Shown: in pieces, positions 1 through 64,000 of the stretch
Layout: every line of letters starts with the position of its first letter
Numbering within the stretch: the stretch's first letter is position 1
Source: Thiomicrorhabdus arctica DSM 13458
Lineage (GTDB): Bacteria > Pseudomonadota > Gammaproteobacteria > Thiomicrospirales > Thiomicrospiraceae
Length of the DNA stretch: 64,000 nt
NCBI RefSeq assembly: GCF_000381085.1
Contig: NZ_KB905899.1
Location: forward strand, 1,054,001 to 1,118,000
Direction: 5' to 3'
Notes under the pieces: model-generated
What the model was told of the DNA's origin: nothing
The model's database searches: none
What the model saw: only the letters and a program-made list of their open reading frames with translations
Translations under genes and position numbers: made by a program

Positions 1-624
1 CCAAAACGCACAAATGAGCCTTGGTTTCATGAGAGTCTAGGGCATTCCATACAAATTATAGCTTGGGGATTTTTCTGGGCGATGTTGTTTGGCTTACCCT
101 TAGGTATTATGGCTGGCACCTATGATTCGGCTTCGCGTTTAATTGAACCCTTTACAGACTTCTTCCGTTATTTACCAGCACCCGCTTTTGGCGCTTTAGC
201 GGTCGCAATTTTAGGGATCTATGATGCGCCGAAAATCGCCATTATCTTCATTGGTACTTTTTTTCAAATGGTTCTCATTACCGCCAATACAACTCGTACG
301 TTAAATATGGCCTTTATAGAGGCTTCTCTGACATTAGGCTGTAAAGGTCTTTCTTTGATTCGTAGAGTAATTCTACCAGGCATTATGCCTGACCTGCTTC
401 GCGATATGCGCATTCTGCTCGGTTGGGCGTGGACCTATTTAATTGTCGCTGAACTGGTTGGAACAAGCTCAGGAATCACTTGGTTTATTACTCAACAAGC
501 ACGCTATAAAAACTTTGATAATGTTTTTGCAGCCATTTTAATTATTGGCTTGATTGGAGTGACCACCGATATGATTTTAGCTAAATTGGGTAAACGTCTG
601 TTTCCTTGGAAAGATGGCCAATAA
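1..624 (+). CDS. ABC transporter permease, guanidine/urea-type uptake (5' partial)
   Basis: The frame is open from base 1, so the gene begins upstream of the window and 207 codons are visible. It is a membrane permease subunit of the nitrate/sulfonate/taurine class of importers, with several hydrophobic helices. A recognisable EAA loop for contact with the ATPase spans EASLTLGCKGLSLIRRVILP and the following GIMPDLL. It stops 12 bases before the ATPase start, so the two form one transporter. The location ahead of the carboxylase genes suggests guanidine or urea uptake; the substrate is inferred from context only. Confidence 0.88.
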   Translation, partial: PKRTNEPWFHESLGHSIQIIAWGFFWAMLFGLPLGIMAGTYDSASRLIEPFTDFFRYLPAPAFGALAVAILGIYDAPKIAIIFIGTFFQMVLITANTTRTLNMAFIEASLTLGCKGLSLIRRVILPGIMPDLLRDMRILLGWAWTYLIVAELVGTSSGITWFITQQARYKNFDNVFAAILIIGLIGVTTDMILAKLGKRLFPWKDGQ

Positions 625-636
625 GGAGTGACAAAT

Positions 637-1566
637 ATGACGAATAAAACACAAGTAGAGCAACAATCCCACCCTTTAAATTCTTGGCAAACAGCAGAGA
701 TTCAAGATCGAAATGAACGCATTTTAAAGCGTCCTAAGACTTTAGAAGTGAAGGGGCTGGATAAATCATTTGAACATAAAGGTAAAACTAACAAGGTTTT
801 AAATAAGATTGATTTTACCGCTTATAAACGTGAATTTATCTGTGTCGTTGGTCCTTCTGGTTGTGGCAAATCGACTTTAGCGAGACTGATTGCAGGACTG
901 GAAACGCAAGAAGCTGGCCACATATTGGTAGATGGTAAACATGTTACGGAACCCGGTCCAGATCGAGGCATGGTGTTTCAGAGCTACTCTCTGTTTCCTT
1001 GGATGTCAGTCAAACACAATGTTATGTTTGGCTTAACCCAGTCAGGCATGTCCAGAAATTCCGCTGAATCCGAAGCCTTTCAATGGATCGATTTAGTCGG
1101 TTTAACACCATTTTTAGATGCTTATCCGCATCAACTTTCGGGCGGAATGAAACAGCGTGTTGCAATTATTCGTGCCTTAGCCAATCAGCCTAAAATCTTG
1201 TTAATGGATGAACCCTTCGCGGCTTTAGACCCTCAAAATAGACTTAAAATGCAGCAGTATCTTCTTGAGATTTGGCAGAACATTGATATTACTGTTTTCT
1301 TTATTACCCACGATTTAGATGAAGCTATTTATCTCGCAGACCGCATCTTAGTGTTAGATGCTAACCCAGGACAGGTGAGAGAGGTACTCAATGTACCTCT
1401 ACCGAGGCCGCGCGCAGAAGATACCTTATTAAGTCCCGCCTTTATGGCAACCAAAGATTATTTAGAAACTCTGGTACACCCTCCACAACCAGAACTCGAT
1501 TTCGAAGAAAAGCTTAGCATGGTACGCCTCGTATCGGTTAATGCCCAAGTACCGGATATATTTTAA
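637..1566 (+). CDS. ABC transporter ATP-binding protein, guanidine/urea-type uptake
   Basis: This is the nucleotide-binding subunit that powers the permease encoded just upstream. Visible motifs are Walker A GPSGCGKST (about residues 72-80), the Q-loop in MVFQSYSLFPW, the signature LSGGMKQR, Walker B ILLMDEPFAALD and the switch histidine in FFITHDLDEA. I chose the ATG at 637 because AAGGAG (623-628) lies 8 bases before it; an in-frame GTG at 628 overlaps that ribosome-binding site. The product is 309 residues, with about 35 residues ahead of the ABC domain. Its stop overlaps the next start (TAATG). Confidence 0.93.
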   Translation: MTNKTQVEQQSHPLNSWQTAEIQDRNERILKRPKTLEVKGLDKSFEHKGKTNKVLNKIDFTAYKREFICVVGPSGCGKSTLARLIAGLETQEAGHILVDGKHVTEPGPDRGMVFQSYSLFPWMSVKHNVMFGLTQSGMSRNSAESEAFQWIDLVGLTPFLDAYPHQLSGGMKQRVAIIRALANQPKILLMDEPFAALDPQNRLKMQQYLLEIWQNIDITVFFITHDLDEAIYLADRILVLDANPGQVREVLNVPLPRPRAEDTLLSPAFMATKDYLETLVHPPQPELDFEEKLSMVRLVSVNAQVPDIF

Positions 1567-2045
1567 TGACTCAAAATGCCAAAACCAATCATACCTTAGT
1601 GCGAACCAGCGCCTCACTGCCAGCTAAAGTCTTAGAAGATTTAGACCAACTGGTCATTAAACGGGGCTTTAATAACCGCTCTGCGCTACTTGCTGAAATG
1701 ATTCAAAAAGAAGTCTCTTCTTATCGCCAAGAGTTCACCAATGAAATCATGGCGGGCACACTGACCATGGTATATGACCACTCTGTACCTGGACTACAAC
1801 TCAAATTGAATCATTTAAAACACCTGCATGTTGCTGAAATCATCTCATCCACGCAAAGTCAGTTGATGGAACAACAGACGCTTGAGGTCATACTGATGCA
1901 AGGTGGAGCTCAAGATTTAAATAGAATCAGTCAAGATATGCTCTCTCATCGCGGGGTCAAAACAGGCAATCTCTATCTCACCCACTCAGCGCTTCCTGCT
2001 ATTTATACCCCAGTATCCAGTTCAAAAAAGGAGAAGTCATTATGA
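1566..2045 (+). CDS. NikR-like ribbon-helix-helix regulator lacking the nickel site
   Basis: The N-terminal 50 residues fit a ribbon-helix-helix DNA-binding domain (RTSASLPAKVLEDLDQLV, then NRSALLAEMIQKEV), and the rest fits the ACT-like sensor domain of NikR (VYDHSVPGLQ, LEVILMQG, HRGVKTGNLYL). In E. coli NikR the nickel ligands include HxH and a cysteine in the segment before LEIAVLKG. The aligned segment here reads SSTQSQLMEQQT, without the histidines or cysteine. The protein therefore probably senses something other than nickel. It is coupled by 1- and 4-base overlaps to its neighbours, so it is likely the local regulator. Candidate operators lie at 12674-12701 and 16554-16581. Confidence 0.8.
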   Translation: MTQNAKTNHTLVRTSASLPAKVLEDLDQLVIKRGFNNRSALLAEMIQKEVSSYRQEFTNEIMAGTLTMVYDHSVPGLQLKLNHLKHLHVAEIISSTQSQLMEQQTLEVILMQGGAQDLNRISQDMLSHRGVKTGNLYLTHSALPAIYTPVSSSKKEKSL

Positions 2046-2809
2046 CTGAACACCATTCAAAGCGCTCTTTAGAAATTATTCCGCCAACTGACTTCATCTG
2101 GTCTGAAAGACTTCCTGGCGGTGCGCATTGGTCCGGCGTGATTCGTCGTGGCACGGTATTGCGCCTAACCGATTTAGAAGGCGGTTGTAATGTAGCGATG
2201 TTGTTGAACAATCTGGAAGTGAAAAACGAGCGTTACAACATGCCAGATACTCTTAAAGCGCAAAAAACTGCATTTTTAACCAAACCCAATATGTGTTTTA
2301 CAGATATGGGAAGGGTTGTCTGTTCCATAATTGAAGATAGCTGTGGCTGGCATGACACACTTGGCGGTTTATCCAATGCTTCAATGCTACAAAAAAAATA
2401 CGGTGAGAAAACCTATCAAGAAGCCCAAGATGACTACTATAAAAACGGCTATGACAGCTTAATCAATGAACTCGGAAAATGGGGTTTAAATGCCAGTGAC
2501 ATGATGCCAAACATCAATTGGTTCAGTAAAGTACGAGTGGAAAATGACGGCAGCATGACGTTTATAGCAGGCAATTCCAAAGCGGGGAATTATGTTGATT
2601 TGCGCTTTGAAATGGACGCGATTGTTTGTCTATCGACCGCACAACATCCGCTTGATCCTAACCCTGAATATGCACCTAAACCCATTGAGATGAGAGTTGT
2701 CAAAGCACAGCCTGTAAAAACCGATGATGCCAGTCGATTGTACCGTGCCGAAAACGAACGCGCTTATTACAACACCAAAATTTTCTACGGAGAGAATCCT
2801 GATGCCTAA
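2042..2809 (+). CDS. Urea carboxylase-associated protein 1 (carboxyguanidine deiminase subunit)
   Basis: The 255-residue protein matches the first urea-carboxylase-associated family: [43 protein letters not shown] and the conserved [10 protein letters not shown]. Members of this pair were long of unknown role; they are now known as the two subunits of carboxyguanidine deiminase (CgdAB), which converts carboxyguanidine to allophanate and ammonia. Which subunit name applies is not decided here. The ATG overlaps the regulator's TGA, and the gene overlaps the next by 8 bases, as expected for subunits of one complex. Confidence 0.85.
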
Positions 2810-3458
2810 CCCTATAAAAAAGCCAAGATTTGATGAAAGCCGGATTGCCTATCGTGAAGTGGTTGAGGCAGGCACACCTTGGATGCATGAAGTTAAAGCT
2901 GGGCAATACTTTCGTATTGTCGATTTAGAAGGCAACCAAGCCGTTGATACCCTTTTTTATAATGCTCATAACCACTCTGAACGTTATTCAGCGACCGATA
3001 CCATTCGCGAGCAGGGCAATATCTACCTGACGACAGGTTCCGTATTGCGTTCAAATTTAGTGAAGCCAATGCTCACTATTGTGGATGACACTTGTGGTCG
3101 CCATGACACCATTGGTGGGGCTTGTTCGGCAGAGAGTAACACGGTGCGTTATGCCATTGAAAAACGTCACATGCACTCCTGCAGGGACTCTTTTTTAACC
3201 GCTTTAGGAGAGTGTGATTGTTATTCTCAAAAAGCGATGACCAAAAGCGATCTTTCCAGCAATATCAATTTTTTTATGAATGTACCTGTCTCACCTGAAG
3301 GTCATCTTGATTTTGATGATGGTATCTCAGCTCCGGGTCGTTATGTCGAGATGTTAGCGCACATGGATACTTTAGTCCTAGTCTCTAACTGCCCACAACT
3401 CAACAATCCGTGCAATGGTTACAACCCAACCCCAGTAGAGATGGTAATTTGGGAATAA
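2802..3458 (+). CDS. Urea carboxylase-associated protein 2 (carboxyguanidine deiminase subunit)
   Basis: This is the second member of the pair, 218 residues, with family hallmarks [50 protein letters not shown] and [21 protein letters not shown] chose the ATG at 2802 because it follows the purine-rich ACGGAGAG and the conserved region starts soon after; the open frame extends further upstream inside the previous gene without a reason to use it. It is a paralog of the upstream protein (shared DLEG, TCGxHDT and NINxF segments), which supports a heteromeric enzyme. A 139-base gap separates it from the carboxylase. Confidence 0.85.
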
Positions 3459-3546
3459 CCTTCCTCATCACACAAAAAACTAAAGCAAGACTCTAAAAAT
3501 AGTCGCAATAACAGCCATAGACTCACCCCCCGTCATCTTTTGATTG

Positions 3547-3558
3547 ACCAGGCCTGGT
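3547..3558. repeat. Highly iterated palindrome, copy 1
   Basis: Perfect core ACCAGGCCTGGT in the intergenic gap, 39 bases before the carboxylase start. The immediately flanking bases (G and G) do not extend the dyad. Confidence 0.9.
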
Positions 3559-3597
3559 GAATACTTCTTCAGAACGAGCTGAACAAGGAAATAGATT

Positions 3598-6500
3598 ATG
3601 TTTAAAAAAGTACTTATTGCCAACCGCGGTGCAATTGCCACCCGTATTATTCGCACTTTAAAAGAGATGAACATCACCTCTGTTGTTTTGGCGTCAGATG
3701 CCGATCGTGCATCATTGCATGTACAACAGGCGGATGAAGTCATTTTCTTAGAGGGTAATGTTGCAACTGAAACCTATTTAAATGTGCCGCTTATTCTTGA
3801 AAAAGCGCGCGAACTGGGTGTTGAAGCGGTTCATCCTGGCTATGGTTTTCTTAGTGAAAATGACGGTTTTGCAGAAAGTTGTGAAGCGTTAGGCATACGT
3901 TTTATAGGGCCCGCGCCACACCATATTCGTGATTTTGGTTTAAAGCATACCGCTCGCGATTTAGCCATTGAAGCTAAAGTCCCCCTACTTCCAGGTTCTG
4001 GTTTGCTCGATTCCATAGAACATGCTCTGTCTGAAGCTTTGCGTATCGGTTATCCAGTGATGCTAAAAAGTACCGCGGGCGGCGGTGGTATTGGCATGCA
4101 AAAATGTGATACCGCTCAAGATTTAGAAGATGCCTTTGAGCAAGTCAAACGCCTGAGCCAGAACTCATTTGGTCAAGCGGGTATTTTTGTGGAAAAATTT
4201 GTGGTCAATGCACGTCATATCGAAATTCAGATTTTCGGTGATGGTTTAGGCGATGTGGTCTCTTTTGGAGAACGTGATTGCTCTTTACAGCGTCGTAACC
4301 AAAAAGTCGTGGAAGAAACGCCTGCTATCGGAATCGATCGCCAACAAGTTGCTGAGATGGAAGCGCATGCAGTACGTTTGGGTAAATTGGTCAAATACCG
4401 ATCTGCGGGTACGGTTGAGTATGTTTATGACACCGATGTAAATCAATATTACTTTTTAGAAGTGAATACACGTCTCCAAGTTGAACACGGCATTACCGAA
4501 GCGGTACGCGGTGTAGACCTGGTTGAGTGGATGGTAAAAGTGGCTTATGAAGCCAAACTACCTGGCCTGGTCAAACCTGCACAAGGTCATGCGATTGAAG
4601 TTCGTGTCTATGCCGAAGACCCGTTTAAAAACTTTCTACCAAGCTCTGGTAAATTAACGGGTTGGCAGATGCCAAAGAACTGTCGTGTCGATACCTGGTG
4701 CTCTCGCGGCCAAGAGGTCAGCTCTTTTTATGACCCTATGTTGGCCAAAATCATTGTCACCGGCAAAGATCGAACCGAAGCGGTTAACAACCTGCAACAA
4801 GCCATGCACGAAACCCGTATTGATGGTTTCGAAACCAATATTTCTTATTTAGGTGCGCTCAGTGAATCGGCTGAGTTTATTGACGGTCATAACCTTTACA
4901 CCCAATTTCTCAACCGCTTTACATATGCTCCTTTTTCAGTTGAAGTCACCAATGCGGGTACTCATTCCATGCTGGTGAGTTATCCTGGTCGTGTCGGTTT
5001 TTGGGATATTGGTGTACCACCTTCTGGGCCAATGGATGCGCTTTCACACCGTTTGGCCAACCGTTGCTTAAACAACCCGCTAGAAGCCGCAACCATTGAA
5101 ATGACGGTTTCGGGCGTCAGCCTGAATTTTGACCGTGATACCGTTATTTGTATCACCGGTGCGGATATTCAACCGACGTTGGATAAGCAACCCATTCCTT
5201 TAAATCAGGCGGTCACTGTTAAAGCCGGCCAACAGCTTAAATCCAAAGTCATTAAAGACCTTGGACAACGCGCTTATTTAGCGGTGTTAGGTGGTTTTGA
5301 TGTGCCAGATTATATGGGCAGTAAAACCACCTTTTCACTGGGTAAATTTGGGGGACATGGAGGGCGTCTATTACGCACTGGCGATGTATTGCATCTTGAT
5401 AAAAACTTGTCTGACGCTATTTTTACACAGAATCTACCTCAGAATCTTCTACCAAAAATCAGTAATCACGTTGAAATAGCCGTCATTTATGGCCCACAAG
5501 GCGCACCTGATTTTTTCACCGCTGAAGGCATTGAAAGCTTTTTTTCAACCGACTGGGAAGTGCACTATAACTCAAGTCGTACCGGCATCCGTTTAATTGG
5601 TCCGAAACCTTTATGGGCACGTGATTCTGGGGGCGAAGCAGGCTTGCATCCTTCCAATATTCACGACAATCCCTATGCGATTGGTGCCATCGATTTCACG
5701 GGGGATATGCCGGTTATCTTAGCGCAAGATGGGCCAAGCCTAGGCGGATTCGTCTGCCCTGCGACCATTATCGAAGCCGAACAATGGAAGATGGGACAAT
5801 TGCGTCCTGGCGATAAAATTCGTTTTAAAGCCGTCTCTACTGAAACCGCTGAAGCGGCTTTAAAGGCTTACGAGAATTCACTTGAAACATTAGATGCAAG
5901 CCTTTTAAAACCCTTGGTGTTTTTAGATTCGCCAACCGAACAATCTTGTTTAGCCCATGAAATTTCGTCAAAAGACCATGAGTTCGGTGTGAAATATCGT
6001 CGTTCAGGTGACAGTCACGTCCTTATTGAATATGGCGCGATGGAACTTGATTTAGCATTACGCTTCCGTATTCAAGTCTTGATTGAACGCTTGAAATTAC
6101 TTAAAAGTGATAATGACCAGGCCTGGTCATTCCTCAGAGATTTAACGCCGGGGATTCGCTCTCTACAAGTACACTATAATCCTCGACAGATTTCACAAGC
6201 CGACATCATTAAAAAGCTGGTTGCATTAGAAACAGAGATTTCTTCTGCCAAAGATTTAACGGTTAAGAGTCGCATTGTACGCTTACCATTGTCGTGGGAT
6301 GATTCCAGCACCAAGTTGGCGATTGAAAAATACATGCAATCGGTGCGTCCTGATGCGCCCTGGTGCCCAAGTAATATTGACTTTATCCGCCGTATCAACG
6401 GTTTGGACTCAATTGAAGAGGTCAAGAAAATTGTCTTCGATGCCAGCTATTTGGTATTGGGGCTGGGCGATGTTTACCTAGGTGCGCCAGTGTCCACACC

Positions 6501-7227
6501 ACTCGATCCTCGTCACCGTTTAGTCACCACAAAATACAACCCGGCACGTACTTGGACTCCTGAAAATGCCGTAGGCATTGGCGGCGCGTATATGTGTGTT
6601 TACGGTATGGAAGGCCCTGGTGGTTATCAATTTGTAGGGCGCACCATTCAAATGTGGAACCCTTATCACACCACGCCATTCTTCCCAGAAGGCAAACCTT
6701 GGTTGCTAGAATTCTTTGACCAAATACAATATTACCCAGTCAGTGAAGCCGAACTCGCCCAAGCCAGACTAGATTTCCCGCTGGGACGTTACGATATTTC
6801 TATTGAAGAAACCACTTTGTCTTTAAGCAAGTACCAGGCTTTTTTATCTGAAGAATCTGACAGTATTCAAGCCTTCAAAACCACACAACAAGCCGCATTT
6901 GAAGCCGAACGTTTGGATTGGGAAGCCACAGGACAAGCTAATTTTGAAACCACGTCTGCGCAAGACGAAGTGCAAAATGAGCCAATGGCCGAAATTCCAG
7001 AAGGGTTTGTCGCCATCCTTTCCCCAATTACCGGGAGTGTCTGGCAAATCACTGTCAAACCAGGTGATCTAATAAAGGAAGGTGACATCATTGCCATTTT
7101 AGAAACCATGAAAATTGAGATTCCTGTGGAAGCCGAATTTGACGGCATCATTACTGAAATTTTGGTGAATAAAAAAGACCTCATTCAAAATGGTCAAGCC
7201 CTGCTGGTGATGGAGGTAAGTGAATAA
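3598..7227 (+). CDS. Biotin-dependent urea/guanidine carboxylase
   Basis: This 1209-residue single-chain enzyme has, in order, a biotin carboxylase domain (about 1-450; KSTAGGGGIGMQ ATP loop, EVNTRLQVEH), an AHS2-type then an AHS1-type carboxyltransferase domain, and a C-terminal biotinyl domain with the acceptor lysine in ETMKIE (Lys1172). It carboxylates urea or guanidine with ATP and bicarbonate. Enzymes encoded beside the two associated proteins prefer guanidine, so guanidine carboxylase is the better name; this rests on context, not on a residue I could verify. The start is supported by AAGGAAATAG 6 bases upstream. The stop overlaps the hydrolase start. Confidence 0.93.
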   Translation: MFKKVLIANRGAIATRIIRTLKEMNITSVVLASDADRASLHVQQADEVIFLEGNVATETYLNVPLILEKARELGVEAVHPGYGFLSENDGFAESCEALGIRFIGPAPHHIRDFGLKHTARDLAIEAKVPLLPGSGLLDSIEHALSEALRIGYPVMLKSTAGGGGIGMQKCDTAQDLEDAFEQVKRLSQNSFGQAGIFVEKFVVNARHIEIQIFGDGLGDVVSFGERDCSLQRRNQKVVEETPAIGIDRQQVAEMEAHAVRLGKLVKYRSAGTVEYVYDTDVNQYYFLEVNTRLQVEHGITEAVRGVDLVEWMVKVAYEAKLPGLVKPAQGHAIEVRVYAEDPFKNFLPSSGKLTGWQMPKNCRVDTWCSRGQEVSSFYDPMLAKIIVTGKDRTEAVNNLQQAMHETRIDGFETNISYLGALSESAEFIDGHNLYTQFLNRFTYAPFSVEVTNAGTHSMLVSYPGRVGFWDIGVPPSGPMDALSHRLANRCLNNPLEAATIEMTVSGVSLNFDRDTVICITGADIQPTLDKQPIPLNQAVTVKAGQQLKSKVIKDLGQRAYLAVLGGFDVPDYMGSKTTFSLGKFGGHGGRLLRTGDVLHLDKNLSDAIFTQNLPQNLLPKISNHVEIAVIYGPQGAPDFFTAEGIESFFSTDWEVHYNSSRTGIRLIGPKPLWARDSGGEAGLHPSNIHDNPYAIGAIDFTGDMPVILAQDGPSLGGFVCPATIIEAEQWKMGQLRPGDKIRFKAVSTETAEAALKAYENSLETLDASLLKPLVFLDSPTEQSCLAHEISSKDHEFGVKYRRSGDSHVLIEYGAMELDLALRFRIQVLIERLKLLKSDNDQAWSFLRDLTPGIRSLQVHYNPRQISQADIIKKLVALETEISSAKDLTVKSRIVRLPLSWDDSSTKLAIEKYMQSVRPDAPWCPSNIDFIRRINGLDSIEEVKKIVFDASYLVLGLGDVYLGAPVSTPLDPRHRLVTTKYNPARTWTPENAVGIGGAYMCVYGMEGPGGYQFVGRTIQMWNPYHTTPFFPEGKPWLLEFFDQIQYYPVSEAELAQARLDFPLGRYDISIEETTLSLSKYQAFLSEESDSIQAFKTTQQAAFEAERLDWEATGQANFETTSAQDEVQNEPMAEIPEGFVAILSPITGSVWQITVKPGDLIKEGDIIAILETMKIEIPVEAEFDGIITEILVNKKDLIQNGQALLVMEVSE
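6112..6131. repeat. Highly iterated palindrome, copy 2 (in coding sequence)
   Basis: A perfect 20-base palindrome around the core, inside the carboxylase gene. It is read as Asp-Gln-Ala-Trp-Ser (GAC CAG GCC TGG TCA). Confidence 0.92.
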
Positions 7228-9023
7228 TGGACTTACGACTTCCACAACTTAAAGCAGCCTATGCCTCGGGAGAATTGACGCCTAGAAAAGTCATTTCGCA
7301 CATAAAACAAGCCGCTGAAAACTATGATGATCACAATATTTTCATCCATGTTTTAAGTGATACTGAATTAGAACCTTACTTGGCAGCACTTGAGAAAACT
7401 GAGCGCAATAATTTGCCTCTATGGGGTATTCCGTATGTCATTAAAGACAATATCGACCTAATCGGCATTCCAACCACCGCTGGCTGTCCTGAATATGCCT
7501 ATACTCCGACAGAATCGGCCACAGTGGTTCGCTTGCTAATTGAAGCCGGTGCGATCCCGATTGGAAAAGCCAATATGGATCAGTTTGCAACAGGCTTGGT
7601 CGGCACTCGCTCTCCTTATGGTGTCTGTCATAACTCATTCGATTTTGACATGATTTCAGGCGGCTCTAGTTCAGGCTCGGCAGTGTCTTTAGCGCTAAAC
7701 CTATGCAGCTTTTCTTTAGGCACCGATACAGCAGGTTCCGGACGAGTACCGGCCGCCTTTAATAATTTAATTGGCCTTAAACCTTCTAAAGGCTTATTGA
7801 GCACTTCAGGTGTCGTACCAGCGGTTCGCTCTCAAGATGTCATCAGCATTTTCGCGCTCAATGCCCAGGATGCTTACCAGGTGTTTGATGTGGCCGCTCA
7901 AGTGGACGCGAGAGATGAATACAGTCGCGATGAAAACGCCTTAATGCCACCCGCTTGGGGTGCAAAACCTATTTTAGGCATACCTGATGAGACCAGCCTT
8001 TTTTTTAATGACGATAAAAAGGCTGAAATAAGCTTTTTCGCCACAATCCATCAACTTAAACAGATGGGCTATGAGATCAAAGAGATCCCTTTTAAACGGT
8101 GGTTAGACACAGCTAAGCTGCTTTATGGCGGTGCCTGGGTTGCCGAACGCTATGTCGCAATCGAAGACTTTTTGAATAGACATGAAGACAAAATAGATCC
8201 CACAGTGCGCACGATTATTGCTGGGGCACGAAGCCTCAGTGCCGCAGATGCTTATAAAGGTTCATATGCCCTGCAGAAGGCCCAAAGTGAAACCCAAGAC
8301 CTCTGGCAGAGTGTCGATTGCATGATAACACCGACCACTCCGAGTATTTTCAGCCAAGCCCAACTTGAAAAAGACCCGATTGGATTTAATTCTATTTTAG
8401 GCACCTACACCAATTTCATGAACCTTCTTGACTACGCCGCTCTCGCCCTGCCAACCGGTTTTAGAAAAGATGACTTACCCACAGGCATCACGCTATTTGC
8501 ACCCGCAGGCAGTGACCGCCAATTGTTACAACTTGCCGATCAATTGCAGGGCGAATTTAATAGCTGTGCTGGCGCTAAAAATACGCCTGTCCCGACTCAT
8601 CAACCAGCCCTGTTTGAAAATAAACATTCTATTTCTTTAGCGGTGGTGGGGGCACATTTGATCGGTTTCCCATTGAACAAACAATTGGTTGAACGCGGTG
8701 CAAAACTGCTCAAAACCACAAAGACAGCGGCTAAATACAACTTTTATGAACTGCTAGGCGGGCCAATTCTGAAACCAGGCCTGGTTAAAACCACTGAAGG
8801 CGGTCAGCCGATTGAAGTTGAAGTCTGGACGATGCCTAAACAACATTTAGGGTCGTTCCTGGCGTTGATCCCCTCACCTTTAGGGTTAGGTAAGGTAGAG
8901 TTGATTGATGGTTCACAAGTCGTCGGTTTTATCTGCGAACCTTGGGGACTGAAAGGCGCAACAGATATTTCTCATACAGGTGGTTGGCGTAACTGGATGG
9001 CCGAGCGACCTGCTACTGAGTAA
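7227..9023 (+). CDS. atzF: Allophanate hydrolase
   Basis: This 598-residue amidase-signature enzyme hydrolyses allophanate to ammonia and carbon dioxide, the last step of the pathway. The Ser-cisSer-Lys triad is visible: Lys73 in VIKDNIDL, the SGGSSSGSA stretch with cis-Ser about 147, and nucleophile Ser171 in GTDTAGSGR. About 150 C-terminal residues (from around AVVGAHLIGFPLN) form the extra domain found in AtzF-type enzymes but not in simple amidases. Its ATG overlaps the carboxylase stop (TAATG), so it is translationally coupled, and a strong terminator follows. Confidence 0.94.
   Translation: MDLRLPQLKAAYASGELTPRKVISHIKQAAENYDDHNIFIHVLSDTELEPYLAALEKTERNNLPLWGIPYVIKDNIDLIGIPTTAGCPEYAYTPTESATVVRLLIEAGAIPIGKANMDQFATGLVGTRSPYGVCHNSFDFDMISGGSSSGSAVSLALNLCSFSLGTDTAGSGRVPAAFNNLIGLKPSKGLLSTSGVVPAVRSQDVISIFALNAQDAYQVFDVAAQVDARDEYSRDENALMPPAWGAKPILGIPDETSLFFNDDKKAEISFFATIHQLKQMGYEIKEIPFKRWLDTAKLLYGGAWVAERYVAIEDFLNRHEDKIDPTVRTIIAGARSLSAADAYKGSYALQKAQSETQDLWQSVDCMITPTTPSIFSQAQLEKDPIGFNSILGTYTNFMNLLDYAALALPTGFRKDDLPTGITLFAPAGSDRQLLQLADQLQGEFNSCAGAKNTPVPTHQPALFENKHSISLAVVGAHLIGFPLNKQLVERGAKLLKTTKTAAKYNFYELLGGPILKPGLVKTTEGGQPIEVEVWTMPKQHLGSFLALIPSPLGLGKVELIDGSQVVGFICEPWGLKGATDISHTGGWRNWMAERPATE
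8773..8786. repeat. Highly iterated palindrome, copy 3 (in coding sequence)
   Basis: A perfect 14-base dyad inside atzF, flanked by a complementary A/T pair. It is read as Pro-Gly-Leu-Val. Confidence 0.9.
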
Positions 9024-9080
9024 TCGACTGTTGAATCGCTTTCATCGACTCAGAAACCCGAGAAAAAAAATCAGCATTCA

Positions 9081-9115
9081 AAGCCCTTAACCATTCTGGT
9101 TAAGGGCTTTTTTAT
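9081..9115 (+). terminator. Rho-independent terminator of the guanidine operon
   Basis: A 13-bp stem, AAGCCCTTAACCA paired with TGGTTAAGGGCTT, with a 3-base loop and a T-rich tail. It lies 58 bases after the allophanate hydrolase stop. Confidence 0.9.
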
Positions 9116-9216
9116 TGCCCAATCCTATCAATAGTCATCTTAAATCATGCCCAAACTTCTGGCCTGTTTAACTGGCCAGGCCTAATCATAATTATTCTTA
9201 GGCTTAAATCAGACAC

Positions 9217-9242
9217 AAAAAAGCGACCACGAGGGCCGCTTT
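9217..9242 (-). terminator. Rho-independent terminator after the glutamine-synthetase-like gene
   Basis: On the minus strand AAAGCGGCC and GGTCGCTTTTTT form a short GC-rich stem ending in a U-run, 25 bases past the stop of the gene at 9268. Confidence 0.8.
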
Positions 9243-9267
9243 AAGCGTATTCAATAGTAATTATCTA

Positions 9268-10629
9268 TTAAAACAGGTTACTGTAACGTTTGATTTCCCA
9301 AGCAGAAACTGTTTGATGATAATCATTCCACTCTGCTCTTTTATATTTAATAAACTCATCACTGAGTCCTTTCCCGAGTACTTTCTCAACAAACGGATCA
9401 TCTGCGAACGCTTGCACGGCATCATTAAGATTTTGTGGTAAAAACTCAATACCACGTGCAGTACGCTCTGCTTCTGTTAAGTCATACAGGTTATCTTCTT
9501 GTGCTTTCCCTGGATCTAGCTTTTCACGAATCCCTTCTAGCCCAGCCGCCAACACTAAGGTAGCCGCCAGATATGGATTGACGGCTCCATCGGCATTACG
9601 GTTTTCAAAACGGCCGCCGCCCAGAGGAATACGTACGGAATTGGTACGGTTGTTTGAACCAAATGAGTTGAAGACTGGCGCCCATGAAAAGGTCGCCATA
9701 TCACCCTGTCTGACCAAACGTTTGTAACTGTTTACCGTTGGCGAGAAGACCGCACATAAAGCAGGACCGTGCTTTAATACACCCGCGATAAAGTGATAAC
9801 CAATCTCGGTCAATCCTAAACCACGTGGATCGTCTTTAGGATCATACTCAAAAAGATTCTCTTTGCTCTCTAAATCAAACAACGACATATTAAAATGCGC
9901 GCCATTGCCTGTTTTATCGGCAAACGGTTTAGGCATCATAGTCGCTAAAAGACCCTCTTCAGCCGCATAGTGTTTGGCCATATAACGAAAGAAAATAAAA
10001 CGGTCACACATGGTCAATGCATCACTGTATTTGAAATCGAACTCATACTGACCGTTGGCATCTTCGTGATCTAAAGAGTAGAGATCCCAGCCTAAATCAT
10101 CAATGGTGGTTGCCATTTTATCAATCCAGGTAAAACGATTCATAAAGCTACTCACGTCATAACAAGGCTTCGTTAGATTGTCATTTTTATCTGGAATCGA
10201 TAAAGAACCATCGGCCTCTTCTTTTACAACGAATAATTCACACTCAATACCTAAGTTAAATCCAAAGCCCATTTCCGCAGCTTCTGCCAATACCTTTTTC
10301 AAAGCCACACGCGTATTGATGTCATAGGGTTCACCATGCAGGGTATTGTCAGCCGCCATCCAAGCAACTTCAGGTTGCCAAGGCAGTTGGATTAAGCTGT
10401 TTAAGTCTGGCACAGAGGCAATTTCATCTTCATTAGGCTTTTGGCCGAGTCCATCAACGGCATAGCCTGTATAGAGTTCGGACCCTTTAACCATCTGAGG
10501 GAAATGATCGATTGGTACAAATTTACCTTTAGGAATACCATGTATATCAACATAAGCGCCTAGACAATACTTGACTCCTTTTGCTTTCAAATCTGCTTGT
10601 ACTTCTTTTATATTAAATTGACTGTTCAT
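9268..10629 (-). CDS. glnT: Type III glutamine synthetase family ligase (GlnT-like)
   Basis: This 453-residue member of the glutamine synthetase superfamily matches the GlnT group, which includes gamma-glutamylmethylamide synthetases. Metal and ATP site motifs are visible: [51 protein letters not shown], and [21 protein letters not shown] with [13 protein letters not shown]. It joins glutamate to ammonia or a small amine. Encoded right after the creatininase-family gene (9-base gap) and facing the guanidine operon, it may recapture the nitrogen released there. Ammonia versus an alkylamine cannot be decided from sequence by eye. Confidence 0.85.
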
Positions 10630-10638
10630 AATAACGTC

Positions 10639-11418
10639 CTACTTTCCATTACTTGATTGGGTGTGTTTAAAATAACTTTCTGCTAATGGCGCTGTTTCTT
10701 GTAGCCCCTTGATGACTAAATTGGACAAGTCTTCAACCATCCAATCAAAGAGCATTTGACCTTTATCAACCGTGGCTAAACTAGGCTTTCCTGTCACACC
10801 ATTTAGACTGGTGCGATTAACAGGGTGCGAAAATACACAGTCTTCCGTTCTATCAGGATCATCGCTGTCTAATAAACGATCCTCTCTGACAAGGTCTGGT
10901 GCAACCGCCATCATCAATGAGGTTTCTGCCTCATTAGCATGCCAATCGAAAGCATCTTCAAAATGTCGTTCTTTCACGCGATCACTTACCGTGGCTGAAT
11001 TAATAATAGCGACCATAAATCCATCATGCTCTGCCCTCAACATCTCGAGGGCACAACGTAAAGGTGCAAAGTTAGAAACATGGCTATTTAAAATAAACAG
11101 ACGCTTAAAGCCCGATGCATGCACCCAATCGCCAATTTCTTTAACCACATCAATTAGAGTTTTAGGCTGTAAAGCAATCGTTCCAGGCCAACGCTTGGAA
11201 TGTCCGATTGAACAACCGTAAGGTAAGGTAGGTAACAAGGCAATCTGAGTGTTTTCAGAGACTTGTAAACTGAGTCGTTCAGCAATTTCTGAATCCATTC
11301 CACAGCCTAAATGTGGGCCGTGTTGCTCGGTTGCGCCTACTGGTAATAAGGCGGCATCCATGCCTGATTCAGTCAGTTGACCGATTTCTTCCCATGTCAT
11401 TTGATGCCATAGGTTCAT
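10639..11418 (-). CDS. Creatininase-family amidohydrolase
   Basis: A 259-residue member of the creatininase (creatinine amidohydrolase) family, binuclear metal hydrolases acting on cyclic or linear amide bonds. Likely ligands are in GATEQHGPHL (Glu, His), GCGMDSEI (Asp), LNSHVSNFAPL (His) and HANEAETS (Glu). The usual GHGGN box is altered to SHVSN. I chose the ATG at 11418, which follows GGGGAGA closely; the open frame continues 15 codons upstream without a ribosome-binding site. Linked to glnT. The true substrate is unknown; a guanidino-type compound is suggested by the neighbourhood only. Confidence 0.8.
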   Translation of the reverse strand: MNLWHQMTWEEIGQLTESGMDAALLPVGATEQHGPHLGCGMDSEIAERLSLQVSENTQIALLPTLPYGCSIGHSKRWPGTIALQPKTLIDVVKEIGDWVHASGFKRLFILNSHVSNFAPLRCALEMLRAEHDGFMVAIINSATVSDRVKERHFEDAFDWHANEAETSLMMAVAPDLVREDRLLDSDDPDRTEDCVFSHPVNRTSLNGVTGKPSLATVDKGQMLFDWMVEDLSNLVIKGLQETAPLAESYFKHTQSSNGK

Positions 11419-11578
11419 ATTTTTCTCCCCGCTCATTTTGTCCGAGCAATAAAAAAGGTACACCCATCCGAATCTCCATAAAAAAGAAGTGATAGGAAGG
11501 TGAACATTATTTGTGGGGTTAATAGGAGTAAGCCATTATGAGATTCATAACAGCTGGATTAAAAAGTGATTTAAGGGG

Positions 11579-11609
11579 ATGTAAAGCAAATAGAAGACTT
11601 ACTTTACAT
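11579..11609. repeat. Inverted repeat ATGTAAAG-N15-CTTTACAT
   Basis: Two 8-base perfect arms separated by 15 bases, in the 252-base gap between the solute-binding-protein gene and the creatininase-family gene. There is no U-run on either side. It could be an operator for the creatininase-glnT pair or a weak hairpin at the end of the upstream transcript. Confidence 0.5.
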
Positions 11610-11670
11610 TCCTAATTTTAAGCTTATTTTTAAAAATCTTATTTCATCAATCTGATCTTAAAACTTGACG

Positions 11671-12648
11671 TTATAGGCCAAGCGTTAATGAAGGATCAAT
11701 ATAAGAGTCAATATCAAGTGGCTTGTCATACACTTTATTGGCGACGTTAAAGTCATCAGAAAGCTTTGATGAACCATAAATGGAGTCAAAACCTGGCCCT
11801 TTTTTATAGAGCGATTTTGCTTCTTCTAACGTTAATATTTTGGTTCCTTTTATGAATGATTTATACACTTCTGGCGACAGTCCTACACGAGAAGCCATAA
11901 TCGCAACAGCATCGTCTGTTGTTTTTGGATCTTTAATATAATCAACCACTTTGTACCAAACTTTTGCAACCTTCTCCCATTCTGCGCGTTTTGAAGCATA
12001 GCTACTTGGCGAAACCGCTAGCATGTCATAAATTAAACCTGGCTCATCCGCACTAGTATAAATTTTTGAAGAACCTGGGACTAACTCTAAAGCAGAACCA
12101 GAACTTGGCTGCCAAGCCACAATCGCATCAACTTGTCCCGAAGCCAAGACTTGCGGTGTTTCATTAGTTGGTACATTGACCAGTGTCACGTCTGACTCTG
12201 TCATGCCATTCTTCTCAAGTGCATTTAACAATAATAGATGGCTCACAAATCCGATTTCTACACCGACTTTCTTTCCTTTTAGGGCTTTAATAGAATCAAT
12301 ACCCGGTGCGCCAATCACCATATCATTACCATTACTATAGTCATTCATAATAACCATAACACTTTGTGCGCCTGTTGCTCCAGTAACCAATGCATCACCA
12401 TTAGTCATGCCGACTGCATCAAGTTGACCTGCCGCGAAAGCATCCATAGAAGCCACGTAATCAAACCATTCAAACTTAACGTCAACGCCTGCTTCGGCAA
12501 ACCATTTTTTTTCAACAGCAACCTCCCAAGCAACCCATCCTGGCCAGTCACTGTAACCAATTTTTAAAGGCTCAGCACTAACAGAAAAGGCCTGTCCAGA
12601 AAGAACTAAACCAACAAAAACACCTAATATTTTTCTACGAGAGATCAT
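11671..12648 (-). CDS. ABC transporter solute-binding protein of the urea-carboxylase type
   Basis: A 325-residue periplasmic binding protein of the NMT1/SsuA-like fold. The first 25 residues are a signal peptide ([20 protein letters not shown], cleavage near VSAEP). [37 protein letters not shown] and MNDYSNGND recall the binding proteins found in urea-carboxylase regions. It should deliver guanidine or a relative to the permease/ATPase at 1-1566, although it is transcribed separately and convergently. A candidate NikR-type operator lies 27 bases before the start. A second binding protein may exist upstream of the window. Confidence 0.87.
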
Positions 12649-12673
12649 TATTACACCACCTTAGCTACTTAAG

Positions 12674-12701
12674 TTATTACGAATTAAATTATTAGTAATA
12701 A
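12674..12701. promoter_or_regulatory. Candidate operator of the NikR-like regulator, site 1
   Basis: Half-sites TATTA and TAATA in a 6-N16-6 arrangement (TATTAC at 12675-12680, GTAATA at 12695-12700). The geometry equals that of the E. coli nik operator (GTATGA-N16-TCATAC), and the left part TATTACGAAT is also similar. It matches site 2 (16554-16581) at 22 of 26 core positions. It lies 27 bases upstream of the solute-binding-protein start, where binding would block transcription. Confidence 0.6.
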
Positions 12702-12839
12702 AGAAAAAGCATATAACAAACCAACTATAAATTTAGCCTATTTAACAAATAGTTATATCAAAATAACACTATTACTACCCTTAAAATCTGCTAGATAACG
12801 CACTTTAATAGAACTCCTAAGATTTAAATGGTGCAATTC

Positions 12840-13694
12840 TTAAGAAGAACGCCTCGCTTCAATAAATGCTGCAATCAAAATCAAACCGCCACCTAACATC
12901 TCAATTGGCAACATGGTTTCACCCAAAATCAAACTTGCCGAGACAATGGCTGTAACTAACTCCATAATTAAAATAATAGATGACCTACCCACTTCAAGAT
13001 GTGTGACGGCCCATTGCGTTCCAAAATTAGCAAACATCATCCAAACTGCACCATATAAAAATAGCATCCCCCAAGCAGAAGCACTCACATTAAAGACTGG
13101 TGGTTCAGCCTGAAACAAGAGAATGGTGGCCGCCAAAATAACAGATCCCAGAAACATAAAGGTTATCTTAAGCCGAATGGAGACCGCTTGAGAGACCCTA
13201 AAGACAATATTATTCATAGCAAAAAGAAAGCCCGAAAGCAGTGCCAAACCATCTATCCAAGAGGGTGGCTCAAGAAAGGCATTCATACCTCCGACGATTA
13301 AAAAGACACCCGATATGGCTAAGCCAACTCCTAGCCACCGGCCTTTATCAATATTCTCACCTAAAAATAGTCGCCCCCCTAATACGCCCCAAATCGGCAC
13401 CAGATAAAACAACACCATGACTCGAATGACTTCACCATAAATGAGCGCGGTATTAAACGCCAACTGCGCGCCCCCGCCTAACAGAGCAACTCCAAGCAGG
13501 ACCTTCCAATGCGGTTTAATCTGACCCCTCTTAGCCCAGAGCCAAGGCAACATCAAACCAAACATGATTAGATAGAGAAACAGCGTTAGCTCTATGCCAT
13601 CAAACCCTTGTTGATTTAAATATTTAAGCGGTAGCCAACTCAAACCCCATAGAACAGAAGCCGCAAATAAAACGACAACAGCATAAGATTGCAT
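12840..13694 (-). CDS. EamA/DMT-family membrane transporter
   Basis: A 284-residue protein with about ten hydrophobic helices in two repeats, typical of drug/metabolite transporters (EamA): SVLWGLSWLPLKY in the first helix and TQWAVTHLEVGRSSIILIME in the second half. Such proteins usually export small polar metabolites or amino acids. It is the last gene of the desaturase-MBL-isomerase set (58-base gap), so it may move their substrate or product. The ligand cannot be read from sequence. Confidence 0.82.
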   Translation of the reverse strand: MQSYAVVVLFAASVLWGLSWLPLKYLNQQGFDGIELTLFLYLIMFGLMLPWLWAKRGQIKPHWKVLLGVALLGGGAQLAFNTALIYGEVIRVMVLFYLVPIWGVLGGRLFLGENIDKGRWLGVGLAISGVFLIVGGMNAFLEPPSWIDGLALLSGFLFAMNNIVFRVSQAVSIRLKITFMFLGSVILAATILLFQAEPPVFNVSASAWGMLFLYGAVWMMFANFGTQWAVTHLEVGRSSIILIMELVTAIVSASLILGETMLPIEMLGGGLILIAAFIEARRSS

Positions 13695-13752
13695 TATAAA
13701 ACACCCTTAAAATATAAGAAAAACCAGAGAGAAGATTGGAGGTTTTACCTCC

Positions 13753-14601
13753 CTATTTGTACTGCTTAGAAAACTGTTTGAAGTGTTCGGATTCGGTTAA
13801 CCTCATCCACTGATTAATCTCCCAAATATCTACGACGGGCGCTTGCGTAAAAGGCAATTTATGACAATACCCATCAGGTCCAAACTCAGGCGTTAAGGTC
13901 GTAAAATCATAGCCACTTTCTACCTGTGCTTGCCAAAACATCTCCCAGATTACTTGATGTGATCTTAAAGCCTCAGAATACTCAGGGGTGGCGGGATGAG
14001 GTACTTGCGGGCCTTGGTCATAACCAACTCGACCATGAATATGATGAATATTGCCTGCGATAGCTTGCATAGTCTCGATTTCGGAATCCATCAATCTTTC
14101 ACAAACCACGCACCAATGACTAATGTCCACCGTCAGTTTTATATTTGGAATAGCCTCCACAACCCTCCTGGTTACCCAAGGGTTAAATAAACTACGACTG
14201 CGATGGGTTTCAAAACTTATTACAATATTGCTTTCATCTGCCAATTTCATCGCTTGCTGAAAGAACTCAATTGATTGAGTTTCTGACCAAGCATCAACCC
14301 CCGTAATCGCCGTTGCAAACAAAGGCTTCAATAATAAAGCGTTTTCTAGTTGCTCGGCTAAGTCATCTAAATGCTGTTGCAAACTCCATTGACGGTTAGG
14401 TACAAAATCCCCGCCCGTGACAACTTCTGCGATATACGAACAATGATTCTGCTCTAGCGCATCTTGCCATAACAATCGTTCATCTTGCGTTACAGGAGCT
14501 TGCCCCTCAATACCATCAAAGTGAGCTAAATGTGCTTGCTGACAAGCTTCGTGAATCGTTAGGGCATTGCCCCAGAGTGTTTTGAACGTTTGTAAATGCA
14601 T
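13753..14601 (-). CDS. Xylose-isomerase-like TIM-barrel protein
   Basis: A 282-residue protein of the sugar phosphate isomerase/epimerase (AP endonuclease 2) family. Candidate metal residues are spread along the barrel strands: Glu in YIAEVVTGGDF, ISFETHRSRS, KLTVDISHWCVV, HIHGRVGYDQGPQVPHP and TLTPEFGPDGY. Family members isomerise or epimerise keto sugars and related small molecules using a divalent metal. It begins 5 bases after the MBL gene stops, so the two are co-translated. No specific substrate is recognised. Confidence 0.78.
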   Translation of the reverse strand: MHLQTFKTLWGNALTIHEACQQAHLAHFDGIEGQAPVTQDERLLWQDALEQNHCSYIAEVVTGGDFVPNRQWSLQQHLDDLAEQLENALLLKPLFATAITGVDAWSETQSIEFFQQAMKLADESNIVISFETHRSRSLFNPWVTRRVVEAIPNIKLTVDISHWCVVCERLMDSEIETMQAIAGNIHHIHGRVGYDQGPQVPHPATPEYSEALRSHQVIWEMFWQAQVESGYDFTTLTPEFGPDGYCHKLPFTQAPVVDIWEINQWMRLTESEHFKQFSKQYK

Positions 14602-14606
14602 AAGAA

Positions 14607-15389
14607 TTACTCAAAATAGCCAGGAAAGACGTTATGTTTTTGGAAAAAAGCCCAATCGTGATTTGGCCAAAGCTGCACTTGTGCCTGTTTGCTGATTGTT
14701 TTTAACTTGCGAATACTCTCAACAGCCATCAAATCATTGTCTTGCCAACACAGTCCTGGCGCAATTTCATCGTTAATATTTTCCATTAAATCCGCTGCAT
14801 CCCCCGCAAGCAAGATGGGTTTACCCTTAGGAAGTTCAACTAACATAGACATATGACCTGCGGTATGTCCTGGAGTTTCAATGGCACTTATCTCTGGTGC
14901 TAAATCGTACTCTCCGGTCTGTAACGTCCAGTTCAAAGGTAAGTCAAAGTCAGAGGCAAAATAGGCTTCATCAGCCGACTCCTTAGCCGCTTGCATCTCG
15001 AGCGTATGCACATGCACTTCTGCATGACAAAACTCACATAATCCACCTGCATGATCAAAATGCAGGTGGCTGCAAAATACCACATCCACATCTTCAGTTT
15101 TCAGACCCAGTGCTTGTAATCGATTAGGCAGCCGTTCTTCTTCACTCATCTCTGGTGGCCCAAATGGAAAGCCTTCATGCTCATAATACAATTCACGCTG
15201 TTTAGGCTGGCTGATTTTTTGATAATCACAGCCAACATCAAATAAGACTCGACCCTGCGAGGTTTCAATTAAATAGGCCAGAATAGGTGCTTTTATGATT
15301 TCACCCTGACCACGACCTCGGGTCGAGAGTGTTTTCTCATAGGTATGTCGACCTGTTAAGATTGGCCAAAATTTTTTAACTTGAGTCAT
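14607..15389 (-). CDS. Metallo-beta-lactamase-fold hydrolase (N-acyl homoserine lactonase-like)
   Basis: A 260-residue MBL-fold hydrolase with the zinc motif HLHFDHAGG, a later His in ETPGHTAGHMSML, Asp in LLAGDAADL and a terminal His in LWPNHDWAFF. Length and motif order fit the AttM/AiiA lactonase group, which opens lactone rings. Quorum quenching is one possibility. Its place between a desaturase and a TIM-barrel isomerase suggests instead a metabolic lactonase in a small pathway, which is inference. It has no signal peptide, so it is cytoplasmic. Confidence 0.8.
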   Translation of the reverse strand: MTQVKKFWPILTGRHTYEKTLSTRGRGQGEIIKAPILAYLIETSQGRVLFDVGCDYQKISQPKQRELYYEHEGFPFGPPEMSEEERLPNRLQALGLKTEDVDVVFCSHLHFDHAGGLCEFCHAEVHVHTLEMQAAKESADEAYFASDFDLPLNWTLQTGEYDLAPEISAIETPGHTAGHMSMLVELPKGKPILLAGDAADLMENINDEIAPGLCWQDNDLMAVESIRKLKTISKQAQVQLWPNHDWAFFQKHNVFPGYFE

Positions 15390-15408
15390 CTAGTAAGCCT
15401 CTGCAACT

Positions 15409-16422
15409 TTAGTGGGCGGTTAAAAAAGAGACACCATCCACCCCAATAAAGGTCTCTCCCTCATTGTCTTTAACACGTAAATTGACTGGGTCGCCATTCA
15501 AAACCCGAGGGATACGGTAACGGTGAAAACTCTTAATTAGGTGCTTAAAGGTTAAAACCTGTTGCTCATCAGAACCATACTTTTGAGCATGTAATTTGGG
15601 CAGTCGATACCAGGGCTGTAACTGGTGACTATGATGGATATTGTGATAACAAAAATTCAATACTAAAAGGTTCAACCATGGATACTCTATAGACAGCAGA
15701 TTCGAATAGGTATTATGTGCTTCGAATTCGGCATCTCTTAACCTCGCCTCGGGCCCACGTTTTTGATCAAGGGTTTCAAATACGTCATAGGTATGTTGAT
15801 GCACATCCATAAAACGCATCACCGTTAAAAACAACAAATAAGCCAACGGATAGAGCCAAAGTACATCTATAGAAATTGAAGCTAACACCCAAAAGAAAGC
15901 CACTCTCAAGATCAATACAAGCACGATTCGTGGCCGACGTTTTTTACGACTGGATTTTATAAACGGTAAGATAATTACCAGTGTGTGCATCACTATTTCT
16001 AAAGCGGGAATATAGACCCACTCAAGCCCCTTTAACAACGTTAAAAAGTGTGGATGTTTTGCAAGGTGAGGACGAAAATCAAAAGAGACAATGTCTGCGC
16101 GATCAGAATGGTGGCGATTATGTTTATGTGAGATATCATCAAAATTAGAATAGCTGGACCCCGTTATCCATAAAAGAATCTCTCCCAACCACTGATTATG
16201 TTTTTTGTGCCTAAACAGACTTTGATGTGCAACCTCGTGGATTAAATAGGCGGCAATCACCATCGCATGTCCCAACCAAACAATACCTAATAGATTCAGC
16301 CAAACAGCCCCACTTAAAATCAGTCCAAAACCAGCAAAATACCCTACAATCACATAGAGGAAAGCCCATACATTGGGCCACAAGGCATCGTCATAACGAA
16401 ATAGCGAGTTCTCTTTAGACAT
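15409..16422 (-). CDS. Membrane di-iron fatty acid desaturase/hydroxylase family protein
   Basis: A 337-residue membrane enzyme with the three histidine boxes of the desaturase superfamily: HEVAHQ (HX3H), HKHNRHH (HX2HH) and HNIHHSH, separated by paired hydrophobic helices. The family uses a di-iron centre and oxygen to desaturate or hydroxylate lipids or other small molecules. I chose the ATG at 16422, which follows AAGGA by 7 bases; the open frame extends 15 codons upstream. It leads a four-gene unit. Both a true lipid desaturase and a small-molecule hydroxylase remain possible. Confidence 0.82.
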   Translation of the reverse strand: MSKENSLFRYDDALWPNVWAFLYVIVGYFAGFGLILSGAVWLNLLGIVWLGHAMVIAAYLIHEVAHQSLFRHKKHNQWLGEILLWITGSSYSNFDDISHKHNRHHSDRADIVSFDFRPHLAKHPHFLTLLKGLEWVYIPALEIVMHTLVIILPFIKSSRKKRRPRIVLVLILRVAFFWVLASISIDVLWLYPLAYLLFLTVMRFMDVHQHTYDVFETLDQKRGPEARLRDAEFEAHNTYSNLLSIEYPWLNLLVLNFCYHNIHHSHQLQPWYRLPKLHAQKYGSDEQQVLTFKHLIKSFHRYRIPRVLNGDPVNLRVKDNEGETFIGVDGVSFLTAH

Positions 16423-16893
16423 GACACATTCCTTGTATAGCTCACAAAGCGCGTTTGCGGATAACATTCAATATCGAGGAAAAACAGTACACACCATCAG
16501 GCCAGGTTGCTTTGTAGAATCCGCGCTTAAAGACCTGAAAACAGGCTATTAAAATATTACGATTTAATTAATAAGTAATACTAAAGCATTTTACATACCA
16601 AGCTAAGAACCACTGTTTTTACAGGCTTAATCTCCTCATTAATGGTCATTAATTCATAAAATCGCACTTATTTGGTGCCTAAAAAGTTTGTAATGAGTCT
16701 TTGTAAATTGTCTAATGAGAGGGTCTGAATAAATTGCAAAAGCATCAATTCAAGGCTTGCTTAAAGATAAGAATTTTAGAAAAGTGAGAGCGATTTAATG
16801 AGGTACAGATAGGTATTAAGAACAGCTATTTTTTTACATGGTCTGGTCATGTTAAAAGACAAAAACTTCATTAATAGATTAAAGCGTTCATCA
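16423..16893. other. Intergenic region upstream of the desaturase unit
   Basis: This AT-rich 471-base stretch holds the second NikR-type operator candidate (16554-16581) and a decayed copy of the iterated palindrome (TCAGGCCAGG at 16498). I saw no gene-like frame, and I could not assign a promoter with confidence. Confidence 0.6.
16554..16581. promoter_or_regulatory. Candidate operator of the NikR-like regulator, site 2
   Basis: TATTAC (16555-16560) and GTAATA (16575-16580) separated by 14 bases, the same arrangement as site 1 and 22 of 26 bases identical to it. It lies 132 bases upstream of the desaturase start. The reverse strand reads GTATTA-N16-TAATAT, again the NikR half-site geometry. 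Confidence 0.6.
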
Positions 16894-17589
16894 TCATGAT
16901 TTCACTTTGACGAGATAATCGAGAATAAGATCCAATAGTTTTTGGCCTGCGGGCAATAAATCTTCCGCAAGTAATTTCATTTTCTCAGATGTTTGTACAA
17001 ACTGGCTTGGTTGCAGAGAAGACCCTTCATCCTCAATCCATAGCCCAATAGTTTCTAAGGTCACTTCTGGATGAAATTGCAAACCAATAACTCGGTCACC
17101 GATTTGAAAGCCTTGGTTGTTACAAGCATCGCTCTCAGCGAACCGAATAGCATTTGGCGGGAGTTGAAAAGTTTCATTATGCCAATGAAATACCTCTAGG
17201 GCTTCTGGAAACTGGAAAACGTTTTTGACGTTTGATGTCTTCCGGACACTATGCCAACCAATTTCAGATTCAGGGTTTGCACTTACTGTGACACCTAATG
17301 CAGTCGCAATAAGCTGAGCCCCAAGACAGATTCCCAAAATGGGGATATTGGACTCAATCATCTGACGAATAAATATCTTCTCAGACGACAGCCAAGCAAA
17401 TTCATTCTCGTCATTTACACTCATAATGCCGCCCAAAATGACCATTAAGTCAAATTTCTCAGTGAGATCAAATTGCGGATTGGACTCATATAATTTAATA
17501 AATGAAATTTCGGCATTACGCTTTGCACACCAATTTAAGATGCTTCCAGCATCTACATGTGCACCATGCTGCAGTATTAAAACTTTCAC
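16894..17589 (-). CDS. Class I glutamine amidotransferase-like protein
   Basis: A 231-residue protein of the GMP-synthase-like amidotransferase group. The nucleophile elbow ICLGAQLIA carries the catalytic cysteine and QFHPEV the His/Glu pair, so hydrolysis of glutamine or a gamma-glutamyl compound is feasible. It starts at a GTG preceded by AAGGGTGA with 5-base spacing. It stands alone, with no synthase partner alongside. A gamma-glutamyl hydrolase would complement the GlnT-type ligase encoded 6 kb away, but nothing in the sequence shows that link. Confidence 0.8.
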   Translation of the reverse strand: MKVLILQHGAHVDAGSILNWCAKRNAEISFIKLYESNPQFDLTEKFDLMVILGGIMSVNDENEFAWLSSEKIFIRQMIESNIPILGICLGAQLIATALGVTVSANPESEIGWHSVRKTSNVKNVFQFPEALEVFHWHNETFQLPPNAIRFAESDACNNQGFQIGDRVIGLQFHPEVTLETIGLWIEDEGSSLQPSQFVQTSEKMKLLAEDLLPAGQKLLDLILDYLVKVKS

Positions 17590-17928
17590 AACTCACCCTT
17601 TAACAAACAGTACCTTAATCATATGATAAGTGTTTTACATAAACAGATCGTCAAATAAACACATTTACACCTTGGTGGTTCATTAAAGAGTCACCTTAAA
17701 CTAATCTCTTTGTTGATGTATTGATAATATTTTCTAATCGGGCTGTGATGCTCTAGCGAACCTATTTTAGACTTAGCAATCAGATGCATACTTGCCCAAT
17801 ATAAAGATTGGAAAAATATAGAATGGGAGTGACTCTCTCACAAACAATGACACACAAGTCGCATGAAATATATTCTGTAAAGATCAGAAGAGTTTTTTGA
17901 TTATAGAGCGTTGAAAACGAGAAGAAAA
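17590..17928. other. Intergenic region between the amidotransferase and the tRNA operon
   Basis: This AT-rich 339-base stretch has no coding pattern that I trust. It must contain the amidotransferase promoter and the end of the tRNA transcript, but I see no clear terminator hairpin after tRNA-His. Confidence 0.5.
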
Positions 17929-18005
17929 TGGGGCGAGCGACGGGGATTGAACCCGCGACAACCGGAATCACAATCCGGGACTCTACCAACTGAGCTACGC
18001 CCGCC
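17929..18005 (-). tRNA. tRNA-His (GTG)
   Basis: A full cloverleaf on the minus strand with anticodon loop TTGTGAT and encoded CCA. The extra 5' G (base 18005) pairs with C73, giving the 8-bp acceptor stem unique to tRNA-His. It is the last gene of the Pro-Arg-His operon. Confidence 0.96.
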
Positions 18006-18043
18006 ATAGTAGATATTTACTTTGAAAATAGACAACAAGTAAA

Positions 18044-18120
18044 TGGTGCGCCCATCAGGAATCGAACCTGAAACCCTCGCCTTAGAAGGGCGATGCTCTA
18101 TCCAGTTGAGCTATGGGCGC
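18044..18120 (-). tRNA. tRNA-Arg (TCT)
   Basis: Cloverleaf on the minus strand with acceptor GCGCCCA/TGGGCGC, anticodon loop TTCTAAG (TCT) and encoded CCA. It reads AGA codons. It lies between tRNA-Pro and tRNA-His. Confidence 0.96.
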
Positions 18121-18198
18121 TTTTTGTCAAACTTTCGTCGAACCTTTTGACTATTGGCCTGAAGATGAACTGTTTCCACCCGCAAGCTAATAAGAATA

Positions 18199-18275
18199 TG
18201 GTCGGAGTGGAGGGATTTGAACCCCCGACCACCTGTACCCAAAACAGGTGCGCTACCAAGCTGCGCTACACTCCG
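18199..18275 (-). tRNA. tRNA-Pro (TGG)
   Basis: Cloverleaf on the minus strand with acceptor CGGAGTG/CACTCCG, anticodon loop TTTTGGG (TGG) and encoded CCA. It is the first gene of the tRNA operon, 14 bases after the promoter -10 box. Confidence 0.96.
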
Positions 18276-18289
18276 ATATGTTGTGGCGT

Positions 18290-18318
18290 ATTCTATAGAG
18301 ACGCCCTATCCCTGTCAA
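18290..18318 (-). promoter_or_regulatory. Sigma-70 promoter of the tRNA-Pro/Arg/His operon
   Basis: Minus strand TTGACA (18313-18318), 17-base spacer, TAGAAT (18290-18295), followed by the GC-rich discriminator ACGCC, as is typical of stable-RNA promoters under stringent control. Confidence 0.9.
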
Positions 18319-18582
18319 CAAATAAAACGAAACAACCTATAGTTTTTTAGCGCTTTAGAGTGCCTTCAGCGCGCCTTATAAGGATGTCAGATTTAAAGTT
18401 GATAGCTGATTGCTTGCACTTTTAAAATAAACCATTGATTCTTTACTGTAATTTGGCCAATTAGTGTAATTTGGGATTTTTAAATGGTTCAACAAACCGC
18501 CTTTTTTTTGGGGATGAAAAAAAAAATAATTCGGGTATTATAGTGGCAACTATTTAACATCACTCTTACCTAGGAGACTAAA

Positions 18583-19443
18583 ATGTCTGCAAAAATTTTA
18601 GACGGCAAGGCGATCGCAGCTGAATTGCGTGATTCGATTAAACAAGAAGTTGATACCCAAGTTGCGGCTGGCAAGCCAAGACCAGGCCTGGCGGTTATTA
18701 TGGTCGGCGAAGACCCAGCTTCTCAGGTGTATGTTCGTAACAAGAAAATTGCTTGTGAAAAAGCGGGCTTTAATGATGTCTCGGTTGTGTTACCTGCTGA
18801 AACAACGCAAGAAGAAGTGTTGGCTTTGATTGATAAGTTGAATGCCGATGAGACCGTTCACGGAATTATTGTTCAGCTACCCGTTCCAAAACATATCAGC
18901 CCTGAGCCGATTATTGAACGTATCAGCCCTTGTAAAGATGTTGATGGTTTCCACCCTTACAATGTCGGTCGCTTAGCCACCGGGAATTTACAGTTAGCAC
19001 CTTGTACTCCACATGGTGTGATGACGATGTTAGAGAAGACCGGCATTCCATTACGTGGCTTGAACGCCGTTATCGTGGGCGCGTCCAATATTGTCGGCGT
19101 ACCAATGGCACTTGAGTTATTAAATGCGCGTGCCACCATTACCGTTTGTCACAGTGCGACGAAAGATTTGGCTCAGAAAGTTTCTGAGGCAGATTTAGTG
19201 GTGGTCGGGGTTGGTATCCCTAACATGGTCAAAGGCGAGTGGATTAAAGAAGGAGCAATCGTGATCGATGTAGGCATCAACCGCTTAGATGATGGAACTT
19301 TGTGTGGCGATGTAGACTTTGATACTGCAAAGGAACGTGCGGGTTGGATAACACCCGTACCCGGTGGCGTTGGCCCAATGACCATCGCGACTTTGCTACA
19401 GAACACCATGCAAGTCGCGTATCACTTGGAGTGTAAAGTTTAA
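18583..19443 (+). CDS. folD: Bifunctional methylene-THF dehydrogenase/methenyl-THF cyclohydrolase
   Basis: This 286-residue enzyme interconverts 5,10-methylene-, 5,10-methenyl- and 10-formyl-tetrahydrofolate. Visible are [14 protein letters not shown] (with the catalytic lysine), the QLPVPKHI and [14 protein letters not shown] region, the nucleotide-binding [16 protein letters not shown] and the C-terminal [16 protein letters not shown]. Length is normal. It has its own leader with TATTAT at 18536 and TAGGAGAC before the ATG. It contains an iterated palindrome and is followed by another one and by a bidirectional terminator. Confidence 0.97.
18681..18692. repeat. Highly iterated palindrome, copy 4 (in coding sequence)
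   Basis: ACCAGGCCTGGC, one base off the full 12-base core, inside folD. It is read as Pro-Gly-Leu-Ala. Confidence 0.85.
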
Positions 19444-19463
19444 GTTACTTTAAAGGACTCTTT

Positions 19464-19487
19464 AAACCGATCAGGCCTGGTCGGTTT
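19464..19487. repeat. Highly iterated palindrome, copy 5 (24 bases, one mismatch)
   Basis: AAACCGA and TCGGTTT extend the dyad on both sides of a core in which one base (T at 19471) breaks the symmetry. It lies in the folD/ABC-exporter gap, 13 bases before the bidirectional terminator. Confidence 0.85.
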
Positions 19488-19500
19488 GAAACAGACACAA

Positions 19501-19544
19501 AAAAGCCCGCTCTCAATCCAATTGAAAGCGGGCTTTTTTTATGC
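19501..19544. terminator. Bidirectional terminator between folD and the ABC exporter
   Basis: AAAAGCCCGCT and AGCGGGCTTTT form a long stem with A- and T-runs on both sides, serving two convergent genes. Confidence 0.92.
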
Positions 19545-19562
19545 CTTCTGCTCAACTAAGGG

Positions 19563-21386
19563 CTAACGATACAATTTGTGATAAGTACCCTGTTGCGCAA
19601 TCAATTCATCATGACTGCCGGTTTCAATAATATGCCCATCTTCAAACACCAAAATACGATCGGCTTGTTTAATGGAACTTAATCGATGCGCAACAATCAA
19701 TGTGGTTCGATTGGCTAAAAATGGCGCGAGATCGACATACAGTTGACGTTCGGTTTCCATATCCAGTGCGGAGGTTGCTTCATCCATAATCACCACCTTT
19801 GGATCTTGCAGAATCATTCGCGCTATCGCCAGTCTTTGGCGCTGTCCGCCTGACAACTTAATGCCATTACGCCCTACAATACTGTCCAACCCCTCTTCCA
19901 AGCCTCGCACGGCATCATCTAACTGTGCCTGCTCCAACGCCTGCCACAGAAGAGTTTCTTCGACTTCCTGACCCATCGTCAAGTTAAACCGAATGCTTTG
20001 ATGAAACAACACAGGATGTTGTAAAACAGTTGCAACATTTTGTCGAATCACCGACTGTCCAATTTCATGCATGGGCTCTCCACCATAATAAACTTGCCCC
20101 TGATGCGCCTCATAAAACCCTAATAATATTTGCACCAAGGTGGTTTTACCGCCACCGCTTGCCCCCACCAACGCTAACTTCTCGCCAGGTTGAATGGTAA
20201 AATTTAAGTTATGCAGCACATCTTCGGACTTGCCTGGATAACGAAAGCAAACCTCTTTGACTTCAAGCCCAATAGGCTTAGCCTGCGTAAATGGATTTAC
20301 CTTACAGGGATGGACAGGCTCTTGATCAAGATCCAAGACTTCATTAATCCGTTGCAACGCACCACTGCCAGCACTAAAGCCATATTGAATCGCCAAAATT
20401 TCTTGAATCGGTCCCATCATGTACCATAGGTAACCAAACACAGCAATCATCTGACCGATACTCAAGTCAGAAAACACCACCATCAGCATTCCAGCCCCCC
20501 GAAAAAGATCGAAACCGACTAGAAAAATCATAAACGAGAAACGACTTGCGGCATCACTTCTCCAGGTATAGGCTTCAGACTTGGTCTTTATGGAAAAGGC
20601 ATTGTTCCGAACACGGTCAAAGAAGTTTTTATCTTGATTGGCAACCCTGACCTGCTGTAGTGCATCTAGGGTTTCTGTTAAAGATTGTTGAAAGGCATCA
20701 ACTGCGCTGTTTTCGTCTTTCTTAAGGGTCTTGACCTTACGCCCCATGCGCATGGTGAAATGCACCACAATCGGATTCAATAATAAAATAAACAGCGCCA
20801 ACTGCCAATTTAACCACAGCAATACCAGCGTCACACCCACCAGGGAGAATAGTGCAATAATCAGCTTACTGACGGTGGTCCCTAAAAAGGCATCAATGGT
20901 ATTTACATCATTGAGCATGGTCGCAGAAACACTGCCACTGCCCATGGTTTCGTACTGTGCCATTGAGACACCCTGTACTCGGGCTAATAGATCTTTACGA
21001 ATTTTAAAGGTGACATTTTTAGCGATAACAGTGAATTGCTGCATCTGCCATACCCCTAACCCTAACCCTAAACCACGCAAAATAATGGTGATAATGGTAA
21101 TGACAGCAATATAATAGACTGGACCATACCATTCTGGCGAACCAAAGAATTGTAGAAAATCTACAATCGGTCCAGGCTTATCCAAGAGGACTTCATCGAC
21201 TAAAAGGGGTAATAAAAGCGGTAAAGGCACCATTGCGAGCATGGCAAAAAAAGCAATAATGTGCGCTTTTATCAGTTCAGGCTTGTGTTGCTTAACTAAC
21301 TCATAGATACGCCGCCAGGTATAAGAGCGCTCTGATGATGCGATGAGTTTGACCTTTTGGGGTTTTTCGTCAGACATGACTCGCAT
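19563..21386 (-). CDS. ABC-type exporter, fused membrane and ATPase domains
   Basis: A 607-residue half-transporter with six hydrophobic helices (about residues 35-320) followed by a nucleotide-binding domain. The latter has Walker A GASGGGKTT, signature LSGGQRQRLAIARMIL, Walker B VVIMDEATSALD and the His switch IVAHRLSSI. It would work as a homodimer exporting lipid, drug or peptide; it resembles MsbA-like exporters, but the substrate is not readable. The start is either the ATG at 21386 or the one at 21377, with no decisive ribosome-binding site. It follows tatD by 12 bases. Confidence 0.88.
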   Translation of the reverse strand: MRVMSDEKPQKVKLIASSERSYTWRRIYELVKQHKPELIKAHIIAFFAMLAMVPLPLLLPLLVDEVLLDKPGPIVDFLQFFGSPEWYGPVYYIAVITIITIILRGLGLGLGVWQMQQFTVIAKNVTFKIRKDLLARVQGVSMAQYETMGSGSVSATMLNDVNTIDAFLGTTVSKLIIALFSLVGVTLVLLWLNWQLALFILLLNPIVVHFTMRMGRKVKTLKKDENSAVDAFQQSLTETLDALQQVRVANQDKNFFDRVRNNAFSIKTKSEAYTWRSDAASRFSFMIFLVGFDLFRGAGMLMVVFSDLSIGQMIAVFGYLWYMMGPIQEILAIQYGFSAGSGALQRINEVLDLDQEPVHPCKVNPFTQAKPIGLEVKEVCFRYPGKSEDVLHNLNFTIQPGEKLALVGASGGGKTTLVQILLGFYEAHQGQVYYGGEPMHEIGQSVIRQNVATVLQHPVLFHQSIRFNLTMGQEVEETLLWQALEQAQLDDAVRGLEEGLDSIVGRNGIKLSGGQRQRLAIARMILQDPKVVIMDEATSALDMETERQLYVDLAPFLANRTTLIVAHRLSSIKQADRILVFEDGHIIETGSHDELIAQQGTYHKLYR

Positions 21387-21398
21387 GAGGAATCTCTT

Positions 21399-22190
21399 TT
21401 ATGAATTGATTTTAAATAAGCGATTGAAGTTTTCAGTGGTTGCTTTGGCAACCGTTTCAAAAGGCAATTCTTTGAGTTTGGCGATCTCTTCCACCACATA
21501 ACGGGTATAACCAGGTTGATTGGTTTTGCCCCGAAATGGCATTGGCGCCAAATAAGGTGAATCGGTTTCGACCAAGATTCGGTCTAATGGCAAGACTGTG
21601 GCAACCGATTTTATCTCTTTCGCATTCTTAAAAGTGACAATGCCAGAGAATGAGATATAGAAACCAATCTGCATGGCGCGTTCCGCTGTGGCTAAGTCCT
21701 CTACAAAACAGTGCATAATGCCACCAACTGAATCGGCGCCTTCTGACTCCAATAGTGACAAACAATCCGGCGTGGAATGACGGGTATGGATAATCAGAGG
21801 CTTACCGAGTTGCTTAGCAATGCGGATATGTTGTTTAAACCGATCGTGTTGCCAATCCATACCGCCTTCCTTTGCGGCATCGTCTTCAAAATGAAAGTAG
21901 TCTAGACCCACTTCGCCAATGGCAATGACTTTAGGATGAGAAGCGGCTTTAATCAACTCCTCATCGCTGACAATCACTTCCTTATCTTCACAGGGATGAA
22001 CCCCAATGGCCGCAAAGACAGAATCGTATTTATCGGCTAATGCTAAGACTTCATCCCACTGCCCTGGATTTATCGCCACACATAAAATGCGTTCAACGCC
22101 GAGTTCAGCCGCTTTAGTGATGACTTCCTCAACACTACCGACTTTATCTTCTGGCAGAATATTAAGATGACAATGAGAATCAACAATCAC
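21399..22190 (-). CDS. tatD: TatD-family metal-dependent DNase
   Basis: This 263-residue amidohydrolase-fold nuclease has VDSHCHLN at the N-terminus, AIGEVGLDYF, KPLIIHTRH, IMHCFVE and the final LVETDSPYLAP, which together supply the metal ligands. It belongs to the YcfH/TatD family of exonucleases and D-aminoacyl-tRNA deacylases. Its start overlaps the holB stop by 4 bases, the usual gammaproteobacterial order; the PilZ-domain gene often found between them is absent here. Confidence 0.92.
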   Translation of the reverse strand: MIVDSHCHLNILPEDKVGSVEEVITKAAELGVERILCVAINPGQWDEVLALADKYDSVFAAIGVHPCEDKEVIVSDEELIKAASHPKVIAIGEVGLDYFHFEDDAAKEGGMDWQHDRFKQHIRIAKQLGKPLIIHTRHSTPDCLSLLESEGADSVGGIMHCFVEDLATAERAMQIGFYISFSGIVTFKNAKEIKSVATVLPLDRILVETDSPYLAPMPFRGKTNQPGYTRYVVEEIAKLKELPFETVAKATTENFNRLFKINS

Positions 22191-23263
22191 GATAAGCTTC
22201 CTTTTTGTATTCTAGATTGAAACACCGACTGGAAAGGTTCGGCGATTTGTTGGACTTCGAGCCACTCTAAACAGAGGGTTTCTAAGACCAACTCTTTATT
22301 GGCATTACCCAACCAGTTTTCCTTGGCTTGTAAAGTGGCTTGCTGAAAACGCAACCAATTCTGTAACTGCAAAGTTTGTTCGGCAGAAAGTGACCAGGCC
22401 TGGTCACTTTCTTTTTCAGCTTGAGCAACAGAGACATACGTCACCGAACGCACGGCTGAAACACTCCATTGATAGAAATAATCAAATACCGTAATCGGGG
22501 TTGACCATTTAAGCCATTCGCTCACGACTTGTGAAACTGACTTGCGCCCAGACTGTAACTGTTTTAACCCGTCTTTCCACTGGGTATCCTCTTCAAACTT
22601 TGCAGCTTCTATCCACTGCAAAGCATCCAATGGTGCGCCCCAGTTTAGACGTAAAGCACGTTTAACCAATGCACCATCTACTTGGGGAGCTTTTTGGTGT
22701 AACCATTCGATGGCATCTTCCAAAGCGGGTGGCGTAAAGCTGAGTTGCTGACAACGACTTTTAATCGTCGCAGGTAAACGGCCTATTTCATGGGTCGTCA
22801 ATAAAAACAGAGTATGCGCCGCAGGCTCTTCCAGCGTTTTCAATAAGGCATTGAAAGCAGATTGATTGAGGAATTCAACCCCCTCGATCCAGATGACTTT
22901 ATAGCCGCCTTGATGTGAGGTTTCATTGAGTTTATTAATTAAGCCACGGACTTGATCCACCGCGATGTCTTTTTTATCTTCCAGACGTTTAAGATGATAA
23001 AAATCAGGGTGTTGCTGTCCTTTTAACAGATGACAGCCCTGGCAGTGACCACAAGCTTGTCCATTTACCGGCTGAACACATAAGGTAGATTGAACCACGG
23101 CATCTACAAATTGTTCAAGACCAATTCCTTTAGGACCTGAAAGTAAATACGCATGACCTAAACGATCTGACAGTTGTAACCACTGTGACCACTGCGGGTT
23201 TAACCAAGGCACCAAACCTGGTGGGTTGGCTTGCGACATGGACGATGAATCGACTTGGTTCAT
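22187..23263 (-). CDS. holB: DNA polymerase III delta' subunit
   Basis: This 358-residue clamp-loader subunit has a zinc module (C..CGHCQGC), the SRC motif in TIKSRCQQL, and a degenerate P-loop (GPKGIGLEQF, lacking the Lys-Ser/Thr pair). That is expected, since delta' does not hydrolyse ATP. It overlaps both tmk (4 bases) and tatD (4 bases). It carries a 28-base perfect palindrome of the iterated family, which encodes part of ESDQAWSLS. Confidence 0.93.
   Translation of the reverse strand: MNQVDSSSMSQANPPGLVPWLNPQWSQWLQLSDRLGHAYLLSGPKGIGLEQFVDAVVQSTLCVQPVNGQACGHCQGCHLLKGQQHPDFYHLKRLEDKKDIAVDQVRGLINKLNETSHQGGYKVIWIEGVEFLNQSAFNALLKTLEEPAAHTLFLLTTHEIGRLPATIKSRCQQLSFTPPALEDAIEWLHQKAPQVDGALVKRALRLNWGAPLDALQWIEAAKFEEDTQWKDGLKQLQSGRKSVSQVVSEWLKWSTPITVFDYFYQWSVSAVRSVTYVSVAQAEKESDQAWSLSAEQTLQLQNWLRFQQATLQAKENWLGNANKELVLETLCLEWLEVQQIAEPFQSVFQSRIQKGSLS
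22385..22412. repeat. Highly iterated palindrome, copy 6 (28-base perfect dyad, in coding sequence)
   Basis: This is the longest perfect copy. Eight bases on each side of the 12-base core are also complementary, although the sequence is translated (Asp-Gln-Ala-Trp-Ser in holB). Confidence 0.95.
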
Positions 23264-23895
23264 GCCAGCATCACTTTTAGGCGTTGTTTAATCGCGTGTT
23301 GTACATTGTCCAGTGATTGACTGGCATCTAATACCGTATAACGGGACGGTGCCTGCTGTGCACGGGTTAAGTAAGCGCCGCGTACCTTTTCGAAAAAGCC
23401 TTGTTTTTCAATTTCAAAACGGTCGATAACTTGACCCGTTGCTTGGCTTCTGGCCGCGACACGTGCCATGCCGATTTCGACGGGTAGATCAAATACAAAT
23501 GTAGTATCCGGTTGAAAACCTTGCTGTACCCACGTTTCAATCAGAGCAATACGCTCAAACCCCATCTCTCTCGCCGCCCCTTGATAGGCGTAAGATGCGT
23601 CGGTGAAACGATCTGAAATAACCCACTTACCTTCGGCTAAAGCAGGTTGGATTTTCTCTTGGATATGCTGAGCACGTGCGGCAAACATCAGTAACAACTC
23701 TGTGTCAGAATGCATTTCAGAAAAGTCTTTATTCAGTAGAATACCACGAATGGCTTCGCCAATTTCTGTTCCACCCGGCTCACGAGTAACAACTACCTCA
23801 ATATCTTTAGAGGCTAGAAATTCTTGAATAAACAATAGGTTCGTCGATTTCCCACCCCCCTCAGTGCCTTCTAAAGTAATAAATTGACCTTTCAT
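23260..23895 (-). CDS. tmk: Thymidylate kinase
   Basis: This 211-residue kinase phosphorylates dTMP to dTDP. Visible are the P-loop LEGTEGGGKST, the TREPGGTEIGE dTMP-binding DR-type loop, the VISDRFTDASYAYQGAAR segment and an acidic/basic LID region near ARSQATGQVIDRFE. Length is normal. It sits in the conserved mltG-tmk-holB order, overlapping holB. Confidence 0.96.
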   Translation of the reverse strand: MKGQFITLEGTEGGGKSTNLLFIQEFLASKDIEVVVTREPGGTEIGEAIRGILLNKDFSEMHSDTELLLMFAARAQHIQEKIQPALAEGKWVISDRFTDASYAYQGAAREMGFERIALIETWVQQGFQPDTTFVFDLPVEIGMARVAARSQATGQVIDRFEIEKQGFFEKVRGAYLTRAQQAPSRYTVLDASQSLDNVQHAIKQRLKVMLA

Positions 23896-23946
23896 TAAGC
23901 TTCCTGTGTTTCTAGAACGATATGGGCTTTAACCATTGATTCGAAT

Positions 23947-24975
23947 TTAGCGTTTGAGCAGATATTTATTCACGGCTTGATTGTGTTCAATCAAGGTATT
24001 TGAAAAGTGATGCTCTCCACCGCCTTTGGCGACAAAATAAAGGGCCTTGGTTTTCTCAGGATGCATCACCGCATCAATCGCCTCTTTACTCGGTAGAGCG
24101 ATGGGCGTCGGTGGTAAACCATTTATTTTATAGGTGTTATAAGCGGTTGTCTTCAATAAGTCTCGTTTACGAATATTACCATCATACTCCTGACCAATAC
24201 CATAGATAACCGTTGGATCGGTTTGTAAACGCATGCCTATTTTCATACGTTTAATAAAAACCCCGGCAATCTTAGGGCGCTCTGGGGCAAAACCGGTCTC
24301 TTTTTCGACAATAGAAGCCATGATCAGGGCCTCATAAGGCGTTTTAAATGGCAAATTTTTATCACGTGTTGACCAGGCTTGGTCTAATTTCATTTTCATG
24401 GATTGATAAGCACGCAACACAATCTGTTTATCGCTATCGCCTGATTGATAGTAATAGGTTTCTGGTAATAACCACCCTTCTAAATTCGCATAAGGATATT
24501 TGCTGTCAAGTCTGCCTTTAATGTTCAATAAAGATTGTAAGCCTGTTATATCGCTGATATCCAACTCCTGCTTGATTTTCGGCAAAGAATGAATCATTTG
24601 TAAATTTTCTTGAATTGTCTGCCCTGCAATCAAAGCGACAGGGTAAAGCACCGCTTGCCCCTCAATTAACTTGTCAATCAGTGTATCTACAGACCATTGT
24701 GGATCTATCTCAATTTCGCCCGCTTTAATTTGGGTATGTTTTCCTAAATAACGTAAGTACCAAGAAAAAAATGTAGGGGATTTTAACAAAGCTTGTTTAT
24801 GTAACTGACGTGCGACCTTATTGGCCGAACTGCCCGGTGTAATTTCAATTATTTTTTTAGTCGTACTGTTGGCTATTGGATGACTGAGAAAGCCATTCCA
24901 TTGCCAGACTAAGACTCCTATGGCGATCAAGCTGAGTACAAAGCCCATCAAAACCAGCCTCTTTAAAATTCTCAT
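23947..24975 (-). CDS. mltG: Endolytic murein transglycosylase MltG (YceG)
   Basis: This 342-residue inner-membrane enzyme cleaves nascent glycan strands. It has one N-terminal membrane helix (LVLMGFVLSLIAIGVLVW), a LysM-like domain (ITPGSSANKVARQL) and the YceG domain with the catalytic glutamate in SIVEKETG, followed by RMKIGMRLQTDPTVIYGIG and the GLPPTPIALP motif. Its start overlaps the pabC stop. It contains a decayed iterated palindrome (GACCAGGCTTGGTC at 24371) encoding Asp-Gln-Ala-Trp-Ser. Confidence 0.94.
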   Translation of the reverse strand: MRILKRLVLMGFVLSLIAIGVLVWQWNGFLSHPIANSTTKKIIEITPGSSANKVARQLHKQALLKSPTFFSWYLRYLGKHTQIKAGEIEIDPQWSVDTLIDKLIEGQAVLYPVALIAGQTIQENLQMIHSLPKIKQELDISDITGLQSLLNIKGRLDSKYPYANLEGWLLPETYYYQSGDSDKQIVLRAYQSMKMKLDQAWSTRDKNLPFKTPYEALIMASIVEKETGFAPERPKIAGVFIKRMKIGMRLQTDPTVIYGIGQEYDGNIRKRDLLKTTAYNTYKINGLPPTPIALPSKEAIDAVMHPEKTKALYFVAKGGGEHHFSNTLIEHNQAVNKYLLKR

Positions 24976-25910
24976 AATGCTGCCCTCTCTGTTTCAAGTG
25001 ACAAACTGACAGCATTCTCTCTCTGCCAAGTTGACCAGGCCTGGTGGATCTCGAACGTTTTAATCGTTGGGTATCTCTTTTGATTAAAGAGATTTACCGG
25101 CATAATTCCACGTACAGCATTGGCTAAAAACAGTTCATCGGCCTGCATTAGATCCGTTATGAGCAAATTGGCTTCTTGCCAAACTAAATCCAAACTGCCT
25201 GCCAACTGGCTCAGCTGATAACGAGTAGTACCTTCGACCCCACTGTCCGTCAACTGAGGCGTGATTAAGCGATGGCCTTTAATCAGAAACAGATTGGACT
25301 GAGTGCCACCAATCGCCTGCTGATAGGCATTTAACATGATCCCTTCAGGCAAACCTTTGTGGGCGATTTCTGAGCGTGCTAATACATTTTCTAAACGGTT
25401 TAAATGCTTTAAACCAGCCAGTTGCGGTTGAATACCACACAAGGTTTCACACAGCCCAATCTCTATGGCTTGCGGCTGTGCAAACATGGGCAAATTCGTT
25501 TCGGCCTCACGCTCAATTTGAATCGGTGCAAGCGCAACTTGCAGAATTGTACTGATCAGAGGTTTTTCCGGTATTTGATAACCGACGCCACCAACACCTC
25601 GCGTGAAGATAATCTTCACGACCTTGTTTGATTCGATTGTGCTTTTGGTATAGTTAAATACGGCAATCGCTTGCTTAACCTGAGTGAACAATTCCAATTC
25701 ATCCATCGCTGGAAATTGTAAACGACTCTCTGCTTGTTGCACTCTTCGCCAATGACCAGGCCAGTTTAATAACTGATCTCCGGCCACCAGCATCGTCGTG
25801 AAAAAGCCATCACCATACTGTAGACCACGATCACGCACCGATACAGCATCAATGAGCGAGCCATTGACAATGGTAGTGATTTCGGAGGAGTTCATATTAG
25901 CTGCGTTCAT
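24972..25910 (-). CDS. pabC: Aminodeoxychorismate lyase
   Basis: This 312-residue PLP enzyme of the branched-chain aminotransferase fold makes p-aminobenzoate from aminodeoxychorismate for folate. The PLP lysine is in LKHLNRLENVLAR, and RDRGLQYGDGFFTTM near the N-terminus and GTQSNLFLI are family marks. It is longer than E. coli PabC (269) at both ends; a second ATG 5 codons in could be the real start. It lies directly after pabB, its functional partner. Confidence 0.92.
   Translation of the reverse strand: MNAANMNSSEITTIVNGSLIDAVSVRDRGLQYGDGFFTTMLVAGDQLLNWPGHWRRVQQAESRLQFPAMDELELFTQVKQAIAVFNYTKSTIESNKVVKIIFTRGVGGVGYQIPEKPLISTILQVALAPIQIEREAETNLPMFAQPQAIEIGLCETLCGIQPQLAGLKHLNRLENVLARSEIAHKGLPEGIMLNAYQQAIGGTQSNLFLIKGHRLITPQLTDSGVEGTTRYQLSQLAGSLDLVWQEANLLITDLMQADELFLANAVRGIMPVNLFNQKRYPTIKTFEIHQAWSTWQRENAVSLSLETERAAL
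25034..25045. repeat. Highly iterated palindrome, copy 7 (in coding sequence)
   Basis: Perfect 12-base core near the 3' end of pabC, read as His-Gln-Ala-Trp-Ser. The flanks do not extend the dyad. Confidence 0.9.
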
Positions 25911-25911
25911 T

Positions 25912-27330
25912 CTAACGACTGTCTCGACTGATTAAGGCATTGACCAAACCTTTGGCTTTATGGCGCGTCTCAACCAATTCACTTTTCGCTTCTGAATCTG
26001 CTACTATGCCAGCGCCTGCTCTAAATTGTACCGTGGGCAGACCCTCTTTTTCAAACTGAAGCATTGTGCGAATCAGAATATTCAAATCCAAAGAACCATC
26101 ACGATTGATATAACCCATTGAACCGGTATAAGCTTCACGCGGCATCTGCTCCAGTTCTGCAACAATCTGCATACAACGCACTTTAGGACAGCCAGTGATC
26201 GTCCCACCTGGGAATAAAGCATGGATAATATCTAAAGGCGACATACCTTCTTGCAACTGGCCACGCACATTAGAGACGATATGGTGCACATGTTCATAGC
26301 TTTCAATCGCCATTAACTCATTGACTTCGACGGTACCGGGCTTGCAGATACGGCCTAGGTCATTACGCTCTAAATCGATGAGCATAATATGCTCTGCGCG
26401 TTCTTTCGGATGGGAGATTAACTCGGTTATCAAGGCTTTGTCGGTTTCTAAATCCGGCCCTCGTTTACGGGTACCCGCAATTGGACGCGTTTCTACCCAA
26501 GGCGCTTGATATTTCACCAAACGTTCTGGTGAAGAACTGATGACCTGCCAGGCTTGGTTTTTAATATCTTTAAAACAGGCCAAGGCGGCAAATGGGGCAG
26601 GATTAGAGCGACGTAAAGCCCGATAAACTGAGAGGTAATCGGTTTGTTTATCTAATGTAACCTGCCATTGCCGTGATAAATTCACTTGAAACACATCACC
26701 CGACAAGATGTACTCTTTGATGGCTTTAACGCCCTCTAAGTACTTGGCTTCAGGCTCTTCCGTGGCATGAACCGATTCAATAGGATGTATTGTTGACGGC
26801 AAGCGTAATGCTTGATGAAGATCGGCTTCCATTTGCGTAAAAAGATATGTGTATTCAGGCTCTGCAATCAAAAGTACGGATTGAGTCTTATGATTCACCA
26901 CTACCGCAGCAGGAATACGCGTAAGCACGGCTAACGGGAATTCAGACTTAGGCAGATTCAAGACAGGCTCAACCACCTGGGCATAGTCATAACTAAAATA
27001 AGCAAACCAGCCGCCTTTAAAAGGTAACTCTGGCGAGACTGAAGAAACATGCACTGAATCATTCGTCGTAGCAATTGAAGACTCGGTAAAAGCCTGCGTT
27101 GCTCTTTTCAGGAAGTCATCTTTTTCCGACAGTTGATTTAACTGAATCGTTTCTTGAGGATAAGCAAAGAGGATATCAAATTGACCTAATCCACCTTGAG
27201 CCACACTTTCAAGAAGAAAAGGATAGCGCAAAGGATTCAGTTCATGTAACTTTGATAAATCTAATAGAGATGGATCAGGGAGTAAAACAGGCAAAGAAAC
27301 CACAGTCTGGTCATTCGTCAAATTCGACAT
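25912..27330 (-). CDS. pabB: Aminodeoxychorismate synthase component I
   Basis: A 472-residue chorismate-binding enzyme. The N-terminal YPFLLESVAQGG and FDILFAYP, and the C-terminal FQVNLSRQW, SSSPERLVK, ETRPIAGTRKRG, ERAEHIMLIDLERNDLGR, GTITGCPKVR and FRAGAGIVADS, cover the active site. I call it PabB from its place between fabF and pabC. The active-site segment reads PIAGT, whereas E. coli PabB has PIKGT with a nucleophilic lysine; Ala there also occurs in anthranilate synthases and in some true PabB proteins. No glutaminase partner is encoded alongside. Confidence 0.88.
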   Translation of the reverse strand: MSNLTNDQTVVSLPVLLPDPSLLDLSKLHELNPLRYPFLLESVAQGGLGQFDILFAYPQETIQLNQLSEKDDFLKRATQAFTESSIATTNDSVHVSSVSPELPFKGGWFAYFSYDYAQVVEPVLNLPKSEFPLAVLTRIPAAVVVNHKTQSVLLIAEPEYTYLFTQMEADLHQALRLPSTIHPIESVHATEEPEAKYLEGVKAIKEYILSGDVFQVNLSRQWQVTLDKQTDYLSVYRALRRSNPAPFAALACFKDIKNQAWQVISSSPERLVKYQAPWVETRPIAGTRKRGPDLETDKALITELISHPKERAEHIMLIDLERNDLGRICKPGTVEVNELMAIESYEHVHHIVSNVRGQLQEGMSPLDIIHALFPGGTITGCPKVRCMQIVAELEQMPREAYTGSMGYINRDGSLDLNILIRTMLQFEKEGLPTVQFRAGAGIVADSEAKSELVETRHKAKGLVNALISRDSR

Positions 27331-27353
27331 ATGGCATTAAAACCTAACGAGGA

Positions 27354-27375
27354 GTTTGCAAGAAAGAATGCAAAC
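27354..27375 (-). other. Hairpin between fabF and pabB
   Basis: GTTTGCA and TGCAAAC with an 8-base loop in the 51-base gap. There is no U-run, so it is more likely an RNA-processing or attenuating hairpin than a full terminator. Confidence 0.5.
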
Positions 27376-27381
27376 ACCCCA

Positions 27382-28620
27382 TTAAATTTTACCTAGAACT
27401 AAGGTCGCATTTGTGCCGCCAAAACCAAAGGAGTTCGATAATGCGTACTCAAATTTAGCATCACGCGCTTCACCGGCCACATAATCTAAATCACAGCCTT
27501 CTTCAGGATTTTCAAGATTGATTGTGGGTGGTAACGTTTGATTTTTAAGCGCTAAGGCCGTAAAAACCGCTTCCATTGCTCCTGCGGCACCTAACGCATG
27601 ACCCGTCATCGATTTAGTCGAACTCATCGTCAGATTGTAAGCGTGTTCACCAAAAGTTGATTTGACTGCACTGGTTTCGCAAAGATCACCCGCGGGGGTT
27701 GAAGTGCCATGCGCATTGATGTAACCGATTTTCGTTGGGTCTAACTTAGCATTGTTGAGAGCGGCGACCATGCAGCGCGAAGCCCCTTCGCCACCCGCTG
27801 CAGGTAAGGTCATATGATAAGCATCACCGCTCATACCAAAGCCTAACACTTCCGCGTAGATATTGGCACCACGCGCTTTAGCGTGCTCGTACTCTTCAAG
27901 CACCACCGCGCCAGCACCATCACTCAAGACAAAACCATCGCGATCTCTATCCCAAGGACGACTGGCCGTTTGAGGATCATCATTACGGGTTGATAAGGCA
28001 CGTGCTGCGGCAAAACCTGCCAAACCTAACTCAGTGGTTGCATGTTCTGCACCACCAGCAACCATAACATCCACATCACCATATTCAATCATACGCGCGG
28101 CATCGCCAATACTATGGGTACCCGTGGCGCAAGCGGTAGCGATCGCCATATTTGGGCCTTTAAGACCAAACATAATCGATAGGTTACCAGAAATCATATT
28201 CACGATTGAACTCGGTACAAAAAAGGGAGATACCCGGCGAGGTCCAGATTTCAGAGCGATACTGTGCTGAGTTTCGATTGAACCGATGCCGCCAATACCC
28301 GAACCCATTGAGACACCGATACGAAATGCATTTTCATCAGTCACTTCCAACCCAGAATCACGAATGGCTTGCGCGCCTGCAGCAATACCATAGTGAATAA
28401 AAGGATCCATTTTTTTGACGTCTTTAGGTGAAATATATTCAGTTGGATCGAAACCTTTAAGAACACCACCAAATTTGACTGAATAGGCATCCGTAGCAAA
28501 TTTAGTTAAATAATCTATACCACTCTTTCCCGCCAATAAATTGTCCCAGTTCTCTTTAACGGTCAAACCCACGGCTGATAAAGCACCCACACCTGTAATT
28601 ACAACTCGACGTTTACTCAA
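27382..28620 (-). CDS. fabF: 3-oxoacyl-ACP synthase II
   Basis: This 412-residue elongating condensing enzyme has the nucleophile Cys in [10 protein letters not shown], the two histidines in [11 protein letters not shown] and [11 protein letters not shown], the lysine in SSTKSMTGH and the final [13 protein letters not shown]. It elongates acyl-ACP with malonyl-ACP and is important for unsaturated chains. It lies downstream of acpP, separated by an acpP terminator, so it may receive only partial readthrough. Confidence 0.97.
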
Positions 28621-28756
28621 AATGACATCCTCTTTTACTCTTTTTGTTCTTGCTAGACAATTTTACAATGGGTAGAACATTTTGCATAAGACGATGGAGA
28701 AAACTCAAAACGACCCCTCTTCATTTAACTATGCAAAACATTCTTAATTCTAAATA

Positions 28757-28790
28757 CAAAAAAAGCCGTAATAATACGGCTTTTTTACAG
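28757..28790 (-). terminator. Terminator downstream of acpP
   Basis: AAAGCCGTA and TACGGCTTT stem with a run of T on the minus strand. It uncouples the very highly expressed acpP from fabF. Confidence 0.88.
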
Positions 28791-28810
28791 TACGTGACTG
28801 AACTTAAAAC

Positions 28811-29044
28811 TTATAAGTTCGCTTCAACGTAAGCTGTTGCTTGTGCTAATGTAGAAATATTTTCAGCTTCTTCATCAGGAATTTCGCAATCAAACTCTTC
28901 TTCTAGCGCCATAACTAACTCAACAGTGTCTAAAGAATCTGCACCTAAGTCATCTACGAAAGATGCATCAGCTGTTACTTGGTTCTCTTCTACACCTAAT
29001 TGCTCAACAACAATCTTTTTTACGCGCTCTTCAATATCGCTCAT
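28811..29044 (-). CDS. acpP: Acyl carrier protein
   Basis: This 77-residue acidic protein carries acyl chains on 4'-phosphopantetheine attached to Ser37 in [19 protein letters not shown]. It is the central partner of all surrounding Fab enzymes. It has a 165-base upstream gap and its own terminator, consistent with separate high expression. Confidence 0.98.
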
Positions 29045-29209
29045 GGAGTTCTCCAGTTTTTTATATGTTAAATGAATTATTAATTTTGACGTATTTTCGC
29101 TCTATACCGGGTATTTTTCAAGCTTTAAAAAAAAATACTTCAGCATTTCTCCCCAGAACCGTCAATTCGGCCTTAGAACAAAGGAGATCCACTCTTTTAT
29201 TAAGCGGAT

Positions 29210-29950
29210 TTAAACCATATACATTCCACCATTAACGTTTAACGTTTGACCCGTGATGTAAGCACCACCGTCTCCAGCTAAAAATGTCACAGCTTTAGCA
29301 ATGTCTTCTGGCTGTCCTAGGCTCTGTAATGGAATTTGGGCCGTAAGGGCAACACGTTGTTCTTCTGGCAAATCTTTTGTCATGTCAGTGTCAATAAAGC
29401 CTGGTGCAATCGTATTCACCGTAATGTTGCGTGCACCGACTTCTCGGGCTAAAGACTTACTAAACCCAATAATGCCGGCTTTTGCTGCAGCATAGTTGGT
29501 CTGTCCGGCATTGCCCATGACACCGACAACCGAAGCGATATTGATAATACGGCCACCTTTAGCTTTCATCATGCCACGTAAACAGGCTTTACTCATGCGA
29601 AACACTGACGTTAAATTGGTCTGAATAATATCATCCCACTCTTCATCCTTCATACGCATCAGTAAATTATCGCGCGTAATTCCAGCATTATTCACCAAGA
29701 TGGTGGGCACACCAAACTCTTTAGTAATTTCAGCCAATACGCTGTTAATCGTCTCTGCATCAGTGACATTCAGGCATTTACCACTACCTAAAGCGCCCGC
29801 TTCTTTTAAGTAAGCTGAGATATTTTCAGCACCTGATTGAGAAGTGGCCGTTCCGATGACTGTAGCGCCTTGTGACGCCAAGTCCAAAGCAATCGCTTTT
29901 CCTATTCCACGACTGGCACCCGTAACAAATGCGATTTTTCCCGTTAACAT
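29210..29950 (-). CDS. fabG: 3-oxoacyl-ACP reductase
   Basis: This 246-residue NADPH-dependent short-chain dehydrogenase has TGASRGIGKAIA at the nucleotide site, NNAGI, and the catalytic Ser-Tyr-Lys (IASVVGVMG, YAAAKAG). It reduces the beta-keto group in each elongation cycle. It stands between fabD and acpP in the standard order. Confidence 0.97.
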   Translation of the reverse strand: MLTGKIAFVTGASRGIGKAIALDLASQGATVIGTATSQSGAENISAYLKEAGALGSGKCLNVTDAETINSVLAEITKEFGVPTILVNNAGITRDNLLMRMKDEEWDDIIQTNLTSVFRMSKACLRGMMKAKGGRIINIASVVGVMGNAGQTNYAAAKAGIIGFSKSLAREVGARNITVNTIAPGFIDTDMTKDLPEEQRVALTAQIPLQSLGQPEDIAKAVTFLAGDGGAYITGQTLNVNGGMYMV

Positions 29951-30100
29951 GTTTTCCCTACCTATATTTTAGATATCTTTGATGTCTTTAATGCTTCACA
30001 GAATCGATGATGACTTTACAAAAACGCCATATGTCATCCTGCGTTAAATGATCTAAACAATTCTATCAATTTATAAACTTGGTTTTTAGAAATTTGCCGA

Positions 30101-31024
30101 TTATAAGCTGATTAAGGCTTTTTCAAAACTTACTTGGTCAAATACAGGCAACACAACCATCTTACGATCAATACGTCGATTCAGCCCCATTAGAACTTTT
30201 CCAGGCCCTAACTCATATAACATCTCAACGCCTTGAGCCTTCATTGCATTCACCGTCTCTACCCACTGTACGGGACGATACAACTGCTGAACTAAGAGCG
30301 TTTTGATTTCATCAACACTGCTCGCTTGTGAAAACTGAACATTGTGTAAAACAGGTACGTTTGGCATCTGAAACTCCATGGTTGCCAATTTTTCAGCCAA
30401 CTTATCCGCGGCAGGTTTCATTAATGAACAATGTGATGGGACACTGACGGGTAAAGGTACAACACGAGACGCGCCGGCTTCCGTCATTAAAGGCAATGCA
30501 ATTTCTACCGCAGCTTTATTGCCGGCAATAACCACCTGGCCTGGTGAATTAAAGTTTACCGCTTCAACAATCCCATCTACTTGTGCACAAACAGCAACAA
30601 CTTGCTCGTCTTCTAGCCCTAAAACGGCCGCCATAGCCCCTTGACCTGCCGGAACAGCTTGTTGCATTAAACGTCCACGCTCAGCGACCAACTCAATACC
30701 CTGTGCCAAAGTCATTACACCGCTGGCCACAAGCGCCGTGTACTCACCTAATGAATGACCTGCCATAAATGCAGGCGCACATGTCTTTTGCGCCAAAAGG
30801 GTACGATAAACGGCAATACCTGCGGCCAACATAGCGGGTTGTGTCACATCGGTTTGATTCAGCTTATCATCAGCATCGTTTTGTACAACATCCCAAAGAT
30901 CATAGCCCAAAACCGCAGAGGCTTCATCAAACACATCTTTAACCTGTGAATGAGATTCAGCAAGATTCGCTAACATACCGATTGATTGTGAGCCTTGGCC
31001 TGGGAAAACGAATGCATATGACAT
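30101..31024 (-). CDS. fabD: Malonyl-CoA-ACP transacylase
   Basis: This 307-residue enzyme loads malonate onto ACP. The nucleophile Ser is in AGHSLGEYTAL and the partner His in PVSVPSHCSLM, with FPGQGSQ at the N-terminus. A decayed iterated palindrome (ACCTGGCCTGGT, 30534-30545) encodes part of SPGQVV. Confidence 0.97.
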   Translation of the reverse strand: MSYAFVFPGQGSQSIGMLANLAESHSQVKDVFDEASAVLGYDLWDVVQNDADDKLNQTDVTQPAMLAAGIAVYRTLLAQKTCAPAFMAGHSLGEYTALVASGVMTLAQGIELVAERGRLMQQAVPAGQGAMAAVLGLEDEQVVAVCAQVDGIVEAVNFNSPGQVVIAGNKAAVEIALPLMTEAGASRVVPLPVSVPSHCSLMKPAADKLAEKLATMEFQMPNVPVLHNVQFSQASSVDEIKTLLVQQLYRPVQWVETVNAMKAQGVEMLYELGPGKVLMGLNRRIDRKMVVLPVFDQVSFEKALISL

Positions 31025-31126
31025 AGTTAAATCCTACTTAATTTTATATCTGACGTGGGTAGAACCTTTTAATTGAATCCATTAAGAGATTCTACCTATT
31101 GAATATGAATGACTAACAAACTTAGA

Positions 31127-32104
31127 CTAATAGCGAATAAGGGCTGACCCCCAAGTGAATCCACCACCAAACGCTTCTAACAACAGCAATTGGTCTCTTT
31201 GAATTCGACCATCACGGATCGCTTCATCCAGTGCGAGCGGTATCGAAGCACTAGAAGTGTTCGCATGCTTGTGTACCGTAATGACGGTTTGATCATCCGT
31301 TAGTTTTAACTTTTTAGCGGTTCCTTTGATAATTCGCAGGTTGGCTTGGTGTGGAACTAACCAATCAATATCTTCTTTCTGCATGCCATTCGCATCCAGC
31401 GTCTCACTTGCAATACGACTCAAGGTATTCACGGCCATCTTAAAGACTTCATTACCTTTCATCTGCATTGAGCGTTCCGCCACAGAATCTGTTTGAGGCA
31501 GTTTTGATGGCCCTGAAGGGACGTGTAACAACTCTTCGTATTGTCCATCTGCATGAATATGAGTAGACAATATACCTTCATGTGCAGAAGCTTCTAAAAT
31601 AACGGCACCCGCACCGTCACCAAACAGGACACAAGTGTTGCGATCACTCCAATCCGTTATTCTTGAAAGCGTTTCTGCACCCACGACTAAAGCGCGTTTC
31701 GACATACCAGTTTTAATAAACTGATCAGCAACACTTAAGCCATACACAAAACCAGAACAAACAGCCTGAACATCAAATGCAGGACAACCATGAATATTTA
31801 AACGAGCCTGTAATAAACAAGCGGTACTTGGGAATATTTTGTCTGGTGTGGTCGTAGCAACAATGATTAAATCAATTGTGCTGACATCGATGCCCGACAT
31901 TTCAAGCGCTTTTAAAGTCGCTTGTTCAGCCAAATCACAAGTAGTTTGGCCTTCGGCTGCGATATGACGTTGCTGGATTCCGGTGCGTTCACGGATCCAC
32001 TCATCATTGGTATCAACCATCTTTTCAAGGTCAGCATTGGTTAGAATTTTTTCAGGTAAGTAGCCACCGGTACCGATGATACGACTATAGATTTTTGTGT
32101 TCAT
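31127..32104 (-). CDS. fabH: 3-oxoacyl-ACP synthase III
   Basis: This 325-residue initiating condensing enzyme has Cys in DVQAVCSGF, His in [10 protein letters not shown] and Asn in [10 protein letters not shown], the full triad. It condenses acetyl-CoA with malonyl-ACP. It lies between plsX and fabD. Confidence 0.97.
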
Positions 32105-32194
32105 AAACTACTCAACATATATTCAACATAAAGGGAGACTAAAAATGATCATATTCTGACCTTAAAAGGCCAAACAATATAACCTCAACTTGAT

Positions 32195-33229
32195 CTATGC
32201 TTTTGACTCAGAGAGCGTATTCTGCTGCTTAATGAGCTTAGAAACTTCTGTTGAAATCAACTCAGGTACATTTTTGCTGACTTCTAGCCTCGCTTCGGCA
32301 ATGGCGTAAAAATAAGAATCCTGGTCTGCACTACCATGACTTTTAATAACGATCTTACGCAAGCCTAATAAAGAAGCACCGTTGTATTTGGCTGGATCAA
32401 CTTTCTTTTTAAACGATTTCAGGACAGGATATGCGATTAATGCAACAACCTTTGTCAGCAGGTTCTTCTTAAAAGATTGCTTAAGATAAAAAGAGATCAT
32501 TTTAGCCACTCCTTCTGCCGATTTCAGTGCAATATTGCCGTCAAAACCATCACAAGCGACCACATCGACATCACCTTTAAAGATATCATCACCTTCTACA
32601 TAACCAATATAATTAATATCAGTGCCGCGAATGAGCTGGTGTGCATCTTTTATACGCTGATGACCTTTAATCTCCTCTTCCCCGATATTTAATAGCCCTA
32701 CTTTAGGCGAAGCATTATCATCTACCGCTTGTGCAAGCACAGAACCCATCATTGCAAATTGCGCTAACTGTTTTCCCGTACAACCAACATTCGCACCTAG
32801 ATCCAAAACATGGACATGGCCTTTCATGGTCGGCATACTCGTACAGATTGCAGGACGGTCAATATCAGGCAACATCTTCAAAACAAATTTAGCCACAGCC
32901 ATTAAAGCCCCGGTATTGCCTGCACTGACACACGCTTGTGCCTGATCATCTTTGACCAAATTCAAGGCGATACGCATTGACGATTGCTTTTTGTTTCTTA
33001 ATGCTTTGGAGGGGAGTTCACACATTTCAACAATTTGATCAGCGTGTTGAACAGTGATTCGAGAGACATCGTATTGATGATTAGAAAGTTCAGCATTAAT
33101 TAAGTCTTCTTTACCGACTAATATAATGTGAATATCTGAGAATTTTTTGAGTGCATCGATTGAAGCTGGAACAGTGACCACAAGTCCGTGATCACCGCCC
33201 ATTGCATCGATGGCGATATTAATAGCCAA
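32195..33229 (-). CDS. plsX: Phosphate acyltransferase PlsX
   Basis: This 344-residue enzyme makes acyl-phosphate from acyl-ACP for phospholipid synthesis. DAMGGDHG at the N-terminus, SAGNTGALMA, LGANVGCTG and ACDGFDGNIALKSAEGV are conserved. It begins 6 bases after the rpmF stop, so the two are co-translated, the usual link between ribosome and lipid supply. Confidence 0.97.
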   Translation of the reverse strand: MAINIAIDAMGGDHGLVVTVPASIDALKKFSDIHIILVGKEDLINAELSNHQYDVSRITVQHADQIVEMCELPSKALRNKKQSSMRIALNLVKDDQAQACVSAGNTGALMAVAKFVLKMLPDIDRPAICTSMPTMKGHVHVLDLGANVGCTGKQLAQFAMMGSVLAQAVDDNASPKVGLLNIGEEEIKGHQRIKDAHQLIRGTDINYIGYVEGDDIFKGDVDVVACDGFDGNIALKSAEGVAKMISFYLKQSFKKNLLTKVVALIAYPVLKSFKKKVDPAKYNGASLLGLRKIVIKSHGSADQDSYFYAIAEARLEVSKNVPELISTEVSKLIKQQNTLSESKA

Positions 33230-33235
33230 GATGAT

Positions 33236-33412
33236 TTAAGCCTTATCGTGAACGACTTTTTTGCCTTTGTAAAATCCATCAGCAGTCACATGGTGACGAC
33301 GGTGAACTTCACCAGTAGTTTCATCAACCGTTAATGTTGGTGCATCAAGTGAATCATGTGAACGACGCATACCGCGTCTTGATGGGGTTTTACGACTCTT
33401 TTGAACTGCCAT
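33236..33412 (-). CDS. rpmF: 50S ribosomal protein L32
   Basis: A 58-residue basic protein beginning [20 protein letters not shown] and ending [11 protein letters not shown], the full L32 length. It lacks the four zinc-binding cysteines found in some L32 forms, so it is the zinc-free type. A good AGGAGAT site precedes the ATG. It sits between yceD and plsX, where it is expected. Confidence 0.96.
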
Positions 33413-33441
33413 GGCAATCTCCTAAATTATAATCTTAAATT

Positions 33442-33957
33442 CTATTTTTTTAACCCTTGCAATATTGCAAAAGGATTAGGTTTTTCGCTATCATCAGCAG
33501 CCATTAAATCAATGTCATTGACGTAGTCTAGTGAACTTGTTTCATCCACCGGTGACAAAGGCACCGACAATAAAAGCTCATCTTCTACCCACTCATATGA
33601 AGACAGCTTAGCGTCATCTTCATTGCGTAGAAAGACTTCGATGTCTGCCGGTAAATCTTTAGCCAAGGCCAGCGACGTTGTAAAAACACCTTTAACTTCC
33701 GTTTTAATTGGGTAGCTAAACGTTTTTAATGAACGCTGACATTGTAAATCGAGTACCGTTTCTAACTTCATGATAAAAGCAGGAAATCTTAATGCCTTAT
33801 CATAAAAGAAATTCAGCTCTACCAAAACATCTCGATCTGCGGCAACAGTCAGCTCTCCCAGGCGTTTTAAACGGCTCTGGTTGACTCGACCCACGAATTG
33901 TTTATCATGGTTTACTGAGTTGATGGGATCGATGTATTCAGGTAGCTTGTCAAACAT
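33442..33957 (-). CDS. yceD: YceD/DUF177 family protein (23S rRNA accumulation protein)
   Basis: A 171-residue protein whose position ahead of rpmF, and the ECQRC-like segment LDLQCQRSLKTFSYPI, identify it as YceD. The family is linked to 23S rRNA processing; the mechanism is unknown. The N-terminus MFDKLPEYIDPINSVNHD aligns with other YceD starts, yet a strong promoter ends only 8 bases before this ATG, so the mRNA could be leaderless. Confidence 0.88.
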   Translation of the reverse strand: MFDKLPEYIDPINSVNHDKQFVGRVNQSRLKRLGELTVAADRDVLVELNFFYDKALRFPAFIMKLETVLDLQCQRSLKTFSYPIKTEVKGVFTTSLALAKDLPADIEVFLRNEDDAKLSSYEWVEDELLLSVPLSPVDETSSLDYVNDIDLMAADDSEKPNPFAILQGLKK

Positions 33958-33965
33958 AGCCGCGA

Positions 33966-33994
33966 ATCATACAGTCATCAATCGATTAAGTCAA
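33966..33994 (-). promoter_or_regulatory. Sigma-70 promoter of the yceD-rpmF-plsX-fab operon
   Basis: Minus strand TTGACT (33989-33994), 17-base spacer, TATGAT (33966-33971), then a GC-rich discriminator TCGCGGC. The predicted start site falls within 0-3 bases of the yceD ATG. Confidence 0.75.
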
Positions 33995-34151
33995 AAAATA
34001 ACGTAAAAAAACCTGCTTTTTTCGCAGTAGAATAGACATCGACTCAGAAACTTGAATCCCTCCCTTGAAAAATCGAGGGTAATCTAAGAACCAGTCGGCA
34101 TTTTCGCCTATTTTATCTTAAAAAACAAAATACTAGGTAATCATTCGTTTT

Positions 34152-34820
34152 ATGCATTCAAACCAACCCAACACAACGGTAGAAAAAGCGACCTCAATCG
34201 ATCCTCAAGCGATATCGACAGAGCCAATGCCTCGGGTAATTCTTGGCTCTACCTCCCTCTTTAGAAAACAACTGCTTAAAAAACTACACATGGATTTTAC
34301 ACAAATAGCACCTGACATTGATGAGACCCCCCTTGAAGATGAAACTCCAAGAGAAATGGTGCACCGCCTCTCTTTAAGAAAGGCTCAAGAGATTGCTCAC
34401 AATCACCCTAATGCCATTATTATTGCATCGGATCAAACGGCCGTTTTTAATGGTGTACCCGTAGGCAAACCCCATAGCGTTGAAAATGCCATTAAGCAGT
34501 TGAGTGATTTCAGTGGTCACTGCATAACATTCTACACAGGCTTAGTTGTTATCAATACGGCTACTCAACAAACTTACCAAACCCTGGACACCACTAAAGT
34601 CTATTTTAGAAACTTGAGTGAAAACGTTATTCGTAATTACATAGAGATCGAGCAACCCTTAAACTGTGCAGGCAGCTTTAAATCTGAAGGATTAGGTATC
34701 ACGCTTTTTAAACGCATTGAAAGCAACGATCCTAATGCCTTAATCGGCTTACCTTTGATTCAGTTGACCGATATTTTCTGTCAAATGGGGTATCCACTGC
34801 CTTTACAACCCGCTAAATAA
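34152..34820 (+). CDS. maf: Maf-like nucleoside triphosphate pyrophosphatase
   Basis: This house-cleaning enzyme hydrolyses modified or non-canonical nucleotides. Visible: ILGSTSLFRKQLL, DIDETPLEDETPREMVHRLS, IIIASDQTAV, GKPHSVENAIKQL and AGSFKSEGLG. The family start would be the ATG at 34227 (MPRVILGSTS). The first 25 residues are extra, and the true start may be internal. YceF-type Maf genes are normally next to rluC and yceD, as here. Confidence 0.9.
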   Translation: MHSNQPNTTVEKATSIDPQAISTEPMPRVILGSTSLFRKQLLKKLHMDFTQIAPDIDETPLEDETPREMVHRLSLRKAQEIAHNHPNAIIIASDQTAVFNGVPVGKPHSVENAIKQLSDFSGHCITFYTGLVVINTATQQTYQTLDTTKVYFRNLSENVIRNYIEIEQPLNCAGSFKSEGLGITLFKRIESNDPNALIGLPLIQLTDIFCQMGYPLPLQPAK

Positions 34821-34873
34821 TCCTAAACGCGTACTTATTCGCCAAGCGTCCTGAGTGGGCAACTCACAAAAAA

Positions 34874-34889
34874 TCACCAGGCCTGGTGA
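34874..34889. repeat. Highly iterated palindrome, copy 8
   Basis: A perfect 16-base dyad (C/G and T/A flanking pairs) in the gap between the convergent maf and HAD-phosphatase genes, where no other terminator is evident. Confidence 0.92.
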
Positions 34890-34913
34890 CTCTAAATGCC
34901 CACATCTAAAGCA

Positions 34914-35573
34914 TTAAATATGCTGCATTAACCAAAGGTTCAACTCTTGCAATGAATCCAACTGCGCCACTGGATTATATTCGGCCAACAGTTCCATTTG
35001 ATGCACGCCATGACTCAACGCAATGCGATCCATGCCGATACTTTGCGCCATCTCCATGTCAAATGTCGTGTCACCAATCATCACGACTTCATCAACCGAA
35101 AGAGCAAATTCAGCCAGAATTTGCTCCAACATCAAAGGATCAGGTTTAGAAGCCGACTCAACGGGGGTACGTGTCATATCAAAGTAGACACCAAACCCAC
35201 AGTCACCCAATACCTGATCCAAGCCTTTACGACTCTTTCCTGTGGCAATCGCTAATTTAAGACCACACTGCTTAAGGTTCAACAACAAAGACTCTGCGCC
35301 ATCAAAAACGTCCATTGGGACTTTACAGTCTTCTAAGAAATATTGAGTATAAGCCTCTGCCATTGCGACCACTTGAGACTGCTTCGCATTAGAATACAAC
35401 CCCAAAATAGCCTTCTCCAAACTCAAACCAATAATCTGTTTAGATTCATAATCAGATAAGACAGGAAAACCACACTCTCTTGCCGCCGCTTGAATCGAAT
35501 TCACGATACGTGCTTCAGAATCCATCAAAGTGCCATCCCAATCGAAAATAACGGCTTTATATTTTTTCACCAT
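34914..35573 (-). CDS. HAD-superfamily phosphatase (phosphoglycolate-phosphatase-like)
   Basis: A 219-residue phosphatase with the nucleophile motif FDWDGTLMDSE, motif II in LAIATGKSRKG and the final acidic motif MIGDTTFDMEMAQ. The helical cap after motif I places it with Gph/YfnB-like enzymes. It starts 74 bases after rluC stops, the usual gammaproteobacterial pairing. The substrate is unknown. Confidence 0.88.
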   Translation of the reverse strand: MVKKYKAVIFDWDGTLMDSEARIVNSIQAAARECGFPVLSDYESKQIIGLSLEKAILGLYSNAKQSQVVAMAEAYTQYFLEDCKVPMDVFDGAESLLLNLKQCGLKLAIATGKSRKGLDQVLGDCGFGVYFDMTRTPVESASKPDPLMLEQILAEFALSVDEVVMIGDTTFDMEMAQSIGMDRIALSHGVHQMELLAEYNPVAQLDSLQELNLWLMQHI

Positions 35574-35647
35574 GCTCTTGATCCTCTACATTTTTTAATA
35601 CGGCTTTACTTCTAAGTCACTTCAAAGCGGACTAAAAACTCTAAACA

Positions 35648-36595
35648 CTAGGATTTCGATAGACTTAAAGCTTCGATAATCTGGGTGAAATCGGCATACA
35701 TCGGTGCTTCCATTAACATCCACTCTCCCGTTCCCGGATGGGTAAAGCCCAGAAACTGAGCATGTAACGCCAACCGCTTCATGCCCATTGGTCGATATTT
35801 TTTATTGACCTCATGATCTCCATAACGATCATCTCCCAACAAAGGACAACCAAACGCCAAGGCATGCACCCTTATCTGATGCGTTCTACCCGTTTTAAGC
35901 TTAACAGAGACCAAGTCACACCCTTTAAGGTGTTGCTCTATTTTGAAAAAGCTAATCGCTACCTTGCCATCATCCGCCACCGACACCTTCCAACCTCCGT
36001 CGGGCAAATGATCCTTACGCAAAGGCAAGTCCACTTTCTGCACTTTTTTTGGCCATTGACCGGTCACAATTGCTAGATAACGTTTGTCCCACTTATCGGC
36101 ACGTATTTGAGCATGCAGCTCTTTTAAAATAGAGGCCTTCTTTGCAATTAATATACAACCAGAGGTATCTCTATCGATACGATGAACCAACTCCAAACGC
36201 TTAGCCAGAGGTCGCAATACACGCACCACCTCAATCAACCCCCAATTGATACCACCACCACCATGCACAGCGACACCGGATGGCTTGTTAATCACCATCA
36301 AATCATTGTCTTCGTACATAATACTGTCTTCAATACGCTTTAACTGAGCATAAGGAATATCGGATTCAACAATCTCAACCTTATCAGGCACGCTGACAGG
36401 CGGTATACGTACGACATCGCCAGCATTCAAGCGGGTATTCGCTTTGACACGACCTTTATTAACACGCACCTCACCCTTGCGGATAATTCGATAAATCAGG
36501 GTACGAGGCGCTTTACGCAAATGACGCATCAAAAAGTTATCAACTCTCTGCCCTGCATCTTCCTCAGTCACGTCTATTAATTTAACATTTGCCAC
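35648..36595 (-). CDS. rluC: 23S rRNA pseudouridine synthase RluC
   Basis: A 315-residue synthase with an N-terminal S4 RNA-binding domain (RVDNFLMRHLRKAPRTLIYR) and the catalytic HRIDRDTSG with its aspartate. Further marks are KRYLAIVTG and KTGRTHQIRVHALAFGCPLLGDDRYGD. RluC modifies U955, U2504 and U2580 of 23S rRNA in E. coli. It is divergent from rne across a long leader, as in E. coli. Confidence 0.93.
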   Translation of the reverse strand: MANVKLIDVTEEDAGQRVDNFLMRHLRKAPRTLIYRIIRKGEVRVNKGRVKANTRLNAGDVVRIPPVSVPDKVEIVESDIPYAQLKRIEDSIMYEDNDLMVINKPSGVAVHGGGGINWGLIEVVRVLRPLAKRLELVHRIDRDTSGCILIAKKASILKELHAQIRADKWDKRYLAIVTGQWPKKVQKVDLPLRKDHLPDGGWKVSVADDGKVAISFFKIEQHLKGCDLVSVKLKTGRTHQIRVHALAFGCPLLGDDRYGDHEVNKKYRPMGMKRLALHAQFLGFTHPGTGEWMLMEAPMYADFTQIIEALSLSKS

Positions 36596-36745
36596 TACTT
36601 ACTCACCCGTTGAAATCTGATTCTTAACTGCATTCGTAAACTGCATTTTATTGGCATTTAATATTAGACATTAATGCAATAAACAACCTCAATAACCTCT
36701 CTAAAACCCATTGATAATTCTGTTTTGAGAAAAAACTTTCACAAG

Positions 36746-36766
36746 TTATCCACAAGAATACCCACA
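36746..36766. promoter_or_regulatory. DnaA box pair
   Basis: TTATCCACA (36746-36754) is the perfect consensus; ATACCCACA (36758-36766) is a second site two bases off, 12 bases on, followed by TATATATATA. Confidence 0.5.
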
Positions 36767-37405
36767 AGGTTATATATATAAGGACTATTTAGTGAAATTT
36801 GCGACAGTTTACAGCCTGAAAGCGAGGTTGTCATTGCGCAGTTGGAAAATGAGTGATATATTTGCATGGCTTAAATTTGTAAGCGATGCTTTCGTAGCAA
36901 ACCATACTGACCCAAATGGTCTAATGAAGTAGCACGATTAACGTGAAAGAATTTTCAATACCGACAGAAATCGGCGGCCTATCAAACCATAGGAAACTGG
37001 AGCGCTTTTGTTCATACAAACCCCCTCCTAAGACGCTTAAATTTATTCTGTTTTATCAAAACTTCTGAGTCACACATCCATACAAGACACCAAAAGCCCC
37101 AACATCTCTCTTTTACATAAAACGAAAGAGGTTGTTGAGATAATTGACTGGCGCTACACTTAACTAACCTCACGAAAGGTTAACCATAGAGACATAAGAC
37201 GCCACGTCAATGATACGAGAGCTCAATCAAGCTGAAAGTATTGTAAAAAACAGACATTGTCTGTCGGCTAGAGCAAACAGCCCAATAATAATAAAATAAT
37301 GCATTTGCTCGATACCACTGTTACACAAAGATAGAACGATATTAATGAAGCGTAATACGGCACTTCATTTGCCCAGTGAGGCTATTGTAAAAAGATGCGA
37401 GACAT

Positions 37406-37435
37406 TGAACTCAGGACCAAAAATACCTGAGTTCA
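37406..37435 (+). other. Strong hairpin in the rne leader
   Basis: TGAACTCAGG and CCTGAGTTCA form a perfect 10-bp stem with a 10-base A-rich loop, 145 bases before the rne start. Confidence 0.7.
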
Positions 37436-37579
37436 CAGAAATAGTCGCAAAATACACTTTTTATTCTTGTCTAACAACTCGCCTATACAATACTTTTCAG
37501 ACCTCTGAGTAAGTTCTTTCGTCCGCTTTTCCTGTCTTCTATTCATGATGTCTCTCAGATAACCTAAAAAGAGAAAAGC

Positions 37580-40333
37580 ATGAAAAGAATGCTCATTAAT
37601 GCGACTCAGTCAGAAGAGACGCGCATTGCCCTTGTTAGCGGGCAAACCCTGTACGACCTAGATGTAGAAACGCCACGCCACCAAAAGAAAAAAGCCAATA
37701 TTTACAAAGGCAAAATCACTCGAATCGAGCCGAGTTTAGAAGCCGCTTTCATTGACTATGGCTCTGAGCGCCATGGTTTCTTACCTTTTAAAGAAGTCGC
37801 TGAAGAGTACTTCCCTAAGAATAAACCAGAATCTGGCCGTTTTAGCATCAAAGATGTTTTAAAAGAAGGTCAAGAGATCATTGTTCAGGTTCAAAAAGAA
37901 GAACGTGGTAATAAAGGTGCCGCCTTAACAACTCAAATCACACTTGCTGGTCCGTATGTTGTGATGATGCCAAACAACCCTAAAGCGGGAGGTATCTCAC
38001 GCCGTATCGAAGGCGATGACCGCACGGATATTCGTGATACATTACGTGATTTAAACACGCCTGAAGGTATGGGGTTAATCATCCGTACTGCGGGTGTTGA
38101 CAAAAACACTGAAGAACTACAATGGGGTGTAAATTACCTGGTACAACTTTGGGAAGCCGTTAAAAAAGCCTCTACTGAACAAACAGCCCCTTTCTTAATC
38201 CATCAAGAATCAGACATCGTTATCCTTGCCATCCGTGATTACCTTCGCCAAGACATTGGTGAAATCATTATTGATAATATGGAAGTATTCCATAGAGCAC
38301 GTGAATTCATTCAGCATGTCATGCCAGAGCAAGTGTATAAAGTAAAACCGTATCAAGATACGATTCCTCTATTCACTCGTTTTCAAATTGAATCTCAGAT
38401 TGAGTCAGCGTATCAACGTGAAGTATCCCTACCGTCAGGTGGTTCTATTGTGATCGATATCACAGAAGCGTTGACCGCAATTGATATCAACTCAAGCCGT
38501 TCGACTAAAGGAACGGACATTGAAGACACTGCTTTCACCACCAATATGGAAGCGGCTTGTGAAATTGCTCGTCAACTACGCCTGCGTGATTTAGGTGGTT
38601 TAGTGGTTATCGATTTCATTGATATGCATTCAAACAAACACCAACGTGATGTTGAAAACAAAATTCGTGAAGCGGTTAAGTCTGATCGCGCACGTGTGCA
38701 AATCGGTAAGATCTCTCGCTTTGGTCTGCTTGAAATGTCTCGTCAGCGTTTACGCCCTTCTATTGAAGAATCCACTCAAATTGTTTGCCCACGCTGTCAT
38801 GGTGTCGGCGTTATCCGTGGTGTTGAGTCTTTAGGTCTTTCTATCTTGCGTCTGCTTGAAGAAGAGAGCATGAAAGAGAATACTCGCCGTGTTACCGTAC
38901 AATTGCCGGTAGACGTTGCGACCTTCCTTCTCAATGAAAAACGTCCTCAATTGATAATGATTGAAGATCGCCATAACCTGCATATTTTGATTGTGCCAAA
39001 TGAACATTTAGAAACGCCACAGTACATTATTGAACGTACACGTACTGGTGAAGATGTTTCAAACAATGCAAGTTATGAAATTAAGGAAGTTTCACTCCCT
39101 GATTTTTCACTGACAGAAGAAGATGCAAAACAGCAGTTGCCTAAAGAAGAGCCTGCCGTTAAACACATCCAACAAACAACACCGCCTCAAACAGCGATTG
39201 TGACAAAAGCACCTGAAAAAGCAGTCGCTAAAGTTGAAACCGAAGTGAAACCTGGTTTGTTATCTCGTGTTTGGAACGCTTTATTTGGTAAAACAGAAGT
39301 GGCTGAAGAACCTCAGAAGCCATCTCGTCCGAATCCACGTCGTAACAACAATCGTAATCGCAACCGTAATGAACGGGATGACAATCGTGGAGGTCGTAAC
39401 CGCAATCGTAATGAACGTGATGACACCCGCAATAAACGCCGTCCACCGTCTGAAGCGACTGAAACGGTTGAAGATAAGGATTCTCAAGCAACGTCAGACC
39501 AGCAAAGAAAACCTAACCGTCGTCCAAATCGCGACAACCGTAAACGCAATAAAGACCGTGAAACTCAAGCGCCAACGGGTGATGAAAATATAACCTCTGG
39601 CGCAGCTGGCGAGACGACAACAGACGATCAATCTAAGGACCGAAAGGACAAAAAACCTCAGAAGCCTGAAGGCCGTCACCGTAGTCGTTACAACAGTCGT
39701 AGTTACAACAGCCGTCGTCGCGCACCTGCTAATGCTGAAACACTCTCTATTGATTCACCAGCACCGGGTTCAGAGCGTACAGAGCGTTCTGAAACCATTG
39801 CGGTAAAAAAATCAGATGAGAGCAGTGTAGCTCAGACCGTTGATACCGTTGTAGAAACCAACAACATTGTGACTCCAACGGTTGATACAGCTGCAGAAAC
39901 AACGATTGAGACCCCTGTTAAAACTGTGCAAACTCAACCAGCAACTGAAAAACTTGTTGTCGAAACGACGGCAGCTGAGACGCCAGTAGAAGCAACAGTC
40001 GTAGACTCTACGATTGAAACATCAACGGTAGAAACGCCTGCTGAAATTCAAGTTGAACCTGTGGCGCAAACGGAGACTCAGAAAACTGCTGACATTGAAG
40101 TTGTAGCAGAGACTCAAGACGTAGTCACTGATACTGCTTCAGAAGAGACTGAAGAAGCACCAGAGAAGAAAACTAGACCTAGAAGACCTAGAAGACCTCG
40201 TGGACCGAGAAAGCCTAGAACGGCTGAAAGCAAAGCCCAAAAGGAGTCTTCGGACAGTTCAACTTCAGCACCAAAAGCTGAAGCTAAGAGCGAAGTCGCA
40301 CAAAAAACGGAGGCGACTTCCAAAGAGTCTTAA
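37580..40333 (+). CDS. rne: Ribonuclease E
   Basis: This 917-residue endoribonuclease starts mRNA decay and processes rRNA and tRNA. The N-terminal catalytic half has the S1 domain (about 35-125), metal-binding aspartates in [13 protein letters not shown] and [14 protein letters not shown], and the zinc-link CPRCHG. The C-terminal half is low in complexity: a short amphipathic segment [13 protein letters not shown] fits the membrane anchor, two copies of RNRNERDD sit in an Arg-rich RNA-binding region, then a Thr/Glu/Val-rich linker and [14 protein letters not shown] strong terminator follows. Confidence 0.96.
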
Positions 40334-40355
40334 TCTTCTGGTTATTGTGCACCTA

Positions 40356-40385
40356 CAAAAAAACCGCCCATTGGCGGTTTTTTGT
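40356..40385 (+). terminator. Rho-independent terminator of rne
   Basis: AAAAACCGCC and GGCGGTTTTT form a tight stem with a 4-base loop and a U-run, 23 bases past the stop. Confidence 0.93.
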
Positions 40386-40486
40386 GTCTGGATTTTATAA
40401 ACTCAGCCAAATCATCTAAGTGATCTGTTATTTAGTAAGCTAATCAAAATATTGAACTCATTCAAATAGAACCAAATCAACGGACG

Positions 40487-40498
40487 ACCAGGCCTGGC
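40487..40498. repeat. Highly iterated palindrome, copy 9
   Basis: ACCAGGCCTGGC, one base off the core, in the gap after rne and 9 bases beyond the phosphatase stop. Confidence 0.85.
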
Positions 40499-40506
40499 CA
40501 ATGTAT

Positions 40507-41001
40507 TTAAGATAAATGATGTTTTTTGATATGCGCTAACAACCCTAGCGAAGCCGATTCTACTAAATCAAATACATGATCAAACCCTTGTGCCCCACCG
40601 TAATAGGGATCAGGCACTTCAGATTCTGAAAACTCCTGAGTGTACTCCAAAAACATTTGCACTTTATCAACATGCTCCGGCAATGCCAACTCCATCAAGT
40701 TCGAATAGTTTGCATCATCCATTGCCAAGATATAGTCATAGGCGTAAAAATCACCAAAATCTACTTTACGCGCCCGTAGGTCTGTCATATCGATCCCACG
40801 CTCTAATGCAACGGTGGTTGAACGGCCATCCGGCGATTTACCGATATGAAAAGCGGCGGTACCTGCGGAATCTATCTCGATCTTATCCTCTAAACCTGCT
40901 TGGATAACCAAGTGTCTAAAGACACCATGTGCCGTCGGCGAACGGCAAATATTGCCCAAGCAGACAAACAGGACAGAAACTTTATTAGACATATCAGTCA
41001 T
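40507..41001 (-). CDS. Low-molecular-weight protein-tyrosine phosphatase
   Basis: A 164-residue phosphatase with the P-loop VCLGNICRSPTA (CX5R) and the general acid in VPDPYYGG. It dephosphorylates tyrosine residues or small phosphoesters; family members often act on capsule-related kinases, but none is encoded here. I chose the ATG at 41001, which follows GAAGGTG by about 9 bases; a GTG at 41013 and an ATG at 40992 are alternatives. Confidence 0.9.
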   Translation of the reverse strand: MTDMSNKVSVLFVCLGNICRSPTAHGVFRHLVIQAGLEDKIEIDSAGTAAFHIGKSPDGRSTTVALERGIDMTDLRARKVDFGDFYAYDYILAMDDANYSNLMELALPEHVDKVQMFLEYTQEFSESEVPDPYYGGAQGFDHVFDLVESASLGLLAHIKKHHLS

Positions 41002-41057
41002 TTCAATAGACACCTTCGTTTAAAATAAGCCAATAGTTTACAAGGCCTATCCATAAA

Positions 41058-41735
41058 ATGCACTCACCTCCTACTTTTCCAAACCAATTTAGCTTTAATT
41101 CTAGCTGGATTCATTATGCCGATAAAGATATTGTCATTGCCAACAAACCGAGTGGCTTACTGTCTGTTCCCGGTCGAGGACCAGAGAAACATGAGTGCTT
41201 GTTATCACATCTTCAGGTGACCTTCCCTGAGATAAAAATTGTACATCGCTTAGATATGGATACCTCTGGTTTGATGGTGCTTGCCTTAAATGCCGAGGTA
41301 CACCGCGCATTAAGCCGTCAATTTCAAGAACGAGAAACCTCTAAAAGGTATCAAGCGATCTGCGCTGGCAGACCTTCAGTACAGCAAGGCGTTATCAACT
41401 TACCCATGCGGTGCGACTGGGATCGGCGGCCTCTACAAATGATTGACTTTAAACAGGGTAAATCGGCAAAAACTCTTTGGAAAGTCCTACAACAAAGTAG
41501 CAATCAGTTTCTTGTCGAACTCACCCCCATCACCGGCCGTTCACATCAACTCAGATTACATATGAAATCATTGGGCCACCCTATATTAGGTGATAACCTG
41601 TATGCCGATGCGATCACACTCAATATGTCTTCTCGACTCCTTTTACATGCAACTAACTTGAGTTTTACCCACCCCGTAACCAAACAATGGCTTGAGTTCA
41701 ATCTACCGTCTGAATTTTCACCTCCACCTTGTTAA
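41058..41735 (+). CDS. rluA: RluA-family pseudouridine synthase
   Basis: This 225-residue synthase without an S4 domain has VANKPSGLLSVPG (read here as IANKPSGLLSVPG), the catalytic HRLDMDTSGLMVLAL, RYQAICAG, and TPITGRSHQLRLHMKSLGHPILGDNLYA. Short size and the SVPGRG motif fit RluA, which modifies 23S U746 and tRNA U32. A TruC or RluE identity is less likely. The start lacks a clear ribosome-binding site. Confidence 0.85.
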   Translation: MHSPPTFPNQFSFNSSWIHYADKDIVIANKPSGLLSVPGRGPEKHECLLSHLQVTFPEIKIVHRLDMDTSGLMVLALNAEVHRALSRQFQERETSKRYQAICAGRPSVQQGVINLPMRCDWDRRPLQMIDFKQGKSAKTLWKVLQQSSNQFLVELTPITGRSHQLRLHMKSLGHPILGDNLYADAITLNMSSRLLLHATNLSFTHPVTKQWLEFNLPSEFSPPPC

Positions 41736-41802
41736 TAAATGGCACAAAAGATGCTTAATACTCTCTAATTACGATCACATTAAGCTTATAGGAATACCTG
41801 TC

Positions 41803-43230
41803 ATGTCGGATTTAAACACTGAAAAAGATGATATCGCCACTCAGGAAATGTTGGATATGATGGGCGAATTACCAGAAGATCAAGCTGAAATCCCCGATGA
41901 TTTGACGGACATCGATATGGATGATCTACTCAATAGTCTTGATGAGTTTGAATCCGAGGCAGATAACAGCATTGAGGTTGCCACCACACCCGCTGACGAT
42001 ACTAGCGCCATTGATTTAGAGGATATAGACTCTCTAATGGGAGAAGTGGAAAGTGATCATGACATGGAAATTGACGTCAATGATACGCCAAACAATACAC
42101 CACCAGAAACTCAAAATGCTATCCTAGCTGACACCTTGGCAACAGAAGATGAGACTGAACAAATGGAGAATATTGATGAAAAAGCCGATATTTCCAGCAA
42201 TCAAGCTTCCAAAGATATTGACTTAGACGGTATTGAAGACATTGATACAGTCATGGAACAAATTGACTCCACCCATTCTAGTGAATCTTCTGACATAACG
42301 GATAAGACCCCTGAAGCGACAACAGAACCTTCCAACGAAGTGAGTGATGAGATTGCTCATGCAACGAATGATGAAATGACAGATCTAGATGAAGTCGGAG
42401 ACATTGATGAGATGATGGCAGAACTTGATCTACCCGCTGAGGCAGAACCGACTGATCACAGCAATGTTATCGATGAAGATGCGACCCCAACAGACCTCCC
42501 TGAAGAGGAAGCGGCTGATACCCCTGAAGAGGTTTCGCCAGAGACGATAGAGACTGACAATCTGGATGACCTGATGTCGCAAGCAGAGACCGTTGAAGAG
42601 ATGGATACAGGCATTGAGACGCTTGCAGAAGAGGGATCAAACGAAATACCCATAGATGAATCGATTGATATGAGTATGGAAACTGAACTATCGACTGATG
42701 AACCTGATGCTGAACCACTGGACAATGCGTCTAGCGAAGCGAATGAACCAGATAAAGTAGACAGTTCAACATTGGACGTTGTAGAGGATGAGGTGACTAG
42801 CGATGAAAGTGCCGATAACACCCCACATACGGATTTTGAAGCCAATGTTGACAATCCCATTATTGAACAGTCAAGTCAATCCGTTGCGAGTATGGAAGAT
42901 GCCATTGAAATAGACCAAGAAATTCAGGGGATTGCATCACTCGTGCAGAATACGGCTCAAGAAGCGACCCTGCTTGCATTGGCAACCTCAAAGAAGGCAC
43001 ATGAATCTGCTGAAAAAATTCAACAAGCCATTGAAGCCACGTTTGTTGCGACTGAACGTGCGTTTGAAGCAGCTAAAAATGCAGGGTATACCGTTGAGTT
43101 AAGTGAACTGGAAACACAGCTATCATCTCCTGAAATTGCGAAACGTTTGCTTGAAATTCAAGCTAAAAATAAAACACTCAAAGCCGTAAATGAAAGCCTT
43201 AAAGCAAGAATTTCAGACCTAAATGACTAA
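41803..43230 (+). CDS. Acidic repeat protein with C-terminal coiled coil, function unknown
   Basis: I do not recognise a family. The 475-residue protein is extremely rich in Asp, Glu, Ser and Thr and carries six spaced copies of a short motif, roughly D-I/L-D-x-L/M-M/L-x-x-L/I/V-D/E (DIDMDDLLNSLDEFE, DLEDIDSLMGEVES, GIEDIDTVMEQIDS, EVGDIDEMMAELD, NLDDLMSQAET and an N-terminal relative). The last 110 residues are an Ala-rich helix ending in a heptad-like coiled coil. I chose the ATG at 41803 after AGGAAT; the open frame extends 37 codons upstream into rluA. It has no signal peptide or membrane helix. The next gene shares its motif and Ala-rich helix. Confidence 0.75.
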   Translation: MSDLNTEKDDIATQEMLDMMGELPEDQAEIPDDLTDIDMDDLLNSLDEFESEADNSIEVATTPADDTSAIDLEDIDSLMGEVESDHDMEIDVNDTPNNTPPETQNAILADTLATEDETEQMENIDEKADISSNQASKDIDLDGIEDIDTVMEQIDSTHSSESSDITDKTPEATTEPSNEVSDEIAHATNDEMTDLDEVGDIDEMMAELDLPAEAEPTDHSNVIDEDATPTDLPEEEAADTPEEVSPETIETDNLDDLMSQAETVEEMDTGIETLAEEGSNEIPIDESIDMSMETELSTDEPDAEPLDNASSEANEPDKVDSSTLDVVEDEVTSDESADNTPHTDFEANVDNPIIEQSSQSVASMEDAIEIDQEIQGIASLVQNTAQEATLLALATSKKAHESAEKIQQAIEATFVATERAFEAAKNAGYTVELSELETQLSSPEIAKRLLEIQAKNKTLKAVNESLKARISDLND

Positions 43231-43271
43231 ATTGAATCAACCATTACACAGCTTACTAAATAGGTAAAACC

Positions 43272-44438
43272 ATGAGTAATATCGTTGACGATTTACTACA
43301 AGAAGTTGAACAGCTAGAAGAGAGTACACAACAATTGAATGATAATGTTGAAAACGTTGCTGCTCAAAACTCACAGCTTAAAAGTGGTGAAGCAAGTTCA
43401 ATCGATGTTGACCTAATTGCGCTGGAAACCGCTAAAACGGCGCAAGAAGCTTCACTCCAGAGTCATTTGGCTGCTAAAGCAGCTGTCAAAACCGCTGAAC
43501 AACTCAAATCGCAAAGCTTAGAGTTGGCGGAGTTCAACTACAATTTACGTCAGTCTGTCCGAACGGCCACGAAAGAGATACAGTCTACTAAAAAGACGTT
43601 TATCGCGCTAATGGTTGGTTCGGTCGTGGTGAATACTATTGCACTTAGTGTGATTGGCTATTTTTTCTATGAAACCAATAAACAAAATAGCCAATTTAAA
43701 GGTCAGACTCTAGATATTATTCAAATTGAAAGTAACTTATTGAGTAAAAAAATTACTCTCAAAGTAGATGAACTTTCTTCATTGATTGAAGCGATGAGTG
43801 CTGACATCATTCGCATGAAAGATACCGTTACCACACCGGTTAAAATTCATAGCACTGTCAACGATAATTCTGGCGAAATGCCATCCAAAACATTAATTAA
43901 CGAACCCATAAGCGATGCTAAAGCAGATAGCACAACGCACAGCAAAGAGTCTGCCACCCTTCATCACGATATTGCAACCACCGCCATTGCACACGAAACA
44001 AAAGATGAGAGACAGACGTCTGCCATGATAACCCGTTTAAAAACAGAACAAAGTGCAATTGACTATTCTGAACTTAAGACCTTGGTTGAAAAAATATTGG
44101 CCGAACAGCATAAACTTCAAGCAATGACTCTTACGGGTAGCACGGCCGACAGTTCAGATGCCTCACAGGTCAAAAAATTAAATGATATTCGCTGGTTAGT
44201 TAGAAAGCAGGAAAAGGCACTTAAAGCCATTCAAGCGAATCTTACCAACGGAACAGCTCAACATCCTGCTGATGGTTCAACCAGCAAAGGAATCAATAAC
44301 ACTTTAAATGAGCTGAAAGTACAATTGCGTTTATTGACCGAACAACAGCTCACCATTCAAAAGCAAGTTAAAAACTTACAAACGGATTTAACAAAGTATG
44401 CTTCAAAACCCGCGCCCTACAGTTATAAAGCTAAGTAG
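43272..44438 (+). CDS. Membrane-anchored coiled-coil protein, partner of the acidic repeat protein
   Basis: The 388-residue protein is of no family I know. It begins with SNIVDDLLQEVEQLEES, which matches the upstream protein's repeated motif, followed by an Ala-rich helical segment (residues 45-85). One membrane helix (about 110-133, FIALMVGSVVVNTIALSVIG) comes next, and then a long polar C-terminal part with coiled-coil segments (LKTLVEKILAEQHKLQAM, LNELKVQLRLLTEQQLTIQK). The N-terminus is probably cytoplasmic. The 41-base gap and shared motifs suggest that the two act together at the membrane. Confidence 0.75.
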   Translation: MSNIVDDLLQEVEQLEESTQQLNDNVENVAAQNSQLKSGEASSIDVDLIALETAKTAQEASLQSHLAAKAAVKTAEQLKSQSLELAEFNYNLRQSVRTATKEIQSTKKTFIALMVGSVVVNTIALSVIGYFFYETNKQNSQFKGQTLDIIQIESNLLSKKITLKVDELSSLIEAMSADIIRMKDTVTTPVKIHSTVNDNSGEMPSKTLINEPISDAKADSTTHSKESATLHHDIATTAIAHETKDERQTSAMITRLKTEQSAIDYSELKTLVEKILAEQHKLQAMTLTGSTADSSDASQVKKLNDIRWLVRKQEKALKAIQANLTNGTAQHPADGSTSKGINNTLNELKVQLRLLTEQQLTIQKQVKNLQTDLTKYASKPAPYSYKAK

Positions 44439-44473
44439 CCGGCATTAGCCTTCTTATATAAAAACCTTCCCTA

Positions 44474-44509
44474 AAGCGAGTCTGTTTTATAAACAACTCG
44501 CTTTTTTTA
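44474..44509 (+). terminator. Terminator of the acidic/coiled-coil gene pair
   Basis: AAGCGAGT and ACTCGCTT stem, 14-base loop and a T-run, 35 bases past the stop. Confidence 0.88.
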
Positions 44510-44580
44510 TAGGCATTTTTCAGGCCAGTCAATTTAGGCTTCTGATTTAACCAGCCAGTACAGTCCTAAATTTCAGACAT

Positions 44581-44620
44581 AAAAAAACCCCAAGAAGGAC
44601 AAGCCTTACTCGGGGTTTTC
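44581..44620 (-). terminator. Terminator of tRNA-Ser
   Basis: Minus strand AAAACCCC and GGGGTTTTTTT bracket a 20-base loop just downstream of the tRNA. Confidence 0.8.
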
Positions 44621-44626
44621 AAAATA

Positions 44627-44717
44627 TGGTGGTGGACTAGGGATTCGAACCCTAGGTGGGCTACAAACCCACGGCAGTTTTCAAGACTGCTGCTTTAAAC
44701 CACTCAGCCAATCCACC
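44627..44717 (-). tRNA. tRNA-Ser (TGA)
   Basis: A 91-base class II tRNA with a long variable arm (GTGGGTTTGTAGCCCAC), anticodon loop CTTGAAA (TGA) and encoded CCA. It reads UCA and related codons. A single-gene unit. Confidence 0.96.
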
Positions 44718-44732
44718 TTTTTGATGTTGCGT

Positions 44733-44760
44733 ATTATAGAACTCTGAGCGATTATTGCAA
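44733..44760 (-). promoter_or_regulatory. Sigma-70 promoter of tRNA-Ser
   Basis: Minus strand TTGCAA (44755-44760), 16-base spacer and perfect TATAAT (44733-44738), 15 bases before the mature tRNA. Confidence 0.85.
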
Positions 44761-44798
44761 GACGTTTTGGCAATATTTATGTAAAATTAATGCAATTA

Positions 44799-44810
44799 AC
44801 CAGGCCTGGT
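44799..44810. repeat. Highly iterated palindrome, copy 10
   Basis: Perfect core ending 7 bases before the MGMT-domain gene start, in the place normally taken by the ribosome-binding site. Confidence 0.9.
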
Positions 44811-44817
44811 CAAACTT

Positions 44818-45150
44818 ATGAATTCCAAACTTAAGAAAAACAATCACTTAACGTTTAATGAGCACTGTTATGAACTATTGCTTAAAATTCCTAAAGGGCG
44901 GGTCAGCACTTACAAAGCCATTGCCGAGGCTTTAAACAGCAAGGCTTATCAAGCAGTGGGCAATGCCATGAACAGTAATCCTAACCCAGTTAGCGTGCCT
45001 TGCCATCGCGTGGTGAATACCGATGGTCGACTCGGTGGCTATGCTTTTGGTTCGGATCGGAAAATAGAGTTACTCACTGAGGAAGGCATTGTTATCCTAG
45101 ATGGAAAGGTTCAAGACTTTAAGAGGGTCTTGTTTGATTTTAAGGAATAA
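44818..45150 (+). CDS. Methylguanine-DNA methyltransferase-domain protein
   Basis: A 110-residue protein made only of the C-terminal DNA-binding domain of alkylguanine-DNA methyltransferases. It has GRVSTYKAIAEALNS, NAMNSNPNPVSVPCHRVV and GRLGGYAFG. The acceptor cysteine (PCHRVV) is kept, so it is not an alkyltransferase-like protein, in which that residue is Trp or another. It probably repairs O6-alkylguanine by suicidal transfer. It lacks a recognisable ribosome-binding site: a palindrome copy occupies the region. The gene is flanked by palindromes on both sides. Confidence 0.87.
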   Translation: MNSKLKKNNHLTFNEHCYELLLKIPKGRVSTYKAIAEALNSKAYQAVGNAMNSNPNPVSVPCHRVVNTDGRLGGYAFGSDRKIELLTEEGIVILDGKVQDFKRVLFDFKE

Positions 45151-45177
45151 GGAATTGCTACATATTTTAGACATAAA

Positions 45178-45203
45178 AAAAGCGACCAGGCCTGGTCGCT
45201 TTT
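45178..45203. repeat. Highly iterated palindrome, copy 11 (26-base perfect dyad, bidirectional terminator)
   Basis: AAAAGCGACCAGG faces CCTGGTCGCTTTT in the 85-base gap between two convergent genes. With A- and T-runs at its ends it has the form of a bidirectional terminator built on the palindrome. Confidence 0.93.
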
Positions 45204-45235
45204 AAAAGTCGTCATAAATAAGTATTGAAAGCAAA

Positions 45236-46531
<1,296 letters not shown>

Positions 46532-46618
46532 CTATTTGGTTTATTCAGTAATCTGTTCAGTAGTAAGGTCTTTTGACCTATCAATTTTGCGGGATATTCT
46601 AACACTTATTAAGGGCTA

Positions 46619-47146
46619 TTATGCACCCGCTTCAACCAGTTCAATATCCACAATTAACTCATTGGCCAACTCTTCTAAAAGCGTGCGAATTTCGTCCGCT
46701 TTCACATCCGTGGCAATATGCATTTTAATATTTGCTTTAAAGAGCTTTTCGCCAGACATTGAGGCCTCAATCACTTCGGTATGCAGCTCATCTACATTCG
46801 CGTGAATTTGCGCTAATATGGATGATATCCGATGCACAATACCGGGTTGGTCTTGGCCAATAAGTTCAATTTCAAATTGATTCTCTGCGGGCTTTGAATC
46901 CGTGTGAGAACTCTCTTCAAAAATAACACTTAAGCCTAACCCTTGTGAATTTTGCAACGCTGCTTGAAAGTCTGCAAGCTGTTCCGCGGGTAAATCCACT
47001 CTTAAAATGCCCGCAAATTTACCGGCTAGACTTGCCATTCGGCTCTCAATCCAGTCACCATTATGCGCCACAATGATTTTAGACAGTGATTTCACCAGGC
47101 CTGGTGAATCATTACCCAATACGCTGATTACCATGGATTTTTTCAT
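46619..47146 (-). CDS. GcvR-like protein with two ACT domains
   Basis: The 175-residue protein contains two ACT domains ([20 protein letters not shown] and [20 protein letters not shown]). ACT proteins of this type (GcvR, glycine-cleavage repressor) sense glycine and restrain the GcvA activator in E. coli. It directly follows gcvP with a 4-base overlap, so glycine sensing is plausible; no gcvA is in the window. An iterated palindrome is embedded in its first ACT domain (Ser-Pro-Gly-Leu-Val). Confidence 0.8.
47091..47108. repeat. Highly iterated palindrome, copy 12 (in coding sequence)
   Basis: A perfect 18-base dyad with C/G, T/A and T/A flanking pairs, read as Pro-Gly-Leu-Val in the GcvR-like gene. 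Confidence 0.92.
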
Positions 47147-50064
47147 AACACCCCTCCTACTTCACTATAGTCACTTAATGGCGGACAAGAACAGACTAAG
47201 TGACGATCGCCATACACATTGTCAACTCGACCCACCGGACACCAGTATTTAACCTCTCGCAAGCTCTCAACAGGATAGGCTGCTAATTGACGTGAATAGG
47301 CATGGTTCCATTCATCGGCCATCACCATATCCGCTGTGTGGGGTGCATTTTTGAGTGGATTATCATGTTCATCTAACACCCCACTCATGACATCGTTGAT
47401 CTCTGCTTTGATGGCAATCATGGCATCACAGAAACGGTCCAACTCGACTTTAGATTCCGATTCAGTGGGTTCAATCATAAAAGTTCCGGCAACCGGAAAT
47501 GACATGGTCGGAGCATGGAAGCCATAATCTATCAAACGTTTAGCAATATCATCAACGGTGATTCCCGAAGCTTCTTTGATTGGTCGTAAATCAATAATGC
47601 ACTCATGCGCCACACGACCTTGGTCATCACTATAAAGAATCGGATAATGCGGCGCTAAAGAGTGGGCGATATAGTTGGCGTTTAAAATCGCCGTGGCGGT
47701 CGCTTGCACTAAACCATTAGAGCCCATCATGGCAATATAGCTCCAACTAATCGGTAGTACACCCGCACTGCCCCAAGGAGCCGCTGAAACCGCCCCTACA
47801 ACCTTTGGCTCATCTTCAGAATTGACCACAGCGTAACCCGGCAAAAATGGCTTTAGATGCTTACCGACCCCTATTGGACCAACCCCTGGCCCACCGCCAC
47901 CGTGTGGAATGGCAAAGGTTTTATGTAGATTGAGATGAGAAACATCGCCCCCAAACTGGCCGGGGGCGGCTACCCCGACCATGGCATTCATATTTGCACC
48001 ATCGATATAAACCTGGCCACCATGCTGATGCACCAGGTCGCACACCGTTTTGACGTTCTCTTCGAACACCCCATGGGTTGATGGGTAGGTAATCATAATG
48101 GCCGCCAATTTTGCAGAGTGTTTTTCAAGCTTAGCGTGAAGATCTGCCAAGTCAATTTCACCCTTGAGATTCGTTTTCACCACCACGACTGACATGCCAA
48201 CCATCTGCGCCGATGCCGGGTTGGTTCCATGAGCCGATGCCGGAATCAAACAGACATCGCGATGCCCTTCTCCACGGCTTTTGTGATACGCACGAATCGC
48301 TAGCAAACCGGCATATTCGCCCTGCGCACCTGAATTGGGCTGTAAGGATACCGCATCATAACCGGTGGCTTCACAGAGCATTTTTTCAAGCTCTAACACC
48401 ATCTGCTGATAACCCAAAGCCTGATTGAGTGGCACAAACGGATGAAGATTGGCAAACTCCGGCCAAGAAATCGGCATGAGTTCTGCCGCCGCATTTAACT
48501 TCATGGTGCAAGAGCCTAACGGAATCATGGCACGGTCTAACGCCAAATCCTTATCCGCTAAACATCTCATATAACGCATCATTTGCGTTTCTGAACGGTG
48601 TTCATGAAACACTGGATGTGTTAAAAATTCTGAGGTACGCAGCAAATCTTCGCCAATAACGGGAGGTTGATCTTTCATCAAAACTTCGGCCTTTAAGCTA
48701 ACCGCCTGTTCTCCTGCAAAGACCTCCCAAAGTACTGTAATATCTTGAAGAGTGGAGCTTTCATCAAATGAGAGACCCACCGTGTCGGCATCAATCGGTC
48801 TTAGGTTTATCCCCTTATCAACTGCAGCCTGCTGAATGGCCACGGCCTTTCCTGGCACAAAAATGTTTAAAGTATCAAAATACACTTTGTTATTTACCTT
48901 AAACCCTAACTGAGTTAAGCCGTTGGCAAACAATTGAGTATAACGATGCACGCGATAGGCGATTTTAGTCAAGCCTACGGGACCATGATAAACTGCATAC
49001 ATACTTGCCATGACAGCCAGTAAAGCCTGAGCCGTACAAATATTACTGGTGGCCTTCTCTCGACGAATATGTTGCTCACGGGTTTGTAAGGCCAAACGGT
49101 AGGCTTTTTTACCGCGGCTATCGACAGAAACCCCAATTAAACGCCCTGGCATAGAACGTTTAAAGTCATCTTTAGTGGCCATATAAGCGGCATGGGGTCC
49201 ACCATAACCGAGCGGTACACCAAAGCGCTGAGTATTACCGATGGCGACATCGGCCCCCATCTCACCCGGTGTTTTAAGTAAGGTTAATGCCAATAAATCG
49301 GCCGACATGGCCACTAAGGCTTTCTTAGCATGGATCTTTTCAATCAGCTCACTAAAATCCGAGACCTCGCCATAAGTTCCTGGATACTGTAGCAACACAC
49401 CAAACAAATCGTAATCCGCAAGCTCGTTGATTGGATTGCCCACCACCACTTCAATGCCTAAAGGTTCAGCACGCGTTTGTATCACTTCTATATTTTGTGG
49501 ATGACAGTCGTCCGCCACAAAAAACACCTTACCTTTCGATTTACTCATACGCTGACAAAGGGTCATGGCCTCGGCACAGGCGGTCGCCTCATCTAGTAGG
49601 GAAGCATTGGCAAGCTCTAAACCGGTAAGATCTGAAACCATCGTTTGAAAATTCAGCATTGCCTCAAGTCGGCCTTGCGATATTTCAGCTTGATAAGGAG
49701 TATAGGCGGTGTACCAGGCGGGATTTTCTAGAATATTCCGCTGAATCGTTGGTGGGGTGAAGGTATTGTAGTAGCCCATTCCGATATAGGATTTGAGCAC
49801 GATATTTTTACTGGCGATGGCTTTCAGCTTTTCCAATGACTGCTGCTCAGTCAAACCTTCGGCCAAATCCATGGGGTCGTGACGGCGGATTGAACTAGGC
49901 ACCACTTTATCTAATAACTCGTTTAATGAAGCCATTTTTAATGACCTTAACATAGCGAGTTGTTCATCGTCATCAGGCCCTAAATGGCGAGTAATGAACT
50001 TGTCACTTTGCTGCAACTCTTCTAATGAACAGTCAGCTAATTGCGATAAAGTGGCTTGGGACAT
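47143..50064 (-). CDS. gcvP: Glycine dehydrogenase (decarboxylating), P protein
   Basis: This 973-residue single-chain PLP enzyme decarboxylates glycine and passes the aminomethyl group to GcvH. The N-terminal half has [13 protein letters not shown] and [20 protein letters not shown]; the C-terminal half carries the PLP lysine in [17 protein letters not shown]. The final LVCSCPPL is typical. It is full length, not the split two-subunit form. It lies in a gcvT-gcvH-gcvP order. Confidence 0.97.
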
Positions 50065-50122
50065 GTTTAATTCTCCGCTATTTCAATCCATTCATTACTG
50101 ACTTTTAAAGACGGTTCTATAA

Positions 50123-50494
50123 TTACTCTTCTGTTAATTCGTTATAGGCATCTTCGTCCATTAGATCATCTAAATCAGAGGGATCTGAAAGTTTTACTTT
50201 GACAATCCAGTTCGCCATCGCATCTTCATTAATCAATTCAGGTTCTTCTTCGAGTGCTTCATTGACTTCAATAATCGTTCCATCAACGGGTGCAAACAGC
50301 TCACTTGCAGCCTTAACCGACTCAACGACTGAAATCTCTTCACCTTTGTTAATTTCAGTGCCGAGTTCTGGTAGCTCAACAAAAACCAAATCCCCTAGCT
50401 GTTGTTGTGCAAAATCGGTAATACCGATTAACACGGTGCCATCGCCGTTGTCTTGAATCCATTCGTGCTCTGCACTATATTTAATATCGCTCAT
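50123..50494 (-). CDS. gcvH: Glycine cleavage system H protein
   Basis: This 123-residue lipoyl carrier shuttles the aminomethyl group. The lipoylated lysine is in SVVESVKAASE. EHEWIQDNGDGTVLIGITDF and QQQLGDLVFVELPE match the family. It is encoded between gcvT and gcvP; an iterated palindrome occupies the gcvT-gcvH gap. Confidence 0.97.
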   Translation of the reverse strand: MSDIKYSAEHEWIQDNGDGTVLIGITDFAQQQLGDLVFVELPELGTEINKGEEISVVESVKAASELFAPVDGTIIEVNEALEEEPELINEDAMANWIVKVKLSDPSDLDDLMDEDAYNELTEE

Positions 50495-50526
50495 TGAATT
50501 TCTCCTTATTTTTATTTTTGTTGAAC

Positions 50527-50542
50527 TGACCAGGCCTGGTCA
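50527..50542. repeat. Highly iterated palindrome, copy 13
   Basis: TGACCAGGCCTGGTCA, a perfect 16-base dyad in the gcvT-gcvH spacer of a co-oriented operon, so it is probably not meant as a full terminator. Confidence 0.93.
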
Positions 50543-50578
50543 TTTTGTTTAAATATTAAATTTAAAGGTTAGATAACG

Positions 50579-51706
50579 TTAACCTCGATAATAATTCTGT
50601 TTAACAAACGGTAGTTTCACAACCTCTAGCGGAACTTTTTTGTTTCTCACTAACGCTTGAAGTTTAGTGCCTACTTGAGCAAATTCTGTCTGCACATAAC
50701 CCATTGCCACTGGGCAATTTAAGGTTACGCTAAATCCACCACTGGTGACGAAACCAATGATATTATCTTGGTCATCGACGACTTCTGCACCATCACGCAC
50801 TGGCATCTTGCCCAAAGGCTTGAGACCAATACGCTTACGGCTAACGCCATTGGCCATTTGTGCCATAATCACTTCTGCGCCAATATAGCCTCCTGGCCGA
50901 ACACCGTCTGCTCGACGCGATTTTGATAACGCCCATAACAGACTGGCTTCCACGGGCGAGGTATCGTTCTCTAAGTCGTGCCCGTACAGACATAACCCCG
51001 CTTCTAAGCGCAGTGAGTCACGCGCACCCAAACCAATCATCTCTACGGCATCATCTGCCAATAAGGCACGTGCTAAGCCCTCCGCTTCTCTGTTCGCAAC
51101 TGAGATTTCAAAACCATCTTCGCCGGTATAACCTGAACGGGTCACAAAACATTCAATGCCATTTACTAAGAGGGTTTTCGCTGACATAAAGATCATTTCT
51201 GCCGATTCCGGTGCAAATTTAGCCAACACTTCCCCAGCGAGAGGGCCCTGCAAAGCCAACAATGCACGGTCATCTAATACGTCTATCTCACATTGATCGG
51301 CTAGATGTTTTTGCAGATGGGCGATATCTTGTGCTTTGCAGGCGGCATTAACCACCAAAAACAGATAGTCACCCGCATTGGTGACCATCAAGTCATCCAT
51401 GACGCCACCCTGCTCATTGGTAAACAAAGCGTAGCGCTGCTGCATTTTAGGCAAATCAACAATATCAACAGGGACAAGGGCTTCCAAAGCGGTTGCCACA
51501 TTTTTGCCTGTTAACCGCACCTGCCCCATATGAGAGACATCAAATAAACCGGCTTTTTGTCGTGTATGCAGATGCTCTTTTTTAATCCCTAACGGATATT
51601 GCACCGGCATAAGGTAACCTGCAAAAGGCACTAATTTGGCACCAAGTTCTTGATGCAGACTATAGAGTGGAGTTTGTTTTAGCGTAATCTGGTTGCTGCT
51701 CTGCAT
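50579..51706 (-). CDS. gcvT: Aminomethyltransferase, T protein
   Basis: This 375-residue folate-binding enzyme transfers the methylene group from GcvH to tetrahydrofolate, releasing ammonia. Conserved: AGLFDVSHMGQVRLTG, YTGEDGFEI, LGARDSLRLEAGLCLYGHDL. It is the first gene of the gcv unit. Its 136-base upstream gap shows no glycine riboswitch that I can recognise. Confidence 0.97.
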   Translation of the reverse strand: MQSSNQITLKQTPLYSLHQELGAKLVPFAGYLMPVQYPLGIKKEHLHTRQKAGLFDVSHMGQVRLTGKNVATALEALVPVDIVDLPKMQQRYALFTNEQGGVMDDLMVTNAGDYLFLVVNAACKAQDIAHLQKHLADQCEIDVLDDRALLALQGPLAGEVLAKFAPESAEMIFMSAKTLLVNGIECFVTRSGYTGEDGFEISVANREAEGLARALLADDAVEMIGLGARDSLRLEAGLCLYGHDLENDTSPVEASLLWALSKSRRADGVRPGGYIGAEVIMAQMANGVSRKRIGLKPLGKMPVRDGAEVVDDQDNIIGFVTSGGFSVTLNCPVAMGYVQTEFAQVGTKLQALVRNKKVPLEVVKLPFVKQNYYRG

Positions 51707-51842
51707 ACTTTTTTCCTTAAAAGCCAGCTATGCGTGATAGCGAGTAAACTTTTCTAAAAGTAACTTGAATAGTTGATTCTACTGTTTTTTGGATAAAAGG
51801 TTTAATAAAAGATGAAAAAGGCTTGTTGAAACCCCCTCCTTA

Positions 51843-52238
51843 TTAAAACTGACGTGCAGCCAGCATCCCTGCCCATACGGCAAGAACGCAGCTCACGAGA
51901 CTGACCACAATATTAATGAAAGCTTTGTTGATTTCACCCACTTCAATGTACTGTAAGGTTTCATAAGAAAAGGTGGAGAAGGTCGTAAAAGCCCCCAAGA
52001 AGCCCACCATCACAAAAGCACGCCATTCACTGGATACATCCAGCTTTTGCACCAATAAAACCGCCACGAGTCCCATCACAAAAGAGCCGAGTACATTGAC
52101 AGATAAGGTTCCCCAGGCAAATTCGCGTCCGAACCATTGATACACTTGGTGAGACATCGCAAAACGTGCGGTTGCTCCTAATGCGCCACCTAAAGCAATA
52201 GCGAACCACCCTAATGCTGTCATACCCAATGCTGTCAT
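51843..52238 (-). CDS. crcB: Fluoride ion channel
   Basis: This 131-residue four-helix membrane protein exports fluoride as a dual-topology dimer. Marks are GGALGATARF, GTLSVNVLGSFVMG and GFLGAFTTFSTFSYE. The start at 52238 follows AGGAAC. There is no room upstream for a fluoride riboswitch, as rarA ends 49 bases before. Confidence 0.95.
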   Translation of the reverse strand: MTALGMTALGWFAIALGGALGATARFAMSHQVYQWFGREFAWGTLSVNVLGSFVMGLVAVLLVQKLDVSSEWRAFVMVGFLGAFTTFSTFSYETLQYIEVGEINKAFINIVVSLVSCVLAVWAGMLAARQF

Positions 52239-52287
52239 TACAAGTTCCTCATCTTTGCAAATTGTGATTATCGTGTTTGGCCGGCAT

Positions 52288-53646
52288 TTATGGACGGCGT
52301 TTGTAGATCGCTCGTGTATTCAAAGCTTTTAAGTGTTCCATCTTAGCGGAAATTTTAATTTCCAACCCTCTATCGACCGGTTGATAATAGGACTTTTCAG
52401 CCATCTCTTCTGGGAAATAACACTCACCTGCGGCAAAGGCTTCTGGCTCATCATGTGCATAACGATAGCCTTTGCCATAATCCAATTCGGCCATCAATTT
52501 AGTCGGTGCATTACGCAGATGCAAAGGCACTTCATAGGAGCCATGTTCTTTAATCTCAGCCAATACGGCTTTATATCCCATATAGACCGCATTTGATTTA
52601 GGCGCAACCGCCAAATAAGACGCCGCGTGTGCCAACGCTAAATCACCTTCTGGCGAACCTAAACGTTCATAAGCTTCCGCGGCATTAACCGCAATTTGTA
52701 AGGCTTTAGGATCAGCATTGCCAATCTCTTCGCTGGCCATACGAATCAGACGTCGCGCCAGATAACGAGCATCCACCCCGCCATCTAACATGCGTACCAG
52801 CCAATACAAAGCCGCGTTGGCATCTGAACCACGAATCGATTTATGTAAAGCGGAGATTTGATCGTAAAAGGCTTCTCCCCCCTTATCAAAACGTCTAATG
52901 CCGCCTTGAATAACCTCTTTGCAAGCGCCTTTCGATAATTTGACCAGGCCTGGTAGATCTGACTCAAAGAGTTCTACAAAGTCCATTGCTTGTTCTAGGC
53001 TATTCAGTAAACGTCGAGCATCGCCGTCAGCAGCAGAAATTAACAATTCTTTAGCATCTTCTTCAATCTCTAATTGAATAGAAATGTCCGGGTGGGTCTC
53101 AATGAAAGTCGTTCTTAAATCCTGCTCTAATAAAAGACGACCACTCTCTAACACCAGAGCCAGTTCCTCCTCATCCAGTGTTCGTAAGACATAGACTCGT
53201 GCACGAGATAATAAAGCATTATTTAACTCAAATGAGGGGTTTTCAGTGGTGGCCCCTATAAACACAAAAGTGCCATCTTCTACAAAAGGTAGAAACGCAT
53301 CTTGTTGCGCTTTATTGAATCGATGCACCTCGTCGACAAATAACAGCGTGCCCTGCTTAAATTGTGCTCGATGTAATTTGGCCTTCTCAACCGCAAGCCG
53401 GACATCTTTGACGCCATCTAAAACGGCAGATAGACTGATAAACTGCAAGTCCGACTGTAAAGCAATCAAACGCGCTAGCGTGGTTTTGCCAACGCCTGGT
53501 GGCCCCCAAAAGACCATAGAGTGCAAACTACCCGTCTCTAACATCCGTGACAGCGCACGTTTAGGCCCTAAAAGATGGGTCTGACCGACAAAGCCTTCTA
53601 GGACTTTGGGACGTAGACGGTCTGATAGAGGTTGGTAAACTGACAT
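52288..53646 (-). CDS. rarA: Replication-associated recombination protein A
   Basis: This 452-residue AAA+ ATPase of the clamp-loader family is also called MgsA. Walker A is in FWGPPGVGKTTLARLIA and Walker B in LLFVDEVHRFNKAQQDAFLP. GATTENPSFELNNALLSRARV and SIRGSDANAALYWLVRMLDGG are typical. It acts at stalled replication forks. Its start overlaps the lolA stop, a common arrangement. It contains an iterated palindrome encoding Pro-Gly-Leu-Val. Confidence 0.95.
   Translation of the reverse strand: MSVYQPLSDRLRPKVLEGFVGQTHLLGPKRALSRMLETGSLHSMVFWGPPGVGKTTLARLIALQSDLQFISLSAVLDGVKDVRLAVEKAKLHRAQFKQGTLLFVDEVHRFNKAQQDAFLPFVEDGTFVFIGATTENPSFELNNALLSRARVYVLRTLDEEELALVLESGRLLLEQDLRTTFIETHPDISIQLEIEEDAKELLISAADGDARRLLNSLEQAMDFVELFESDLPGLVKLSKGACKEVIQGGIRRFDKGGEAFYDQISALHKSIRGSDANAALYWLVRMLDGGVDARYLARRLIRMASEEIGNADPKALQIAVNAAEAYERLGSPEGDLALAHAASYLAVAPKSNAVYMGYKAVLAEIKEHGSYEVPLHLRNAPTKLMAELDYGKGYRYAHDEPEAFAAGECYFPEEMAEKSYYQPVDRGLEIKISAKMEHLKALNTRAIYKRRP
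52943..52954. repeat. Highly iterated palindrome, copy 14 (in coding sequence)
   Basis: Perfect core in rarA, read as Pro-Gly-Leu-Val. The next flanking pair (G/A) breaks the dyad. Confidence 0.9.
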
Positions 53647-54290
53647 TACTGTGGTTCACCAATCAAGTCGACGCCTTCAGGCAATTGGAACTGAAAGGAT
53701 TTTAAGGGAATGACCACGTTCGACTCTATATTTTTAAAGCGCACTTTGGTCACATTATCTGGACCTTGGTACATCCAGACTTCAACCATTTCACCATTAA
53801 GCATACCGACTTCGATGCTTTGGAAATAAGTGGCTTTTTTGGGTGTCAAATTATACCAATGTTTGCCAGTTCGTTGTCCAGCATCGATAATGGTAAATTT
53901 ATTCTCAATTTTTTCGCTATAAAGAAGCCAGCTTAAAGGAATGTCTCCTTTAATGTCGGCAATCGGGCGCACAGTAACTTGATCCAAGTCTTTATCAAAG
54001 ACCCATAGATTAGGTCCATCCACTACAATCTTTTGGGGTTCGGGTTTTAAGTATTCCCAAACTAATTTACCGGGACGATTTAGGTCAAAATGGCCGAACG
54101 ATTTATTCAACTCAAACACCGCTTCATCTGGTTGAATTTGTTCAAAATCGGCACTGAACGTTTTAAGGTGGTTGACATAGGTTTGCAGAGCATTCTCTGC
54201 ATGAGCACTGTTGGACAAGCCCAACAATATCACCATTGCCGAAGCCTGTGTCCATTGTGGTATCCGTCGTAATAGTCTGTTTATTTTCAT
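53646..54290 (-). CDS. lolA: Outer-membrane lipoprotein carrier protein
   Basis: This 214-residue periplasmic chaperone ferries lipoproteins from LolCDE to LolB. It has a signal peptide (MVILLGLSNSAHA, cleavage before ENALQ) and the family segments FSADFEQ, GKLVWEYLKPEPQKIVVDGP and LWVFDKDLDQVTV. It lies between ftsK and rarA, the normal gammaproteobacterial order. Confidence 0.95.
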   Translation of the reverse strand: MKINRLLRRIPQWTQASAMVILLGLSNSAHAENALQTYVNHLKTFSADFEQIQPDEAVFELNKSFGHFDLNRPGKLVWEYLKPEPQKIVVDGPNLWVFDKDLDQVTVRPIADIKGDIPLSWLLYSEKIENKFTIIDAGQRTGKHWYNLTPKKATYFQSIEVGMLNGEMVEVWMYQGPDNVTKVRFKNIESNVVIPLKSFQFQLPEGVDLIGEPQ

Positions 54291-54352
54291 CCGGTAGGCA
54301 CACTCTTGATCTGTTATTGGTTTTTAAAAAATAGGTTTGTTAAGTTCTTTAA

Positions 54353-56890
54353 TTATTCTTGTGGTTTAGGCGCCAACACTTCACGATTACCATTTGAACC
54401 CGCGGTCGATATGATCCCTGAAGACTCCATGGTTTCAACAATTCGTGCCGCACGGTTATAACCGATTCTAAAATGACGTTGCACAGAAGAGATCGAGACT
54501 CTACGACCTTGTACAACGAATTCAACCGCTTGGTCATAGAGTTCATCGCTTTCTGCATCTGGGCCAGGTCCACCGTTACTATCGGGTTTGCTAATCCCTT
54601 GAGTAATGCTTTCCAAATATTGTGGTGCACCTTGTGCGCGCACAAAATCTGCCACACGATGGACTTCATCATCTGTCATAAAAGCACCGTGCACTCGTTT
54701 CGGACTACCAGAACCCGGAGGAAGGAACAACATATCTCCCATCCCTAACAACTGCTCTGCGCCCCCTTGATCAAGGATCGTTCTAGAATCAATTTTAGTA
54801 CTTACCATAAAAGACATGCGCGTCGGAATATTGGCCTTTATCAAACCGGTAATTACATTCACAGAAGGCCGCTGAGTCGCTAAGACCAAATGAATTCCAG
54901 CAGCACGGGCTTTTTGTGCAATCCGAGCAATTAGCTGCTCAACCTCTTTGCCGACCACCATAATCATATCGGCAAATTCATCGACCACCACCACAATATA
55001 AGGCAAGGTTTCCAGTGTTGGCGGCACTTCACCTAAGTCATGTCCATAGTTAGCAATCTGTGCATAGAGTGGATCGATAATCGGCTTGCCCGCATCAATG
55101 GCCGTTTTTACTTTTAGGTTATAACCAGCAATATTTCTGACACCTAATTTCGCCATGAGTTGATAACGTCGATCCATCTCAAACACACACCATCTTAAGG
55201 CATTGGCGGCTTCACTCATATCAGTGACTACCGGCGTAAGTAAATGCGGAATATCGTCATAAATAGACAACTCAAGCATTTTGGGATCAACCATAATCAT
55301 GCGAACCTGCTCAGGCGTGCTTTTATACAACAGGCTAAGAATCATACTATTGACCCCAACTGACTTACCAGAACCCGTGGTGCCCGCAACCAGTAAATGC
55401 GGCATTTTGCCAATATCAGCTACCACTGGTTTTCCAGCGATGTCTTTTCCTAAAGCAATACTTAATGGCGAGCTTGCAGACTGAAATTCATCTGAAGCCA
55501 GAACATCACTGAAACTGACGATCTCGCGCTGTTCATTGGGAATTTCAATCCCGACCACTGCTTTACCTGGAATGACATCGACGACACGAACTGACTGAAC
55601 GGAAAGGACTCGTGCCAAATCTTTAGCCAGGTTATTAATTTGACTCACCTTAACGCCAGGTGCAGGTAAAATCTCAAAGCGTGTCACGACTGGCCCTGGC
55701 TGAACTGATTCAACCTGTGCTGTAACACCAAACTCTAACAAGCGTTGCTCCAATAAAAGAGAGAGTGCTGCCAGCTCTTCTTTTGAAAAACCTTCCTCAT
55801 AAAGCATGGGCGGATCCAATAAATCTAAACCTGGCAAATCCCCCGACGGCACAAACGGCAAGGTTGTATTAGGTGCCTGCTTCTCTCCGACTCTCACAGC
55901 CGTTTTGTTGTCAGAGTCAGAGACTGGAGCATCCAATGAAGGCTTGCCTCTGTTTTGGGCTGGTATTTTTGAATCTCCTTCAAGGTGTATGTCCGCTTTA
56001 ACATCCGCACTCTTAGGGTGATTGGGGGTTCCTAATTCTTTTAATCCACCATTAGACAAACCTTTAGCTTTAGCCAGTTGTTTTGCGATAATCTCCTTGA
56101 GAGGGTTATTCACCACTTTTGAAGTGACTGACGGTAGGTTTTGACGAACTTCGGATTTTCTCTCTTTCAACGATTGTACGGTCGATTTAAAACGCCCGGG
56201 TTGAATCACTCTGCCCTTCACCAAACCACGTAGATAATCTGCCAACAACCATGCTTTATGACCTGTTGATTCAATAATTGTCAACCAAGAACAACTGCTT
56301 AACATACTAAATGCCACTGCGAATAACACAAGTAGCATTAACGTCGCGCCCAACAAATCAACCGCACCCACTAACCAATTGCTGAACTCATATCCCCAAA
56401 CGCCTCCAGCTGAATAAGGCAGTTGTATTAAGGCCATATTGGGATTTAAATACAGATTTGCAAGACCTGATCCTGCGGTAATTAAGAGTAATAAACCGAA
56501 TAAGCTCAGAATAAAACGCAGGTAATCAAGCTCATTACCCGTTCTAATTTTGAGGGTCACCCAACCCGCAAACACAATTCCAAAGGGAATTAAAAAACCA
56601 AAGATACCAAAGATATACAAAATCATCGAAGATAACCAGGCACCCGTTTTTCCGCCATAGTTATGGATATTATGCACCGCACCTACCGAATCAAATCCTG
56701 GGTCTTGGGGCGTATAGCTAAAGAGCACAATAAACAGGAAAAAAGCCAAGCCAATACTGCTCAGAACGACGCCATCTTTTAGTATCCAACCGAAGCGTTG
56801 CAGGGTCGAGACGTTCTCAGAAGAAACAGCCGCCTCTGCTTGGTGGGCCGGTCGAGTCATTGTTTTAGTGTTTTGGGTTTTAATGGACAT
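54353..56890 (-). CDS. ftsK: DNA translocase FtsK
   Basis: This 845-residue septal translocase couples division to chromosome-dimer resolution. It has four N-terminal membrane helices (about 30-205), a short linker (about 215-345, much shorter than in E. coli), the motor with Walker A GTTGSGKSVGVNSM and Walker B YIVVVVDEFADMIM, and a C-terminal gamma winged helix (SISSVQRHFRIGYNRAARI) that reads KOPS sequences. It is followed by lolA. Confidence 0.96.
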   Translation of the reverse strand: MSIKTQNTKTMTRPAHQAEAAVSSENVSTLQRFGWILKDGVVLSSIGLAFFLFIVLFSYTPQDPGFDSVGAVHNIHNYGGKTGAWLSSMILYIFGIFGFLIPFGIVFAGWVTLKIRTGNELDYLRFILSLFGLLLLITAGSGLANLYLNPNMALIQLPYSAGGVWGYEFSNWLVGAVDLLGATLMLLVLFAVAFSMLSSCSWLTIIESTGHKAWLLADYLRGLVKGRVIQPGRFKSTVQSLKERKSEVRQNLPSVTSKVVNNPLKEIIAKQLAKAKGLSNGGLKELGTPNHPKSADVKADIHLEGDSKIPAQNRGKPSLDAPVSDSDNKTAVRVGEKQAPNTTLPFVPSGDLPGLDLLDPPMLYEEGFSKEELAALSLLLEQRLLEFGVTAQVESVQPGPVVTRFEILPAPGVKVSQINNLAKDLARVLSVQSVRVVDVIPGKAVVGIEIPNEQREIVSFSDVLASDEFQSASSPLSIALGKDIAGKPVVADIGKMPHLLVAGTTGSGKSVGVNSMILSLLYKSTPEQVRMIMVDPKMLELSIYDDIPHLLTPVVTDMSEAANALRWCVFEMDRRYQLMAKLGVRNIAGYNLKVKTAIDAGKPIIDPLYAQIANYGHDLGEVPPTLETLPYIVVVVDEFADMIMVVGKEVEQLIARIAQKARAAGIHLVLATQRPSVNVITGLIKANIPTRMSFMVSTKIDSRTILDQGGAEQLLGMGDMLFLPPGSGSPKRVHGAFMTDDEVHRVADFVRAQGAPQYLESITQGISKPDSNGGPGPDAESDELYDQAVEFVVQGRRVSISSVQRHFRIGYNRAARIVETMESSGIISTAGSNGNREVLAPKPQE

Positions 56891-58144
<1,254 letters not shown>

Positions 58145-58160
58145 ACCCACGATAAAACAG

Positions 58161-58180
58161 AACCACCAGGCCTGGTGGTT
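58161..58180. repeat. Highly iterated palindrome, copy 15 (stem of the trxB terminator)
   Basis: A perfect 20-base dyad, AACCACCAGG facing CCTGGTGGTT, extended by C/G, C/G, A/T and A/T pairs. Confidence 0.93.
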
Positions 58181-58184
58181 TTTT
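58161..58184 (+). terminator. Rho-independent terminator of trxB
   Basis: The 20-base palindrome above runs straight into a T-run (TTTTTT), 17 bases after the trxB stop. Confidence 0.8.
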
Positions 58185-58284
58185 AGAGACCTTTGTACGT
58201 AGACATGATTGTAGTCATTCATTGAGCCATACAAAGTAAAAACTCTTATATCACACCCTAACAAGACTTAAACAAGGAATACGC

Positions 58285-58980
58285 ATGAAAAAACTGTTCA
58301 TTATGGCCCTAGGAGTGGCTTTCGCTTCTTCTGCTCTTGCTTCCAATAAAGCGTTAAGCACTTCGGAACAAAAAGCCAGCTATACGCTTGGAGCGGACTT
58401 AGCAAAAAATTTCACTGAACAGGGGCTAACAATCGATATCAAAGCCTTTACTCTTGGATTAGAAGATGCCATCAAACATCGTCCCTTAAAACTGACGGAA
58501 AAAGAGATGATGAGCGCTATCAGTGACGTTAAAAAAGAGATGCTTGAAAAACAACAAGCTGAAAGAAAAGTCATCGGAGATGCAAACCTAAAAGAAGGCC
58601 AAGCTTTCCTAGCCAACAATGCCAAAAAGGCCGGCGTAATCAGCTTACCGAGCGGAGTTCAGTATAAAGTAATTACTGAAGGTAAAGGCGCTCATCCTAC
58701 TGAAGATGACACTTTGATTGCACATTACCGTGGAACCTTAATTGATGGTACTGAGTTTGACAGTTCATACAAACGTGGCACTCCATTGAAATTTCAGATG
58801 GGCAACGTGATTAAAGGTTGGAGCGAAGTGATGAAGCTGATGAATCCAGGTTCAAAATGGGAAGTCTACATTCCTGCTGATATGGCATATGGTGCGAAAG
58901 GTGCAGGGAAAGCTATTGGACCACATCAGACATTGATCTTTACAATCGAACTGATTACGTTTGACCCCACACCTAAGTAA
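58285..58980 (+). CDS. FKBP-type peptidyl-prolyl isomerase (FkpA/Mip-like)
   Basis: A 231-residue periplasmic folding factor with a signal peptide (MKKLFIMALGVAFASSALA), a helical dimerisation domain (about 25-125) and a C-terminal FKBP domain. The latter has HYRGTLIDGTEFDSSYKRGTP, VIKGWSEVMKLMNPGSKW and YIPADMAYG, which line the isomerase pocket. Length and layout match FkpA/Mip. It has its own leader after the trxB terminator. Confidence 0.94.
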   Translation: MKKLFIMALGVAFASSALASNKALSTSEQKASYTLGADLAKNFTEQGLTIDIKAFTLGLEDAIKHRPLKLTEKEMMSAISDVKKEMLEKQQAERKVIGDANLKEGQAFLANNAKKAGVISLPSGVQYKVITEGKGAHPTEDDTLIAHYRGTLIDGTEFDSSYKRGTPLKFQMGNVIKGWSEVMKLMNPGSKWEVYIPADMAYGAKGAGKAIGPHQTLIFTIELITFDPTPK

Positions 58981-59037
58981 CGCTAAAAAGCATTAACAAT
59001 ACGATTGTCTTTAAACTTCTAAAACAGAAAGTCAGGC

Positions 59038-59073
59038 AAAAAAAAGCCCAGTGAAGAATTAACCAAACTGGGT
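59038..59073 (-). terminator. Probable minus-strand terminator
   Basis: CCCAGT and ACTGGG arms with a 14-base loop and eight T on the minus strand. It lies 170 bases past the small gene at 59241 and may end that transcript. Confidence 0.5.
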
Positions 59074-59240
59074 ATCCCAAATATAAGGGGAACAATCTTA
59101 GCTCTTAAGAGGAGTGTTGTAATGAAACAACGGCCACATAATAGTCTAAGACTTACTTCATATCAACATTTTCTAATATAAAAACAGTAAATGAGTTTAA
59201 AACGGTTCGAAACGAACATAACTCCTTATTTTATATAGGG

Positions 59241-59552
59241 TTATAGGTTTAAAACTTCAATCACATCATAAGCAGGTGTTTCAAAAGGGTGCGAAGCTTT
59301 CAAAGCTTGAACCGCAAGCTCTATATACTGACTAGCGCAGACTAACTCTACCTTATACTCCACTATTTTTTCTAGCTGATTCAACTCTCCCAAAAAAGGC
59401 TTACTGCCATCCAAGGCTCTAAACTGACCCTCGCCTTTAGATTGCCAAGCACAACAATCATATTGACCAATTTGACCTGCTCCAGCAGCAAACAGAGCAT
59501 CTTTTACACAATCCAGGTGACTTTCAGGAACATAAAAACAAATTTTATACAT
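59241..59552 (-). CDS. Stand-alone YqfO/NIF3-type domain protein
   Basis: A 103-residue protein of the YqfO-like domain family that is inserted in many NIF3/YbgI-type proteins. MYKICFYVPESHLDCVKDALF, GAGQIGQYDCCAWQSKGEGQF and HPFETPAYDVIEV are typical. The fold resembles PII/CutA, so metal or nucleotide binding is possible, but the function of the free-standing form is unknown. Confidence 0.85.
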   Translation of the reverse strand: MYKICFYVPESHLDCVKDALFAAGAGQIGQYDCCAWQSKGEGQFRALDGSKPFLGELNQLEKIVEYKVELVCASQYIELAVQALKASHPFETPAYDVIEVLNL

Positions 59553-59669
59553 TTAATTTCCTTAAAGAATTTTCATATAAAGTTTAAATAAACCCGTAAG
59601 GGTGCTTCAAATTCAATACAATAACGCATATTACAAAATTGATTCTAACCTGCTTTGCAAGGAGCTATT

Positions 59670-59933
59670 ATGCGTTTACTACTTATTATCTATGGCATTA
59701 TCTTAATTTTGGGCGTGACAGCCATGTTTACAGGCATTTACTATCTAGCCAATATTGCTGGTTTCATTTCCGCCATTGGACTTATGTTAATCTTTTTTAA
59801 AGATCGTCCTGATAAAGAGAGTGCATTGGACCTGAAAATGCGCCGCTACTGGTATGTTGTTTTTGCTACAGGAATTTTCTTTAGCATCATCTTTGGTAGT
59901 TTTTGGAATAACACCATGGGTAATATGGCCTAA
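59670..59933 (+). CDS. Small three-helix membrane protein, function unknown
   Basis: An 87-residue protein with three hydrophobic helices (LLLIIYGIILILGVTAMF, GFISAIGLMLIFF, YVVFATGIFFSIIFG) and a charged loop (KDRPDKESALDLKMRRY). I chose the ATG at 59670 because AAGGAG (59659-59664) lies 5 bases before it; a TTG 15 bases upstream would overlap that site. No family is recognised. Confidence 0.72.
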   Translation: MRLLLIIYGIILILGVTAMFTGIYYLANIAGFISAIGLMLIFFKDRPDKESALDLKMRRYWYVVFATGIFFSIIFGSFWNNTMGNMA

Positions 59934-60017
59934 ATCTAAAATCTGTCTTAGTCACAATCATTCAGACTCAAGACTTTTACTGAGAACATCCTGTTAAGTC
60001 AATTCGAGCGAATCATT

Positions 60018-60069
60018 GTTTCTTCAATAAAAAAGCCCTGTAAGTACAGGGCTTTTTTATTGAAGAAAC
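60018..60069. terminator. Bidirectional terminator with 25-bp stem
   Basis: A perfect 25-bp inverted repeat with a 2-base loop and GCCCTGTA at its top. A- and T-runs lie inside the stem. It separates the small membrane gene from the convergent chemoreceptor gene. Confidence 0.93.
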
Positions 60070-60108
60070 TAAAACCGTTATAACAATCTAATTGTATCTT
60101 GGTTCAGT

Positions 60109-61350
60109 TTAGAACAGCTCAATTTCGCCTTCATCCATCGATGCCGTATTGACTCGCGCCATACGTAAATCATCTATCTCTTGACGTTTTTTATGGATAT
60201 TTTGACGCAAAACTTCTATTCTTTGCTTATGCTCATCTTCAGAAAGAGCCGGATTTGTATCGTTATCTTCAAGAAAACTAATAATTTCATTTGAAAACCC
60301 ATTTAGGTTCTCCAGGTGGTTCATCACCTGCTCAACTAACTGCCGCACAATGTCTTCAAACTGTAATGAGCGCATCGCATCTGAAACACTGACTTCAATC
60401 CCAGAAATCATGCCTGAAAACTCACCTAATTTACTAGAAATGCCATCATTCATGCCTTCCAAATCGCTCAGCATGACATCCATTTTCTCTTGAGAGGATA
60501 CGGCATGCTCCATATCTTTAGTGGCTGTTTCACTCACGATAAGACGAACTTCATCAACCGTAGTGCGCGCCTTTTCCGCTTGTTTACGGATTTGTGCATT
60601 TAATATATTTGAATTTAAAGAAAGCTTACGAACTTCATCTGCAACAACAGCAAAGCCACGCCCGGCTTCTCCCGCTCTTGCAGCTTCAATCGCCGCATTC
60701 AAAGCCAATAAGTTTGTCTGATCAGCAATACCCTTTACATCTTCCAGTAGATGGAAAATGGATTCAATTTGACCCACCATATCATCAATCTTAGCAACCG
60801 TTTTATTACTACGGTGACTCGCCTCAATCAGTAAATTTATCAAGTATTGCAACACAACCTTAATTTCGGCTGAAAACTCTTTAATACTTAAATCTTCAGA
60901 ATTGCCATCACCGCCACCTAGATTTTCTATTAATGCCATCACTAATTCATACTGATTTTGGGTCTGCTCATGTAGCCCTGAAAAACTACCATTTAACGTT
61001 TCAATCGATTCGGCAACTAATTCTTTAACCTGCATCAACTCATCACGAACGACACCTACTTCATTGCCAATCACCGAATCTACATCATTCATCAGAACCT
61101 TTATCGTCTCACTCGCAACGGCCAATCTTACCATTGGTACAGGAGAACTTACCTGCAGAGCAGGTGCTACGTTTGAAGGAGACGGCTTCATGGCCGATGA
61201 ATCGGCAACTCTTGCCACCATCAATGACCAAGTGATAGAAACCACTATAACCATAACCAGCCCTATGAAAGGAATGTCTAATTGAGTCAGTACAATGCCG
61301 CTCAACGTCGCAAGCCAAGCTGGCCAATAGGCAGTAATAATATGGGGCAT
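60109..61350 (-). CDS. Methyl-accepting chemotaxis-type receptor without periplasmic sensor
   Basis: A 413-residue receptor with two closely spaced N-terminal helices (about 10-48) and no periplasmic domain, so it senses the cytoplasm or membrane. The signalling tip [20 protein letters not shown], followed by [15 protein letters not shown], is the conserved MCP core. [17 protein letters not shown] near the C-terminus is typical of receptors that signal internally. It is encoded 267 bases from cheB. Confidence 0.88.
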
Positions 61351-61426
61351 GTTTATTTCCTTAATTACATACGAGTCTTTAAACCCGTATCAAAATACGA
61401 TGGTTCTGAGTGATTAGAGGGTTAAT

Positions 61427-61443
61427 AGCAGTTATTATGCCAA
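61427..61443 (-). promoter_or_regulatory. Candidate sigma-54 promoter of the receptor gene
   Basis: Minus strand TTGGCATAATAACTGCT has GG and GC at the correct -24/-12 spacing, about 77 bases before the ATG. Confidence 0.45.
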
Positions 61444-61617
61444 TAAATCGCGAGATTGAGCTCTAAGAGAAACTCAATAAAAGAAGGTGTTCACCTAAGG
61501 TGAATTACGAAAATCGAATGAGTATACACATATTAAAGGCTTTAATGTTAAGCATTCTCAAGCGCACTTCAATGCTTAGCAAGGATCAAATTCGCCAAAG
61601 CATAAAGTGTGTTTTTG

Positions 61618-62739
61618 TTAGCGTGCAGCCAACTCTAGAATTTTTAGAGGGATATTTTCTAAGGGCAATATATAATCAGCAGCTCCTAACTTTACCGCTT
61701 CGCCAGGCATTCCCCAGACAACACTCGTCTTTTCGTCCTGGGCAATGGTTGGGACACCACTCTCTTGCAACTCTTTCATACCGGCCGCACCATCCGCCCC
61801 CATACCTGTCAATAGAATTCCAATGGCGTTTTGCCCAACATTTTGCACCACAGAACGAAACATAACATCAACAGCAGGTTTATGGCGATTAACAGGTGGC
61901 CCATCATTAAGACGGCAAATATAACGCGCACCATCTCGCACCACCATGAGATGTTTATCACCGGGTGCAATATAAACATGCCCCGGAAGAATCTGTTGGC
62001 CATCCTCAGCATGGAAAACCGTCATTTCTGAAAGCGAATCCATACGTTTAGCAAACGGTAAACTAAAGGCGGCTGGGATGTGCTGAGTAATCACAATGCC
62101 CGGAGTGCTGACTGGAAGGCGCATCAGTACTTCTTTAATCGCTTCTGTGCCACCCGTTGATGCTCCTAGTGCGATAATTTTATCTGTGGTCTTAAAGTGT
62201 TTCTGGCGAACAGTCGTCTTTGGGAGCACAGCATCGGTCGACAATTTATCAGGAACATTCTGAGGCTTTACTACTTCGGGACGGCTATTTTGATTAGCAA
62301 CATAACGGGCATACTGACGCTCTAACATGGATTTATTAACGCGAGCGGCCGTTTTAACTTTACTGCATATTTCTTGCGTATAAGCCTCAAAACTGTGTGT
62401 CAAATCAATTTTAGGCTTGGTCACAAAATCGACAGCGCCTAAGTCCATGGCCTCAAAGGATATATCAGCACCTTTTTCAGTCAGTGTGGATACCATAACA
62501 ACGGGGAGAGGATGCAATCGCATTAGATTCTTTAAGAAAGTCACCCCATCCATTTTCGGCATTTCTATATCTAATGTCAGCACATCTGGGTGCAGTAGCT
62601 TAATCTTTTCTCTTGCATCAAACGGATCTGAGGCCGTACCAATAACTTGTAGGTCTGGATCAGAAGACAACATCTCATTTAGCATTTTACGAACCAATGC
62701 AGAGTCATCAACAATCAGAACTTTAATAGGTGTGTTCAC
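61618..62739 (-). CDS. cheB: Protein-glutamate methylesterase CheB
   Basis: This 373-residue chemotaxis adaptation enzyme removes receptor methyl groups. It has an N-terminal receiver domain with phospho-acceptor Asp57 (LTLDIEMPKMDG) and a C-terminal esterase with Ser in ALGASTGGTEA, His in ITQHIPAAFS and Asp in GMGADGAAGM. The linker is about 55 residues. It is preceded by cheR. Confidence 0.96.
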   Translation of the reverse strand: MNTPIKVLIVDDSALVRKMLNEMLSSDPDLQVIGTASDPFDAREKIKLLHPDVLTLDIEMPKMDGVTFLKNLMRLHPLPVVMVSTLTEKGADISFEAMDLGAVDFVTKPKIDLTHSFEAYTQEICSKVKTAARVNKSMLERQYARYVANQNSRPEVVKPQNVPDKLSTDAVLPKTTVRQKHFKTTDKIIALGASTGGTEAIKEVLMRLPVSTPGIVITQHIPAAFSLPFAKRMDSLSEMTVFHAEDGQQILPGHVYIAPGDKHLMVVRDGARYICRLNDGPPVNRHKPAVDVMFRSVVQNVGQNAIGILLTGMGADGAAGMKELQESGVPTIAQDEKTSVVWGMPGEAVKLGAADYILPLENIPLKILELAAR

Positions 62740-62764
62740 AGAATATTCCTTGTTCTATCGAACG

Positions 62765-62793
62765 CAATAAAAAGGGCTCTAAAGCCCTTTTTA
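62765..62793 (-). terminator. Terminator between cheR and cheB
   Basis: AAAAAGGGCT and AGCCCTTTTT form a stem abutting the cheR stop codon. Confidence 0.85.
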
Positions 62794-63621
62794 TTACTCA
62801 TTTTTTTTATAGATAGTTTGCCCTAATAACTCAAACCGAGTACAAACTTTATAGAGTGATTCAGAATGCCCTACGAAAAGGTGACCACCTACCGGCAACC
62901 GATCAGCATATCGATCGAACAATTTGGATTGGGTTGGTTTATCAAAGTAAATCACTACATTTCGACAAAAAATCACATCAATTGAATCTTTGATAGGCCA
63001 CTCACTCATCAAATTTAACTGATCAAATTTAATAATCTCCTGCAATTCAGACTTAACTTTAACAAACCCCTCTTTCGAGCCTGTCCCTTTCAAAAACCAT
63101 CGTTTTTGACGCGCTTCAGAAACTCCCTTTAATCGGTCAATTGTGTAAACTCCATTTAATCCGGTTTGGACGACGTCAGAGTCTAAATCAGTCGCAATCA
63201 CTTGAACATCCCAATCCAAGGGTGCTTTTTCCTTTAACATAATTGCGATGGAATAAGGCTCTTCTCCTGTTGAACAACCTGCAGACCAAATCCGAATTCG
63301 TCGGCTAGCCGCATTTGAAATGACTAATGCAGGAATCACATGTTCCGCTAAATACTCAAAATGATGATTTTCTCTAAAAAAGAAGGTCAAATTCGTAGTG
63401 ATTGAGTTAATCAACTGAATAAATTCAGACTCACCTTGGGCTTCAACATAGTCAATGTATTGGCTAAAACTTGTTAAAGCTAGGAATCGTATGCGTTTTG
63501 CTAGCCGATTGTAAACCAAGTTAATTTTTGATTCATTTAAATCAATACCTGCAAAATCATACACAATCTTTTGGACTCGTTTAAAATCTTGCTCTGTAAA
63601 GTCAAATTCGCGTTCACTCAT
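62794..63621 (-). CDS. cheR: Chemotaxis protein methyltransferase CheR
   Basis: This 275-residue SAM-dependent enzyme methylates receptor glutamates. An all-helical N-terminal domain (FTEQDFKRVQKIVYDFAGI) is followed by the SAM-binding domain with IRIWSAGCSTGEEPYSIAIML, VIATDLDSDVVQTG, and IDVIFCRNVVIYFDKPTQSKL. It opposes CheB, the next gene. Confidence 0.96.
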   Translation of the reverse strand: MSEREFDFTEQDFKRVQKIVYDFAGIDLNESKINLVYNRLAKRIRFLALTSFSQYIDYVEAQGESEFIQLINSITTNLTFFFRENHHFEYLAEHVIPALVISNAASRRIRIWSAGCSTGEEPYSIAIMLKEKAPLDWDVQVIATDLDSDVVQTGLNGVYTIDRLKGVSEARQKRWFLKGTGSKEGFVKVKSELQEIIKFDQLNLMSEWPIKDSIDVIFCRNVVIYFDKPTQSKLFDRYADRLPVGGHLFVGHSESLYKVCTRFELLGQTIYKKNE

Positions 63622-63732
63622 GTATGATGACCTTATTCAAATAATTCTATCGTTAAAGTACGATTTAATAGGGCTAATATAATTGTAATTTAATGGGATG
63701 CAAGTAAAAGTTCATTTTAACTGGTAAAAACA

Positions 63733-64000
63733 ATGGTTAATATTTCCAATAATTTCACAACTGCACAGTCTCTAACACTGAATAGTGCGGCTCAAAGCGC
63801 TTCACTATTCAAAGTGGGTCAGGTAGTTACGGCAAACATCGAACAAATCCAAGGTAAACAAGTCACTTTGTCTATCGGTAGCCAAACACTTGTTGCCACA
63901 AGTAAACTCGACCTTCAAGAATCCGGCCTTATCCAGGTTCGAATAAAACAACTACAACCGACCATTGAACTTGCCATTATCCGTGCACCTAAACAGAATA
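63733..64000 (+). CDS. FliK-like flagellar hook-length control protein (3' partial)
   Basis: The frame is open from the ATG at 63733 to the window end (89 codons) and is not covered by a longer feature. FKVGQVVTANIEQIQGKQVT and LVATSKLDLQESGLIQVRIK resemble the N-terminal beta-rich module of FliK-like proteins. Its place divergent from cheR fits a flagellar role. Only the N-terminus is visible, so the call is provisional. Confidence 0.55.
   Translation, partial: MVNISNNFTTAQSLTLNSAAQSASLFKVGQVVTANIEQIQGKQVTLSIGSQTLVATSKLDLQESGLIQVRIKQLQPTIELAIIRAPKQN

Follow-up and report, generated by a model that had tools for sequence, protein, structure and literature searches.

A NikR-like protein as candidate repressor of scattered guanidine-use genes through a conserved operator

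The window, which is the whole stretch of 64 kb that was analysed, begins within an operon encoding an ABC transporter, a NikR-like regulator, the deiminase subunits CgdA and CgdB, a guanidine carboxylase and an allophanate hydrolase, and continues with a number of accessory genes on the opposite strand (Table 1). The models TIGR03425, TIGR03424 and TIGR02713 were matched above cut-off for CgdA, CgdB (UAAP1/UAAP2) and the allophanate hydrolase of the operon. In the carboxylase, Asp699 aligns with N1330 of 5i8i, number 1330 being what we take to be the residue that discriminates between guanidine and urea in the K. lactis enzyme, and Asp was found at this position in all 60 readable loci (20 of the 80 were unreadable). 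According to the excerpt of PMC12186494, guanidine carboxylases are marked by an Asp, in place of Asn, at the position that discriminates the substrate.

Table 1. Genes, putative operators and sigma-54-like elements in the window and directly outside it.
Feature	Coordinates	Strand	Remarks
ABC permease, 3' end; first gene of operon	1..624	+	start and operator outside window
ABC transporter ATPase	628..1566	+	
NikR-like regulator, RHH_1 + NikR_C	1566..2045	+	Pfam matches, alignment with E. coli NikR
CgdA-type carboxyguanidine deiminase subunit (DUF1989, UAAP1)	2042..2809	+	
CgdB-type carboxyguanidine deiminase subunit (DUF1989, UAAP2)	2724..3458	+	
Guanidine carboxylase	3598..7227	+	Asp699 at position of Asn1330, K. 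lactis urea amidolyase
Allophanate hydrolase	7227..9023	+	
Type III glutamine synthetase-like protein	9268..10629	-	perhaps co-transcribed behind solute-binding protein (position only)
Creatininase-family amidohydrolase	10639..11463	-	perhaps co-transcribed behind solute-binding protein (position only)
Solute-binding protein (NMT1/SsuA type) of ABC importer	11671..12648	-	
Putative operator of solute-binding protein gene	12674..12701	-	exact motif, 25 bp before ATG (12648); orthologous gene in relatives has same site
Sigma-54-like -24/-12 element TGGTTTGTTATATGC	12709..12723	-	7 bp before solute-binding protein operator; score 7 of 11, weakest of three
EamA-type transporter	12840..13694	-	
Xylose-isomerase-like TIM barrel protein	13753..14601	-	
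Metallo-beta-lactamase-fold (MBL) hydrolase	14607..15389	-	nearest lactonases, below their cut-offs
Fatty-acid-desaturase-family membrane protein	15409..16467	-	
Putative operator of desaturase-MBL-TIM-barrel-EamA unit	16554..16581	-	exact motif, 86 bp before desaturase ATG (16467)
Sigma-54-like -24/-12 element TGGTATGTAAAATGC	16586..16600	-	4 bp before desaturase-unit operator; score 8 of 11
Putative operator of carboxylase operon	L030:7552-7579 = genome C1:1053552-1053579		outside window; 52 bp before first gene (ABC permease)
Sigma-54-like element TGGTACACCAATTGC	outside window		directly before carboxylase-operon operator; score 10 of 11

The two putative operators of the window agree at 22 of 28 bases, that is 22 of the inner 26 as an initial annotation of this DNA had counted, and both contain the exact motif TATTAC-N14-GTAATA inside a 28-bp repeat; the 6-N16-6 spacing reported there arises when this element is counted from one base further out, and its placement of one site before the solute-binding protein and the other before the desaturase unit agrees with the distances in Table 1. 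These two are the only exact matches in the window, and none occurred in 100 dinucleotide shuffles. Once three mismatches are allowed, the 36 matches in the window hardly exceed the 31.8 expected and the motif has no discriminating power, so that statements on genomes are based on exact or one-mismatch sites. Four exact sites were detected in the host genome: the two in the window, C1:1053553-1053578 at the carboxylase operon and C1:1530252-1530277. The last precedes an apparently unrelated gene, showed no sigma-54-like element on inspection by eye and is taken as a match that may be due to chance.

The same motif recurs in relatives. The sample of the host family comprised 62 genomes, and at least two exact sites were present in all 24 with the regulator versus three of the 38 without it, although regulator and pathway are mostly found together, and hence such co-occurrence cannot separate this regulator from any other factor linked to the pathway. 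Site totals against the reversed control amounted to 58 versus 21 in regulator-positive and 18 versus 19 in regulator-negative genomes, with about 0.5-0.9 exact matches per family genome expected by chance from this control. The operator has the general form GTAWTAC-N14-GTAWTAC, and mostly TTATTAC-N14-GTAATAA in the AT-rich host family. Across 69 named loci outside the family (Proteobacteria, Verrucomicrobiota) the exact motif was found 32 times at N14 and never at N8-N13 or N15-N20; with at most one mismatch the general motif was found 60 times at N14 versus zero or one at each other spacing. In 46 of the 49 loci that have a solute-binding protein gene plus at least 300 bp before it, a site of the first form lies about 14-55 bp upstream of its start. 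Two of the remaining three, L145 and L167, carry the flipped form at this place; L202 has a site with three mismatches there, and its regulator gene is preceded by an exact flipped site. In the stretches read of G040 and G047 no site with at most one mismatch precedes the desaturase, and 30 other NikR_C loci yielded no site with at most one mismatch and two with two mismatches. The initial annotation had read the sites as the probable regulon of the guanidine-operon regulator and had proposed a search upstream of the carboxylase operon and in relatives; this reading is supported, as both sequence tests were positive, with a matching site just outside the window and sites before the same genes in regulator-bearing relatives.

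The regulator gene is, as had been noted, the only NikR-like ribbon-helix-helix gene in the window, and the host genome holds a single NikR_C match. Both domains scored above the Pfam cut-offs (RHH_1 25.6 bits, NikR_C 69.4 bits), and homology to solved NikR structures was found with a best E of 2.3e-39 to 2bj1 (14-sequence profile). The alignment with E. coli NikR is ungapped through the metal site, where the nickel ligand positions H76, H87, H89 and C95 correspond to H86, Q97, Q99 and T105. Three of the four ligands being replaced, the protein is not to be read as a nickel-responsive NikR; it descends from the nickel sensor and has lost nickel-binding residues. C95 is missing in 80 of 80 named loci of the regulator, whereas the HHHC set is retained in 25 of the 30 NikR_C loci L212-L241, the five exceptions being the window's own locus, three from genomes with CgdB, and L241. 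None of the five NCBIfam NikR models listed was matched above cut-off (best 95.4 bits versus 105), and the regulator's clade forms one branch of its own in the NikR tree (SH-aLRT 99). Among the 80 named loci, 19 outside the host family show HHHT and 17 YHHM, and the two or three nickel histidines kept in many such loci could still bind metal.

Each of the three host operators is preceded, at a distance of 0-7 bp, by a sigma-54-like -24/-12 element. For comparison the NtrC/sigma-54 promoter consensus was used, with GG-N10-GC in TGGCAC/TTGC context as criterion and a score of at least 8 of 11 for counts. Such elements precede 32 operators in a set of 50, for which Markov resampling gave a mean of 0.74, and 52 of the 59 in named loci (resampled mean 1.88). 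The other 18 and seven had none at this score, among them the host's own solute-binding protein site and six of the seven sites directly before a regulator gene, all in Verrucomicrobiota. The idea that Verrucomicrobiota are devoid of it was overturned by L170, L182, L184 and L202, in which the sites before the solute-binding protein do have one. Genes for rpoN and ntrC are present in the host genome, and an NtrC-like GCAC-N7-GTGC was found upstream in eight of 46 named loci. Since all three host operators follow a sigma-54-like element, the circuit probably includes control by nitrogen.

To our knowledge, guanidine sensing has so far been credited to RNA switches only. Neither the window nor L030, which includes the operon leader, yielded a guanidine riboswitch, and Guanidine-I had no match in the 62 family genomes under strict filters. 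The genomes that carry a close CgdB homologue, 61 different ones from two samples of 34 and 29 with two shared, divided into 29 with the regulator and 32 with a Guanidine-I riboswitch, the only class sought genome-wide, and none had both or neither. A strict exclusion was weakened by six of 21 scanned named loci in which guanidine riboswitches stand alongside the regulator, so the exchange is not strict. L158 and L167 (the latter match barely at the gathering score) carry a Guanidine-II riboswitch before the carboxylase and the operator at the operon head, where Vreelandella has a Guanidine-I riboswitch (PMC12508155).

The operators with their conservation and spacing, the promoter elements, the loss of nickel ligands, the link to the guanidine pathway and the exchange with riboswitches are thus features of the sequences. 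From these we infer that the NikR-family protein would bind its 28-bp operator at three promoters: its own, in front of the operon from ABC transporter to allophanate hydrolase; that of the solute-binding protein with the creatininase and glutamine-synthetase-like genes behind; and that of the desaturase unit. Behind the -24/-12 element, the protein on its operator would sit over the transcription start and act as a repressor. The promoters would be armed by nitrogen limitation through sigma-54 and NtrC, and the regulator would come off the DNA in response to guanidine or one of its close derivatives; the assumption is that a response to an organic ligand took the place of the full nickel site lost in the regulator's clade. 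We judge it probable that the regulator represses scattered guanidine-use genes via the conserved operator and that guanidine or a related compound lifts this repression. Canonical NikR is bound to DNA when nickel-loaded, as given in the excerpt of PMC7055735, so that the proposed logic would be inverted relative to NikR, which counts against it.

A less probable, though still appreciable, alternative is that regulator and operators work as proposed and the signal is another one: a different metal held by those histidines that are left, or a nitrogen metabolite or intermediate of the pathway such as carboxyguanidine, allophanate or methylguanidine. The histidines retained in many members and the creatininase, desaturase and TIM-barrel genes, which suggest substituted guanidines as substrates, speak for it. 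However, the site reads H-Q-Q-T in the host family and R-H-L-T, Y-N-N-T or S-H-F-S in other lines, so a common metal site has not been retained in the clade, and the regulator occupies the place of guanidine riboswitches in relatives. It is very unlikely that the sites are real operators of a different DNA-binding protein. The pairing of site and regulator is indeed drawn from context, and a regulator gene in the operon would co-occur anyway, but the motif resembles the delta-proteobacterial NikR signal GTGTTAC-N13/14-GTAACAC, flipped form included (excerpt of PMC545781). In several verrucomicrobial loci, moreover, the site lies directly before the regulator gene. Slightly less credible still is an ordinary nickel-responsive NikR sitting by chance in a guanidine operon, given the replaced H87, H89 and C95 positions, the missed NikR cut-offs, the separate branch and a carboxylase route for which we know of no nickel need. 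Its domains and a 28-bp operator geometry as in NikR (excerpts of PMC7055735 and PMC545781) would fit, yet the genes behind the sites encode importer, CgdAB, guanidine carboxylase, allophanate hydrolase and accessory proteins, not nickel transport or nickel enzymes, and both this gene content and the ligand residues rule out a classical nickel regulon. Palindromes arisen by chance in AT-rich DNA, which may account for single exact matches such as the fourth host site, are rejected as a general explanation by the reversed, everted and spacing controls and the shuffles, and by position, spacing and conservation that hold also in loci of 60-69% G+C.

Release of a NikR-like repressor by guanidine or a relative would make the regulator what may be the first known protein switch responding to this compound. 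In titles and abstract beginnings of the matches listed, from a search outside which subscription papers and preprints lay, no protein regulator of guanidine genes, NikR-type or other, was reported; a 2009 survey including NikR (PMC2667541) names urea carboxylase for yeast only in its excerpt. Evenly balanced, in our view, are the chances of a broader reading, in which a widespread NikR clade gave up its nickel site in favour of sensing an organic ligand and provides the first guanidine-sensing transcription factor, replaces the Guanidine-I riboswitch at the heads of carboxylase operons in several proteobacterial lines and Verrucomicrobiota, and integrates guanidine with nitrogen status at sigma-54 promoters. 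If true, this would be a case of a metalloregulator whose signal has become a small organic cation in place of a metal. As a candidate for protein guanidine sensing the regulator is concrete and testable, with a defined operator, and its regulon offers a route to substituted-guanidine genes (creatininase, desaturase, TIM barrel and MBL behind the operator).

Compared with known systems, the regulator shares RHH and NikR_C domains and a 28-bp operator of two half-sites with NikR of E. coli, H. pylori and P. horikoshii, but differs in the replaced nickel ligands, in guanidine instead of nickel genes, in the half-site (GTAWTAC versus GTATGA) and in its own tree branch. The delta-proteobacterial NikR signal has the same 7-N14-7 layout, a similar half-site and both half-site orientations, but was predicted, in the excerpt of PMC545781, for nickel transport and hydrogenase genes. 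Carboxylase operons under Guanidine-I/II riboswitches, for example in Vreelandella boliviensis, equally combine ABC importer, CgdAB, carboxylase and allophanate hydrolase, but there an RNA sensor lies in the leader, whereas the host locus has a DNA operator at the promoter (PMC12508155). With NtrC/sigma-54 promoters of nitrogen assimilation the host promoters have the -24/-12 elements in common, together with rpoN and ntrC in the genome, and they differ from these by a pathway-specific operator over the expected start site.

The initial annotation had placed two matching sites in the window, 5' of the solute-binding protein gene and of the desaturase unit, and had predicted another upstream of the carboxylase operon just beyond it. 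Both proposals were borne out. Two exact copies of the putative operator TATTAC-N14-GTAATA, within 28-mers identical at 22 positions, are the only ones in the 64-kb window, and 100 dinucleotide shuffles of the window yielded zero. A search of the whole genome (2.55 Mb) revealed a third exact copy before the operon, which has the order permease-ATPase-regulator-CgdA-CgdB-carboxylase-allophanate hydrolase. As the regulator gene lies inside this operon, autoregulation would follow, with the protein controlling its own expression. The fourth exact copy, also outside the window, is probably a chance match, since the reversed pattern matches 0 to 2 times per genome of the family; the open reading frame (ORF) behind it is, judging from its sequence, presumably AMP/thymidine phosphorylase-like.

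Putative operators and neighbouring features (plain numbers, window; C1, own-genome contig; L123, extracted locus; gap, distance between operator and sigma-54-type element; extent is relative to the start, with position -12 assigned to the C of the GC pair)
Feature	Coordinates	Strand	Placement	Gap (bp)	Element score	Predicted extent
Operon operator	C1:1053553-1053578		28-bp operator ends 52 bp 5' of permease ATG, first gene of operon	0	10/11	-11 to +17
Operator 1	12675-12700		25 bp 5' of solute-binding protein ATG	7	7/11	-4 to +24
Operator 2	16555-16580		86 bp 5' of desaturase ATG	4	8/11	-7 to +21
Fourth exact copy	C1:1530252-1530277 (L123:5253-5278)		~20 bp 5' of phosphorylase-like ORF		no obvious element	
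Creatininase, type III glutamine synthetase, desaturase, lactonase-like MBL, TIM barrel and EamA genes	9268-16467					
Three tRNA genes	17932-18275	minus	~1.5 kb beyond desaturase gene			

The motif had also been expected in relatives with the same regulator, and within the Thiomicrospiraceae it follows the protein closely. A close homologue is encoded in 24 of 62 genomes, own included, and at least two exact sites were found in all 24, versus 3 of the 38 regulator-negative genomes (G007, G028, G050); in G007 one site lies at a contig edge, adjoining genes that flank the operon in the own genome. Exact sites numbered 58 against 21 reversed-control matches in the regulator-positive genomes, and 18 against 19 in the negative ones. 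In the mapped stretches of relatives, sites precede the permease operon, the solute-binding protein and a creatininase or desaturase unit. According to gene maps of the 24 genomes, read by eye, the desaturase-MBL-TIM barrel-EamA genes stand behind the solute-binding protein under one common site in 11, come after the allophanate hydrolase gene, in the same orientation, in four, and have their own site in three (own genome, G051, G059), those of G051 and G059 with one mismatch; in four (G053, G055, G057, G060) the stretch taken ends before the arrangement becomes visible. The unit of G059 gave no TIM barrel match, and in the stretches read from G040 and G047 no site at up to one mismatch precedes the desaturase. 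The genes of window 9268-16467 remain close to the guanidine regulon in many relatives, an association suggesting that substituted guanidines or creatinine may be taken up and degraded.

Beyond the family, a genome scan with an alignment of 14 regulator sequences was used, the best 80 of 138 confirmed stretches serving as named loci. After 11 loci of the window's family were left out, the exact motif occurred 32 times at spacing 14 in 69 loci (1.17 Mb) and never at 8-13 or 15-20. Half-sites in flipped order, GTAATAC-N14-GTATTAC, were met at L145:4800, L167:7217, L202:9924, L211:9899 and L182:9889, and the half-site is therefore the palindromic heptamer GTAWTAC; such a flipped order has been described for NikR sites predicted in Desulfotalea (PMC545781). 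At up to one mismatch GTAWTAC-N14-GTAWTAC is present in 56 of the 69 loci, at two in three more, and at three, where matches also arise by chance, in two (L162, L168), that of L162 not lying 5' of mapped genes; in each of the eight loci without a site the stretch misses the start of the gene cluster, as the gene orders indicate. Of 49 loci with a plus-strand solute-binding protein gene and 300 bp or more of sequence upstream, 46 had a first-form site (TATTAC-N14-GTAATA type) before that gene; L145 and L167 have an exact flipped one there, and L202 a three-mismatch site, with its exact flipped site 5' of the regulator gene. Another 30 NikR_C loci, L241 among them and 158 kb in total, contained no site at up to one mismatch and two at two mismatches. 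Three loci with Cys-less NikR from a sample of 299 genomes of the phylum had a site at one (L236) or two mismatches (L238, L239).

The regulator matches solved NikR proteins (2bj1, E 2.3e-39, profile of 14 homologues) and misses the cut-off of each of the five listed NCBIfam models for NikR. The nickel ligands of E. coli NikR, His76, His87, His89 and Cys95 (PMC7055735), align with H86, Q97, Q99 and T105, and across the 80 named loci, the best of 138, the Cys95 position is T in 60, M in 18 and V and S in one each. In a tree of 108 sequences, obtained by a quick method from few columns, with long branches flagged and 7 of 11 family loci omitted as near copies, the 77 guanidine-linked sequences are separated from all others by a single branch (SH-aLRT 99). 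The NikR_C protein of L241 (genome G424), with N-L-C-R at the ligand positions, groups with the canonical sequences and has a very long branch. Asp699 of the window carboxylase aligns with Asn1330 of K. lactis urea amidolyase, which we take to be the discriminating position; Asp occupies it in all 60 readable named loci, the other 20 of 80 not being readable. Asp in guanidine carboxylases versus Asn in urea carboxylases is described in a review (PMC12186494).

The sigma-54 consensus is GG-N10-GC and that of NtrC GCAC-N7-GTGC. All three own-genome operators are located 3' of a sigma-54-type element, and the genome has one rpoN and one ntrC match above the curated cut-off. Among 50 oriented operators (43 from the family, own excluded, four from G187 and G144, three own) 32 had an element scoring at least 8, against 0.74 on average after Markov resampling; eight of the 18 low-scoring ones keep TGG and deviate, by eye, in the final base of the -12 pair. 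For named loci outside the family the count was 52 of 59 against 1.88. Seven operators of this set scored low, one in L190 and six, all verrucomicrobial (L171, L182, L188, L191, L193, L211), directly 5' of the regulator gene, where 6 of 7 sites lack the element; the element is present at verrucomicrobial sites 5' of the solute-binding protein gene (L170, L182, L184, L202). NtrC-like sites within 260 bp upstream were found in 8 of 46 loci, versus 0 to 2 at other spacings from 3 to 11. The predicted operator coverage lies around the start and therefore suits repression. Since nickel favours DNA binding in canonical NikR (PMC7055735), a regulator that bound without nickel and was released by a ligand would imply a changed logic. 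The literature matches listed, with most subscription papers outside their scope, included no earlier report on a protein regulator of guanidine genes.

Exchange with riboswitches points to a candidate ligand. Among 191 genomes of relatives, 34 encoded a CgdB homologue with at least 61% identity (one more, G156, at 34%, was dropped), 26 with the regulator (in G109 only a fragment of 63 residues, at the edge of a contig) and eight with a Guanidine-I riboswitch; G040 has the regulator and is outside the 34 because its contig ends before CgdB. In the phylum sample CgdB at 47% or more was found in 29 genomes, 25 with Guanidine-I and four with Cys-less NikR, which in G215 is encoded ~8 kb away from the CgdB gene. 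Of the 25 with Guanidine-I, four (G218, G235, G243, G287) also have a NikR_C protein with the HHHC set, which is therefore canonical NikR. Both samples joined comprise 61 genomes (two shared), 29 with regulator and 32 with Guanidine-I, counts from strictly filtered riboswitch searches in which weak matches can be lost; the Fisher value for the association is uncorrected, ignores kinship and is not to be read as a probability. The exchange is not a universal rule: a scan of 21 named loci showed regulator and guanidine riboswitch together in six (L146, L153, L158, L167, L179, L200). In L146 and L153 Guanidine-I precedes the CgdAB-carboxylase unit and the operator an importer unit on the opposite strand; in L158 and L167 Guanidine-II lies between CgdB and carboxylase, in L167 with 32.0 bits, just the gathering score, and the operator stands at the operon head. 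Because regulator and operator exchange with guanidine riboswitches, at the operon head included, guanidine is the simplest candidate ligand. In Vreelandella (PMC12508155) the operon head carries Guanidine-I, whereas in L158 and L167 it carries the operator, and Guanidine-II precedes the carboxylase in both.
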